64,000 bases of DNA from Conus ventricosus (taxonomy: Eukaryota; Mollusca; Gastropoda; Neogastropoda; Conidae), in NCBI GenBank assembly GCA_018398815.1, contig CM031609.1:26750815-26814814 (forward strand). Direction: 5' to 3'. How positions within the stretch are numbered: the stretch's first letter is position 1; each line of letters begins with the position of its first letter. The position numbers and the translations under genes were made by a program. A model generated the notes under the pieces. That model did not search any database. It was not told where the DNA came from and was given only the letters and a program-made list of their open reading frames with translations. Of this stretch, positions 1 to 64,000 are shown in pieces.

Positions 1-99
1 GCAACGGGCTGCTACCCAGGTAGAGCCGACTGAATCAGATTGCCTTCAGGCGCTTTCAGTCGTTTCCCGTTCATTCAAACATCAGCCACCACTCTCCTT

Positions 100-395
100 T
101 CCACATTCGTCCTTTCATTATCACACGGAGGATGCATGCTATGTATATACGTGTCATTTATTTCCATCAGCACATGAGGGCCCTACCTTCCAAAAGGGTT
201 TGAAATGGGTTTTAAAACGTGCGTGCAAGATTTTTTAGCATGTGTTCATGCACGGGACCTTGGTTTAACGTCTCATCTGAAGGATTTGGGGGATATGTAG
301 TCAGAACCAACAGTATTGGTTCAGGTTTAGAACGAGGGGCCCAAGGGCCTCCTCAGAGGGAAAATAAAGGGGCCTGGGGGGCCCCGGGATTAAAA
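100..395 (-). repeat. SINE-like dispersed repeat, degraded copy
   Basis: Read on the minus strand, this stretch matches the body of the better SINE copy at 27640-27980. It keeps the 'ggttctgactac' block, the central 'cagatgagacgttaaaccaaggtcccgtg' type block and the 'cttgcacgcacg' block in the same order. The tRNA-like head is not recognisable; the place where it should lie (340-390) is a low-complexity G/C-rich stretch. It is a non-coding, non-autonomous retroelement remnant. Exact ends are uncertain. Confidence 0.6.
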
Positions 396-413
396 ATCCA
401 AAGTTTAGTGTAA

Positions 414-1640
414 TGGACTGGCACGATAGAAACAGGGAAAGGGCTATAAGAATAAAAAGAATGAATTAAAAATATTAAATTGGATACTGTGCAAGAAACA
501 TACCTTTGATTTCATGTTGTCTATCAATCATATATTATTTACTGTATATTATATATCTTTTTTTATGGGTATAATAATATACAATATAAGCCAGTGATGG
601 TACCATGATACAAACTCACTCCAGATGCAGAGTTCATGAAGGGAAATCAACAGCTTTAGTCTTAATACACGCCCCAAACCACAAACGTTTGGTAGGTCTG
701 TATTACCCATTGACAGTGTTCATGATAAGAGTCACCAACACAAGTCTTAAACCCATTTCCATTTAATTTTTAAGCAAATATTTCTAAGTCCACCCATATC
801 TGGCCCTTTTTGCAGTTTGTGGCAGTTTTGAGTTTCAGTCATTAATTTTTTTTGATTTGCTCTTTCATAAAGACAATGCATTAGATAGACTGGATTTCGC
901 ATGGGATTTAACAATGATCGGACAGATTCTGGTACTTTCGATTTCAGCCCGCAAATTAAAAATTCGACCTAGTCATAATTGTTTATCATCCAAAATAAAT
1001 GCAGAAAATTCCAATATTTCAATCGAACAGTCGAATGGAAACAATGACGCCTCTTTCATTGTATTTACATAAACCTTCAATGTGTGCAGTTATTCATTGA
1101 CTATTTTGAGTGCAAACAGCTTCCTTTACAAACTTATCAGAAAACTTACGTAACCTAATATTTAACAAAAACCACATCAGTTTCGTCGATGTTGACCTGT
1201 ATTTTTCGCGAAAACAAATTTATTTCTGCATGATAGTTATTATGAGACACTTGTACATCTTCGTCTGTTCTGTGAAAAATCACACTGGTGCGAATCGAAC
1301 TTTGATCTAAAACACTGTCGAGCTGCTACGTTTGGGAATAAAACGGTCCAATAAAATCGTCCAATCTAAATTCACTTCCATCCTAACTGTGGAAAACGAT
1401 GTCAAAAGTCGACCCTAATATTTTTGTGATTGGGCGGCTAGGCTATTAGCCAATCGGAAACATCGGCAGAAAAGACGCTAGCTTTGCGATTGAGGTACTT
1501 CAAGGCTGCACATAGCAGTTGCCGGGGCCGCATTCGATTTCAAAAAACAGCCCGTTTTTGAATTTTGTGCGGGACCTGTGGCGCACTGTTCAAAATTTTA
1601 TGCCCATATGACAAAAGTGCGGAATCCGCACCCTACAATC
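414..1640. other. no recognisable feature
   Basis: AT-rich unique-looking sequence. The short open frames here (about 65-70 codons) show no family resemblance, no repeat structure and no splice context that I can support. Confidence 0.5.
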
Positions 1641-1649
1641 ATCACTGAA

Positions 1650-1800
1650 CCAAAGTTAAGTCCAAGGGAAAAATCCCCTTGCACCGAAGCTGCCCACCAG
1701 GGTTTGAACTCGTGACCCTTGGATCACAAGTCAAGCACACTCCAACTTGCCACAAAGGCCCCCACCACCCCCGATCACAATAAACAAACATGTGGCTTAT
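1650..1800 (-). repeat. tRNA-derived SINE head fragment
   Basis: On the minus strand the segment reads as a degenerate tRNA-like head with a B-box-like 'gagttcaaaccc', followed by 'ggggatttttcccttgg'. That is the same junction seen after the tRNA head of the SINE at 27640-27980. The central domain seen in the other copies is missing, so this is a truncated insertion. It does not fold as a convincing functional tRNA. Confidence 0.6.
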
Positions 1801-1864
1801 AGTTATAGCCCCACAACCGCCATGGGCCACATCAGGGTGGGCAATCAAATTATTCTGCATTTAC

Positions 1865-3900
1865 AAAAATAACATTTCCCGGAACAAACATAAAAATGTT
1901 TTTGTTCAGGCGGGACAGCTGCCTCCTATATTGCATGCAAGACCAAAGGTGGTTTAGAGGTAGCAAATAACTGAAATCACCACGCACCTGACAGGCCTAT
2001 CAAGACATGTAGACGTGTGCCATTTTGAAAAAAAAATGAGTGCCATTGTGTTGAAGCTCTGCATTACACTGTCAATATTCTGTAGCAAACCCATAAAACA
2101 TTTCCTCACCTTTTCTTACTGTACTTGACACGACAGGCCTGCACTCGCAGTTGTTCCCCCAAATGACCAGCTGACGTCTCCCAAATGTTTTGGACAGGTT
2201 GAAGTACAACATAACTTGGAAGTAAAGTCTCAGAACAGGACCCTGATCAAGTCTGTGGTGTCACTGTACTTGGACTATTGTGGGGTTTCCTGAAGAACCA
2301 TTAATCTGGTTTTTATATTTGTAGGAAGTATTTAACTTCTAAACTCAAGAACCATGTATAATTGCAAAATATATCTGAATAACAATTCTTCACATTCAGT
2401 CTGTATGGGGAAAAAGTTCAATGAACTAATTACTGTGATGGATTGTGTGCTTAATTAGAGATTTTAATTTTCATATCTAAAATGATGTGTTTTTGAATTT
2501 CTATAAGGTTACAAGACAAAAATTAATTCTGACATGTTGAGGGATAACAGAAATCATAAGCCTTATAATGTGATGTGGCGGTTTTGGCTCACTTTGGTGA
2601 CCATTCCGAAACTGCTCTTTCACATTTTCATAGATCTGACATAAATAACATGTATAAAATACCAAGAATTCTCTCTGTCACTGCACACATCCTCCAAGTC
2701 TGAGTCCATGGTACTGGATCTGTAACTGAACTTTCCACTTTAAAAAGACTCCATTACCCCAAAAAAAGAATTTGACTGCATTGCACCTATTGTATTTATT
2801 AAAATTATTGTCAAAATACACCTGCATGATAGCAGAGTGGATCTGACTTTATGCATTTGCATTTGCCTCGTAATCAATAGTAGGCTATCATTATTAATAT
2901 TAAGCCATAGAAGTTTTTGTGCCCGCCTGCATAAGACTACTTGTCTTTTGAATCAAAGACAGGGCAAGAAACTCAAGCCCTCTGATACTATTTTGAACCC
3001 AGAGCCCGTAGATTTCAGTTGGATATGTTTCTGAGGGTGTTGCTAAATTTCTTGACCAACACCCCAGGTGTTGTATTCTGGGGCCAGGGTGAACAGGTTT
3101 AATGAAGAGCGCACAGGAACACGTATGGAGTCTGACTAAATGGAACTCCCTAACATATCTATACACTCCATCTTCACTGAATTAGTGATCAGCAAAATAT
3201 TTTTAAACTCAGGTGCTGTGACCGCTAGGCCCACTTCAAGTGGACCCCCGGGTTTATTTTGTTCTTCCTCCTCACTGTGCCTTGTTGAGTTCATGCTAAA
3301 GTTACTGGTGACGGCCCAAATTCTGAGGCCCTGTCGGGATGATGTGGTTGCGCCCTCGGACGACTTCACTCAAGCTTGCTCTGCGACTAAGCCATTATTT
3401 CATGTAGGGGGCGCAGGTGGGGGCTGTGAATGTTTACATCAGAACACGAAGAACAGTGACCTGGCGGAAGTGCAGTGCCTCTTTCTAGTGGTTGCCTCTT
3501 ACAACTTGACACTGACTGCTCCCCGTGTGCTGCCAGTGCTAGACTGGCTGCACAATTGGTGGGGTTTTGGGTGGGGGTGGCGGGCAACATAGGAACTTTA
3601 TTAATGTAAGTTTTCTTTTTTAAACAGTTCACCAAAATTGGAATGAGCTACCAGTACCACTAACATCAAGTTAGAATTGGCATTAGTCGAGTTAAAAAAT
3701 TTATGCAAACATAAATGAAAAAAAATTTAATAAAGCTTTGATTTAAGTATGGCCTACATGTATGGGGTGAAACAAAATTATAAGTGACGAAAACATGGGA
3801 TTGTACTACTAACTACCACTTGGTTTCACCCTTGGTTTCATTGCCTCCCCCTATTGTATAGTACTACTTTCCTGAAATTTACATGATAAAAGCAATCCTT
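1865..3900. other. no recognisable feature
   Basis: No gene, transposon domain or tandem repeat is recognised. A 150-codon open frame at 3140-3592 (plus) has no detectable domain and is overlapped by similar open frames on the other strand. The stretch 3905-3960 is T-rich with homopolymers and may be a corrupted LINE 3' end (see the repeat at 9855-9905). Confidence 0.45.
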
Positions 3901-3967
3901 AAGTTTTTTTTGGTTTGGTTGGTTTTTTTTTTGTTTTTTTTTTTTAATAGTTGAAAAACGGTGGTGG

Positions 3968-4150
3968 GGCGGTGCGCGGAAAATTTTGTTGCTCCAGTCA
4001 ATCGGTTGGGGGTATCCCAGTTTTAGGTTTCTGGTATAAAAAGAATGACGCATAAGTGTAGTTGCTTGGTAAAAGGCAAAAAAATCCCAGTTTAAGACAA
4101 CCCCTACTACTACACGATTTTTTGGCAGTATTTGGGATTGATTTTACCAG
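3968..4150 (+). repeat. left inverted terminal repeat of fold-back-like element
   Basis: Matches the reverse complement of 9665-9846 with scattered indels. The order of shared blocks from outside inward is: gttgctccagtca, tatcc/taccagcaa region, aagaatgacg, gtgtagttgct, cagtttaagacaacc, ctacacgattttttggcag. The outermost boundary is approximate because the flank is homopolymer-rich. Confidence 0.65.
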
Positions 4151-7100
4151 GCAAGAATTTGACTGATCCCGCGGTCAAATTCGTTTTCTGCAATATCCTC
4201 ACCTCCTGCGTGCTAGTTACTACTACTACTAAAATATTTTACCAAAATATTTTGGCATTGTGCCGGTCAGAGTGGTCATAATATTGACGGAACCAAAATT
4301 TTACCGGAAAAAAACCAATTGACCGCGACCGTCGCAGTCAAAATTGTTTTGTCCCGGGCAAATTGGGTTCCTGCAATTTTTGACCCCTCCTTGCTACACT
4401 TTTACTACTACTACTACCCCCTACACTACTACTACTACTACACTACTACTTCTACTAGAATATTTTTGGGCATTGTGCCAAATCTTTTGTGGCAATGAAT
4501 TTTACCAGGGAATGAATTTGACTGATCCTGCGGTCAAATTCGTTGTTCCAGTCAAATTGGTTGCCGTGCAATATCCTCACCACTCTGCTGTGCTACTGTT
4601 ACTACTACTACTACTACTACCAGAAATATTGTTGGTCATTGTGCCGGATCACGAGTGGTCATAATATTGCACGGCAACCAATTTGACCGGAGCAACCAAT
4701 TTGACCGCGACCGTCGCAGTCAAATTCGTTGCTCCGGTCAAATTGGTTGCCGTGCAATATCCTGACCACTCCTACTGCTACTACTGTTACTACTACTACT
4801 ACACTACTATACTACTACTCACTTACTACTACTACTACTACTAACTAGAATATTGTTGGTCATTGTGCCAAATCTAGTAGTGGCAATGATATTTGACCAG
4901 GCAATGAATTTGACTGATCCTGCGGTCAAATTCGTTTGTTCCAGTCAAATTGGTTGCCGTGCATATCCTCACCACTCCTGCTGCTGCTACTGTTACTACT
5001 ACTACTACTACTACTACCAGAAATATTGTTGGTCATTGTGCCGGATCACGAGTGGTCAAATATTGCACGGCAACCAATTTGACCGGAGCAACCAATTTGA
5101 CGCGACCGTCGCAGTCAAATTCGTTGCTCCGGTCAAATTGGTTGCCGTTTGCAATATCCTGACCATCCTATGCTACTACTGTCTTACTAGCTACTATATA
5201 CTATACTACTAACTACTACTACTACTACTACAGAATATTGTTGGTCATTGTGCCAAATCACGTAGTGGCAATTGACGGCACAATTTGACCAGGGCAACAA
5301 TTTGACCCGACCGTCGCAGTCAAATTCGTTGTCCGTCAAATTGGTTGCCGTGCAATATCCTACCACTCCTACTGCTACTGTTACTACTATATACACTACT
5401 CTACTTACTACTACTACTAATACTATTATACTGAATATTGTGGATCATTGTGCAAATATGAGGCAATGAATTTGACCAGGCAATGAATTTGACCGATCCT
5501 GCGGTCAAATTCGTTGTTCCAGTCAAATTGGTTGCCGTGCAATATCCTCACCACTCTGCTGCTGCTACTTTACTACTACTACTACTACTACTACCATGAC
5601 AATATTGTTGGTCATTGTGCCGGATCACGAGTGGTCATGAATATTGCACGGCAACCAATTTGACGGAGCAACAATTTGACCGACCGTCGCAGTCAAATTC
5701 GTTTGCTCCGGTCAAATTGGTTGCCGTGCAATATCTGACCACTCCTACTGCTACTACTGTTACTACTACTACTACCATACTACTACTAACTACTACTATA
5801 TACTACACTACAGAATATTGTTGGTCATTGTGCCAAATCAGTAGTGGCAATGAATTTGACCAGGCAATGAATTTGACTGATCCTGCGGTCAAATTCGTTG
5901 TTCCAGTCAAATTGGTTGCCGTGCAAATATCCTCACCACTCCTGCTGCTGCTATGTTACTATACTACTACTACTACCGAAATATTGTTGGTCATTGTGCC
6001 GGATCACGAGTGGGTCATAATATGCACGGCAACCAATTTGACCGGAGCAACAATTTGACCGGACCGTCGCAGTCAAATTCGTTGCTCGGTCAAATTGGTT
6101 GCCGTGCAATATCCTGACCACTCCTACTGCTACTATGTTACTCTATACACACTACTACTATACTACTACTACTACTTTCTACTACTACTAGAATATTGTT
6201 GGTCATTGTGTCCAAACAGTATGGCAATTGGAATTTGACCAGGCAATGAATTTGACTGATCCTGCGGTCAAATTCGTTGTTTCCCGTCAAATTGGTTGCC
6301 GTGCAATATCTCACCACTCCTGCTGCTGCTACTGTTATACTACTACTATACTACTACACAGAATATTGTTGCATTGTGTCAAATCATTAAGGAACAATTT
6401 GCCGACGACGTCGCGAGTCAAATTCGTTGTCCGGTCAAATTGGTTGCCGTGCAATATCTACCACTCTGCTTTCTGTCTACTATATCACTACTATATCTAC
6501 TATACTTACAAATATACTTGTTGTCATTGTGCCTATCAGAGTGGCAATATATTGAACCAATATAAGAGAACCAATTTGACGCGATCCGTCGCAGTCAAAT
6601 TCGTTGCTCCGGTCAAATTGGTTGCCCTGCCCCTACCCGGGCCCCCCCCCCCCCCCTACTGCTTTCTATGTTTTCTTTCTACTACTACCATAATATACTA
6701 TACTACATATACTACTAGAATATTTTTGGTCATTGTGCCCAAAAACCCGTGTGGCAATGAAAATTTTACCAGGGAATGGGAAATTTTACTTTATCCTGCG
6801 GTCAAATTCGTTTTTTCCCGTAAAATTTGGTTTTCCGTGCAATTTTCCTCCCCACTCCTGGGTTTTGCTTTTGTTACTACTTCTACTACTAATACCAGAA
6901 ATTTTTTGGGCATTGTGGCCCGGTTTAAGAGTGGTCATAATATTGCAGGCAACCCAATTTTACCGGAGCAACCCAATTTTACCGCGGGCCCTCGCAGTCA
7001 AATTCGGGTTTCTCCGGGTAAAAAATTTGGGTTTCTTTGAATTTTCCGCCACTCCCATGTATACTGTTAATATTCTAAATAAAACTACTACTAAAAAACT

Positions 7101-7330
7101 TACTATACCAGAAATATTGTTGGTCATTGTGCCAAATCAGTAGTGGCAATGAATTTGGGGCCCGGAAAAGAATTTGACTTCGGTGCGGTTTAAATTTTTT
7201 GTTCCCGTCCCCCCCTTGTTGCCGTGGAAAAAATTTGACCACTCCTGCTGCTACTTTTTATTTACTGGTTTCTACTATAAATACATATATACTATACTTT
7301 CTACTTTGAATTTGGGTTGGGCATTGTGCC
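4150..7330 (+). repeat. higher-order array of palindromic units with (TAC)n spacers
   Basis: Two hairpin types alternate. Type B is a near-perfect palindrome of about 92-97 bp (4664-4760, 5061-5157, 5641-5734, 6021-6112) centred on GCGACCGTCGC. Type A (about 4492-4573, 4881-4965, 5463-5543, 5849-5925, 6229-6308) has arms ATTTGACC/GGTCAAATT around TGATCCTGCG. Each is followed by a TAC-rich tract and a conserved 'atattgttggtcattgtgcc' block. The A+B period is about 380-400 bp, with one irregular insertion near 5270-5360. Beyond about 6400 the units become progressively corrupted by homopolymer expansions. Confidence 0.75.
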
Positions 7331-7379
7331 AAATCCGTTGTGCCAATGAATTTTTACCTTACCCCTTTCCCCTAGGCCC

Positions 7380-7540
7380 CCTTTTTTCTCTCTCTCTCCT
7401 CCCTCTTTCTCCCTCTCTCCCTTTTTTCTCACTGTCTTCTCTTTTCCCTTCTTTCTCTCTCCATCTCTCTCTTTCTATTCCCCCTCTTTCTCTCTCTTTT
7501 CTCTTCCCTTTTTCTCTCTTTCTTCTCTTTTCACCCCATG
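7380..7540 (+). repeat. CT-rich (pyrimidine) low-complexity tract
   Basis: Almost pure C/T sequence that begins the CT/GT cassette. It corresponds in reverse complement to the GA-rich tract at 8935-9090, including the flanking 'ccctttcccct' motif. Confidence 0.8.
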
Positions 7541-7905
7541 GAACATGTTTACATATGTTTGAGTGTCTTATTTTGGTGGTTAAGCGCATACATTTGTGGT
7601 GTTGTGTGTGTGTGTGTGTGTATGTGTGTGGTGTTGTGGTGTGTGTGTGTGTGTGGTGTGGTGGGTGTGTGGTGTGTGTGCGCGTTGTGGGCGATAAATG
7701 TTTTTGATGTTGGGTATGTGTGAAAGTTCCCCAAGGTTGATGCAGTGTATATGTGTGTGTGTGGTCGGGTGTGTGTGGCGTGAAGTGTTGATGTTGGGTT
7801 GTGTAAAAGATCTCCAAGGTTGTGAGGTATATGTGGGGTATGTGTGTTTTGTGTGGGGTGTGTGTGTGTGTGTGTGTGTTTTGTTGTGTGTGTGTTTTAT
7901 CCCCA
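7541..7905 (+). repeat. GT-rich minisatellite of the cassette, copy 1
   Basis: Contains (TG)n runs interrupted by a recurring block with 'gatctccaaggttg' and 'gttgatgttggg'. The reverse complement of 8640-8870 carries the same blocks in the same order, so this is one of two oppositely oriented copies of a cassette within the fold-back-like element. Confidence 0.65.
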
Positions 7906-8084
7906 CCCCTGTGTATACTGTTATATACTATACCAATGTTTCTACTACAAAACTATTACTATACTATACTCCCAAAAAATTATTTTTGGTATTTGCCAAA
8001 TCGTAGGGGAATAAATTTGACCAGGCAATGAATTTCATGATCGGCGGTCGTTGAGAGGCAGGGGGGAAAACTGTCGGGGTGCTC

Positions 8085-8870
8085 AAACACACACCACAAC
8101 CCCCCACACACCACAACACCAAACACACACCCCCCCCCCCCCCCCCCCCCCCCCCCCACGACACACATAACTCACACACACAACACACCCCGACGCCGCA
8201 CGCCGCACGCACGCCGCAGCCGCACGACCAAAACAAAACACACACACACACACCCCACCCCCCCCCACGCATCAACCCTGGCGTTTTTTCCCCATTCCCC
8301 CGCATCAAACAATTCATTGCCACACACAACAACCACAACACACACAACAACAACACCACACAAAAACACACATACCGCACTATACACTGCTCAACTTGGA
8401 GTCTTAACTACCAACATCAAACACATTCATCGCCACACAACGCGCGCCGACATTCAACACAGACAACAAACAACAACACACCCAATACCCCCCCCCCCCC
8501 ACACAAACAACAACACACTAATCCAACAAAACCACACACACACACACACAACAACACAAACACGCACGACGCACGCACGCACGCACGCACGCACGCAGCA
8601 GCCCCACAACAACACAACACACACACCACACACACCACTGCATCAACCCGGGTTTTTCCCCTATCCCGCATCAAAAAATTCATTGCCACAACACACACCA
8701 ACACCAACCACCCCAACACCACACAACAAACACCCATCCCGCCATAACACTGCATAAACCCTTGGAGATCTTTCCACATACAAAATAAAACACATTCATC
8801 CCCCAACACCGCCGGCACACACACAACACACACACCACACAACCACACACACACACACACACTCGACGCC
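8085..8870 (-). repeat. CA-rich minisatellite of the cassette, copy 2
   Basis: Runs of CA and C with a block 'cactgcatcaaccc...cattgccacac' recurring at about 8275, 8392, 8640 and 8752, that is roughly every 112-124 bp. It is the reverse-strand counterpart of 7541-7905 but has more units. A poly-C run of 28 lies at 8130-8157. Sequence here looks poorly resolved. Confidence 0.65.
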
Positions 8871-8934
8871 ATGTATGGCTTAAGGATCCAGAAAAAGAAT
8901 CATATCTATGAAAGCATATTTCGCAGGGGGGTGA

Positions 8935-9095
8935 AAGGGAGAAGAGAAAGAGAGAGAAAGGGGAGAGAGAAAAAAGAGGAAAGAGGGTGAGATGAAAGGA
9001 GAGATGGAGAGGGAGAGAAGTGGAGAGAGAGAACAGTGAGAAAAAAAGGGAGGAGGAAAAGGGGGAGGGGGAGAGAGAAAAAAAGGGCTTGGGAA
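8935..9095 (-). repeat. GA-rich low-complexity tract
   Basis: Purine-only tract that is the reverse complement of the CT-rich tract at 7380-7540. It completes the second, inverted cassette copy. The flanking 'aaaggggaaagggcaaattcattgcc' type sequence joins it back to the hairpin units. Confidence 0.8.
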
Positions 9096-9664
9096 AAGGG
9101 GAAAGGGCAAATTCATTGCCCCTACTGATTTGGCACAAAGCAACAATTTCTAGTAGTAGTAGAGTGTAGTTTTTGTAGTAGTTGTAACAGTAGTAGCAGA
9201 GGAGTGGTGAGGATATTGCACCGCAAGAATTTGACCGGAGCAAATAATTTGACTGCGACCGTCGCGGTCAATTGGTTTTCTCAGTAAAAACGTTAGTGCA
9301 ATATTATGACACTCCCGATCCGGCACAAACCAACAAATTTTGGTGTAGTGTAGTTGTAGTATTTGTTGTAGTGTAGTAGTGTAAAAGTGTAGCAGCGGGG
9401 TGGTGAGGTATTTTCCGGCAAAAGAATTTGACTGGGAAAAAAACGAATTTTTCCACGCGATCGTCAAAAACATTTCTGGTCAAAAATTTATTGATATGTT
9501 TGGCACATTTACCCCAAATTTCTGGTAGTAGTAGTGTGTAGTAGTAGTAGTTTTGTAGTGTAGTTAAAAGTGTGCAGCAGGGGTGGTGAGGATATTGCAC
9601 GGCAACGAAAATTTTACTGGAGAACCAATTTGACCGTATCAGTCAAATTCATTGCCCGGTCAAA
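9096..9664 (-). repeat. hairpin units of the right arm with (GTA)n
   Basis: The same AATTTGACC/GGTCAAATT units as at 4150-7330, but with the trinucleotide tract in the opposite strand sense (tagtagtag). This shows that the right part is inverted relative to the left. Only about three units are present, against about ten on the left. Confidence 0.65.
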
Positions 9665-9846
9665 TTCAATGCCAATACTGCCAAAAAATCGTGTAGTAGG
9701 AGTGGTTGTCTTAAACTGTGGAGTTTTGCCGTTACCATTAGCAACTACACGTTATGACGTCATTCTTGGCTAAGATCGTATACCAGCAACCTTTGCTGGT
9801 ATGCCAGCAACCGATTTGACTGGAGCAACCAATTTGACCGCGACAG
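9665..9846 (-). repeat. right inverted terminal repeat of fold-back-like element
   Basis: Reverse complement of 3968-4150 with small indels. It ends near 'gaccgcgac'. Immediately outside lies a fragment of a LINE 3' end, which suggests that the element inserted into a LINE copy. Confidence 0.65.
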
Positions 9847-9854
9847 GCTATGTT

Positions 9855-9905
9855 TACCAGCGCGCATGTTAAAAGTAAAATAAAATAACATAAAATAGTG
9901 CGTTT
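9855..9905 (-). repeat. LINE-B 3' end fragment
   Basis: On the minus strand this matches the terminal part of the CR1-like LINE at 42298-43020: the block running from 'cgcactatttt' through the AT-rich 'ttattttacttt' to 'catgcgcgctggt' is shared. The match stops next to the end of the fold-back-like element. Confidence 0.7.
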
Positions 9906-10086
9906 TCAAACACCAAACACGATGTTGTCGTTTTTCATCATGTGTTTCGTTCAGCCAAGCCCATCGCCACTTATTAGTGATGCCATTGTCGATCTCCTCG
10001 ACTGAATCACCTTCTTTAAGATTGGACATTCTCACGGTTTCCAACGAACTCCAAACTCGAAATCTAGATTTCGGCAAATGGTGCAT
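9904..10086 (-). CDS. candidate first coding exon, truncated by a LINE fragment
   Basis: On the minus strand an open frame starts at 10086 (MHHLPKSRF). A second ATG at 10029 begins MSNLKEGDSVEEI and leads to a tryptophan-rich stretch, ITNKWRWAWLNETHDE. It then reaches VWCLK before running into LINE-B sequence. Basic/aromatic WxWL segments of this kind occur near the start of some BED/hAT-like domesticated proteins, but that is only an impression. Two ETS-like CGGAAGT sites lie just upstream on the same strand, as in CpG-type promoters. No splice donor is clear. It may be a broken gene or a chance frame. Confidence 0.25.
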
Positions 10087-10112
10087 TATCTTTGTTCCCT
10101 AAAATAAAGAGT

Positions 10113-10133
10113 ACTTCCGACTCGGCACTTCCG
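10113..10133 (-). promoter_or_regulatory. pair of ETS-like CGGAAGT sites
   Basis: Minus-strand CGGAAGTG and CGGAAGT lie 13 bp apart, 27-47 bp upstream of the candidate ATG at 10086. Paired ETS sites of this form are common in TATA-less animal promoters; function here is inferred only. Confidence 0.3.
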
Positions 10134-10182
10134 TTTTATGGTAAGATACACTCGATACGTAATTTGCGCAATTTTAGAGACT

Positions 10183-10187
<5 letters not shown>

Positions 10188-10226
<39 letters not shown>
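10188..10226. repeat. poly-T run
   Basis: Uninterrupted T run of about 39 bases, either a retrotransposed poly-A tail on the minus strand or a simple repeat. Confidence 0.9.
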
Positions 10227-10552
10227 CAGATTTACGAAAAACGGAAAATTCCGTCTCGAATAATTTCATAAAGCGGATTCCGTCCTCAGACTGAAGACGT
10301 TTCACCCATGTCCATGTTCTTCATAGTCACTTTGTTTTTCAAAGCCTGTATTCTACGATTGTAAGGCATTGGTTCCCACCAGAATTCTTACAGTTAACGT
10401 TCTAGAAAAAGAAGTCTCTGTCTGAAATACACTGGTTTAACAAACAAACAAAAAAGAAAGAAAAAGAAGCTATTTTTTGTCCGTATTTTTTCCATAGTGT
10501 TCAGAAGCAAGATTTGTTATAAATTATTTTGCTGCAACGAAAGAAAAACACA

Positions 10553-10600
10553 AAACACTACGCGTTTCGACCTCTTTGGTTGTCTTCACACAATGCAAAA
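10553..10600 (-). repeat. Penelope-like / hammerhead-like motif, degenerate copy
   Basis: The minus strand reads GAAGACAACCAAAGAGG followed by TCGAAACGCGTAG. It shares GAAGA...AGGTCGAAACGCG with the locus at 41991-42020. The arrangement resembles a hammerhead core (CUGANGA, stem II, GAAA), but the first core base is G rather than C here. Hammerhead motifs are established in Penelope-like elements; assignment of this remnant is inference. Confidence 0.35.
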
Positions 10601-10607
10601 AGAGTGA

Positions 10608-10702
10608 CAGAGTCACTCCTCTCCTCAAACTGGGCGCATATGGATGTTGACTAGGCTTTTGGCGCCCATATTGCGCCCAGTTTGAGGAGATAAGTGACTC
10701 TG
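10608..10702. repeat. inverted repeat (36-bp arms, short loop)
   Basis: Left arm 10608-10643 and right arm 10666-10702 are reverse complements apart from one or two differences. Both contain ctcctcaaactgggcgca in opposite sense, separated by about 22 bp. The sequence would form a strong hairpin. It directly follows the hammerhead-like motif, so both may belong to one element. Confidence 0.8.
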
Positions 10703-10888
10703 AAAGATGATAATAATGAGAAAAAACCCAAAGATAAGGAGCTCTGGTGCGATCAGTAAAAGTTCAACAATAGAAACTTAATGTTAAGAAAAAGGAGAGA
10801 AAAATCAATAACAAAAATGTTTGAGAATTTACACGTGGTGTAATGAAGTGAGAACAATATGAAATGTAGAAAAGGTAGAAGAAAAGCT

Positions 10889-10889
<1 letters not shown>

Positions 10890-10951
<62 letters not shown>
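10890..10951. repeat. (CT)n microsatellite
   Basis: About 31 perfect CT dinucleotides. Confidence 0.95.
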
Positions 10952-10953
<2 letters not shown>

Positions 10954-11444
10954 ACATACGTGGCAGTCAAGACATTGGCTAAATCAGCTATGCCTCATAC
11001 TAAACTAGCTGCTGCGTATAAGCTCCACTCCCGGTGCACAGATCAGTCTATATCACATAGTCTGCAAATGAGGGTCGTAGTATTGTATGTGCTGCCTGGC
11101 ATTTACAAAAACAAAACAGAAAAAAAAACATCATGCAGTCCTATGCTGATGGTGATTACACACGCATATGCTTCGAACAACCAGGAAAATATGTCAAATT
11201 ATGAAAGACAACAGACTCGTTAATGGTATATGTTCATAAAAGTTGCTATAACACCTGTTGTGCATGCCCCGTGTGCCATATGGGGCGAAATACTCGTCTG
11301 TATTAAATAATTTAATTTTGTGTTCATACTCCGAGTTCACAGATTTTCTGTCTTGTGGAAAATGACAAAGCGCCAAGTGGTCAGATTCCCATCTCAGTTG
11401 TCGTTGTACGTCTCACTGAAGTGAAGTCAAGCAATGGGTCAACT

Positions 11445-11544
11445 NNNNNNNNNNNNNNNNNNNNNNNNNNNNNNNNNNNNNNNNNNNNNNNNNNNNNNNN
11501 NNNNNNNNNNNNNNNNNNNNNNNNNNNNNNNNNNNNNNNNNNNN
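11445..11544. other. assembly gap (100 N)
   Basis: Exactly 100 N, a conventional placeholder for a gap of unknown size. Confidence 0.99.
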
Positions 11545-13400
11545 GATCTTGCTTCCCTCACTCAGCCCCTGCTCCCTCCCAGTGCAGTTGTTCTTTCACT
11601 GTGTGCTTCCTCGATCGTTCGTTCCTTTGTCTGTGGATTTCAGCTCAACACGACACAACAGGACAAAAGCAGACCTTTTCTTACAGAGTGGGGGGGTAGG
11701 TGTGTTCACTTGCTCCCGGTCTCAATGCTTGTCACTCCCCCCTTATACATCTCTCGTTCAATGACCACACGAGAGAGCTTCAAATTCCAGTTCTTTTATT
11801 GCCCAAATGCTGTTGTGGGGGCATAGGTGATGAGGACATACAATGATAAGAACCCTACGTCCCAAACTAAATGGGCGAGCTGAAGATGATGTTTGCTCAA
11901 TTCACTTTCAAATTTTCCCCTCAGAAGATTCCCTACCTAAAACAAAAAAACCCACCGAGCTATCTGAAACAAAAGACAAAAAAAAACATTCTTAGCTTTC
12001 TAATAATAGTCTTAGGATCATGACAACATTCATCAAAATAATAACATAAGTGAAACACATTAAAAAATGACATAACAAGAAGTACCCCTAAAAATAAAAG
12101 TGAGAAAAAAAGGAGTACTAACAATAAGTGATACACACAACAAAATACATAACATGAAATACAACAAAATAAGTGACAAAGAAAAAAGACATTGGTTTAT
12201 TCACAAATTGATGTCATAGAGGGCTAGGAACTTGAGGCCGCAGGTGGACCTTGAACTCAAACCACACTATTGGTTTTCACACCACTGCACTAGCCGCTTA
12301 TACCTGGTTATTTCCCACCTTACGTAAAGAAATATTGGTATGGACATGTACATAACATTATAAACACAGCCAACTTCCCTACGAAGCATTGGCGTGCTTA
12401 TCCTTTAGAGGCTTTAGCACTTCACACCACAGACTGTGACATCTCAACTCTTACAGTTTTAAGACTACAACAGCCCAACTGTGAACTTCTGTTGCATGGA
12501 CTTGCCCTATTATTTGGCAATGTCCCACACACATTTAACTAAGGACCTCAAGAACCATGCATCCTCATCAACCCCGAACAGGCTTTACCCCATTTCAAGG
12601 TTTCCACCAAGTTGAGAGAAGATATAAAAGGAAGGGGTCATCTAGTCTCAGTCTCCTAATCCCACAACTAGGGACTGATCTAGCTCCTTGGAGAAAAGAT
12701 GGAAAGGAAACACAGCGGCAACAGACATAACAAACCCCACAATAAATTCCAGTGAGCAAGCAAGGCAAACCCGAGATCAAATATTTTCATTTAACAATAT
12801 ACATACACTTTCTCTAACAATCTACACACACTTTCTCTCATGCAGTACCCCATAATAAAAAAAACAATGAAGGGAAGAGGAAAAATAAACTCACAGAAGA
12901 GAAACAGCATGAACCATTCAAAACCAAACCTACAAGAAACGCACACACACACACACACAAAAATAAACAAACAAAATATCAGGCAAATAATTCTTTTAGA
13001 TCAGTCAGCAGACTGATAGTGGAAGGGAGGTAATCTGGCCTTTTCACAAGACCTTTCAAACAAGTTGCACCCAAACTTCTCTACAGTCCAACATAGAAAA
13101 AGATCCTTTGGTCCATCTCAAAGCATTATCATGACAATCTTTCCAGGGATTATCCTTAGACTGGCCCGGTTTGAACGTCTGTTTCCACCACGCATGCCAG
13201 AGCCCCAAACCAAAGAAAACTGTGTAGCCTCACCCAAGGCAACACAAAACATAAAAAAACCCAGCTTCTTAGTAGGCTCAAATTTATTATGACAAGGATA
13301 AATGTACACAACCAAAAAGTAAATAAACAATTTACCACACAAAAGAAAACATCGCGTCCGGGAGAATTACTAGGCCGGGAACGTTCTCAACCTTGATCAT
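11545..13400. other. no gene recognised; possible SINE at 12236-12302
   Basis: Mostly A-rich sequence on the plus strand. Minus-strand 12236-12302 has an A-box-like 'ggctagtgcagtgg' and a B-box-like 'ggtttgagttc' at tRNA-like spacing, which suggests an old tRNA-derived SINE head. A short CA repeat lies near 12940. No coding exon is supported. Confidence 0.35.
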
Positions 13401-13401
13401 T

Positions 13402-13406
13402 CTGAT
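13402..13406. repeat. target site duplication, left copy (CTGAT)
   Basis: CTGAT immediately outside the left LTR is repeated at 21682-21686 outside the right LTR. Five bases is usual for Ty3/gypsy integration. Confidence 0.9.
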
Positions 13407-15580
13407 TGTCACGACCGACCCTGGAGGTCTGCCCTGACAGGATCGGTCTAGGTGGGAGTGAAGGGAGTGACTGACCTCACACGCTCCGCAAGAGACCACA
13501 CAATAAAGATTACGATACAACACCCCATTTATTCACACCAGCAAAATAAACATTCCAACACACGCACCATGCACGATCACAATAAAGCACTCCAACGCAC
13601 ACAACATGCACAATCACGATCAAGCACTCCAACGCACACAACATGCACAATCACAATCAAGCACTCCAACGCACGCAACATGCACAATCACAATCAAGCA
13701 CTCCCGCACCCACAACATGCACGATTATAAATAAATATTTCGCCATACGACGCACATGATCACAATTACAGCATTCCAGCACATATGACAAATACACAAT
13801 TATAAGGAAATATTTCCAGTATCGACCCTTTCTCACACCATGGAGTGCGTCCACATCCCTGCCCCTGCCAAGTCCGCAGGGAGCACCCTGTCGCACTAGG
13901 TGCTCCGAGCCGGGTTGGTTCTCGCAGGGAGTCGCCCAAAGCCGACACCCTCGACTCCCAAGCGGGCAGTGAAGAGAGTGTTCCCGGGGGGGGGGGGGGA
14001 CGTAGCTGTTACTGGAGGTCCTGGACGGGGGTCCAGGCCGGCCAGTCAAGACGGCGGGCTCTTCTAGCAGTCCACGGTCCCGACCAAGGCGTGGCCTCGA
14101 CCAGCGCGTGGCACCATCCCGTCCGTGGTCTCAGCCAGAACGTGGCCTCGACCAGCACGTGGCACCATCCAGTTCGTGCTCCAGGTGAAGCCCCCGGGAG
14201 GGGGGAGACGTAGCTGGGAGGAGAGTCGGAGAGGAGGAAAAGAAGAAGGAAGGGAAGGAAGAAGGGTACTGGAACCCTGCCGTCAGTACCGTCTGACCAT
14301 TGCTGTCAAGTCTTAACAGCCACTCGCATGATGGGCGAGGGGAAGTGTATTAAGCGCACACAGTAAACCCATTGAATCAAGTCTTCTCACACGATGCAGG
14401 TAAAAGACTGCATTAAATCAACAGGTTACAAAACAAATATGAATTATCTTCACCCTTCTCTCACTCACGCTTAACGTTTTCCTTCCTTAGGAATAAATCA
14501 ACACAGCGACCATCGCTTAATAACTGCCACCACATTTGCAAATAATAATTCAATGGCATAACTGTCACATTTTATAAACACATTTCAAAATAACACAAAT
14601 CTCCAACCACGCATCCGAACGACAAATCATGCGTACGCACGCTCGTGAACATAAAACTCGTTCTCCTTGCACACACAAACAGACGGTGGCCGAAGGATAA
14701 AAGTCCGGCGAATGTGACAGGGGCGGACGAGCGAGACCAAGCAAGTTCCAACCCTGAATCACCAGGTTCTCTCCCTTCCCCACCGACTACCGCATCACCA
14801 GATACATAAACAGGAGAAAGAATTTTGGAAATAATTTAGAATGGCCAGGTTAAAGATGGAATTAACCAGAGAAAAGGTCTCACACAATATTTCTCTTACA
14901 ATTTCGAAAACAAAAGAAAATTGCGCAAAAAGCGAAGACTAAGCCGGCTAACAACAACAAATCAAAACAAACAGACCACGAAACTGATGCTTACCAGCTA
15001 CCCGTGGGTGAACCCGAAGAGGCGGGTCAAAGGACTCTCTCTACCCTCTGTCCAGTCGAGAGGACAGAGGCGAAGATGCGGAAACAGAAGAAATGATGTC
15101 CCTCTCCTACAGGCCGACTGCAGGAATTGAAAGTACTGACTGTACTCTCGATGATAAGGTAAAGAACCAGGACTGGAGCAGGCGCCCCAGAGACATCTTC
15201 CGCTCGAGTGAAGAGCTAACCTCCCTCAGCAATGGCGGCCAACATGCCATGCTGCGTCACAGAGTGAGCATACTTCAAACTAAAAGAAACGAAGCACGTG
15301 CGACAGGTAAAAAGACAGGCGAGAGGCCGATAGACAGAAAGTTCGAGAGAAAGGTACCGGCCACCCGTGAACTTGCAGGATGAATAGCACGGGCGGTGGA
15401 ATTAGAGAGAGAGAGAGAGAAAGCAAACCGAAGTTGAGCTGAACCACACCAAGGTGCAACTGCACCACAAGCCACCCTAAAGGGACGGATACACGACAAC
15501 AGCAACGACAATAAACAAATAAGTAATTCCGCCACCCTAGGTGGGTCGAACGTCGTAGGCCTCGTGACAAACTCGTGACA
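13407..15580 (-). repeat. 3' LTR of the Gmr1-like element
   Basis: Nearly identical to 19500-21681. It contains four tandem units of 37 bp (starts at 13588, 13625, 13662, 13699), a poly-G run near 13986-13999 and a duplicated 'cgtggcctcgaccagc' block near 14088-14160. Differences from the 5' LTR are almost all single-base indels in homopolymers. Confidence 0.92.
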
Positions 15581-15594
15581 AACCCCCCTTCTAA
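15581..15594 (-). promoter_or_regulatory. polypurine tract
   Basis: The minus strand reads AGAAGGGGGGTT directly before the 3' LTR, the position where plus-strand DNA synthesis is primed in LTR elements. Confidence 0.8.
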
Positions 15595-15935
15595 AAGCAT
15601 CTGTTTCTCTGAGATACAGTGCTCCTTTGAACCTTGTCGCATGTGCAACTTCACAACAATGGGACCGAACCCAACTCTCTGTGATCGACAGAGTACGATG
15701 AATCCAATACAAACATTCCACGATAGAATCACACGGGGAAATACATAATACTACATTTATCAAACAACTAAGCAAACCTTCCAACCATGAAAGTGACAAT
15801 CCGAACCATTGGTGATTCATTACCGTTAACCTCACTGAAGTGACAACTGTCACTACACCTGATACAGAGACCAAAAAGGGATATAACCCTGGTTGAGGGG
15901 GAAGTGTCCCTCTGACTGATTTTCCAATATGCTAA

Positions 15936-16130
15936 CTACGGAGCTCGGCTAAGATAGTCAGCATCCGTATTACAGGAACCCTTGATATGACGGAAAGTGA
16001 ACGCATGACTCTGCAGCTCCACTGCCCAACTCATGAGTCGATGACTGACTGGCCGGATCCGGTCCAAGCACATGGAGAGGATGATGATCGCTCTCCAGTA
16101 CAAACTTCCGGCCGTACTTCTTCTTGGGCA
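15936..16130 (-). pseudogene. RNase H C-terminal fragment of pol
   Basis: The minus strand encodes, in two frames because of an indel, the end of a Ty3/gypsy RNase H. A FVLESDHHPL-type segment is followed by MSWAVELQSHAFTFRHIKG and the closing ADYLSRAP, then a stop at 15936. The family normally has about 120 residues here; only roughly the last 60 remain. It is joined directly to integrase sequence at about 16118-16131, where the upstream frame reads TGVP and the downstream frame KKKYGRK. The whole RT domain that should separate them in a Gmr1-like order is absent. Confidence 0.75.
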
Positions 16131-16790
16131 CGCCAGTGCGCGTCCAAATCTGCCTGAGAGATTCAGCAACAGTAGGGGCATCGATAGTCCTAAGCGGGAC
16201 AGCCTCTGGTATCGACTCGCAGATTCTACCACTACCGAAGTGTAGCGGTGACCGCGATCGGATGGGGGATTAATGGGTCCCACCAGGTCGACCCCAACCT
16301 TGCTGAATGCCTCCCCAACCAGTGGCACTGACCCTAGGGGGACACGCTTCAAGCGACCCTTAGGCGTTGTCCGCTGGCAGACATCGCAACTGCGGCAGTA
16401 CTGCCTAACCTGTGAGTTTATCCCTGGCCAAAAGAAGTCTTGTCTTACTCGCTCGAGAGTCCGCTTGGAGCCCATATGACCTGCCATGGGGGAATCGTGG
16501 GCCTGCCGGAGAACAGACTCTCTCAAGCTTTGGGAACAACAAGCTGTTTGGCCACACGATCTGCCTGAGTGGAAACCCTAAAAAGGATCCCCTTGTGGAG
16601 CTTGAAGCTCACCTTGGCGTGTCGGGCAGACTGAGCGGGGCGATCCACAAGTTGTCGTAGGCGTTGGACATCCAAGTCCCTGGCCTGAAGACGGATAATG
16701 CTAGCAGGATCGGCCCTTGCCAGAACCTCGTCAGAGATCGGCTGAAGAACGGGACGCAATTCCTGTTCCTGCTTCTTAGCTTTGGCGCGT
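16131..16790 (-). pseudogene. integrase, zinc-binding domain and start of catalytic core
   Basis: After the protease and a TTRAKAKKQEQ linker come the usual integrase N-terminal motifs. These are an HX6H pair (AHDSPMAGHMG, about 16499) and a CX2C pair (CRSCDVCQRT, ending about 16386), together the HHCC zinc site. The core starts with VGVDLVGPINPPSDRG, which holds the first catalytic Asp near 16288. A one-base deletion after about 16209 shifts the frame. The second Asp and the Glu of the DDE triad are missing because of the internal deletion, so no active integrase can be made. Confidence 0.85.
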
Positions 16791-16799
16791 GTGGTGACT

Positions 16800-17118
16800 C
16801 CCACACACGCCTGTACGGGCAAATCCGTAGACACGGATTGACTGCGTCCGTCTGCGAAGGTGATAGTATTCCCTATGATAAGGGAATACAGAGGTCTCTC
16901 CACCGCGATGGCCCATACCTCGCCACAGAAGTAGGGGTGGAGATGGGAATGAGTACAGAAGGACGGGTGGAGGTAAAACCAGCCTCCAACCCGCACACAT
17001 CATAACTAGCGCCCCGCCGGGCCTCAGGGGAAACCAAATTCTTATCCACAAAGATCGTTGATGCTCCCGAATCCCTGATGGTGTCGACCAAGGAGGAACC
17101 AACAACCGAGAGAAACAC
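16800..17118 (-). pseudogene. retropepsin-like aspartic protease
   Basis: The minus strand encodes VDTIRDSGASTIFVDKNLV. DSGAS is the active-site motif of retroviral-type proteases (17059-17073). It lies between the Gag zinc knuckle and the integrase linker, the expected place for the enzyme that matures Gag-Pol. The frame changes near 16996, so the domain is split across two frames, probably by a homopolymer indel. Confidence 0.8.
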
Positions 17119-17129
17119 TGGGCACTCTG

Positions 17130-18752
17130 AATCACCAGAAGCTGGATGGAACCCAAGTTAGCCGAGGCACGAGGACGTTGGAAAGGACCAGCCCCACGAC
17201 TACCAGCGGCTTTAGGACAATCTTTCCTAATGTGGCCAGGACGACCACAAAGAAAACACAGTCGGGGCGCTGAAATCCCCGATGAACTGCCTGCCTTGTT
17301 CACCCCACTAGCAGTTGTCGGCACCTTATTGCTATTAAATCCTGTGGAGGGCTTCCTCTCCGTATCTGGGCGATGCCCATAAGCCCTGCGAGCTTCAGCA
17401 AACACCTCAGCGGTGTGAATCGCCGCCGCGAAATCCTGAGGTGCTGTCTCGCCTATCCGGATCCTCAACTCTGGGGACACAGTGTTGGTGAGCTGTTCAA
17501 TGAGGATCAAATCCTCCAGCTCCAACTTAGCTAACTGACGCCAGTACCCTAGCGTTTTGCGCAGCCTATCACCAAACTGCACGAAGGTCTCATCATTATT
17601 CTTCTTCATGGACCTGAACTTCCTCCTGTACGTCTCTGGGGTAAGGTGGAAACGCTTACGCAGAGCCAACTGCATATCTGCATAGACGCGCCTTCATTTA
17701 GAGTGAGCACACACTCCTTGCAGCACCAGATAATCCAGAAAAAAGGTGCATAGCCTTTTGTTCCTCAGACAATTGATATGAACAAGCAACCTTGTCAAAA
17801 TGCTCTAGGAACATGTCAATGTCCTCACTAGGTCTGAACTCTGGAAGCTTTAACTTTGGGCCTCTAACTCTATCACCTGTCTGGTGATTAACCCCCTGAC
17901 TTACAGATGCGGGAGACCGCGAAAAAAGTTGTTCCATCTCCTCCCTACGCAGAGCCTCCATCCTATCTAGTTCTTCCCTACGGAGGGCTTCCTGCCTGTC
18001 AGCCTCTTCCCTACGCCGATCCTCCTGTCTGGCAGCCTCCTCTCTACGCTGAGCAGCCTCCTCCCTACGCTGAGCAGCCTCCTCCCTACGCTGATCAGCC
18101 TGTCTGGCAGCCTCCTCTCTACGCTGAGCAGCCTCCTCCCTATGCATAATCTCCTGTCTGTCAGTCTCCTCTCTACGCAGAGCCTCCATCCTACCTAGCT
18201 CTTCCCTACGGAGCTTTGCCTCTTCCCTACGAAGAGCTTCCTGCCTGACTGCCTCTTCCCTACGAAGAGCTTCCTGCCTAGCAACCTCTTCCCTACGTTG
18301 GGCCTCATCCTCCCGTCGCTGTCGCTCTAGAAACATCAGGACGGAAGTGATGTCCTGGGCGGGGTTCACCACTCCCGACACGGAGGATGATCCGTCTGAC
18401 CCGTCCCTTGGGTCTCGACTTTCCCATAAGGAAAGTCTTCTGGGGCATGCCCCTTACGAGGGGAAGCCTGGAGAGGAGAAGGTTTCGGTCTCTGCGACTC
18501 AACAGAAGCCCACAGTTGCTTCGCTATACTCTGACGCTTCCGAGCGGAAGTGCCAGTCGGGGTCTCGACAGGGAGACCCCCCAGCGAAGAGGTAGTAAAA
18601 GTACTCACTGGGCTACCTGCTACAGCACTGGAATAGGTAGAAGTTACCGTAGTCGAAGTACTGGTACTAATAGTAGGGACTACAGTAACATTTTGAATAC
18701 CCTTCTTCTTCGACGCCCGCGTCGCCATACCACCAGCGCCGGACGTCGCCAT
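17130..18752 (-). pseudogene. Gag polyprotein with coiled coil and zinc knuckle
   Basis: The ATG at 18752 opens a Ser/Thr-rich N-terminus (MATSGAGGMATRASKKK). After a frame change near 18385 there is a long Arg/Glu/Gln/Ala-rich helix made of RREE-A/Q heptad-like repeats (about 17950-18340), encoded by a near-tandem DNA repeat. A Gag capsid-like segment follows (LRKRFHLTPETYRRKFRSMK and onward, from 17675), with a further frame change near 17690. The region ends with one CX2CX4HX4C zinc knuckle (CFLCGRPGHIRKDC, 17217-17258) that would bind RNA. The two frame breaks may be assembly errors, so an intact Gag is possible. Confidence 0.85.
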
Positions 18753-18890
18753 GACAACAATATCCTACAGTTTTCCAAATACAGGGGAAAAACAATTCCA
18801 CTAGAGAAAGAAAAAAAAAAAAAAAACAAATATTTTAGGGGCGTGTGTATATGTGTGTATGTGTGTGTGTGCGTGTGGTGCGGACAAGTT

Positions 18891-19072
18891 CCGGCTGCTC
18901 CCACTCTGGCAACACCGCGCTCTACAGCACGAGCAACAGTGCGGTGGGGCTCACCGAAAAAAAAAAAAAAAAAAAAACTATGTCCGGCTGCCCCCACTCT
19001 GGCAACACCGCGCTCTACAGCACGAGCAACAGTGCGGTGGGGCTGGCCGAAAAAAAAAAAAAAAAAAAAACC
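18891..19072 (-). repeat. 93-bp tandem duplication in the 5' leader
   Basis: Two copies of a block with 'ccggctg..cccactctggcaacaccgcg' begin at 18891 and 18984. Each ends in an A run of 17 or more on the plus strand. They lie between the primer site and gag, in the untranslated leader. Confidence 0.85.
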
Positions 19073-19477
19073 TAGCAGACGGGATCCGGAGAGAGGAAAA
19101 AAAAAAAAAAAACACTAGCGTCCGATACAACCCCCTGTACTCAACAACCTGGTAGAGAGAAAAAAAAAAACAAGAACTGGCTAAATACAACACAGGAATG
19201 GAAGACTGAGCGGCAACAGAAGGGCAAGACTTACGGCCGTACCTGCGTGAGGTACCCGGCGGAAGGAGGTCTGGACGCGGTCGACTCCCCTTGGTCTCAC
19301 CTCGACTCCCGAGTCACGCCGGATGTTCCCTCAGGCCACAACAAGACTCCCTTCACGCTAGAGTCACCCAGCCAACCACCCACGAACAAACACGACAAAC
19401 TGACTAAACATATACAAAACAGACAAAACTAAACAGGTACTCTGCGAAACGAGAGAGAGACAGCCAGAGCCCTTCAC

Positions 19478-19495
19478 ATCCCGGACGAGCCCCCA
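19478..19495 (-). promoter_or_regulatory. primer binding site, tRNA-Pro type
   Basis: The minus strand reads TGGGGGCTCGTCCGGGAT, five bases downstream of the 5' LTR end. This is the well-known 18-base site complementary to the 3' end of tRNA-Pro, used for minus-strand priming by several retroviruses and LTR elements. Confidence 0.92.
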
Positions 19496-19499
19496 CAAT

Positions 19500-21681
19500 T
19501 GTCACGACCGACCCCCTGGAGGTCTGCCCTGACAGGATCGGTCTAGGTGGGAGTGAAGGGAGTGACTGACCTCACACGCTCCGCAAGAGACCACACAATA
19601 AAGATTACGATACAACACCCCATTTATTCACACCAGCAAAATAAACATTCCAACACACGCACCATGCACGATCACAATAAAGCACTCCAACGCACACAAC
19701 ATGCACAATCACGATCAAGCACTCCAACGCACACAACATGCACAATCACAATCAAGCACTCCAACGCACGCAACATGCACAATCACAATCAAGCACTCCC
19801 GCACCCACAACATGCACGATTATAAATAAATATTTCGCCATACGACGCACATGATCACAATTACAGCATTCCAGCACATATGACAAATACACAATTATAA
19901 GGAAATATTTCCAGTATCGACCCTTTCTCACACCATGGAGTGCGTCCACATCCCTGCCCCTGCCAAGTCCGCAGGGAGCACCCTGTCGCACTAGGTGCTC
20001 CGAGCCGGGTTGGTTCTCGCAGGGAGTCGCCCAAAGCCGACACCCTCGACTCCCAAGCGGGCAGTGAAGAGAGTGTCCCGGGGGGGGGGGGGGGGGGACG
20101 TAGCTGTTACTGGAGGTCCTGGACGGGGTCCAGGCCGGCCAGTCAAGACGGCGGGCTCTTCTAGCAGTCCACGGTCCCGACCAAGGCGTGGCCTCGACCA
20201 GCGCGTGGCACCATCCCGTCCGTGGTCTCAGCCAGAACGTGGCCTCGACCAGCACGTGGCACCATCCAGTTCGTGCTCCAGGTGAAGCCCCCGGGAGGGG
20301 GGAGGACGTAGCTGGGAGGAGAGTCGGAGAGGAGGAAAAGAAGAAGGAAGGAGGAAGGAAGAAGGGTACTGGAAACCCTGCCGTCAGTACCGTCTGACCA
20401 TTGCTGTCAAGTCTTAACAGCCACTCGCATGATGGGCGAGGGGAAGTGTATTAAGCGCACACAGTAAACCCATTGAATCAAGTCTTCTCACACGATGCAG
20501 GTAAAAGACTGCATTAAATCAACAGGTTACAAAACAAATATGAATTATCTTCACCCTTCTCTCACTCACGCTTAACGTTTTCCTTCCTTAGGAAATAAAT
20601 CAACACAGCGACCATCGCTTAATAACTGCCACCACATTTGCAAATAATAATTCAATGGCATAACTGTCACATTTTATAAACACATTTCAAAATAACACAA
20701 ATCTCCAACCACGCATCCGAACGACAAATCATGCGTACGCACGCTCGTGAACATAAAACTCGTTCTCCTTGCACACACAAACAGACGGTGGCCGAAGGAT
20801 AAAAGTCCGGCGAATGTGACAGGGGCGGACGAGCGAGACCAAGCAAGTTCCAACCCTGAATCACCAGGTTCTCTCCCTTCCCCACCGACTACCGCATCAC
20901 CAGATACATAAACAGGAGAAAGAATTTTGGAAATAATTTAGAATGGCCAGGTTAAAGATGGAATTAACCAGAGAAAAGGTCTCACACAATATTTCTCTTA
21001 CAATTTCGAAAACAAAAGAAAATTGCGCAAAAGCGAAGACTAAGCCGGCTAACAACAACAAATCAAAACAAACAGACCACGAAACTGATGCTTACCAGCT
21101 ACCCGTGGGTGACCCCGAAGAGGCGGGTCAAAGGACTCTCTCTACCCTCTGTCCAGTCGAGAGGACAGAGGCGAAGATGCGGAAACAGAAGAAATGATGT
21201 CCCTCTCCTACAGGCCGACTGCAGGAATTGAAAGTACTGACTGTACTCTCGATGATAAGGTAAAGAACCAGGACTGGAGCAGGCGCCCCCAGAGACATCT
21301 TCCGCTCGAGTGAAGAGCTAACCTCCCTCAGCAATGGCGGCCAACATGCCATGCTGCGTCACAGAGTGAGCATACTTCAAACTAAAAGAAACGAAGCACG
21401 TGCGACAGGTAAAAAGACAGGCGAGAGGCCGATAGACAGAAAGTTCGAGAGAAAGGTACCGGCCACCCGTGAACTTGCAGGATGAATAGCACGGGCGGTG
21501 GAATTAGAGAGAGAGAGAGAGAAAGCAAACCGAAGTTGAGCTGAACCACACCAAGGTGCAACTGCACCACAAGCCACCCTAAGGGACGGATACACGACAA
21601 CAGCAACGACAATAAACAAATAAGTAATTCCGCCACCCTAGGTGGGTCGAACGTCGTAGGCCTCGTGACAAACTCGTGACA
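19500..21681 (-). repeat. 5' LTR of the Gmr1-like element
   Basis: The partner of 13407-15580. It shares the same 37-bp minisatellite (from 19683) and a longer poly-G run (20078-20097). It would hold the element's promoter; no TATA box is claimed. Confidence 0.92.
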
Positions 21682-21686
21682 CTGAT
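21682..21686. repeat. target site duplication, right copy (CTGAT)
   Basis: Matches CTGAT at 13402-13406. Confidence 0.9.
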
Positions 21687-22489
21687 AATTCTGGCACTAC
21701 CTTCCTCAACATTGTCTGGTTCCAAAACAAAACCCCAAAACTACTCAACACATCTTAACCAAAAATAAAAGTCATTTCAACACCAACCTGGAGGCAGCAG
21801 ACAGACTGGGATAGGATGTGCGTCTTGATCTGAGGGGGTCAGGAGCCTTCTGACTGGCGCCAAACTTCAGGAGACGCGTCTGGCACCGGTGATGTAATTC
21901 TCTTTAAGGAGCCAATCGCTAGCAACTCTCACCCAGAATGGTAGCTTCCTTTTAGGTTTTAAATATTTTGTACTTACTCTTTACTTGCAGCCCTACACTA
22001 CTCTATTATTTGTTATTACTATCAATATCTCTAATAAACTAATAATAAACTACTAAAGGCTAGAACGAATAGCCCTAACTAGACCCAAACTGAAAGTTGA
22101 AAACAAACCGGGTCACTTCCGGAAGGGAAATAACACCCCTGTGTCTAGTTGCTAACTCCGGGAACTAATATGTGAAGTTGCTTCCCTTTGACCGCAAATG
22201 TCATTGACATGTCACACTTTGATAGAAGCGAAAGTATCCAGACGTGCGCTCAAACTAGTGTTTTGTTAAATTCGATGATTTGTAAACCACAGCTTGGATA
22301 TTTGTAAAGTAAATGATATATTTGCATCCATTTGGCGGGGGGAAAAATGATGATGGTGAGGAGGAAGAAGAAGAAAATCATTTGAGTTATCTGGACACAG
22401 ATACTTTGTTTCTTAATATGGCTGCCAGCTTCACAAATATGTCGATTACACTCAGCTTGAAAATTCAGTGTGGAGCGGGATTTTCCATT
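21687..22489. other. no recognisable feature
   Basis: Unique-looking sequence between the LTR element and the tandem duplication; no gene or repeat recognised. Confidence 0.5.
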
Positions 22490-24411
22490 GATTAGTGAGT
22501 TGCAATGGATACAGGGCTTTCTGTAGGATTCGTTAAAATAGGTGTGTCGTTTTCAAGCAAATAATTGAAAAACGGCTGGTTCTGTTGTTACTGTTGAATG
22601 TACGATTATTCCGAGATACACAGACGTTTTCCATCCTGGTACTGCCAGAAATACTTTTTTCAGGGTTTGTGTAAAAGAGGTGTATAGGGTTTTGTTTGTT
22701 TGTTTTGCTCTTTAACAAGTGATTTTAATGCCGCTGGTCAATGTTTGTTGTTGCTGAATATCGAATTATCCTGGGATATACAGGGATTTTTCCAAACATC
22801 GCGGGTTTTGCAAAAGACACTGGGTTTTCTCCAGACTGTTTCTTTTTTAAGTTATTGTCGCCGTTTTTAAGCTAAACAAATTAAAGAAATGTTGCTAGGA
22901 GTTTTGGTTGGTTGGTTGGTTGGTTGGTTGGTTGGTTGGCTGGTTGGTTGGTTGGTTGGTTGGTTGGCTGGCTGGTTGGCTGGCTGGTGGGCTGGCTGGC
23001 GGGCTGGCTGGCAGGCTGGCTGGTTGGTTTGTTGGTTTGTTGGTTGGCTGGCTGCTGGTTGGCTGATTGATTGGTTGGTTGGCTGGTTGGTTGGTTGGCT
23101 GACTGCTTGGCTGGTTGGTTAGCTGGTTGGTTGGCTGATTGGTTGGTTGGTTTATTGGTTGGTTGGTTGGTTGGTTGGTTGGTTGATTGGTTGGTTGGTT
23201 GGCTGGTTGGTTGGTTGGTTGGTTGGTTGGTTGGCTGGCTGGCTGGCTGGCTGGTTGGTTGGTTGGTTGGTTGGCTGGTTAGCTGGCTGGTTGGCTGGCT
23301 GGTTGGTTGGTTGGTTGGTTGGCTGGTTGGTTGTTGGCTGGTTGGTTGGCTGATTGGTTGACTGGTTGGTTGGTTGGCTGAATGCCTGGTTGGTTGGATG
23401 GCTGGTTGGTTGGCTGGTTGGTTGGTTGGTTGGTTGGTTGGTTGGTTGGTTGGTTGGTTGGCTGATTGGTTGGTTGGCTGGTTGGTTGGTTGGTTGGTTG
23501 GTTGAATGCTTGGTTGGTTGGTTGAATGCTTGGCTGGTTGGTTGGCTGGTTGGTTGGCTGATTGGTTGGTTGGTTGGCTGGCTGGTTGGTTGGCTGATTG
23601 GTTGGTTGGCTGGTTGGGTGTTGATTGGTTGGTTGGCTGATTGGTTGGTTGGCTGATTGGTTGTTGGTTGGTTGGCTGATTGGGTGGTTGGTTGGCTGGC
23701 TGATTGGTTGGCTGATTCGTTGGTTGGTTGGCTGGTTGGTTGGTTGGTTGGTTGGTTGGTTGGTTGGTTGGTTGGTTGGTTGGTTGGTTGATTGGCTGAT
23801 TGGTTGGTTGGCTGATTGGTTGGTTGGCTGATTGGTTGGCTGACTGGTTGGTTGGTTGGCTGCTTGGTTGGTTGGCTGATTGGTTGGTTGATTGGTTGGC
23901 TGATTGGTTGGTTGGTTGGTTGGTTTGTTGGCTGATTGGTTGGTTGATTGGTTGGCTGACTGGTTGGCTGGTTGGTTGGTTGGTTGGTTGGTTGGTTGGT
24001 TGGTTGGTTGGTTGGTTGGTTGGTTGGCTGATTGGTTGGCTGATTGGTTGGCTGATTGGTTGGTTGGTTGGTTGGTTGGTTGGTTGGTTGGTTGGTTGGT
24101 TGGCTGATTGGTTGGTTGGTTGGTTGGTTGGCTGATTGGTTGGTTGGTTGGTTGGTTGGTTGGCAGATTGACCGTGAAATTATTGTATTTCATTGATGTG
24201 GCTTCATGACGACCTAACGTGCTTGAATATGATTGTATTTGTTTGCATTGTTTTATCCCTCCCACCCACCACCCACCCCTCATGGTCCGCATGTGAATAA
24301 ACTAAAACCGTAAAGAAAAGAAAAAGACCCAAAAAAAATTAAATAGAAAGAATTCTTCTAAATTCGGGAAAGAAAATCAAAATGGCTTCCTTAAACTTAA
24401 AGCAGGATAAT
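22490..24411. repeat. large tandem duplication, copy 1
   Basis: The unit begins 'gattagtgagttgcaatgg' and ends 'cttaaagcaggataat'. It contains about 400 bp of non-repetitive sequence, a (TTGG)n array and about 240 bp of tail. The following copy repeats this order at very high identity. Differences are mainly small indels and array length. Confidence 0.92.
22897..24163 (+). repeat. (TTGG)n tetranucleotide array, copy 1
   Basis: About 1.27 kb of GGTT repeats with scattered variant units such as GGCTGATT and GGCTGG. On the plus strand it reads as GWLV in some frames, and as TNQP on the minus strand, because a 4-base repeat has a 12-base codon cycle without stops. It is not a gene. The plus strand is G-rich with GG every 4 bases. 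Confidence 0.95.
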
Positions 24412-26413
24412 TGATTAGTGAGTTGCAATGGATACAGGGCTTTCTGTAGGATTCGTTAAAATAGGTGTGTCGTTTTCAAGCAAATAATTGAAAAACGGCT
24501 GGTTCTGTTGTTACTGTTGAATGTACGATTATTCCGAGATACACAGACGTTTTCCATCCTGGTACTGCCAGAAATACTTTTTTCAGGGTTTGTGTAAAAG
24601 AGGTGTATAGGTTTTGTTTGTTTGTTTTGCTCTTTTAACAAGTGATTTTAATGCCGCTGGTCAATGTTTGTTGTTGCTGAATATCGAATTATCCTGGGAT
24701 ATACAGGGATTTTTCCAAACATCGCGGTTTTGCAAAAGACACTGGGTTTTCTCCAGACTGTTTCTTTTTTAAGTTATTGTCGCCGTTTTTAAGCTAACAA
24801 ATTAAAGAAATGTTGCTAGAGTTTTGGTTGGTTGGTTGGTTGGTTGGTTGGTTGGTTGGTTGGCTGGTTGGTTGGTTGGTTGGTTGGTTGGTTGGCTGGC
24901 TGGTTGGCTGGCTGGTGGGCTGGCTGGCGGCTGGCTGGCAGGCTGGCTGGTTGGTTTGTTGGTTTGTTGGTTGGCTGGCTGGCTGGTTGGCTGATTGATT
25001 GGTTGGTTGGCTGGTTGGTTGGTTGGCTGACTGCTTGGCTGGTTGGTTAGCTGGTTGGTTGGCTGATTGGTTGGTTGGTTTATTGTTGGTTGGTTGGTTG
25101 GTTGGTTGGTTGATTGGTTGGTTGGTTGGCTGGTTGGTTTGTTGGTTGGTTGGTTGGTTGGCTGGCTGGCTGGCTGGTTGGTTGGTTGGTTGGTTGGCTG
25201 GTTAGCTGGCTGGTTGGCTGGCTGGTTGGTTGGTTGGTTGGCTGGTTGGTTGTTGGCTGGTTGGTTGGCTGATTGGTTGACTGGTTGGTTGGTTGGCTGA
25301 ATGCCTGGTTGGTTGGATGGCTGGTTGGTTGGCTGGTTGGTTGGTTGGTTGGTTGGTTGGTTGGTTGGTTGGTTGGTTGGTTGGTTGGCTGATTGGTTGG
25401 TTGGCTGGTTGGTTGGTTGGTTGGTTGGTTGAATGCTTGGTTGGTTGGTTGAATGCTTGGCTGGTTGGTTGGCTGGTTGGTTGGCTGATTGGTTGGTTGG
25501 TTGGCTGGCTGGTTGGTTGGCTGATTGGTTGGTTGGCTGGTTGGGTGGTTGATTGGTTGGTTGGCTGATTGGTTGGTTGGCTGATTGGTTGGTTGGTTGG
25601 TTGGCTGATTGGGTGGTTGGTTGGCTGGCTGATTGGTTGGCTGATTCGTTGGTTGGTTGGCTGGTTGGTTGGTTGGCTGATTGGTTGGTTGGTTGGTTGG
25701 TTGGTTGGTTGGTTGGTTGGTTGGTTGGTTGGTTGGTTGGTTTGGTTGGTTGGTTGATTGGCTGATTGGTTGGTTGGCTGATTGGTTGGTTGGCTGATTG
25801 GTTGGCTGACTGGTTGGTTGGTTGGCTGCTTGGTTGGTTGGCTGATTGGTTGGTTGATTGGTTGGCTGATTGGTTGGTTGGTTGGTTGGTTTGTTGGCTG
25901 ATTGGTTGGTTGATTGGTTGGCTGACTGGTTGGCTGGTTGGTTGGTTGGTTGGTTGGTTGGTTGGTTGGTTGGTTGGTTGGCTGATTGGTTGGTTGGTTG
26001 GTTGGTTGGCTGATTGGTTGGTTGATTGGTTGGCTGATTGGTTGGCTGATTGGTTGGTTGGTTGGTTGGTTGGTTGGTTGGTTGGTTGGTTGGTTGGTTG
26101 GTTGGTTGGCTGATTGGTTGGTTGGTTGGTTGGTTGGCTGATTGGTTGGTTGGTTGGTTGGTTGGTTGGCAGATTGACCGTGAAATTATTGTATTCATTG
26201 ATGTGGCTTCATGACGACCTAACGTGCTTGAATATGATTGTATTTGTTTGCATTGTTTTATCCCTCCCACCCACCACCCACCCCTCATGGTCCGCATGTG
26301 AATAAACTAAAACCGTAAAGAAAAGAAAAAGACCCCAAAAAAATTAAATAGAAAGAATTCTTCTAAATTCGGGAAAGAAAATCAAATGGCTTCCTTAAAC
26401 TTAAAGCAGGATA
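24412..26413. repeat. large tandem duplication, copy 2
   Basis: Second copy of 22490-24411, with the same junction sequences. Beyond 26413 the sequence diverges ('ccaaactgagtctg'). Confidence 0.92.
24824..26171 (+). repeat. (TTGG)n tetranucleotide array, copy 2
   Basis: About 1.35 kb. The order of variant units follows copy 1 closely, which shows that the duplication is recent relative to array turnover. It gives a spurious 405-codon minus-strand frame of TNQP repeats. Confidence 0.95.
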
Positions 26414-26525
26414 ATCCAAACTGAGTCTGTAAACAGCTTGACAGCATAGAATGTTCCGGAATATAAAATGGCCAACGCTGTTTCATACACAGGCCATTTT
26501 CATATATCTCTGGGACAAAGTATAC

Positions 26526-26526
<1 letters not shown>

Positions 26527-26557
<31 letters not shown>
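26527..26557. repeat. poly-C run
   Basis: 31 consecutive C. Confidence 0.95.
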
Positions 26558-26633
26558 ACCGGCTATCTGCGGACTGTTGCCATCCTAGCCGTTGTACTAA
26601 ATTCATGAGACGTTTATTTGTGTTCACAGTTCA

Positions 26634-26990
26634 TAGGTAGGCCATTGTTAAACATAGTGATTCTTCCTTCTTTTGTATTAAGTTCCAGTTACGAGTACGG
26701 TTTATAGCTCTTTAAACCCATGGGTTAGTACGCGGCTTCCCGAGCTTGTGTGTGTGGGTGGAATTGGCGGGTGGGTGGGTGTGGATGTGGGTGTTAAGTA
26801 TCAGTTACTTTAGGTAGGCCATTGGTAAACATAGCGATTCTTCCTTCTTTTGTATTAAGTTCCAGTTACGAGTACGGTTTTATAGCTCTTTAAACCCATG
26901 GGTTACTACGCGGCTTCCCGAGCTTGTGTGTGTGGTGGAATTGGTGGGTGGGTGGGTGTGGGTGGGTGTAAAAAGAGAGAGTATTATTGA
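26634..26990. repeat. 177-bp tandem duplication
   Basis: Two copies of a block starting 'taggtaggccattg' at 26634 and 26811. Each includes 'ttcttccttcttttgtattaag' type sequence, 'cccatgggtta' and a (GGGT)n tail. No function recognised. Confidence 0.9.
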
Positions 26991-27454
26991 TTGGAGTCCA
27001 ATCCGGAAATAAGATATGCTGTTCCTTGAATATCCTAGTAATGCTGTAGAATTGCCCAAGTAGCACTGAATGCAATCTTTCTTGAATTTCAGATTAAACA
27101 CACTTCAACATAAGGTTTAGAAATGGTTTGACCTAAACACTCTCGGGAACAAAACGGCCCACGCTGCTTTAAACCCTGGAGTAGGAAATGGCCAAGAGAG
27201 TGTAAAAATACCCAGTGGCCTTGGCTGTTTTATACCCCAGGTATAAACCAGCCTAAGCCGTTTTATACCCGGTTACGTTTGGGCCTGGCCAATTTATTCC
27301 TGGGTGTGTTCTGGCCAGGGTTTATTCTGGTCGATTACACAGGTTTTGGGGTAGGAGTCTCGTGGCAAGGTTTTGTTTTTGTCTCCTTCTCGTTCCCCTT
27401 CTTACTCCCACGCTACCGCTTTCACTATATCCTAAGGGGTGGCAAGAGTACCAG

Positions 27455-27490
27455 TCTTTCGGATGAGACGATATTTCGTGTACAGCAGGC
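27455..27490 (+). repeat. SINE central-domain fragment
   Basis: 'gtctttcggatgagacgat' is the plus-sense form of the conserved central block seen in the SINE copies at 100-395 and 27640-27980. It is too short to define ends. Confidence 0.45.
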
Positions 27491-27639
27491 AAAATTCTGT
27501 TTAAAAAGAAAAAAAAAATCACCGCTAGGCAAGCACCTAGAAACAGACGCAGGCAGAAAAAAAAAGCATAGGCGGGTTTTCTTTTCTTTTTCTTTCTGCG
27601 TACGCAGGCTGATACTCCTGCGGACACTCCCTGTATAGC

Positions 27640-27980
27640 CAGGCAGTGGAGTTTTGTGTGTATGACCCTTTTTATCACGCCATTAAGGCAGCCATACTCC
27701 ATCTTCGGGGAAGGTGCATGCTATGTGTCACGTGTCATCCATACCAACGGCCAAACTGGCCTTCTCTTCCGAAAGTTGGTGATGGAATTTTACGTGTGTG
27801 CAAGATGTTATGCGTGCGTTCACACACGGAACCTCGGTTTATAGTCTCATTCGAAGGACTGTGTGGGAATGGAGTCAGAACCAATGTTAACTCCGAGGGA
27901 AAAATCCCCCTATACCGAAATTCGAACCCGCAACCCCAGGATCACGAGTCCGGCGCTCTACCAACTGAGCTATCCGGCCC
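27640..27980 (-). repeat. tRNA-derived SINE
   Basis: Minus strand: a tRNA-like head (27980-27905) with an A-box TAGCTCAGTTGG, anticodon-arm-like CCGGACTCGTGATCC and a B-box GGTTCGAAT. It continues through 'ggggatttttccctc', 'ggttctgactcc', the central 'gaatgagactataaaccgagg' block and a tail. The acceptor and T-arm stems do not pair properly, so it is a SINE rather than a tRNA gene. The head retains the internal RNA polymerase III promoter boxes. The anticodon position would read CGT. Confidence 0.85.
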
Positions 27981-28140
27981 CCTATGGCGGTTTTACTGTG
28001 GCAACACAGTAAATACAGCCCGACATTCATACAGAGGATAGTGTTGTGACGATGAAATTATGCAATAAAATACCAGACGATGCAACACAATACAATGCCA
28101 TGCCATGTTGTGCAATGCAACACAATACAGTCCAGTACAG

Positions 28141-28225
28141 TCCAGTACAACACAACACAACACAACACAACACAACACAACACAACACAACACAACACAA
28201 CACAATACAATACAATACAATACAG
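28141..28225 (+). repeat. (ACAAC)n microsatellite
   Basis: Pentanucleotide repeat ACAAC in more than ten units, grading into ACAAT units at the right. Confidence 0.92.
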
Positions 28226-28329
28226 CAAGCTGCCCACCTGATGATGACTACTCTCGCCCCCGCGTGCTGCAAGAACCTGACGTAACTCATGGGAACATGT
28301 GTGTCTCCTCGTTTCCATTCCATTTTGGC

Positions 28330-30345
28330 TTCTTGGGCTGCAATACCTGCAGACGGGAACAGGACAAAAACGGGAAAAATCACTCGTCTGTGGTGGCAGT
28401 GACTGATGATGGAAACAGGACAATAAACAGTGCAGAATCACTCGTCTCTGGCGGAGGTGATTAGTGATGGAAACATGACAATACGACAGGACAGAATGAC
28501 TCGTCTGTGGTGGCAGTGACTGATGATGGAAACAGGACAATAAACAGTGCAGAATCACTCGTCTCTGGCGGAGGTGATTAGTGATGGAAACATGACAATA
28601 CGACAGGACAGAATGACTCGTCTGTGGTGGCAGTGACTAATGATGGAAACAGGACAATAAACAGTGCAGAATCACTCGTCTCTGGCGGCAGTGACTGATG
28701 ATGGAAAGAGGAAACGAAATCGGATAGAATCACTCTCTGATGGAAACAGGACAATAATCGGGCGGAATCACTCGTACTGAGTGGCAATGTCTGATGAGGG
28801 AAACAAAGATTCCCTCGTCTTGAGTGGCAATGTCTGATCATGGAAGCAGGGCAGAATCACTCGTCTAGAGCGGAAATCACTAGTGATGGAAACAGGATAC
28901 CACCTGGACAGATTTGCGTGTGTTGGGCAGCGCTAACTGATGATGGAAACAGGACAATACCTGGCCTGAGTCACCCGTCTTCGCCTGCAATTTCTGATGA
29001 TGGAAACAGGACAACACCTGGCCTGACTCATCAGTTTCTGATGATGGAAACAGGACAATACCTGGCCTGACTCATCAGTTTCTGATGATGGAAACAGGAC
29101 AATACCTGGCCTGACTCACCAGTTTCTGATGATGGAAACAGGACAATACCTGGCCTGACTCATCAGTTTCTGATGATGGAAACAGGACAATACCTGGCCT
29201 GACTCATCAGTTTCTGATGATGGAAACAGGACAACACCTGGCCTGACTCATCAGTTTCTGATGATGGAAACAGGACAACACCTGGCCTGACTCATCAGTT
29301 TCTGATGATGGAAACAGGACAATACCTGGCCTGACTCATCAGTTTCTGATGATGGAAACAGGACAATACCTGGCCTGACTCATCAGTTTCTGATGATGGA
29401 AACAGGACAATACCTGGCCTGACTCATCAGTTTCTGATGATGGAAACAGGACAACACCTGGCCTGACTCACCTGTCTTCACCTAGCAGTTTCTGATGATG
29501 AAAACAGGACAGTAATCAGAAAGATTCATTCGTATTTCGTTGCAGGGCCTGATGGTAGAGAAGTGACAATAGCTGGGCAGAATAAGTCGTCTTGAGCGGG
29601 TATGTCTGATGATGCAATAGGGCAATATGTTGGCAGAATCACTCCACTTCGGCCGCAGTAACTGATGATGGAAACAGCACAATACCTGGGTAGAATCACT
29701 CGTCTTGAGAGGCAATGATAATGAAGGAAACAGGACAATAATTAGTCAGGATCACTCATCTTGACGGCAATCACTGATGATGGACCAATACAATAAGCTG
29801 ACAGAATCTCACGCTAAGCGCCGGTGACTGATGTTGAAATTAGGATAAGTGGCCAGAATCACTGGTCGTGAGCGGCTACATGTGATGATGAAAACAGGAC
29901 AAGCACTGAGCAAAATGTTCAGCGACAATGACTGATGAAGGAAACGAGACAATGAGCAGACAGGATCACGTCTGACGCGATAATGACTGATGCAGAAATC
30001 AGGACAATTAGTGGCCAGAATCACTGGTCATGAGCGGCCATGTCCAGTCATGAAACAAGTCAATACCTAGACAAATCACTCGTTTCGAGGGCCAGTATCT
30101 GATAATGAAACGAGGCAATAACTAGACAAATCACTCGCTTTGAGGGCCAATATCTGATGATTAAACAAGGCAATAACTAGACAAATCACTCATCTAGAGG
30201 GCCAGTATCTGTTGATGAAACAGAACAACCGGGCAAATCGCTCGTCTTGACCGGCCATTTCTGATGATATACACAGGACAATAAACAGGAAAAATCACTC
30301 GTGCTGAGGGCCAATGACTGATGAAGAAAACAGAACAATGAGAGA
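28330..30345 (+). repeat. minisatellite array with 44-bp homogenised core
   Basis: All units contain TGATGATGGAAACAGGACAAT or a close variant. In the left flank, units of about 58 bp form dimers repeating every 117 bp (28380, 28497, 28614). From about 28945 to 29480 the period is exactly 44 bp (for example 29041, 29085, 29129) with near-identical units. To the right, units of about 55-60 bp become steadily more diverged. No coding potential is recognised. Confidence 0.92.
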
Positions 30346-30429
30346 CAAAATCACGCACACACTTGTCTTTCAGTTTCTGCTGTTGGTTGCTTTAGTTTAC
30401 TGACCCCTCCCAAATCTTCTCTCCTTTCA

Positions 30430-30460
30430 CCCCTCTACCCCCAATCTCTCTCTCTCTGTG

Positions 30461-30492
<32 letters not shown>

Positions 30493-30727
30493 CCATCGAT
30501 TTCTCCCCGTTCCTACCATCCCCCTTTGCCCCCGCCCCCCCCTCCCCTCCCCACCTATACACCCTGTCTTCCCATACACGATCGTTGTGTTCTTGTTCTC
30601 ACTTTCTGACATACAGTGACACATCTGTGCATACATTCGCCCCCGCCCCCTCTCTTTCTCCCCCCCCCCCCCCCCCCCCCCCCCCGCCCACCTCGGGTCC
30701 GCCGCCACCCCTCTCTCTCTCTGTCAG

Positions 30728-30761
<34 letters not shown>

Positions 30762-30765
30762 GATT
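30430..30765. repeat. cluster of simple repeats
   Basis: (CT)n with TCTG units, C-rich tracts including a 26-base C run at 30660-30685, and (CA)n at 30728-30760. Confidence 0.85.
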
Positions 30766-30769
30766 TTCC

Positions 30770-31696
30770 AGCGTTGTGAATTTTTTTTTTAATTTTCCTT
30801 TTTGAGTAGTTTGTGGAGTTAACATAAACTTCAAACTTATGACTAAAGTTGAAATGTTCTTGTTTTAATTTCTTCAAGGCAAGTAAAGGGGAAGGTGCTG
30901 AATTGATTAGATATATTTTAATCTGAATATAACTAATCTGAAAATGTAAGCCTTTTACCAACGTTGTGGAGTGACATGCAAACATATGCATGATGAATAT
31001 CATTGAAGGGTCGCAACTCTTTATATCTCTTTGGTGGGTTTCCGGTCCCGGCTGTCATCGTCTGCAATGGAGCCAACTCTTTGACATTTCTTTAACGCGA
31101 TCGTTGCAACTTCTTCTCTTTTTGACAGTTCTGTTCAGTTATGTGGTTAGAACGCAGGAACATATTTACTCTTCATAATAAAATTAGAGTTATTCCCAAG
31201 GTGGAAGCGATGCAGTGTACAAACACGAAAACCGATAACCTTTTAAAGTAATCCTGGACCCCATCGAACGCTTTCTTTTTACGTTGCTCTTGGCAGAATC
31301 ATATTTTTCTGGGTCTTCTGCAGCAAAAAAAAATAAATAAATAAAAAAAAAAATAATAATAATAAAAAGGATACCTTCCTCAATAATAGCTGTCATCAAA
31401 TCCCTTTGGCGGAGAGAATGCAAATTTACTATGGACAAGCCGTCTTCACTGTTGTTAACTTGTTCTAGCCCAGCCCACCAAAATAGTAATGACCCCATCA
31501 GCTGTTGGTCATTGAGCCATCAGTGTGTCAGCACAAGATCTTAGCCTACTTTTTGCCTCATTTGTGTCAACGAAGTGTAACTCTTCTCGTGCTTCATCGG
31601 TTTTCTGTTTGTACGTGACTCTTCTTCTTCTTCCTTGGCAGTGACTTCAATCAGCAAGTTGATTATTCTGTCACTTATACATGGGTCCGCACTCGC

Positions 31697-31730
<34 letters not shown>

Positions 31731-32480
31731 GCGTGGCTTTCAATGGAGACGGAGGCCCTTGACACGAAGGTGTCGATGGTCTGTCCTCTGCGAAGTCCTG
31801 GGTTAGCTCGATCCAGTCCTTGATGGTACGCGGAAGGAACGCCTGCTGTCTATACTGCGTTCTGCACTGTGGAATGCTGAACTACTGATCGTGGCCGTGG
31901 CGTGGAGGTAGGTGCAGGGCGCCGGCTGGTTTTGACTCCGTCTGTCACTACGTCTGTATGATTTTGTTAGTTTTTTAGGGTCTAGTGGGCTATTGTAATC
32001 CAGACCAGGCGAAATAACTGAGTCGACTCTTGTTTTCGGTTGCGTACAAATAATGAAAGAAAATCACAAAGATCTGAACACACCTTGAAGAGTTTGTTGT
32101 TGACTTGGTTAGACCATTCTTTCTGCCAAATTTCATGACATTTTACGACACGCAGAAAAACGGAAGAATTCCAGATTAAGAGCATCTTTCACACGCTTCT
32201 CCACAATGGGCCTATAAAAAAGAAGAAAAATTGGTTGTTATTCTTTTTCCTTCAGATTTTAGCTGGTTTTGAAGGTTGTTTAAGTCAGCCACCAATTGTT
32301 GTAAAGTGTCACTAGTTGAGAAGGCTGTTACTGTGTTATAGTACACAATGAGTCATATTACACACATGATTAATGATTGGACTGCAACATTTCATCAGGG
32401 CTAACTGAAGACTTTTAGGCTGTCCTGAATATACAGACGATTAATATGTCAGTCTAAGTTGAGGTGGCTTAAAAGCTGTG
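30770..32480. other. no gene recognised
   Basis: Unique-looking sequence with an A run of about 28 at 31700-31727. No exon or transposon domain is supported. Confidence 0.45.
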
Positions 32481-32499
32481 ATTGCTAACAGCAGTTGCT

Positions 32500-33085
32500 C
32501 CAAATCTTTCTTGAAACTTCTGTTTCTGGTACTGGACCAAAATATCTTTCCGACATCCTCCACATCTACACGGTGACCCCATCCCGCCAACTTCGTTCCT
32601 CTGCCGACAGTCGCCTCTTGCGCATTCCTTCTGTCAGAACAAAATCTTTTGGTCAACGTTCTCTCTCCTTCCAAGGACCAACTGTCTGGAATACACTTCC
32701 CATCAGTGTCAGACACCTACCTTCACCCTCTTCTTTCAAATCTGCTGTCAAAACTAACTTCTTTCATCAGTCGTAACCCCCCCCCCCCCCCTCCCCCCCC
32801 AATCCACCTTGAGAAGGTTTTTGCGTGCACGCGTGAGTGCCTGGTGGTTGTGTTGCTTGTACGTGCAGGCCGTGTTGATTTGAGTGCTTGCGTGTGTGCG
32901 TGCAGGTGTCTGAAAGCGTGGGTGTGTGGTCATGCGCGAGCGCGTGTACGCGCGCGGTCCTGCGCGGGTGCGCGCGCGCGCACGCGTGTGTGTGTGTGTT
33001 GTTGGTAATGTAAAGCGCTTAGAGCCCTAAATTATAGAGAATAGGTGCTATATAAATTGACATTATTATCATTAATGTATGTAGG
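32500..33085 (+). pseudogene. LINE ORF2 C-terminal fragment with 3' end
   Basis: 32550-32776 encodes the C-terminal tail typical of many animal non-LTR reverse transcriptases: SADSRLLRIPSVRTKSFGQR, then TVWNTLPISVRHLPSPSSFK and a short end before a stop. After C- and TG-rich expansions the 3' terminus 'gtaaagcgcttagagc...gctatataaattg' (33010-33060) runs into (ATT)-like repeats, a common LINE 3' end. It is strongly 5'-truncated. The clade (L2/Rex1/CR1-type) is not certain. Confidence 0.7.
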
Positions 33086-33277
33086 TGTGTATTTCTCTAT
33101 TTGTGTGATTGATATAAATCTGGTTTGCACATCTTGTTGCCAGACACTTCGTATTTTTGTTTATGGCAAGATTTGTTGAATAAAGTCAGCTGAAATATGA
33201 ACCAAATGTCTGGTCTTATATGTTTCATCATTTTGTCATGGCCTTATTTTAATATTGCTGTGTTTGCTTATGACTAA

Positions 33278-33315
33278 CCCCCCCCCCCCCCCCCCCCCCC
33301 ACCCACCCCCCCCAC
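33278..33315. repeat. poly-C tract
   Basis: 23 C, then interrupted C runs. Confidence 0.9.
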
Positions 33316-33524
33316 AAACACACAATCCCACTACAATCAGTAGAGCAGTTGTGTTGCCCAAAATGTCATTACCCATGAATGATGTATCAAATTATTACCA
33401 GCTAGCAGGTTCCTCAGCTTTGCCTGGGTTTGTAAGACAAAAATGCTTTAGCGGGAGGGGGGTGGAGGGAGGGAGGGATTGATTGCAAAAGTAATGAAAT
33501 ATAATGAAAAAATATTGCCCTAGA

Positions 33525-33592
33525 TGAGGCTTCAACCCATGGCATTTCACTTGGAGGGTGGACATCTTACTAATTGCGCCATCAAACAACTA
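33525..33592 (-). repeat. possible tRNA-derived SINE head
   Basis: The minus strand has an A-box-like 'tggcgcaattagtaag' and a B-box-like 'gggttgaagcc' about 40 bases apart. It is degenerate, with no proper tRNA stems. Confidence 0.4.
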
Positions 33593-33599
33593 CCGGCTG

Positions 33600-34399
33600 A
33601 TAAATTCGAACTCCATGCCAAACCTGAAGATTTGCTCCAATGTTACCTGGCCTTAGGGTAGTCATGACGGTTTTATCACTTCATCCCCCCCCCCCCCTCT
33701 CCCATCCCCTTGCTTTCTTCTAAACTTTGGGACACATATTTTTAACTTTCTGCAAAGTACTGACCAAAGTTTGAATTCATGAATCAATGTTGTGTGCAAA
33801 AGATAAATGGAATGATGAAAATGAAATAAACTGTTCGTATTGAAGACCTCCGACAATGATCCTACTCACCTTTTTATAACACTCGATAGAATAATTCAGG
33901 CAATAGATACCTTTTTAACTAGCAGGTGGCAGACTCATAAATGGTGGAAATAATTAGCAGGCCTGTGAAGAGTATCAGCATACCACCAGTCTGAGGGGGA
34001 AAAAAATAAGGGTTGCCGCTTGCTGGTTAATAGGGGGGAGAAGAAGGGGAGGTTATGGGAAGAGGAAAGCAAGTGGGGAGGGAGGAGTCGATATGTGGTG
34101 GAGAGTAGAGACAGCTTTTTTCTTGAAAAACTGTTGGGCTGAGGTGTCAGGGTTAACTATAGCAGCTGTCTCCAAAACAGAGAATAAAGGTTAACTATAG
34201 CAGCTGTCTCCAAAACAGAGAATAAAGGAGAAAAGTCATGCTGTTATAGTAGAATGGTTGGGTGGTTAGATGCACAGCAAATAAAATTGATAGGAGCACA
34301 AGATTATTTCTTTTTTTAAAGCGGTTTTTGAGCAGACATGTCAGAAAAGACAGGCTGCGGACAGGGTAATATTCAATCCCAATATTTCTTCTTTTTTGC
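33600..34399. other. no gene recognised
   Basis: Unique-looking sequence. A 34-bp direct repeat ('ggttaactatagcagctgtc...') occurs twice at about 34152 and 34190. Confidence 0.5.
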
Positions 34400-34499
34400 N
34401 NNNNNNNNNNNNNNNNNNNNNNNNNNNNNNNNNNNNNNNNNNNNNNNNNNNNNNNNNNNNNNNNNNNNNNNNNNNNNNNNNNNNNNNNNNNNNNNNNNN
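34400..34499. other. assembly gap (100 N)
   Basis: 100 N placeholder. Confidence 0.99.
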
Positions 34500-34559
34500 T
34501 TTCGTCAGGAATCATGGGTTCAGTGAAGTTTATTTGCAAAAAAATCCAAACATTTCTAC

Positions 34560-34760
34560 TTCTACAAGTGGCAGCAGCAGGAACAGCAGCAGCAGCAACT
34601 ACAATAGTTTTTTGCCGTAGTGATAGTAGTAGTAGTAGTAGTAGTAGTAGTAATAGTAGTAGTAGCAGCAGCGGTAGTAGTAGCTGTTCTCGCTTTTGTT
34701 TCTTGTTCTTGTTGTTCTAGTTCTTGTTCTTATTCTTGTTGTTCCTCTTCTTGTTGTCAG
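34560..34760. repeat. (GCA)n / (GTA)n / (TTC,TTG)n trinucleotide cluster
   Basis: Consecutive CAG-, GTA- and TTC/TTG-type trinucleotide runs. Open frames across it are compositional. Confidence 0.85.
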
Positions 34761-35221
34761 AACCGATCCACAGGTATGAAATTCTAACTCGAAGCGTTGC
34801 AAAGCCTTTAAACTTTTGATTCAGAAGATACATTGTAAATAATTATATTCCGGCAGAAAAGTGTCTTCTTGTTTTCCAGAAAACGTTTTCAACGAGAACA
34901 ATACTGGTTGGAAAATGATTGGCAAAAAAGTACTATCGTAGTTTTTCGGGTTTTTTTTCGGCAATCGTTTCACTTTTTGTTTGTTTTTTACTTTTAAATA
35001 CAGACAAACGGTGCATGACCTTTATTGAGACTGACATAGAGAAGAAAAACAATTTACGTGAGAAAGTTCATAAGTTCGATGACATCTGTGATATCTTCAA
35101 GTTGATCCCCCTGACATTCAGGCACTGACGTCATGATTTATTGCTTGCGGGCGGCGAAAATAAAACAAATTGATTTATGACATGCAGTGATTCATTTAAG
35201 ACTGTAACATGTGACAGGCAG

Positions 35222-35256
35222 TGGTGTGTGTGTGTGTGTGTGTGTGTGCGTGCGTG

Positions 35257-35307
<51 letters not shown>

Positions 35308-35308
35308 T

Positions 35309-35356
<48 letters not shown>

Positions 35357-35498
35357 TGTTCTGTACTGTCTGTGTCCTGTCTGTGTGTACACTCTGTGTG
35401 TGCGTTTGTAAGTAAGTATGCATACAATGTATGTATGTAATGTATGTGTTTTGTATGTATGTTGTACATGTTGATTGTAACGTGTGCGCCCCCTGTGG

Positions 35499-35550
<52 letters not shown>

Positions 35551-35570
35551 CTCTCTCTCTCTCTCTGCGC
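35222..35570. repeat. (TG)n, (GCGT)n and (CT)n microsatellites
   Basis: (TG)n at 35225-35250, (GCGT/TGCG)n at about 35255-35310, (TG)n at 35310-35360, TATG-rich to 35470 and (CT)n at 35503-35565. Confidence 0.92.
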
Positions 35571-36000
35571 ACGCATACAAACCTTTCCATGATTTGGGCG
35601 CTAGAAGTGAAGTCACTCGACGAAGGTGTATTCCAGTGTGGTAATGGTTTTCCGTTTGTATCAGTAACCCAGGTATGGGGTTGTATTCAAAGTTTTGGGA
35701 CTGTTTTGAGCAACTCGTGATAGACTGCAGAGGACAAGATGCGGACATTTATATCCAAGCAGTTAAACATTGTCCGGGTCCAGACAGTTTTTACTAAATA
35801 TTTGACAGAATAAAAAGTAATGTCTGAACAGTATACGAAACGTGTCCTGGATTTATCTAGTACAGCGGTGCATAACCTGAGGTATGAGAAAGTTATCAAG
35901 ACATATTCTGTGCCCTTTGGTAAGATCTGATGAAGTTCAGTTTGCTTTATGTGTCCTGTGCTCAGTAATCTAAAAGTGAAATATCTTCAGGCAAAGCATT

Positions 36001-36365
36001 AAAAAAAAAAAAAAAAGGGAGAAAAAAAGGCATTGTTTACATAATTTACCGTATCTCAGGAAAATGAAATGATAATTCAAATAAAGGTCTTTTTTGTATC
36101 AATATACGTTATTGGAAAGGCAAGCAATATATGTAATGGGTTTTTTTGTGTTTTTTTCAAATTTAGATAACATGTTGCTAAAGTTTGTGTTTTGCATTGT
36201 ACGCAAAGGTACACAGTCGTTTCAAAATATTTTTGCAGTCTGTGGACCCCATGAGGCTCTGTGTGAGGTTTGGGTTGGGGTTGGTGTGTGGGGTGTGGGG
36301 TTGGTGTGTGTTGTTGTCGTGTCTTCTCTTAACATTTCTCTCTCTCTTTTCTCTCTCTCTCCTTC

Positions 36366-36396
<31 letters not shown>

Positions 36397-36532
36397 GTGA
36401 ATGAGGGAAGATGGGGGGACGAGTGAATTTTTTAAAAAAATTTTTTCCAAGCTTTAGAACAGTATGAGTACATAAACAAGCATACAGCATCAAATATACA
36501 TTTCTTATGCTTTTTTCTTAGTTTTTTAGAGC

Positions 36533-36563
<31 letters not shown>

Positions 36564-36620
36564 AAAGAGAGAGAGGGAGAGAGAGAGAGAAGAGAAGAAA
36601 GAGAAGAAGAAGAAGAAGAC
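36001..36620. repeat. simple repeats: A run, (CT)n, (GA)n
   Basis: A run at 36000-36016, (CT)n at 36338-36396, (GA)n/(GAA)n at 36533-36620. The CT and GA tracts are inverted relative to each other. The intervening sequence holds nothing recognised. Confidence 0.85.
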
Positions 36621-36899
36621 AATATGGGTTCAATTTATTTCAAAGACGGGAAACATTTCTTGGCGCATTATCGAAATGCTGTTTGAGAATGCAAGCATAT
36701 GCAATTGTTACATATAGACATCTTTTGTGTATCGTTGGCCTCAATTATTATTGTTTTGTTATAAGATGTAGAGTCGTTCCCTAGGAATATTGTAATTAAA
36801 AAAAAACTTCTCTGTTTGTTGTATGTTATGGTAAGGGTCAATTTTACATATAATGGATATATGTAAGACATTTTTTATTGCAAAATTGTGTGGTCTTTT

Positions 36900-39800
36900 T
36901 TAATATGCATTATATTTCTTTAGTTTTATATCTTATTTTTTAAAATTTATGAGAAAAGTTTAATTGTGGGACATTAATTTTTGCTTTTGCAGTTGAATGT
37001 GTAATATTTTGCAAAAGTTCCATTATAAAGTTAAATACTTCATCATAGTAATGACATGTCTGACAAGCAAGACAAAAGATTTGTGATCCTTATATTTCTG
37101 ATTTAACATTTCTCTTTCATTATATTTGTAGTGATTTCCAAATATCTGTACTTTGTCTGCACTTCCAATTAAATTATCATTTTATCTTTATTATCTCTGA
37201 GAAATTTGGCTCATCTTATTTACACTCCATCTTATTTAAAGACAATTGGTACCCAAACATCTAGGGCAAATATTTTAGCTGAAAAACCACTTAACCCTTA
37301 ATTCACTAATCGGGGTGAGTTAAAAAGCGGTCTTTCATTTCTGGGGTTGGGCTAGCTCGTGCCACACATGAGAAATTTTAATGTCTCATTTTTTACGGGT
37401 TAGAATATATAATGTAAAGGGTGTCCCTTTATGAGCAGAAAAAACAATTGTTTAAAACACAGTTGTGTCTGTTTTACTTGTTATTCTTTACAATGATGCC
37501 AAACATTTTCCCCCAAAAATCTGTTTTTTTATGGATTTATATCCAATGAAAAAGTAACAAAATTGATTTCGATTTGGTTTTTTTTAAAACATAAGTACGA
37601 CAGAGGTTTTCCATTTCGTCTAGAAAAATGGTCCAAGAAAATATACATTTTTGTCATTTAAGTGATTTAGGACTATTTTTTCTATCTATCTGAAACGGTT
37701 TGTTATTTTAAAATTAAAAAAAGAGGCTCAGCGAGAAGCTACCGAATTTTTAGGTTATGCATTTATGTGATATATTTTTTTTATAAGCATTAAAAAACAT
37801 TTGCCCAAAAAATTTTTGGTTGTTACCCAGTAACTTTGGAAACAAACCTCTGGCCCAAAGTTTTTAAAAATATTCCACTGTGGATAATTATACAACAAAA
37901 TATCTTTCCATTTATGGGTTGACTTTTCAGCTTTGCAAATCCAAGACAGCTTTAGTGCCATCACAAAAGTTTTCAATCAGGAATCCCAGTACCTCGTTAT
38001 TAATATTTTTTATGTGAATTTTTTCGGCTAAATTTGTCTGGCTTTTTGTTTCACACAAATTTGTATATAAGTTGCAAGATGGAAAATATATGTCTGGAGG
38101 ATTTAGGTAAAAGGGCAACCATAAATGAGTTAACTTGGAAAGGATAACCAAATTTTAGATTGCGACTCTGCCAAGGGGAGTTAATTGTCGTTTGTTTTAT
38201 CCAAAATATTGAATAATATTTCACTTTGCTAATTCGTCTGTAGGTTTAACGATATGATTTAACTAAATTATTTGTAAACCAAATTCCAAGTATGCGAAAT
38301 TTCGGCGGGTTCCAACAAATCCTAAGTGTTCCAAATAAAATGAACTGTACTATTTTTTCTGTCTACCTACCCAAAATTTTACCGCTTGTTTTATTAGTAT
38401 TCATTTGCAGACCTGAAACAGAGCCAAATTTATCCAGAACTTCTATACAATAAGTTTTAAAAACGATTTTTATCCCCCAGCTAACAAGAATTTCTGTGTC
38501 CCTCGGCGTATTGCATTAATTTGTGTTCCACATTGTTTATAGTTATTCCTTTGATATTAAATTTTGTCTTACCATAATTTGCTAATATTTCGACACACAA
38601 GACAAAGAGATATGGGGACATAGGATCTCCTTGTCTACAACCCTTTTTAATTTGTAAACCATTCTGAGATTTGACCATTTACTATCACACAGGATTTAAT
38701 GTTTCTTATAGAATGTTTCTAATCCATTTAATTTATATCCTCTGAAAATCCAAAAGCTTTTAAGGTTTCAAACATAAAATCCCAATTGATCGAATCGAAA
38801 ACTTTCTCGATGTCTATTTTTTAACATATAACTGTCCAGGTAAGTCATGTTCTTCTAGACAAGCGATCGTTCATATATTAATCTTATTTGTCCCCCCAAA
38901 ATATCTATTTCTAATAAAACAAATTTGGTCTTCGTTTACTAATTTTGGTTAGGTACTATTTAAGACGATTAGCGACACAAGTGGAGCCAATTTTATAAAT
39001 GAATTTAATAGTCATATGGGTCTCCAGTTTTTTAATATATTGCATCGGTCGTTTATTCTTAGGTGTACAGGCAATCATTCCCTCTTGTTGTACAGACGAC
39101 ATTTTTCTCCCCTTTTAAGGGCTCTTAACCACCAAAGGACCTATTTTTTCCAGAATACTTTTTAAAAACCATTCTGCGCTGAACCCATCTGTTCCTGGGC
39201 TTTTATTGCTTTTCATTTTTCACAAAAATCATCTGTTGCTTTTCTAAAATTTTCTACCTTAATCCTTTTACTTCCTCGTCATTCAAAAGTTTGGGATTTC
39301 ATTTAACAAATTGTCTATTTCACAAGACTCTACTTGGGGAGTTTGAATAAAGTGGTTCATAAAATCGTTGAACTTCTGGGTATAATATTCTTCTAACTGT
39401 GAGGTATTATCGTTGTTGATCGATTAATTTTGCCATGTTTTTACTCACATAAGACGCTTCTCTAAATTCAGAATAATTAGTTACCTTTTCTCCTCAGTAG
39501 CCAATCTCGCTCTTGATCTTAGGAGGGCTCCTCCATTCACTCTCTCATTTGTTTCAGTTGTTTAGTTTTGATTTTTAAAAGATCAATGATTTCTTCGTTT
39601 TTTTTTTTTGGGTCTGTTTATGCAAATCAGTAATTTTTTTTTTCCAAACAGGTTTTCTCTTCTGTCATTTTTTTTTCTTTTCATTGTAGCATTTCATTGT
39701 CTTAGATCTTACCATCATTAAAAGAAAATCCAGAAAGACGTCGTCGGGGATTGTAAAAAAAAAACCAGAAGTATATCTGAGCGAGTGTTTAATTGTGTAT

Positions 39801-40660
39801 TCTTTAATAATTTCATCAATTTCGATATGGGTTTCATTTTAGATAATTCTTATCTTTTAGAAAAGACGTATTGAATTCCAGAGAAAGTATTGCGTTTAAC
39901 ATTTTCTTTGAATTTTTTAATTTTAATGATAAAACAGGAGTGGTCCAGTCCTATATCACTTCTATATCTGCGTCTTCCACAAAAAGAAATAAGTGGATCA
40001 GAAATAAGAAAAAAAGTCTAGTCTTGCCTGCTGAAAAGGGTTTTAGTCTTCTCCGGTGTACCGAAGACATTCATAATTTAAATCTCGCCAAATGTCACTT
40101 AAAAATCCAAGGGTTTTTTATCTGTTTTCAACTTTCCTTCTTGCATTAGGATTATTAACATGTTTGTAATTGTGCAAACTTTCTGTGGTTCAAAAACTAA
40201 ATTGAAATCTCCCGCTTATGATTATGTTTTCCAAATTAAGCAGTTAATCTTTCTTTAAGATCTGTATAAAAATCTGGATTATCTTTATTGGGTCCATAGA
40301 TGTTGACAAATAATAATCTTTTTTTTTAATTTCTAAAAGCTACATTATTAATGTTTCCACATGTGTCTTTTATAACCCTTTTCACCTTAAATTCAAAAAT
40401 TATTGTTAAACATAATAGCAACCCTTGCATTTGAGGTTGGGGACTTGAAAAAAATCCCTGATATCCCCAAATTTAGCTAGTATATGTTTTTCCATATTTT
40501 TCTCGAAAATGGGTATCTTTTTAGGAAAAAAGACATAGACTTTTTTCTTTCCCTTTAAAAAGTGAAATACATCTTCGCCGTTTTTTGTGGATTATTGAGG
40601 CCTTGACAATTAGCAAGGGAAAATTGTTATTACGTCCATTAATTATAAAAAAACTTAGTA
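36900..40660 (-). mobile_element. decayed L1/Tx1-type LINE
   Basis: AT-rich, minus-strand remnant about 3.7 kb long, with endonuclease then reverse transcriptase in the order of ORF2. No 5' ORF1, poly-A tail or target duplication could be identified. Homopolymer indels and stops are frequent, so the copy is old, poorly sequenced, or both. Confidence 0.8.
38440..40650 (-). pseudogene. L1-type ORF2: APE endonuclease and reverse transcriptase
   Basis: Endonuclease pieces on the minus strand: NCQGLNNPQKTAKM (about 40610), LLFVNIYGPN (about 40300), IISGDFNL (about 40215) and FFLISDPL...YRSD near 40000-39940. RT pieces: NKSPGTDGFSAEWF (about 39190), the motif A equivalent IEKVFDSINWDFMF (about 38815), motif B GLQIKKGCRQGDPMSPYLF (about 38640), and QYAEG in place of QYADD (about 38510). 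These signatures are characteristic of the L1/Tx1 side of the LINE tree. The altered catalytic Asp pair and numerous frame breaks mean that no active enzyme is encoded. Confidence 0.8.
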
Positions 40661-40664
40661 CAAA

Positions 40665-41405
40665 GACTATAATCATATTGCATTCAAACATATGCTTTTC
40701 TTTTCAAAGTGCATGTTTTTTATATAGAGTACAGCACAGATATCGTGAATGTAATTCCCACCCAACAGTTTCAAAGGAACAAAGCCACAAAGGTACAAAT
40801 ATGTTTCCAGAACATTTATTACCAAGTGAGAGAGTAAGCGACTAAGAAGAAAAGACGGGAAAACAGGGAAAGAAACCACATGGGCCATTTTTATCAACAT
40901 GTGGCAATAAATACAATATAAGTATTCACAGCCCCAAAAAAAGAAAACAGAATTATCAATTTGAGCAAGAACTTTCCGACTCCGGGTTGTTCATATTTCT
41001 GTGTGTTTCTGCTCAAGAGTTTTGATAAAGATTTTTACCTTGGGAATTTTCGGCTTTTGGGAGATTTAGAAGAAAACAGAGAAGGAAAGTGATGGAATTC
41101 CTGCATGAAACCTCCGATTATTCACTCTTTTTCCAGGGCCAACTGCGGCAAAAAACCCACCAATTTACAAACACTAAACGTAAGTAATGGAGATACAGAT
41201 CTGGCGTCCATGTCATCTCATCATCTGAGCGTGAAAATGTTCTTGCCTTGTTTGTTTGTTTGTTTTTTGTTTCGTTGCTTCTTATCTAGGAAACTTTGAA
41301 GTGTTCATTCTTCTTGAATTTATCTACAATTGGGTGCAGTTTTTTTTTCCTCTTTAAATTCTGAATCAAATTCAGATGTCTCGACCATATTTTCAATGAC
41401 ATACC
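40665..41405. other. no recognisable feature
   Basis: Could include the 5' part of the L1-type element, but no ORF1 motif is visible. Confidence 0.4.
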
Positions 41406-41411
41406 CATGTA

Positions 41412-41620
41412 ATCACACACACACACCTCTCTCTCTCCCCTCTCTCCTCTCTCTCTCTTCTTCTTCTCTTCTCTCTCTCTCTTCTCATCTCTCTCCTCAC
41501 ACACACACACCACACACACACACACACACACCCACACACCACACACAAACAGAGAGAGAGAAGAGAGAGAGAGAGAGAGGAGAGAGGAGAGATGAGAGAG
41601 ATGAGAGAGAGACGTTTTGT
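41412..41620. repeat. (CA)n, (CT)n then (CA)n, (GA)n cluster
   Basis: CT-rich 41429-41495, CA-rich 41497-41550, GA-rich 41551-41612. The CT and GA parts are loosely inverted. Confidence 0.9.
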
Positions 41621-41639
41621 TTGTGTTTATCTTAAGATT

Positions 41640-41899
41640 TTATGCAACACTTGAGGGAGGGAGACAGATTTAATGATAAAAAAATTATAAAATATAAAGA
41701 CAGGTATAGCGTCCGGGACATTTACGATAATTACCGTACCTTTGTTGCTAAGAAACAAATTTCAAAACCGATCTCACGCGTGCGTAGACAAGGACACTAT
41801 AAATTATATGAAGGTTGGCACGCCTTTCGGCCTGAACACGAGACGTGACGAAGGCAGACACGAAGATTAGTCACAAGTAAGTGATCCTTCGCAAGCCAG

Positions 41900-41930
<31 letters not shown>

Positions 41931-41985
41931 TAAATAAAATAAAATAAAATTCAAGAAAAAAAACCCTGCTGGGCAGCCAGAATGC
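41640..41985. repeat. unrecognised sequence with poly-A and AAAAT tail
   Basis: An A run of about 28 at 41903-41930 is followed by TAAAATAAAAT units, probably a retroelement tail adjoining the hammerhead-like motif. Confidence 0.5.
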
Positions 41986-41990
41986 ACACG

Positions 41991-42025
41991 GCGCGTTTCG
42001 ACCTATGGAGTCTTCTTCAGGCAGG
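41991..42025 (-). ncRNA. hammerhead-like core motif, probable Penelope-like remnant
   Basis: Minus strand: CTGAAGA (42020-42014), a short stem GACT/GGTC with loop, then GAAACGCGC (41999-41991). This fits the hammerhead core pattern CUGANGA, stem II, GAAA; position 7 is not conserved in that fold. One extra A precedes stem II, and stem III with the cleavage triplet is not clear. Hammerheads with GAAACGCG-type sequence are known in Penelope-like retroelements. The call is an inference from pattern only. Confidence 0.35.
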
Positions 42026-42297
42026 ACAAATAACATTCAAATCGATGAAAATGGACGATGAACAGAAAATTAGCCTACATATTTCTTCGATCTTGGTGCA
42101 AAATGTTGATCCACTAGGTAGAAACGCGTTGTTTGTTTTTTTGTAATTGTTTTGTTTTTTCGTTTGGCGACCCAAGAATTCTGTTCTGCTCTTGTTTCAA
42201 TTTCCGTCTGTCATCCCATTTTGAACCTTCGCAAGCTAGCAGCCGTGTATGTAAGAAAAGAATGTAGAAAGCAAATAACATCTTAGCTTTCTTATAC

Positions 42298-43020
42298 AGG
42301 AATATCAACGACTGACCGAAAAGGTTAAAGACGACTGCTACAAAACACTGGTTAGACCAGTACTGGAATATGGTTGCTCAGTCTGGGATCCTTACCATCT
42401 AAAGGACATAGATAACCTCGAAAAGATTCAGAAGAGAGCAGCACGTTCGTAACAGGGAACCATATCAGAGAAAAGGGGAATACTAGGAAGAACATGAGGA
42501 AATTAGAATGGAAACCCTTTAGAAGAGAGAAGAGCCTTTATCATTAAGTTAATATCTTCCTCAAAGGCAGAGCTAAACTAATCGATATTCCAATGGAACA
42601 ACTAGTATTGAATAAAAGTAGCACCAGTAGTGGCGGTCAATGTTATACCATACCTGCATCAAATATTGACAGCCACTTACATTCATTTTATCCTAGTTCT
42701 GTACGGCTGTGGAAACTCACTGCCGGGTGCCATCAAGATAGCCACAAATGCAGTCTCATTCAAAAAGCAAATTGATGGGACAGTTTTGAGATCTGCATAT
42801 TGACGATTTTCTATTTTAACTTCCCAGATATTTTATGGTTACCTGGGCCTGAATCTGACCATTGCTTTTAACTTCTTGAATATCGAGCGCGACACCTTGT
42901 TGCCAAATTTGCTCCAGAGGCCAACAGACTGAGTCGCACTATTTTGTGTTATTTTATTTTACTTTTTAACATGCGCGCTGGTGACCTACTCGTTTTTGAG
43001 TGAACCAGTATTTTAGGAAG
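42298..43020 (+). pseudogene. LINE-B (CR1-like) 3' copy, plus strand
   Basis: Encodes the thumb/C-terminus of a CR1/Jockey-type reverse transcriptase with frame breaks: CYKTLVRPVLEYGCSVWDP (about 42335), LEKIQKRAAR (42418) and SNIDSHLHSFYPSSVRLW (about 42660). A 3' UTR ends 'ttttaggaagaagaag'. It is about 90 per cent similar to the oppositely oriented copy at 43570-44300. It is 5'-truncated, as is usual for LINE insertions. Confidence 0.8.
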
Positions 43021-43569
43021 AAGAAGAATAAGAAAAGCCACTACTTAGGGAGCCAAGGAGAGGACACAGCTGACCTTCGGTTGGTCATGGTGTGGATACA
43101 ATGACACGAAAAGAATATGATAATTTCTATGCTTCGTCACAGCTCTTCGCTGAAGACACACAGAGGATTACACTGCAGTTGAAGGAAAAAACCAAAGGGA
43201 GGTTGAGGGTGGGGAGAGTTATCACTGACGGCCTTTGTGTTAGGGAAAAAACAAAAACAAAAAACGATGTCAACGCTATGTCACACTGCGCAGAAAGTCT
43301 ACTGTTCTTTCATTTCCCCTCATTTTGTCAGTAGCAGTAGTAGTAGTCGTATTTTAGCAGTACATGTTTGTTGTTCTTTTTATCGTGCCTCAGATTTCTC
43401 AATCCTCGTTCTTGTTTTGTTTTGTCTCCCAGTTTCGTTACTTCTCCCGCACCTTCAGGTGTATCTTTTTCTTTTCTTGTTCGTTACACATTTTGTAAAC
43501 AAACAATAAACATGTAAATAAACGAAGAAGACTTTTTTTGTTTAAAAAAATTCATCTTTTTCTGTTTCT
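43021..43569. other. spacer between two tail-to-tail LINE-B copies
   Basis: No domain recognised. The right end is T-rich on the plus strand and carries AATAAA-like motifs near 43505, perhaps polyadenylation-type sequence. Confidence 0.4.
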
Positions 43570-45016
43570 TCTTCTTCTTCCTAAAATACTGGTTCACTCA
43601 AAAACGAGTAGGTCACCAGCGCGCATTTTAAAAAGTAAAATAAGATAACTTTAAAACAGTGCGACTCAGACTGTTGGCCCCCTGGAGCAAATTTGGCAAA
43701 AAGGGGGTCGCGCTCGATATTCAAGAAGTTAAAAGCAATGGCCAAATTCAGGCCCAGGTAATAGTAAAATATTCGGGGAAGTAAAAATAGAAATCGTCAA
43801 TATGCAGATCTCCAAAACTGTCGAATCAATTTGTTTTTTGAATGAGATGCATTTGTGGCAATCTTGATGGCACCCGGCAGTGAGTTCCACAGCCGTACAG
43901 AACTGGGATAAAAAGAATGTAAGTGGCTGTCAATATTTGATGCAGGTATGGTATAACATTGACCGCCACTCCTGGTGCTACTTTTATTCAATACCTAGTT
44001 GTTCCATTGGAATATCAATTATTTTAGCTCTGCCTTTAAAAGGATGTTAAGTTTGATAAAAGCTCTTCTCTCTCAAAGGGGTTTTTCCATTCTAATTTCC
44101 TCATGTTTTTCCCTAGTATTCCCCTTTTCTTGTGTGGTTCCTGTTACGAACCGTGCTGCTCTCTTCTAAATCTTTGGGAGGTTATCAATGTCCTTTAGAT
44201 GGTAAGGATCCCAAACTGAGAAACCCATATCCAGTACTGGTCTAACCAGTGTTTTGTAGCAGTCGTCTTTAACCTTTGGGGGCAGTCATTGATATTCCTG
44301 TATAAGAAAGCTAAGATGTTATTTGCTTTCTTACATACTAAATTGTAATGTTCTATCCTTTTGAGACGACTATCTATAATCACGCCTAAATATTTGCAGC
44401 TTAGTTTCTTTAAGAAAGTATTATGGATGGGAATAATCTGATCTAATTGGTGGCGTTTTTTTACATATACGAACACTTGGCACTTTTGGGGATGAAATTC
44501 CATTTTCCAAGTTCTTTCCCACTCTTGAAGCGTTTAGATCTTCTTGTAGAATGCGTGTATCATTCTTGCTTCTGATTGATCTATTTTACTAAGCTGTCAT
44601 CTGCAAAAAGCCTTTACTAGTTCCAGGAGAGAGATTTCAAATTATGTCATTTATATAATTAAGAAAAACAAGGCCCAGAACAGTTCCCTGTGGTACACCT
44701 GACAAGACTGGTTTACAATGGGATGACGACCCTTCCACAACATTTCTGCGTTCTCCCAACGAGGAATGATCTAGCCCATTTTAGCAAAGAACCGCAATGC
44801 CAATGTGTTCTAATTTAAGCAGCAGGCCCTCATGGTCAACCTTATCAAAGGCTTAGAAAGTCTAATAAATTGCATCTATTTGCTGTCTGTTGTTTAAGCC
44901 CAGTTATTAAATCATTGAGAGTTGTTATAAGTTGAGTCTCACAAACTCCTTCGCTGTCTAAAACCATGCTGGGCGTTATTTAAGAAGTCAAGAATGGTCC
45001 ATTATGCTACTATATA
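43570..45016 (-). pseudogene. LINE-B (CR1-like) reverse transcriptase C-terminal half and 3' UTR
   Basis: Minus strand: NNAQHGFRQRRS (about 44965), motif A DFxKAFDKVDHEGLLLKLE (about 44860), motif B SGVPQGTVLG...INDI (44700-44650), then KKLSCKYLGVIID (about 44400), ASNIDSHLHSFYPSSVRLW (about 43930) and the 3' UTR to 43570. Several one-base frame breaks are present. Its upstream half is not adjacent; it resumes at 49891-51420 across the inserted Ty3/gypsy element. The joined frame reads continuously at the insertion point (LEHI, then IYSSIMDH), the usual CR1 sequence there. Confidence 0.85.
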
Positions 45017-45060
45017 TTGCTGACGTATGCACGCACGCTAGAACTCACATCAAAGCAATC
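45017..45060 (+). repeat. 44-bp gag-derived direct repeat at the 5' edge
   Basis: Identical to 45657-45700 inside gag, including bases that differ from the right-arm copy of gag. It sits where the body of the 5' LTR should be. Confidence 0.92.
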
Positions 45061-45101
45061 TAAAGCTAAAACGGTCACTACATTATATTGGGGGACGACG
45101 G
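45061..45101 (+). promoter_or_regulatory. 5' LTR remnant and primer-site candidate
   Basis: 'aaaacggtcactaca' (ending 45082) matches the LTR terminus ACGTCACTACA. Six bases on, TGGGGGACGACGG starts with the TGG expected for a tRNA-complementary primer site. The tRNA was not identified. Confidence 0.6.
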
Positions 45102-45181
45102 ACGAAGAAACGAACCAAAAGAACGATCGTTGTGATTTGTTGAGTTGGTAAGTACGACCCGATCGAGTCAAACTTCCAAAT

Positions 45182-46110
45182 GGCTGCTGCGCTTCCCACG
45201 TACCCTCCATTCGACTGTTCTTCAGAAGAAAGGGAAAACTCGATGGCAAAAATGGGTATAAAGGCTGAAGAATCTCTTCGTTGCCTACAATATTGAAGAT
45301 GACCAGCGTCAGAAAGCACTTTCTACTCACCTATGCTGGTGTGAACTCAATGACATTGGGGGACACCTTCACGAACGAACAAACTCGTCCTGTGGTGGCC
45401 GAAACCCATTTTCAAACGCTTGTTTCTGCCATCACCGAACTTTTTCAATCCTCAAACCAAATGTAGAGTTTCAGAAATACATATTCCGGCATAGCTACCA
45501 GAAAGTTGATATTGACGATTTTTATGGGAATTGAAACACTAGCAACAACATGTAACTTCAAGATGCAGATGTGAGATAAAATCTAAATTCATCACAGGCT
45601 GCCAATGCCATAAGGTACGTAAAAAAGGACTAGCAAGCCCCATGACTCTAAAAGATTTGCTGACGTATGCACGCACGCTAGAACTCACATCAAAGCAATC
45701 AAAAGCAATGACTGTGCCCAGCAGGGTACACCGTTTTTCGCACGAGGACGCCCTCGTAGCCATCAACATAATCGACAACCGCAAAAAACCAACCACTTGT
45801 GCAATTGTGGTGGAGAATGGCCTCATCCTGGTGGACAACGCTCTGTCCAGCATACAACAAGCGATGCAACAACTGTTCAAAACTACACCACTTTGCATCA
45901 GTATGCCCCTCAAATACCAGTGCCACATCTTATCATCATCAACAAAAAACCTTGTCCAAGAAACCAAAACATTTCAGCTGGAAGAAGAAATCAAGAAAAT
46001 TTACACATTCATCAAAAACGCAAAAGCAGTGATGAAGATGAAGCCAATGCTATCGTTGTCAGTCTACCGATCCTGGTGATATTGGGTACGTCTTCACACA
46101 CATCAATCCA
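45182..46110 (+). pseudogene. gypsy Gag with two zinc-knuckle-like motifs
   Basis: The frame opens at the ATG at 45182 (MAAALPTYPPFDC) and continues after shifts through capsid-like segments: RQKALLLTYAG (about 45310), YQKVDIDDFY (about 45490) and LTYARTLELTSKQSK (45660). The nucleocapsid part has CHNCGGEWPHP-like and CNNCSKLHHFASVC (CX2CX4HX4C, about 45855) motifs, which bind nucleic acid. A basic tail follows. At least three one-base shifts break the frame. Confidence 0.8.
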
Positions 46111-46440
46111 GTGAACTTCCTCATTTTAGCGTTTTATCAATGGACATGTTTTTTCTTCCTAGCAGATTCCGGTGCTTCCATCAATCTGCTGTCTGAACAA
46201 CATTTCAACGAACTCAAGCCGAAACCCAAAACTACAGCTTCCCAAAAAGCGAGAAGTGACAGCGTATGGCAGCAAAAGTTCAATCCCAGTACTTGGTGCA
46301 TTCAATGCTCTACTAATTGTGAAAACACCAGTATTACTGCTACCATGTTTATAGTATCGGCAATAGCGACCGATTCTCTCCTGGAAAAACGTGTCAAGAT
46401 CTCAGCTATTGACCACCATCAACCATGTCAAAAACCCAAA
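46111..46440 (+). pseudogene. gypsy aspartic protease
   Basis: ADSGASINLLSEQHFNEL (from about 46160) carries the DSGA active-site motif of retropepsins. The C-terminal part is in another frame. Confidence 0.8.
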
Positions 46441-46479
46441 ACCCTGAACAATTGAGAGAAGAGTACCTGAAAAATATTC

Positions 46480-47265
46480 AGTGGTCTTGGTTGTTTGAAA
46501 AGCAAACCCGTCCATCTCCATATAGATCCTGAAGTTCAACCAGTGCTCAACCATACCCACTGTTTCCTTCCATGTGCGCAAGGACATAGAACAGCTGAAG
46601 AAAGACAAGAACTGGGAATCTTGAAAAAAAACAAGCGGACAACTCCATGGGTATCTCCAGTGGTTGTCGTACCCAAACCCCAAAAAAACCTGGCAAGGTA
46701 CGTGTTTGTGTGGACATGAGAGCTGCAAAACCCTGCAATCCGACGTGAACGTCACTCAACCCCAACTCTCGACGAGCTGAAGACCATGCTTTCTGGAGCA
46801 CGAGTATTCAGCAAGCTGGACCTGAATCAAGGCTACAATCAGCTGAAATGGACAAAGATTCTCGCTCCATCACCACATTTGCCACTCACCTCGGTCTCTA
46901 CCCATACCGTCGTCTGTTTTTTCGGTGTAAATTCAGCCAGCGAGATCTTCCCAAGGGAAACAATCCGCCAAGCACTTTCAGGCTCCCGGGAGTTGTCAAC
47001 TTTAGCGACGACATTCTGTGTTTTGGGTTTGTCACAGACGACCATTTACACCAACCTCCGCAAAATTGTTGAGAGACTCAGACTGAAAGGGCTGCACTTC
47101 ATAGTGACAAGTGTGAGTTCAACAAGAAATCGCTGGAATTTCTTGGATTTATCTTCGGTGAAGACGGCATTAAAACCTGTCAAGATAAGCTCAAGGACAT
47201 CCTTGATCTTCCAACGCCCTCCAGTGCAACCGAAATCCGAAGCCTCCTGGGCATGATGAATTTTT
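46480..47265 (+). pseudogene. gypsy reverse transcriptase
   Basis: Recognisable blocks in order: PVVVVPKPQKN (46660), FSKLDLNQGYNQL (46807; catalytic Asp of motif A), the FFGV/FPR substrate-strand region (about 46920), NFSDDIL in place of YxDD (about 47001), FLGFIFGEDGIK and a LLGMMNF thumb motif near 47240. Frames alternate because of indels. Confidence 0.85.
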
Positions 47266-47299
47266 GTGGTTCCCGCCCCATCCCAACTATGCCTCATTG

Positions 47300-47690
47300 A
47301 CACACGCCTGCGACTATTCCAAGAAAGGCACTCCTTTGGGCCTGGACATAAAACATGATAAAGCACTGACCAAACTGAGAAAAGCCCTAAGTAATGCAAC
47401 AACTCTTGCGTATTTCGACCCAAAGAAGTCCACTGACATATACACAGATGCAAGTCAGTGGGAGTATCAGCTATACTTACCCAAGAAAGGGCGAATCATC
47501 CAATTCGCAAGCAGAGCTCTTTCACCCCCAGAACAAAGATACTCTCAAACTGAACGAGAAGTTTAGCTATCGTTGTGGTCTTGCGAAAACTACCACATCT
47601 TCATTTTTGGGCTCCATTCACGGTCCACACAGAAACAAAGCCCTTGGTGTCAATGTTTTAAATTTTGGGGTCAATTGTCTGCTCTATTGA
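47300..47690 (+). pseudogene. gypsy RNase H
   Basis: DIYTDASQWEYQLYL (47436) has the first catalytic Asp in the TDAS motif. It continues with IIQFASRALSPPEQRYSQTE (47495) and the IVWSCENYHIFIFG segment. Confidence 0.85.
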
Positions 47691-49115
47691 ACGGGGTTAT
47701 GCGACTGCAGTCATATGAAATGACAGTAGTGTACCGCCCTGGTGTTGATAAAACCTGCAGATTATCTGAGCCGAAATCCAGTCCATCAATCTTCCCGCAC
47801 AGACCAAGAAAAGACGCCGAAGAATATCTGCACTACATTGTTACCACTTCAACACCGAAAGCAATGACCATCGATGAAGTTGCTGAGAAACAGCGAAAGA
47901 CACCACGCGAAAGCTGTGATGAAGCAATACTCTCCCAAACAAATGGTACAACAAAGGACAAGAAGTGGACACACAAACATTCCATAGTCTCTACGTTTCT
48001 GTGCAGAACGTCACTTGTTCACGACTTGGTATCATTCTGAAAAACCGCCAGATTGTCTACCGCCTCCCCTACACCAGAGAGCTGTGAACATCCACACACT
48101 GGACATCAAGGCGTTTCAAGACAACCGCACTTCTGCGTGAGAAAGTTTGGTTCAAAGGCATGCAACCTCTGTTGAACGTACAGTTAAAACTGCATGACTG
48201 TCAAGTGGCAACACCAAAAACGACACGTGAACCTCCCGATGTCTGATCTACCCAACGACCATGGACCGAACTTTCCTGTGATTTCGGACATCTTCCCAAT
48301 GGCAAATAATTCTTGTCGTTACCCATGAGTATTCCAGGTACCCCATTGTTGACGTGCTCGATTCAACATCAGCTAACACCGTCATTCCACGTCTGGACAA
48401 AATCTTCGCTGAATTCGGGGAAACCCGGAAAGTCTCAAAAATGACAATGGACCTCCCTTCAATTCCCCCCAGTTTGCTCAATACGCCAACACATGGGCAT
48501 CAAGCATCGCCAAATCACCCCCCTATGGCCCCGTGCAAACGCAGAGACGGAACGTTTCATGCGCACCATCAAGAAAGTCATCAAAACATTACCCTCCCAA
48601 CTTCAAGCAGGAAAAGTACAAATTTTACTTGGGCTACCGCACTACCCCTCACTGCACCACCGGTGTTTCCCCTGCTACCGCCTCTTTAATCGCAATCTGA
48701 AGACCAAACTACCCCCCTCCAGCACAATCCCATGATGCTGACCAGGAAAAGCGCGTCAGAGATGCACAGCAAAAAGCAAATATGAAGCGCTACGCTGACG
48801 ATAAGGGATACATCAAGCCTTCATCCATAACCGTAGGTGATGCTTTTACTCCTGAAGAATCCCCATCCTTCTAAAGCTGACACTCCCTACCAGCCAACCC
48901 CCCTTGTGGTCATCGGCAAGAAAGGATCAATGATCACAGCCCAGCGAGGACAACAAACTGTCACCCGAAACAGCGTTTCTACAAAGTCTCCCCGATTCCA
49001 TTACTGCAAGCTGAACCGATCCCCCTGAGCTGATAGAGAAAGTGAATTCCCCCAACCTCGACCTCGAGGCGCACACCACCCCAACAAATTTCTCCATAGC
49101 ATCACACGCCTGTGT
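47691..49115 (+). pseudogene. gypsy integrase and pol C-terminus
   Basis: After MRLQSYEMTVVYRPGVD come a degraded zinc-binding H/C region (about 48085-48215), the core ELSCDFGHLPN and THEYSRYPIVDVLDST (48258-48365) with the first Asp, then KNDNGPPFNS-type sequence near 48440 with the second. PPYGPVQTQRRN and LGYRTTPHC follow near 48520-48640. The C-terminal part to about 49115 is unremarkable and no chromodomain is recognised. Frames are broken in many places. Confidence 0.8.
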
Positions 49116-49229
49116 TTGAACCCAGAAAATCCAAAAGCACAATCCGAATGCCCCCCAAATTTGATGACTTCTCTGTGATTTGTCTATTTTTGGAAGTGAA
49201 AACATAATTTTATTAATTGCAACCACATT

Positions 49230-49244
49230 TCCCGAAAGGAGAGT
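49230..49244 (+). promoter_or_regulatory. polypurine tract candidate
   Basis: 'cccgaaaggagag' directly precedes the 3' LTR start TGCAGTGACATG; the right-arm copy has the same purine block at 60011-60022. Confidence 0.6.
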
Positions 49245-49890
49245 TGCAGTGACATGCTGTTATTTTGTTCATTTTTGTAGGTGCACATCCCAGTGTTCTC
49301 TTGCCTTACAAGATTAAAAATTTGTTATTTGTTATTATGTTGGTTTAACAAAGTTTCACACCCTTATTACTATGTGATTTATTCTACATTATTTATTTGA
49401 GAGGGAAAAGAAAAAAAAATATTTTTTAAAAAAAAAAAAAGGGTTTAATGTTGAACAGTTTAAACATAATTAATCAACATGAAAAGTTGGCCTTCATTTT
49501 AAATTTTTTATTTTTTTATTTTTTTAACTTTAATTCCTTTTCAGTGAAACCGGAAAAAAAAAATGTTTAAACTTTTAATTTTTTTATTTTAAAGGGAAAT
49601 GATACTTGTGAAAAGTTAAATGGAAACTTTGGATGTTTGTCCATCAATTTTTTAAATTTTACTTTTTATCCAAGGAAGGAGGGGTTTTAGTTTTATTTTT
49701 GTCGCAATCTAAGGGAGTAATGTTTTTCTTAATTATTATTATTATGGGGAGAGTTAAAAACCCCCTTTAAGGGTTTTTGGAGATGGTCATCAACGGCTCC
49801 ATAAAAAACTCAAACTGTTAGCCGTGTTTATCAATTTACAGTGGATTGATCAGGGTGAACAAAAATGCAATAATAATAAAACGGTCATAC
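49245..49890 (+). repeat. 3' LTR of the nested gypsy (left arm)
   Basis: Starts TGCAGTGACATG and ends near ACGGTCATAC. The right-arm copy (59345-60010) has cleaner ends, TGTAGTGACG...GTGCACTGCA read on the plus strand. AT-rich, with an (ATT/AAT)n stretch near 49730. Confidence 0.75.
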
Positions 49891-51420
49891 TTATATATAT
49901 TTGTGTTAAATTTGTTTTGCCGATTGGTGTAAGAGTAAAGGTATGTCTTGTTTTGTTTTGTCACCCCTTTTTTAATAAAGGGAAAATGCTCGCATTCCCC
50001 CTCACAGGTATTACTCCCTTTGGTCCAGTGAAGTTTGGTAAAATAGTTTGGGATTTCCCCACCAAAATTATTGGAAAATAAATTTTTAAAAGGGTTGCCA
50101 GGAACGCCATCGGGGCCAGTGCTTTTTTTTTCTTGGTTGGGCAGTAAAAATTAATTACTCCTGCTTTGTTTACTTTTATGTTTTGCTTTCAGGGAGTTTA
50201 TTATCTTTTGTTAAAGTTTTTTAAGGGGTTTTGGGATTTTAGAAAAAAGAAAAAAACTGTTGTTTGTAAGTTTGTTTCCCTTCAGGGTCCTGTATTGGTT
50301 TTTGGGGTTTCTCAGGTCTGGAATCCCCAAAGTTGTTGTCCTTATCCTTTGTAAAAACATAATTTTTTTTTTGTGATCCCTTTGAAATACGAATTAAAAA
50401 TATTGGAGTGAGCAAGCCTACATTCTCTCTGACACCTTCTCTTAATATGTTTATACCTAACCAGTAATCTTTCTGAATTAGGATGCAGTTTCAATTTCTT
50501 AAAGAAACGATGTTTCCTTCTCAACAAACGTTTAGTTTTTGTAGTAATCCATGGCTGGTGGTTCTTGCTTGAAGTTATTTTAGTAGGTATGTTGTCATCC
50601 ATAATAAATTCCAAGTTAGTTTTTATACACTTCCAAAGGTCACTGACATTATCTTTAACCACTATGGGACCTTAAAAAAGACGACTGAAATCATGAGTAT
50701 CCCTGCGCAATTTTGGTAAATCTGCTTGGTTCCAGAGTCTGATGGTACGTTTAGGGGGTTTTCTTCGAAAGGGTTGAAAGTTGCTCTCTAAGAGAATTAT
50801 GTCATGATCACCCAGGCCTGCAATTAATTCCTGATTGCCTAAAGCGCCTGGACAATTGGTAAAAAATAAATCCAGGAATGCCTTACCACGAGTTGGTGCT
50901 TCAACTGACTGCACTAATCCAAGGTCTTTGGTGGCATCAAAAAACTGAGTATTAATATTTTTACTGTATTGATTACCAAGTATGGCATCTTCACCCCAAT
51001 CAATATCTGGTAAGTTTAAAGTCTCCACCAATCCATAATATTGCCTTCCTATTGGCCAAAACAATGTTAGAAATGTCTCTGCAGATAGACGAACATACAT
51101 TTCATCTGAGTCTGGAGGTCTGTAAAACTGATCCAACAATGACAGGTCTCTTATTCTTAAAATTAATCTACTTTGTTTCGTTTTGCCTTGTTTGAAGTAA
51201 AACTGAGGTTGAAAATTGGGACAAATTATTTTCATAAATCATTTCAACAACAGTAGAGCCTTCGCTACACAGCATACTGCACCAGAGCAATATTGAGGTT
51301 CCTTTTTCATTAGAACACCTCTGGAATGGAACCTCTTGGTCAACACTACCGTCCAGCAGCAGAATGCCAGCGCCTTCTCCACTGCACTAGGCAGGGTTGA
51401 GGCGGCTGTTTTCCACCATT
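49891..51420 (-). pseudogene. LINE-B endonuclease and N-terminal RT (left arm)
   Basis: Minus strand: EN segments STVVEMI, FYRPPDSDEMYV (about 51125), NLPDIDWGEDAILGNQY (about 51010), FLDLFFTN (about 50870), and AGLGDHDIILLESN (about 50815), which holds the D-H pair of the catalytic site. A linker with HQPWITTKTKRLLRRKHRFFK follows (50560), then RT N-terminal GPDGVPG-like sequence near 50110. The 5' end is truncated at a 21-base C run (51424-51444). The downstream half lies at 43570-45016. Confidence 0.82.
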
Positions 51421-51423
51421 AAA

Positions 51424-51444
51424 CCCCCCCCCCCCCCCCCCCCC
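51424..51444. repeat. poly-C run at LINE-B 5' truncation
   Basis: 21 C at the 5' boundary of LINE-B; the right arm has an equivalent G-rich run at 57775-57792. Confidence 0.9.
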
Positions 51445-51641
51445 TGTTTTTAATCTTTAAAGTCTACACTGCGCAAACCATTACTGGCTCCTGCAGCTAG
51501 CCGCCAACCAACGAGTAGGCTAGAGGCGGAGATCCAGCCAGATCCAGATGGCCAGTGGCCGCTGCGACAGCAGAGCCGAGAGACCGCACGACTAGACACC
51601 GGCGAGATACTCGCACGCTTTCAACAGCCGACCGCGAGACT

Positions 51642-51840
51642 ATGACGTCAGAAATACAACATGCGGCGTTTCAGTCGCACACAAAGCTGAAAGGAAAACC
51701 GTTTCGTCCACATGCAAGAACTATAAGAATCTAAATGACACCCGCAAAAACCCGGACCTATGTGATGCATTTGTATCCATTGATGGTCTTAAAATCAGCG
51801 TGCAGAAGAGTGTTTTGTCTGCCGCTAGTCAGTATTTGAG
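51642..51840 (+). CDS. gigaxonin-like BTB protein, first coding exon (left copy)
   Basis: ATG at 51642 (MTSEIQHAAFQSH), then after a frame slip NLNDTRKNPDLCDAF, VSIDGLKISVQKSVLSAASQ and YLR, ending at a strong splice donor AG/GTGAGT (51841). The pattern CDA..., VQK..LsAAS.YxR is the start of a BTB/POZ domain and is closest to my recollection of gigaxonin (KLHL16), a Cullin-3 substrate adaptor. BTB domains dimerise and bind Cullin-3. The frame slip near 51690-51730 coincides with shortened A runs compared with the right copy, so it is probably sequencing error. Later exons (rest of BTB, BACK, Kelch) are not in the window. Confidence 0.65.
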
Positions 51841-52049
51841 GTGAGTTGATCGTTCGTACATACCGCATCATTATGGGCATGTCAGCAACTTTTCTTTTCT
51901 TTCTTATTTTTAATGTTGAATCAGTAAATAACTTTACTGGCAAGAACTGAAGTAACTGATCTTGCTATGCTCAACAGCCCACTGTTTTAAGTGCTGTGCA
52001 CTCTAGTACATGTACATGACCGGGGTCTTCGCTTCAAAGTGATCTTACA

Positions 52050-52330
52050 TAAGTTCATAAATGTTTTTTGACACAATTGCTAGTAGTTCAGTTCAGTTCA
52101 GTTCAGTTCACTTGGGACTTTGGTAGCCTCACAGCTTTTTGGTCCCAATCATCTTATTTCTAAACATGGTTGCTTAATGCATGCATATGCTCAGGAAAAA
52201 TTATTTTATCTATCCAGAAGCTTTTTAAAAGTATTCAATCTTTTGCTTTTTTAATGTGTGCAGGTAGTTTGTTCCAATACGGTGCCACTCTGTTACTAAA
52301 TGAAAATTCTAATATTAGTGCGACATATTA
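52050..52330 (-). pseudogene. LINE-C C-terminal fragment (left arm)
   Basis: The minus strand encodes SNRVAPYWNKLPAHIKKAKD-like sequence, then a 3' end with a (TGAAC)n tail (52084-52112 on the plus strand as TTCAG repeats). It has a deletion of about 50 bp relative to the right-arm copy. Confidence 0.65.
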
Positions 52331-52407
52331 TTTGTTTAGAAAATTTTTAGGTTTAAGTAGGGAATTTTAAAATTGGTTAAATTTAATGTTTCTTTTTTTA
52401 TTTTATG

Positions 52408-53407
52408 NNNNNNNNNNNNNNNNNNNNNNNNNNNNNNNNNNNNNNNNNNNNNNNNNNNNNNNNNNNNNNNNNNNNNNNNNNNNNNNNNNNNNNNNNNNNN
52501 NNNNNNNNNNNNNNNNNNNNNNNNNNNNNNNNNNNNNNNNNNNNNNNNNNNNNNNNNNNNNNNNNNNNNNNNNNNNNNNNNNNNNNNNNNNNNNNNNNNN
52601 NNNNNNNNNNNNNNNNNNNNNNNNNNNNNNNNNNNNNNNNNNNNNNNNNNNNNNNNNNNNNNNNNNNNNNNNNNNNNNNNNNNNNNNNNNNNNNNNNNNN
52701 NNNNNNNNNNNNNNNNNNNNNNNNNNNNNNNNNNNNNNNNNNNNNNNNNNNNNNNNNNNNNNNNNNNNNNNNNNNNNNNNNNNNNNNNNNNNNNNNNNNN
52801 NNNNNNNNNNNNNNNNNNNNNNNNNNNNNNNNNNNNNNNNNNNNNNNNNNNNNNNNNNNNNNNNNNNNNNNNNNNNNNNNNNNNNNNNNNNNNNNNNNNN
52901 NNNNNNNNNNNNNNNNNNNNNNNNNNNNNNNNNNNNNNNNNNNNNNNNNNNNNNNNNNNNNNNNNNNNNNNNNNNNNNNNNNNNNNNNNNNNNNNNNNNN
53001 NNNNNNNNNNNNNNNNNNNNNNNNNNNNNNNNNNNNNNNNNNNNNNNNNNNNNNNNNNNNNNNNNNNNNNNNNNNNNNNNNNNNNNNNNNNNNNNNNNNN
53101 NNNNNNNNNNNNNNNNNNNNNNNNNNNNNNNNNNNNNNNNNNNNNNNNNNNNNNNNNNNNNNNNNNNNNNNNNNNNNNNNNNNNNNNNNNNNNNNNNNNN
53201 NNNNNNNNNNNNNNNNNNNNNNNNNNNNNNNNNNNNNNNNNNNNNNNNNNNNNNNNNNNNNNNNNNNNNNNNNNNNNNNNNNNNNNNNNNNNNNNNNNNN
53301 NNNNNNNNNNNNNNNNNNNNNNNNNNNNNNNNNNNNNNNNNNNNNNNNNNNNNNNNNNNNNNNNNNNNNNNNNNNNNNNNNNNNNNNNNNNNNNNNNNNN
53401 NNNNNNN
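52408..53407. other. assembly gap (1000 N)
   Basis: Exactly 1000 N, a different placeholder size from the two 100-N gaps, suggesting another scaffolding step. Open frames across it are meaningless. Confidence 0.99.
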
Positions 53408-53559
53408 TGACCTGGCATCCCATCTTGTGCACATATTCCCGATATGGATCAAGGACATGTACATAGTGTGAATAAAACAAACAAACATGGAAGAATGAAT
53501 GGTAAGACAGGGAGTCGTTAAGAGTGCAAGGTATGGAGCAAATGGATGCTTGGTACTGT

Positions 53560-56500
53560 ACACCAATATGGACAGCTTTTTGAACAAAAAAGATGAGTTT
53601 TTTTACGAGAATACACGAAATTAAACCTAGTATAATTGGTCCCACTGAAATAAAACCCAAGAATACTAAGAATTTTATCGAATCAGAATACCATATTCCA
53701 AAGTACGATATGTTCTTAAATAACAAAATAAGTAGAGGGGTAGCATTATATACAGAGAAATCCTTAAACGCACATGAATGTGACCAACTAAACACATCTG
53801 AGTTCCAGGAAAGTGTATAGTGCACATTTAATACTAAAGATAGAAACACAGTATTACTTGGCTGCATCTATAGAAGTCCTAACGAGAGTTCTAAAGCTAA
53901 TGATGAAAAAATGTTTGATCTGTTTAAAACCTGATATAATGTTAAAATTTGACAAAGTATTGATTATGGGTGATTTCAATTACCCATTTGTCAGATGGGA
54001 TGGAAAGTGGTCAGGGGAGAAAGGTAAGCAAATTGTTGAAAAAATCAATGATGCATACTTGATGCAGAAAGTTAACAAACCAACGAGGTGACCAGGACAG
54101 AACCCAACTTTGGATGACTGGATATTAGTGAACGAGGATAATCTTATTTCAGACATTACACACCAGGATCCAGTTGAAAAAAGTGACCATGATGTACTGT
54201 CCTTTGAATTTTATGTATTAACAAACTACAACATAAAACCAAAGGCAAGATACACTTTCAATCTGAACAAAGGAAATTATAACCAACTGAGAAGCATTAT
54301 AAGTAACCATGATTGGACAACAATGGACCAAATGAATGTAGAAGATAGTTGGAATCACCTCAAAGGAGTACTAACAACAGGTATGGAAGAGTGCATTCCA
54401 AAGTGAAAATAGGTTCGGTGAAAAACATAAAGCTGACATGGATAGATGGAAAAGCATTTAAAACAATCAAAAAGAAATATAAGATGTTCAAAAGATATTT
54501 GTGCACCAAATCAGGACGGGATTACCTAAGATATATTGAGATAAAGAATGTAAGCAACAGACTTATTAAGAGAAGCCGTAAAAATTACGAAAGAGAAATA
54601 GGTAAAGAAAGAAAAAGTAACCCAAAATGTTCTGGAAATATGTTAAAGAAAAGATAAAAATAAATACTGGAATAGGCACACTGAAAAGGAAAGATGGATG
54701 TTTGGCAGATAACGATAAAGAAAAGGCAGAACCGCTAAATGACTTCTCTAGCGTTTTTACATGTGAGGACCCAAGTAGCGTTCCAAACTTACCTGAGTGT
54801 TCCCGATCTGATGGTATATCTATATATGTAATGTAAGGGTAACCACGCATGCACTGATGCAGTTAAAAGCAAACTGAAAGAGTTAAACCCTAACAAGTCT
54901 CACTCTCAAGGTCCTGATCTCATTCCACCACGAGTGTTAAAAGAAGTAAGTGATGAGATAGCTAGTCCACGACGTAATATATTCAACAAATACTTAGAAA
55001 CAGGGACTTGCCTAGAGATTAGAAGACTGCAGAGGTCACAGCTGTATTTAAAAAAGGTCCCAAAACAGACCCAGGTAATTACAGGCCGGTGAGCTTGACT
55101 TGTACTGCATGTAAGATTTCAGAGAGCTTTGCAAGGGATGTGGTAGTTGCTCATTTTACTGAAAATGAATGCTAAATGCCAACATGGATTTAGGAAAAAG
55201 AGATCATGTGTCACACAATTACTACAAGTAATCTACAACCTAACAGAACTGATTGATAATGGGGAGCCAATTGACATAGTGTACTTGACTTTAGAAAGGC
55301 GTTTGATTCTGTCCCCATGAAAGGCTGCTAACTAAACTAAAAAGCATATGGAGTAAATGGTAATGTTCTAATCTGGATCAGAAGTTTTCTTAAAGGAAGG
55401 TCACAATTAGTGAGAGTGGGAGAAGAGAGATCCAAGACATCTGAGGTACTAAGTGAGTTCCACAGGGTAGTATCCAACTATTCCAAGGGCCCATATTATT
55501 CACTGTGTTCATTAATGATTTACTGGACATGACTCAAACCACATCCAAAATATATTTATTTGCAGATGACACAAAAATATATTATAAGATGACAAACAGC
55601 ACAAAGATTCAACAGGATATAAACAAGCTACAAGAATGGTCAGATGAATGGAACCTTTACTTCAATGTAGCGAAATGTAAGGTGATGCAAATTGGCAAAA
55701 AGAATGAACAGTTTGAATATACTGTGCACAAAAAGAAACGCATATTTTTTTCACTGAAAATATTCAGGAAAATTTTGACAGAAACATGCCCAGTATATCA
55801 GGGTCCAGTGTGAACAGTCAGACATAATGAACAGACATAACAATAGATTGATGTCTTATTTCTTCTGTGGTTGTAATATTTTGAATGCTAAATGACGCAT
55901 GAAATGACTGAAATAAAAATATGTGCATAGTGCATGATTGTGAACGATGAATCGCAGAAAATAAATGATGAAGAAACAGATCTGGGAGTTACCTTTGATA
56001 AAGATCTATCCTTTGATCCTCACATCCAGCGAGTTGTAAATAAAGCAAATCAGATGACCGGACTCATCAGGAGAACTTTTACCTTTCTAAGAAAAGAAGA
56101 CATTTATCAAGTTATTTAAAGCATTTGTTAGGCCCCATCTCGAATACGCTAATGTAATTTGGAGTTCCCATTTTAAGAGACAGTAAAAAATGATAGAAAA
56201 TGTACAAAGGCGAGCTACTAAAATCCTGAAAGTGTGTAGTAATTTAAAATATAAAGAAACTATAAAGAAAGATTACATTATCTCCAATTACACTCACTCA
56301 ATGGAAGGAGAATAAGAGGTGACCTAATCCAATTTTTGAAAATATTCCTTAATTATGATGATATTAATGTGCATGCACTTTTCAAATTCTCAGAAGTTGA
56401 TAGCACGAGAAATATGAAGGCAAGATTTTAATCAGACATTGCCATGCTAACAAAAGAAAGTCTTGCCTTGCTTTCAGAATTGCTAGTTACTGGAATGCGC

Positions 56501-56600
56501 TGCCTACTAACACTAAATATGCACCTGACATCAACAATTTAAAAAATTTCTAGATGAAGACCATAAATTGAAAGACCTTTTCTTTAGTGTGGTTTGAATG
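53560..56600 (+). pseudogene. LINE-A ORF2: endonuclease and reverse transcriptase
   Basis: EN: IKPSIIGPTEIKPKN (53625, catalytic Glu), VLIMGDFNYPFVRWDG (53960), EKSDHDVLSFEF (54178; Asp-His). Then a long basic linker (about 54390-54660). RT: NKSHSQGPDLIPPRVLKEVS (54893), a QHGFRKKRSC-like block (about 55180), motif A near 55285-55310, motif B near 55450-55500, FINDLLDM (about 55507) and FADDTKIYY (55558; the YADD-type catalytic pair is intact). The C-terminus resumes at 55934 (NDESQKINDEETDLGVTFDK), passes RPHLEYANVIW (about 56132), and ends ASYWNALPTNTK near 56510. Frame breaks make it inactive as written. Confidence 0.82.
55737..55933. mobile_element. short insertion in LINE-A ORF2
   Basis: About 190-200 bp separate ...FEYT from MIVND..., which are contiguous in the LINE reading frame. 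The insert starts 'acaaaaagaaacgc' and ends 'aaaaatatgtgca', with GTGCA repeated at both edges as a possible target duplication. It has no coding capacity, so it is a small non-autonomous element of unknown type. Confidence 0.6.
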
Positions 56601-56749
56601 TAATGTTATTTTATAAGATAGGCATGCAACCAGACCAAAAAAAGAAGAAAAATAATGAGGGGACGCAAATTGGCCGAAAGGCCTAAGACCAAAAAGCCGG
56701 CCCCTACTACTACTAAGGGACTTAACAGTACAATTTTAACACATTTTTT

Positions 56750-57112
56750 CAACTAACCTCTAGCCTAATCAAATTAGGGCCTACAAGAAATTCTGATAAC
56801 AAAATCCAAATTAAATATTGTCGCACTAATATTAGAAAATTTTCATTTAGTAACAGAGTGGCACCGTATTGGAACAAACTACCTGCACACATTAAAAAAG
56901 CAAAAGATTCGAATACTTTTAAAAAGCTTCTGGATACTAACGCTGAGTTAAATATGTTAAAATTTCAATTTGATTGATCAGAATAGATTAAAATATATCC
57001 TGAGCATATGCATGCATTAAGCAACCAATGTTTAAGAAATAAGATGATTGGGACACAAAAAGCTGTGAGGCTACCAAAGTCCCAAGTGAACTGAACTGAA
57101 CTGAACTGAACT
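56750..57112 (+). pseudogene. LINE-C C-terminal fragment with (TGAAC)n tail (right arm)
   Basis: Encodes SFSNRVAPYWNKLPAHIKKA (about 56845), then FKKLLDTNAEL, the usual C-terminal tail of CR1-like RTs. A 3' UTR follows, ending in (ACTGA)n at 57088-57112. A mirrored, shorter copy is at 52050-52330. Confidence 0.7.
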
Positions 57113-57354
57113 ACTAAGCAATTGTGTCAAAAAACATAAACTTATGTAAGATCACTTTGAAGCCGAAGACCCCGGTCATGTACATGTACTAGAGTGCACA
57201 GCACTTAAAACAGTGGGCTGTTGAGCATAGCAAGATCAGTTACTTCAGTTCTTGCCAGTAAAGTTATTTACTGATTCAACATTAAAAATAAGAAAGAAAA
57301 GAAAAGTTGCTGACATGCCCATAATGATGCGGTATGTACGAATGATCAACTCAC

Positions 57355-57568
57355 CTCAAATACTGACTAGCGGCAGACAAAACACTCTTCTGCACGCTGT
57401 TTTTTAAGCCATAAATGGATACAAATGCTCACATAGGTCCGGGTTTTTGCGGGTGTCATTTAGATTCTCTAATAGTTTTCTTGCATGGTGCTGACAAGAA
57501 AACCGAGTTTCCTTTTCAGCTTTGTTGTGCGACTGGAACGCCGCCTTGTTGGAAATATCTGACGTCAT
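57355..57568 (-). CDS. gigaxonin-like BTB protein, first coding exon (right copy)
   Basis: Minus-strand ATG at 57568 (MTSDISNKAAFQSHN). This copy reads in frame through HHARKLLENLNDTRKNPDLC, where the left copy is broken. It then carries indels in the following GLKISVQ segment, which is intact in the left copy. It ends at the same AG/GTGAGT donor (57354-57348 on the minus strand). HHARKLLENL before LCDA fits the helix that precedes the BTB core in gigaxonin-like proteins. Each copy is damaged at different, mostly homopolymer, positions, so the real exon is probably intact. Confidence 0.65.
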
Positions 57569-57799
57569 GTCTCCGCGGTGGGCCCTGAAAGCGTGCGAGT
57601 TTTTCGCACGGATGTTTTTCTATGTCTGTGGTCTCTCGGCTCTGCTGTCGCGGGGCCCCAATGGCCATCTGGATCTGGCGGATCTCCGCCTCTGCTAGTC
57701 TTTGGGTTTGGGCGGTTTAGCTGCAGGAGCCAGTAATGGTTGCGCGTGTAAGACTTTAAAAGATTAAAAACAGGGGGGGAGGGGGGGGGGGGTGTTAAT

Positions 57800-59344
57800 G
57801 GTGGAAAACACCCGCCTCAACCTGCCTAGTGCGTGGAGAAGGCGCTGGCATTCTGCTGCTGGAGGGTTTGTGTTGACCAAGAGGTTCCATTCCAGAGGTG
57901 TTCAAATAAAAAAGGAACCTAAATATTGCTCTGGTGCAGTATGCTGTGTAGCGAAGGCTCTACTGTTGTTGAAATGATTTATGAAAATAATTTGCCCCAA
58001 TTTTCAACCTCAGTTTCTTCAAAAAGGCAAAACGAAACAAAGTAGGATTAATTTTAAGAATAAGAGACTGTCATTGTTGGATCAGTTTACAGACTCCAGA
58101 CTCAGATGAAAATGTATGTTGTTATCTGCAGAGACATTTCTAACATTGTTTTGGCCAATTAGGAAGGCAATATTATGGATTGGTGGAGATTTTAAAACTT
58201 CCCAGATATTGATTGGGGTGAGATGCCATACTTGGTAATCAATACATTTTAAAAATATTAATACTCAGTTTTTTTGATGCCACCAAAGACCTTGGATTAG
58301 TGCAGTCAGTTGAAGCACCAACTCGGGTTTAAGGCATTCCTGGATTTATTTTTTTACCAATTGTCCAGGCGCTTTAGGCAATCAGGAATTAATTGCAGGC
58401 CTGGGTGATCATGACATAATTCTCTTAGAGAGCAACTTTCAACCCTTTCGAAGAAAAACCCCTAAACGTACCATCAGACTCTGGAACCAAGCAGATTTAC
58501 CAAAATTGGCGGGGATACTCCTGATTTCAGTCGTCTTTTTTTAAGGTCCCATAGTGTTAAAGATAATGTCGTGACCTTTGGAAGTGTATAAAAACTAACT
58601 TGGATTTTATTATGGATGAAAAACATACCTACTAAAATAACTTCAAGCAAGAACCACCAGCCATGGATTACTACAAAAACTAAACGTTTGTTGAGAAGGA
58701 AACATCGTTTTTTTTAAGAAATTGAAACTACACCCCTAATTCAGAAAGATTACGGTTAGGTATAAACATATTAAGAGAAGGTGTCAGAGAGAATGTAGGC
58801 TTGCTCACTCAATTATGTTAATTCGATGATTTCAGAAGGTGATCATCAAAACAAGAATTATGGTCTTACATAAGGAGTAAGAGACGGACAACATTGGGAT
58901 TCCAGCCCTGAGAAACAACCAGAATAACCTAATACAGGACCTGAAGGGAAAAGCAAACTTACTAAACAAGAAAGTTTTGTTCAGTTTTTCAATCCCAAAC
59001 CTTTAATTAACGTTAGACTAAAAGATGATGATAAACTCCCTGAAATGCAAACATAAAAGTAAACAAAGCAGGAGTATTTAAGTTATGCCAACATCAATAA
59101 AAACCCAAGCTTATGGCCCCGATGGCGTTCCTGGCAAGCTTTTAAAAATTATGTCCCAATGAATTGAGTGAGGTATACCAACTACTTTACCAAGCTTCAC
59201 TGGCCCAAAGGGGAGAAATACCTGATGAGTGGCGAGGTGCGAGCATTGTTCCCTTATCAAAAAGGGTGACAAAAAAAAGCGAGAACTATAGACCTGTATC
59301 TCTTACATCCATATCGGCTAAATACTTGAACACATAATATATAT
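57800..59344 (+). pseudogene. LINE-B endonuclease and N-terminal RT (right arm)
   Basis: Plus-strand counterpart of 49891-51420. EN segments with D-H (GLGDHDIILLESN, about 58400), the linker NHQPWITTKTKRLL (about 58650), and RT N-terminal sequence AYGPDGVPGKLL (about 59110), GEIPDEWRGASIVPL (about 59215) and NYRPVSLTSISAK (59285). It stops at 59344, where the gypsy LTR begins. The C-terminal half would lie beyond the window. Confidence 0.82.
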
Positions 59345-60010
59345 TGTAGTGACGTTTTAATTATTATTGCATGTTGTTCATCTGATCAATCACACTGTAA
59401 ATGTGTAAACACTGCGCTGAACAGTTTGATGTTTTTTATTGGAGCCGTTGATGATCCATCTCCTAGAAACCTTCAAGGGGGGTTACTCTCCCCATAATAA
59501 TAATAATGTAAGCAAATCATTACTTCCCTTAGATTGCAGACTAAGTAATAATTACATCACCTCCTTCCTTGGATGAAAAGTAAAATTTAAAAATAGATGG
59601 ACAACATCTCAAAGTTTCCTTTTAAACTTTTCACAGTATCTGATTTACTTTGAAAGTAAAATATTTGTAAGAATGTTTTAAACAGTTTTTCGGTTTCACT
59701 GAAAAGGAAATTCAAGTTACAAAGTGAGAAAATAAAGATTAAGTGAATGGCCCAATTTTCAGTTTGATTAATTATGTTTAACTGTTCAGACATTAAACTC
59801 CTTTTTTTAAAAAAATATCAATTAATTTTTTTTTCTTCTCTCCCTCAAATGAATAATGTAGGAATAAATCAAACATTGTGAATAACGGTTGTGAATACAT
59901 TTTTAAAAACCAACATAATAACAAATAACAAATGTTAATCTTGTAAGTGCAGGGGACACTGGGTTGTGCCCCTACAGAAATGTAACGAAAAAAACAGTAT
60001 GTGCACTGCA
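59345..60010 (-). repeat. 3' LTR of the nested gypsy (right arm)
   Basis: Plus-strand ends TGTAGTGACG at 59345 and ...CACTGCA at 60010 give inverted TG...CA termini. 666 bp long. It abuts LINE-B sequence 'acataatatata' at the insertion site. Confidence 0.78.
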
Positions 60011-60022
60011 ACGTCTCCTTTC
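60011..60022 (-). promoter_or_regulatory. polypurine tract (right arm gypsy)
   Basis: The minus strand reads 'gaaaggagacgt' immediately before the LTR. Confidence 0.6.
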
Positions 60023-60094
60023 AGGAAATGTGGTTGCAATTAGATGTGAAAATTTTGTTTTCATTCACTAAATTAGACAAGATCAATGAGAAGT

Positions 60095-63000
60095 CATCAA
60101 ATTTGGGGGGCATTCGGTTGTGCGTTTGGATTTTCTGGGTTCAACTACAGGCGTGTGAGTGCTATGAGAGTAATTGTTGGGTGTGGTGTGGCCTGCGGAG
60201 TGTCTGAGGTTGTAGGGAATTCAGCTTATCTTCATTCAGCTCAGGAGGAGGGTCAGGTTCAGTCTCTGCAGTAGATGGAAGTCTTTGGAGACTTTGTAAA
60301 AAACTGCTGTTTCTGGTTGGACAGTTTGTTTGTCCTCGCTGGGCTGGGGGGATCATTGACCCTTTCTTGCGATGACCACAAGAGGGGTTGGCTGGTAGGG
60401 GGGGTCAGCTTTTAAAAGGATGGGGATTCTTCAGGAGTACAGCATCACCTACGGTTATGGATGAAGGCTTGATGTATGCCTTATCGTCGGGCGTACGCTT
60501 CATATTTGCTTTTTGCTGTGCATCTCTGACGCGCATTTCCTGGTCGCATCAATGGGTTGTGCGGGGGGTTTGGGGGTAGTTTGGTCTTCAGATTGCGATA
60601 AAGGGGGGGGTTAGCAGGGGAAACACCGGGGGTTTGCAGTGAGGGGTAGTGCGGTAGTCAAGTAGAAATTTGTTACATTTTCCTGCTTGAATTTGGGGGA
60701 AAGGGTAGATGATTTGAGGGATTTTCTTGATGGTGCGCTGAAACGTTCCGTCTCTGCGTTTGCACGGGGCCATAGGGGGGTGATTTTGCGATGCTTGATG
60801 CCCATGTGTTGGCAGTATTGAGCAAACTGGTGGGAATTGAAGGGAGGTCCATTGCAGTTTTGAGACTTTCCGGGGGATTCCGATTCAGGGGAAGATTTTG
60901 TCCAGACGTGGAATGACGGTGTTAGCTGATGTTGAATCGAGCACGTCAACAATGGGGTACCTGGAATACTCTTCGGTAAGGGAAAAGAATGTATTTGCCA
61001 TTGGGAAGATGTCCGAAATCACAGGAAATTTCGGTCCATGGTGCGTTGGGTAGATCGGGACATCTGGAGTGGTTCACGTGTCGTTTTTGGTGTTGCCACT
61101 TGACAGGTCATGCAGTTTTTAACTGTACGTTCAACGAGAGGTTGCATGCCCTTTTAACCCAAAATTTACTCACGCAGAAGTGCGGTTGTCTTGATAACGC
61201 CTTGATGGGCAGTGTGTGTGATGTTCACAGCTCTTGGTGTGCGAGGCAGGTAGGACAATCTGGCGGTTTTTCGAATGATAGCAAGTCTGAACAAGTGACA
61301 GTTCTGCACGAGAAACGTAGGGACTATGGAATGTTTGTGTGTCACTTCTTGTCCTTTGTTGTCCACTGATTGGAGGGGTATTGCTTCAATCACAGCATTT
61401 CCCGGTGGTGTCTTTCGCTGTTTCATCAGAACTTCATCGATGGTCATTGCTTTCGGTGTGAAGTGGTAACAATGTAGTGCAGGGTATTTTTCGGCGTCTT
61501 TTTCTTGGTCTGTGCAGGAAGATTGATGGACTGGATGTCGGCTCAGATAATCTGCAGGATTATCAACACCCGGGCGGTACACTACTGTCATTTCATATGA
61601 CTGCAGTCGCATAACCAGCGTTCATATGAGCAGACAAATTTAGCCATAAAACATTGACACCAAGGGCTTTTGATCTGTGTGGGGCGTGAATGGAGCGCCA
61701 AAATGAAGATGTGGTAGTATTCGCAAGACCACACGATAGCTAAAGCTTCTCGTTCAGTTTGAGAGTATCTTTTGTTCTGTGGGTGAAAGAGTCTGCTTGC
61801 GAATTGGTTGATTCGACCTTCTTGGGTTAGTATAGCTGATACTCCCACTGGGCTTGCATCTGTGTATATGTCAGTGGACTTCTTTGGGTCGAAATACGCA
61901 AGAGTTGTTGCATTACTTTGGGCTTTTTCAGTTTTTGGTCAGTGCTTTATCATGTTTTCATGTCCAGGACCCAAAGGAAATGCCTTTCTTGGTAAGTAGT
62001 CGCAGGTCTGTGTCAATGAGGCATAGTTTTGGGGAAAGTGGCGGGAACCACAAAATTCATCATGCCAGGAGGCTTCGGATTTCGGTTGCACTGGAGGGCG
62101 TTGGAAAATCAAGGATGTCCTTGAGCTTATCTTGACTAGGTTTTATGCCGTCTTCACGAAAATGATTCCAGAAATTCCAGCGATTTCTTGTTGAAACTCA
62201 CACTTGTCACTATGAAGTGTCCAGCCTTTCAGTCTGTGTCTCTCAAACAAGTTTCGGAGGTTGGTGTCATGGTCTGTCTGTGACGAACCAAAACCAGAAT
62301 GTCGGTCGCTGATGTTGACAACTCCCGGGAGGCCTGAAAGTGCTTGGCGGATTGATTCTTGGAAGATCTCGCTGGCTGAATTTACACCGAAAAAAACAGA
62401 CGACGGTATCGGTTAAAAGACCGAGGTTTAGTGGCAAATGTGGTGATGGGCGAGAATCTTTGTCAGTTTCAGTGATTGTTGCCTTGATTCAGGTCCCGCT
62501 TGCTGAATACTCGTGCTCCAGAAGCATGGTCTTCAGCTCGTCGAGAGTTGGGGTTTGAGTGACGTTCACGGTCGGATTGCACGGTTTGCAGCTCTCATGT
62601 CCACACAAACAGTACCTTGCCAGGTTTTTTTGGGTTTGGGTACGACAACCATGGAGTACCCATGGAGTTGGTCCCCTTGCTTTTTCAAGATTCCCCGTTC
62701 TTTGTCTTTTTTCAGTGTTCTATGTCCTTGCGCACTGGAATGGAAAATGTCGGTATGGTTGAGCGACTGGTTGAACTTCAGGTTTTATATGGAGATGGAC
62801 TGGTTTGCTTTTCAAACACCAAGACCACTGAATAGTTAGGGTACTCTTCTCTCAATTGTTCATGTATTGGTTTGACATGGTTGAGGTGGTCAAAAGCTTG
62901 AGATCTTGACACGTTTTCCAGGAGAGAATCGGTCGCTTATTGCCGGATATATAAAAATTGGTTTGCAGTAATACTGGTGTTTTCACAATTTAGTAGAGCA

Positions 63001-63160
63001 TTGAATGCACCAAAGTATGGGATTGAACTTTTGCTGCCATACGCTGTCACTCGCTTGTTGGAAGGCTGTAGCTTTGGTTTCGGCTTGAGTTCGTTGAAAT
63101 GTTGTTCAGACAGCAGATTGATGGAAGCCCGGAATCTGTAGGAATGAAAAAACATGTCAT
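60095..63160 (-). pseudogene. gypsy pol (PR, RT, RNase H, IN), right arm
   Basis: Minus strand, from right to left. Protease: FRASINLLSEQHFNEL (about 63130), with the active-site Asp-Ser-Gly lost to a local change. RT: SDVHG/FSK and SDRHSGFG-region remnants (62840-62090). RNase H: INQFASRLFHPQNKRYSQTE with ALAIVWSCEYYHIF (about 61810-61720) and VDNPADYLSRHP (about 61560). Integrase: HTAHQGVIKTTALLRE (about 61200) and HYRTTPHC-like sequence near 60640. The RNase H to IN junction is clearer here than in the left copy. Confidence 0.8.
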
Positions 63161-63185
63161 TGATAGAACGCTAAAATGAGGAAGT

Positions 63186-64000
63186 TCATGGATTGATGGT
63201 TGTGAAGGGCGTATTCAATATCACCAGGATCGGTAGATGATCAACGATAGCATTGGATTTTTCATCACTGCTGTTGTCGTTTGATGAATGTGTGATTTTT
63301 TTGATTTCTTCTTCCAGCTGAAATGTTTTGGTTTCTTGGACAAGGCTTTTGTTGAGATGATGAAGATGTGGCACTGGTATTTTAGCGGCATACTGATGCA
63401 AAGTGGTGTAGTTTTGAACAGTTGTTGCATCGCTTTTGTATGCTGGACAGGAGCGTTGTCCACAGGATGAGGCATTCTCCCCCACAATTTTCGACAAGTG
63501 GTTGGTTGGTTGCGGTTGTCGATTATGTTGATGGCTACGAGGTCGTGCTCGTGCGAAATACGGTGTACCTCTGTGCACAGTTCATTGCTTTGATTGCTTT
63601 GATGTGAGTTCTAGGTGGCGTGCATAGTCAGCAAATCTTTCAGAGTCATGTTGGGGCTTGTAGTCCTTTTTCACGTACCTTATGGCATTTGGCCCGCCTG
63701 TGATGAATTGAGATTTTATCTCAGCATCTGCATCATTGAAGTTATGTTGTTGTAGTTGTTTCAATTCCCATTAAAAATCGTCAATATCAACTTTCTGGTA
63801 GCTATGCCGGAATATGTATTTCTGAAAACTCTACATTTGTTTGGGATTGAAATGTTCGGTGATGGCAGGAAACAAGCGTTTGAAATGGGGGTTTTGCCAC
63901 CAGAGGACGAGTTTGTTCGTTCGTGAAGGTGTCCACAATGTCATTGAGTTCATCACCAGCATAGGTGAGTAGAAGTGCTTTCTGACGTGGTCATTCTTCA
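63186..64000 (-). pseudogene. gypsy gag (right arm, partial)
   Basis: Minus strand includes FNDADAEIKSQFITGGPNAI (about 63735), ERFADYARHLELTSKQSK (63636) and zinc-knuckle remnants around 63470-63390. FADYARHLE is a better match to typical Gag than the left copy. The start codon lies outside the window. Confidence 0.8.

What the first reader, a model, noticed from the sequence alone, without database searches (positions are those of the whole stretch)
45254..64000. Inverted duplication of at least 7 kb around a 4.4-kb centre with a scaffold gap
Every feature from 45.25 to 52.33 kb recurs in reverse order and orientation from 56.8 kb to the window end, with a constant midpoint near 54.63 kb. 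The arms carry a host exon, two LINEs and a gypsy element. They differ by many indels plus a 50-bp deletion, so they are not one sequence printed twice. The arms lie on different contigs (1000-N gap at 52408). Either a real large palindrome exists, or an alternative haplotype was scaffolded inverted.
Basis: partly seen in the sequence, partly recalled or inferred. Interest (0 to 1): 0.75.

Follow-up and report, generated by a model that had tools for sequence, protein, structure and literature searches.

The report
Inverted duplicate from unpolished contigs
Two error-ridden copies of the same stretch of an animal genome, probably a mollusc's, were laid head to head across a gap of unknown size; this is most likely an assembly mistake and not a real giant palindrome.

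Summary
The inverted repeat is there: 45294-52334 matches the reverse complement of 64000-56807 (7401 columns, 6546 identical), and it runs into the window end. But no contig joins the arms. The left contig stops 73 bp past its arm, and the only link is a 1000-N gap. The "centre" is a 3.4-kb LINE-bearing stretch present only in the right contig.

The arms differ the way uncorrected long reads differ: 411 indels (334 of 1 bp) against 288 substitutions, and transitions:transversions 96:192, the random ratio. A gypsy-like element in the arms has 55 frameshifts in each copy against an intact relative; only 1 of 55 is shared by position and type. The single-base gaps are strand-specific and follow the same reading direction in both arms. 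So most differences are sequencing errors and do not show two separate copies in the animal.

Best reading: one locus written twice by unpolished contigs ("homotype" false duplication) and placed inverted, through a fold-back read or a flipped overlapping contig. An inverted haplotig remains possible. A real palindrome has no positive support. Read depth, Hi-C and the sequence beyond 64000 could not be examined.

The parts
45294..52334 (+). left arm of the inverted duplicate, at the end of the third contig
   Evidence: aligns to 64000-56807 reverse complement, 6546 of 7401 columns identical
56807..64000 (-). right arm, on the fourth contig; cut by the window end
   Evidence: same alignment
52408..53407 (.). 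1000-N scaffold gap, the only link between the arms
   Evidence: run of N
52335..52407 (+). last 73 bp of the left contig, not matched in the right arm
   Evidence: alignment stops at 52334; best alignment scores elsewhere 39 and 35, without a control
53568..56591 (+). LINE in the so-called centre, present once, in the right contig only
   Evidence: residues 1-941 of P0146, 743 of 908 identical, 16 frameshifts; RVT_1 PF00078 in 55457-55810
45192..49180 (+). gypsy-like coding stretch, left copy, broken by frameshifts
   Evidence: residues 2-1329 of P0003, 56 frameshifts in this longer stretch
60081..63987 (-). gypsy-like coding stretch, right copy, broken by a different set of frameshifts
   Evidence: residues 40-1329 of P0003, 55 frameshifts
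49886..51260 (-). LINE fragment of the left arm; its other half (43816-45017) lies beyond the gypsy-like element
   Evidence: P0125 residues 252-714 and 710-1117
58044..59342 (+). LINE fragment of the right arm
   Evidence: P0125 residues 280-711
51596..51841 (+). open frame with the host exon for the start of a BTB/POZ domain, left arm
   Evidence: PF00651, E 3.2e-5; gigaxonin, E 3.2e-4
57407..57619 (-). right-arm counterpart of that exon, frame broken inside the domain
   Evidence: open frame with similar letters; no BTB match in Pfam

Best explanation
One genomic locus (a host BTB-domain exon beside a LINE that carries a gypsy-like insertion) is written twice by two barely polished long-read contigs, the second copy in reverse orientation across a placeholder gap. 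Shown: the inverted match, the gap as the only link, and a raw-read error profile in both arms. Inferred: that the duplication arose in the reads or the assembly. Two routes are possible. In one, a fold-back (hairpin or missed-adapter) read ran through the locus and back. In the other, the end of the left contig overlaps the flipped right contig, the two were not merged because of 11-12% raw disagreement, and the scaffolder placed the right contig inverted. In both routes the 3.4-kb 'centre' is simply the unassembled continuation of the left arm.
For: No contig crosses the centre. 411 indels, 334 of them 1 bp, against 288 substitutions; 96 transitions to 192 transversions, binomial P = 1.0 against 1:2. 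Gypsy-like copies: frameshifts left/right 55/55, 48/50, 49/50 and 44/34 against four relatives (P0003, P0007, P0009, P0011). Left events with a right event of the same type within 5 alignment columns: 1 of 55, 4 of 48, 3 of 49 for the three relatives tested. Control: 4 of 4 randomly back-translated LINE proteins gave 0 frameshifts. Single-base gap spectra agree between the arms on the window strand (P = 0.29) and disagree in element sense (P = 6e-16; isolated gaps outside homopolymers P = 0.38 and 1e-9).
Against: No adapter was found and the fold point is not visible. The left contig's last 73 bp do not match the right contig's continuation, which a plain overlap would predict unless that end is bad. 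Error density is uneven: 5.3 frameshifts per kb in the centre LINE, 6.5-7.1 in the left-arm LINE, 14-17 in the right-arm LINE and 14 in both gypsy copies. Another part of the window also has indels in excess (11 indels, 1 mismatch in 2188 columns), so indel excess alone is not special to the arms; the density is. Mismatches are denser at 48.5-50.5 kb, unexplained.
Confidence: 0.62

Rival explanations
1. Retained haplotig: the right contig is the other allele of the locus, kept as a separate contig and scaffolded inverted next to its twin.
For: Assemblers often keep divergent alleles as two contigs, separated by a gap (PMC9516828, passages seen). Real divergence of up to about 0.7-1.5% could hide under the errors (assuming an error transition share of 1/3). 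The difference of about 50 bp near 52.2 kb and the denser mismatches at 48.5-50.5 kb could be allelic.
Against: No excess of transitions (96 of 288). Strand-specific gaps in the same reading direction in both arms are not expected of allelic differences.
Confidence: 0.23
2. A real palindrome exists, with near-identical arms of at least 7 kb around a spacer of at least 3.4 kb, and both arms were badly sequenced or polished.
For: The shared reading direction of the errors is what a single read through a true palindrome would also give. Inverted duplicates are reported to lower nanopore base-calling accuracy (PMC7229812, title, abstract and passages seen). Frameshift density is lower in the centre LINE (5.3 per kb) than in the gypsy copies (14 per kb), as if the unique part had been polished better.
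Against: No contig crosses the centre. The homology ends inside a LINE fragment (56783-56974), not at an element edge. The LINE left of the tested arm is as noisy (12.1-13.3 per kb at 43.8-45.0 kb), though its mirror could lie beyond the window. The left-arm LINE is noisy to about the same degree as the centre (6.5-7.1 per kb).
Confidence: 0.1
3. Two separate insertions of the same mobile elements, so that the arms are paralogous repeats and not one locus.
For: The arms are rich in LINE and gypsy-like sequence.
Against: The match runs through the host exon and the LINE/gypsy junction without a break, and the differences are read errors rather than divergence.
Confidence: 0.03

Closest known systems
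Homotype false duplication (PMC9516828, passages seen)
   Same: Two copies of one locus in one scaffold, a gap between them, excess sequencing errors.
   Different: Here the second copy is inverted ('inverted' does not occur in that paper's main text); depth, the defining test, could not be examined.
Artificial palindromes in long reads, from amplification or missed SMRTbell adapters (PMC6218980, abstract and passages seen)
   Same: Inverted repeat of one locus with raw-read errors; inverted duplications were seen in an assembly from such reads.
   Different: The fold point is not seen here; a 1000-N gap and a 3.4-kb stretch present once lie between the arms; no adapter was found.
Retained haplotig (haplotypic duplication; PMC7203741, start of abstract seen in the listing)
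   Same: Two contigs for one locus left in one scaffold.
   Different: The differences look like read errors, not allelic variants.
Genuine genomic palindrome, as on Y chromosomes (mentioned in PMC6218980)
   Same: Inverted arms around a spacer.
   Different: No contiguous sequence across the spacer.

Membership tests
Homotype false duplication | assembly gap between the two copies | tested here: met
   1000 N at 52408-53407
Homotype false duplication | excess sequencing errors in the copies | tested here: met
   private frameshifts in both arms, indel excess, random transition ratio; judged from frames, not from k-mers of reads
[quoted passage not shown] no heterozygous k-mers; discordant read pairs | not testable with these tools
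   no reads at hand
Fold-back or missed-adapter read | arms meet at one fold point, with or without adapter sequence | tested here: inconclusive
   the place is hidden by the gap; four recalled adapter sequences gave no convincing match, best sites outside 52.3-56.8 kb
Fold-back or missed-adapter read | both arms carry errors of the same reading direction | tested here: met
   P = 0.38 same direction, 1e-9 element sense for isolated gaps; also expected half the time for two unrelated single-strand contigs
Retained haplotig | allelic differences, mostly substitutions with a transition excess | tested here: not met
   288 substitutions to 411 indels, 96 transitions; a minor allelic part is not excluded
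Genuine large palindrome | contiguous sequence across the spacer joining both arms | tested here: not met
   the arms lie on different contigs; this shows lack of support, not absence of a palindrome
Genuine large palindrome | two copies by read depth | not testable with these tools
   no reads at hand

The most novel reading that the evidence does not exclude
A real palindrome with arms of at least 7 kb duplicates the BTB-encoding exon of a host gene in inverted orientation around a LINE-bearing spacer, with arms kept nearly identical (real divergence at most about 1%), perhaps by gene conversion, and it defeats long-read base calling because the strands fold back on themselves.
Probability: 0.1. 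Interest if true: 0.4.

Novelty: not a real feature. Interest (0 to 1): 0.08.

Why it matters
If left in place, the inverted copy would count as a second BTB exon, extra mobile elements and a spurious palindrome, and the frameshifts would be misread as pseudogene decay. The tests used here (indel excess, random transition ratio, frameshifts private to each copy, shared reading-direction bias) can separate read error from divergence from the sequence alone.

Tried and rejected
Adapter search: four recalled adapter sequences, both strands, best site only, 5 shuffles each. SMRTbell + equalled its best shuffle (36). Four of the eight searches were slightly above their best shuffle (SMRTbell - 35 against 33; ONT rapid + 29 against 28; the hairpin 29 against 27 and 29 against 24). 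All were far below a full match (56-100) and none lay at 52.3-56.8 kb. So no adapter is claimed, and a poorly read one is not excluded.

The tail 52335-52407 was aligned to the rest of the window: best scores 39 and 35, no control, so no origin is claimed. Long terminal repeats for the gypsy-like element: best score 40 against a maximum of 39 in 20 shuffles, none claimed. Rfam: 0 matches in the window. Pfam with the ten fragments first chosen: 3 of 10 had a family; of seven further fragments, 1 of 7 passed the curated cut-off. The gypsy-like element of the second contig (15.8-18.7 kb) is too distant from the relatives at hand (29-34% identity, 3.8-5.2 frameshifts per kb) to serve as a low-error control. 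The first tandem comparison in the first contig (shift 377) aligned overlapping sequence to itself and is void. Arbitration of 1-bp gaps by protein frame left 115 of 181 undecided with P0003 and 108 of 169 with P0009, so the direction test rests mainly on the spectra without arbitration. The own-genome search, which might have shown what lies beyond 64000, did not complete. The paper search gave one paper, not used.

Full report
Observation. The window has three gaps: 11445-11544 and 34400-34499 (100 N each) and 52408-53407 (1000 N). The inverted repeat is in the letters: 45294-52334 against the reverse complement of 64000-56807, 7401 columns, 6546 matches, 288 mismatches, 411 indels. It reaches the last base of the window, so its true outer limit is unknown. 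The left contig ends 73 bp after its arm; the right contig starts 3.4 kb before its arm.

Contents. The left arm holds a host exon that encodes the start of a BTB/POZ domain (Pfam PF00651, E 3.2e-5; gigaxonin nearest among solved structures, E 3.2e-4). It is followed by GTGAGT, which has the form of a splice donor (recalled). The right-arm counterpart has an open frame with similar letters but no BTB match, as expected if its frame is broken. The left arm also holds a LINE on the minus strand, interrupted by a gypsy-like element: residues 252-714 of a LINE relative at 49886-51260, gypsy-like coding at 45192-49180, LINE residues 710-1117 at 43816-45017. The right arm repeats this in mirror order as far as the window goes. 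The centre holds a LINE at 53568-56591, 743 of 908 residues identical to P0146. The host is probably a mollusc: the highest hit that names a species is Littorina saxatilis (P0011, 59% over 66% of the query). The nine hits above it name none, so this is a lead only.

The differences between the arms are mostly read errors. Indels outnumber substitutions (411 to 288), and 334 are single bases. Transitions are 96 and transversions 192, exactly the random 1:2 (binomial P = 1.0). Against four relatives the gypsy-like copies show, left and right, 55 and 55 frameshifts (P0003), 48 and 50 (P0007), 49 and 50 (P0009), 44 and 34 (P0011), without in-frame stops. The program charges a stop about as much as a frameshift and so can trade one for the other, so the lack of stops is weak evidence. 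Left events that have a right event of the same type within 5 columns are 1 of 55, 4 of 48 and 3 of 49 with the three relatives tested. Of any type they are 4, 9 and 6; within 15 columns, 7, 6 and 7 of the same type and 18, 17 and 16 of any type. By simple arithmetic about 8 of 55 of any type would fall within 5 columns by chance, so there is no sign of shared, inherited decay. Four of four random back-translations of intact LINE proteins gave 0 frameshifts in the same program. A 2.2-kb direct repeat in the contig 11545-34399 shows 1 mismatch and 11 indels in 2188 columns: indels exceed substitutions there too, but at about a tenth of the density in the arms.

The errors have a direction. Single bases missing from the left arm are A76 C64 T47 G13. 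Those missing from the right arm, read on the window + strand, are C52 A45 T24 G13. These agree with each other (P = 0.29), whereas in element sense the arms disagree (P = 6e-16) (counts again). Isolated gaps outside homopolymers give A+C against G+T of 54:19 (left) and 40:9 (right, + strand): P = 0.38, against 1e-9 in element sense. Each such count mixes deletions in one arm with insertions in the other. Where the protein frame decides which arm is wrong (66 of 181 gaps with P0003), deletions lean the same way: 13:7 and 16:4, P = 0.48 on the same strand, 0.0095 in element sense. Substitutions reject exchange symmetry between the arms (P = 0.002) and fit a same-direction model marginally (P = 0.06). 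Errors tied to the reading direction, and alike in both arms, suggest that each arm rests on one or few reads of one strand, both running along the window. One read passing through the locus and back would give this; two unrelated single-strand contigs would do so half the time.

What it most likely is. One locus is written twice by barely polished long-read contigs. If the right contig is turned round, it carries the left arm and then continues 3.4 kb past the end of the left contig. The 'centre' is then just the missing continuation, and the 1000-N gap a placeholder. Published marks of false duplication are a gap between the copies, excess errors, and very low depth for homotype cases (PMC9516828, passages seen); the first two are met, the third could not be tested. 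Palindromic reads from amplification or missed adapters are documented (PMC6218980, abstract and passages seen), but no fold point is visible here and no adapter was found. An inverted haplotig is possible: up to about 0.7-1.5% real divergence could hide under the errors, by the transition share assumed. A real palindrome is not excluded. Poor base calling in inverted duplicates is known for nanopore reads (PMC7229812, abstract start and passages seen), and that would be the most interesting way to keep it, but nothing in the sequence supports it.

Limits. No reads, depth, Hi-C or sequence beyond 64000 were available; the own-genome search was unanswered nine times. The frameshift test covers coding parts only. 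Frameshift density is uneven: centre LINE 5.3 per kb, left-arm LINE 6.5-7.1, right-arm LINE 14.1-16.9, both gypsy copies 14, the LINE left of the tested arm 12.1-13.3 at 43.8-45.0 kb and 5.7-9.2 at 42.3-42.8 kb. Neither this pattern nor the denser mismatches at 48.5-50.5 kb is explained.

Noticed in passing
42262-43031 and 43566-44336: A smaller inverted pair of LINE 3' parts about 0.5 kb apart: 720 of 792 columns identical, 42 mismatches (19 transitions) and 24 indels. Unlike the big arms, mismatches exceed indels, so real divergence is likely.
   Followed up: partly
13405-15580 and 19498-21681: A 2.2-kb direct repeat, 99% identical, on both sides of minus-strand gypsy-like coding sequence: it looks like an LTR element with unusually long terminal repeats. 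Its ends and target-site duplications were not examined.
   Followed up: partly
22487-26176: A tandem array of short units encoding QPTNQ-like repeats, open in several frames, itself arranged in two large copies 94.9% identical.
   Followed up: no
4174-7252 and 9105-9842: A noisy tandem array with an inverted partner in the first contig; one comparison gave 65 indels and 35 mismatches in 901 columns, an indel excess like that of the arms, so this contig may be unpolished too.
   Followed up: partly
43816-51260: A gypsy-like element lies inside a LINE: LINE relative residues 710-1117 on one side and 252-714 on the other, same strand.
   Followed up: partly
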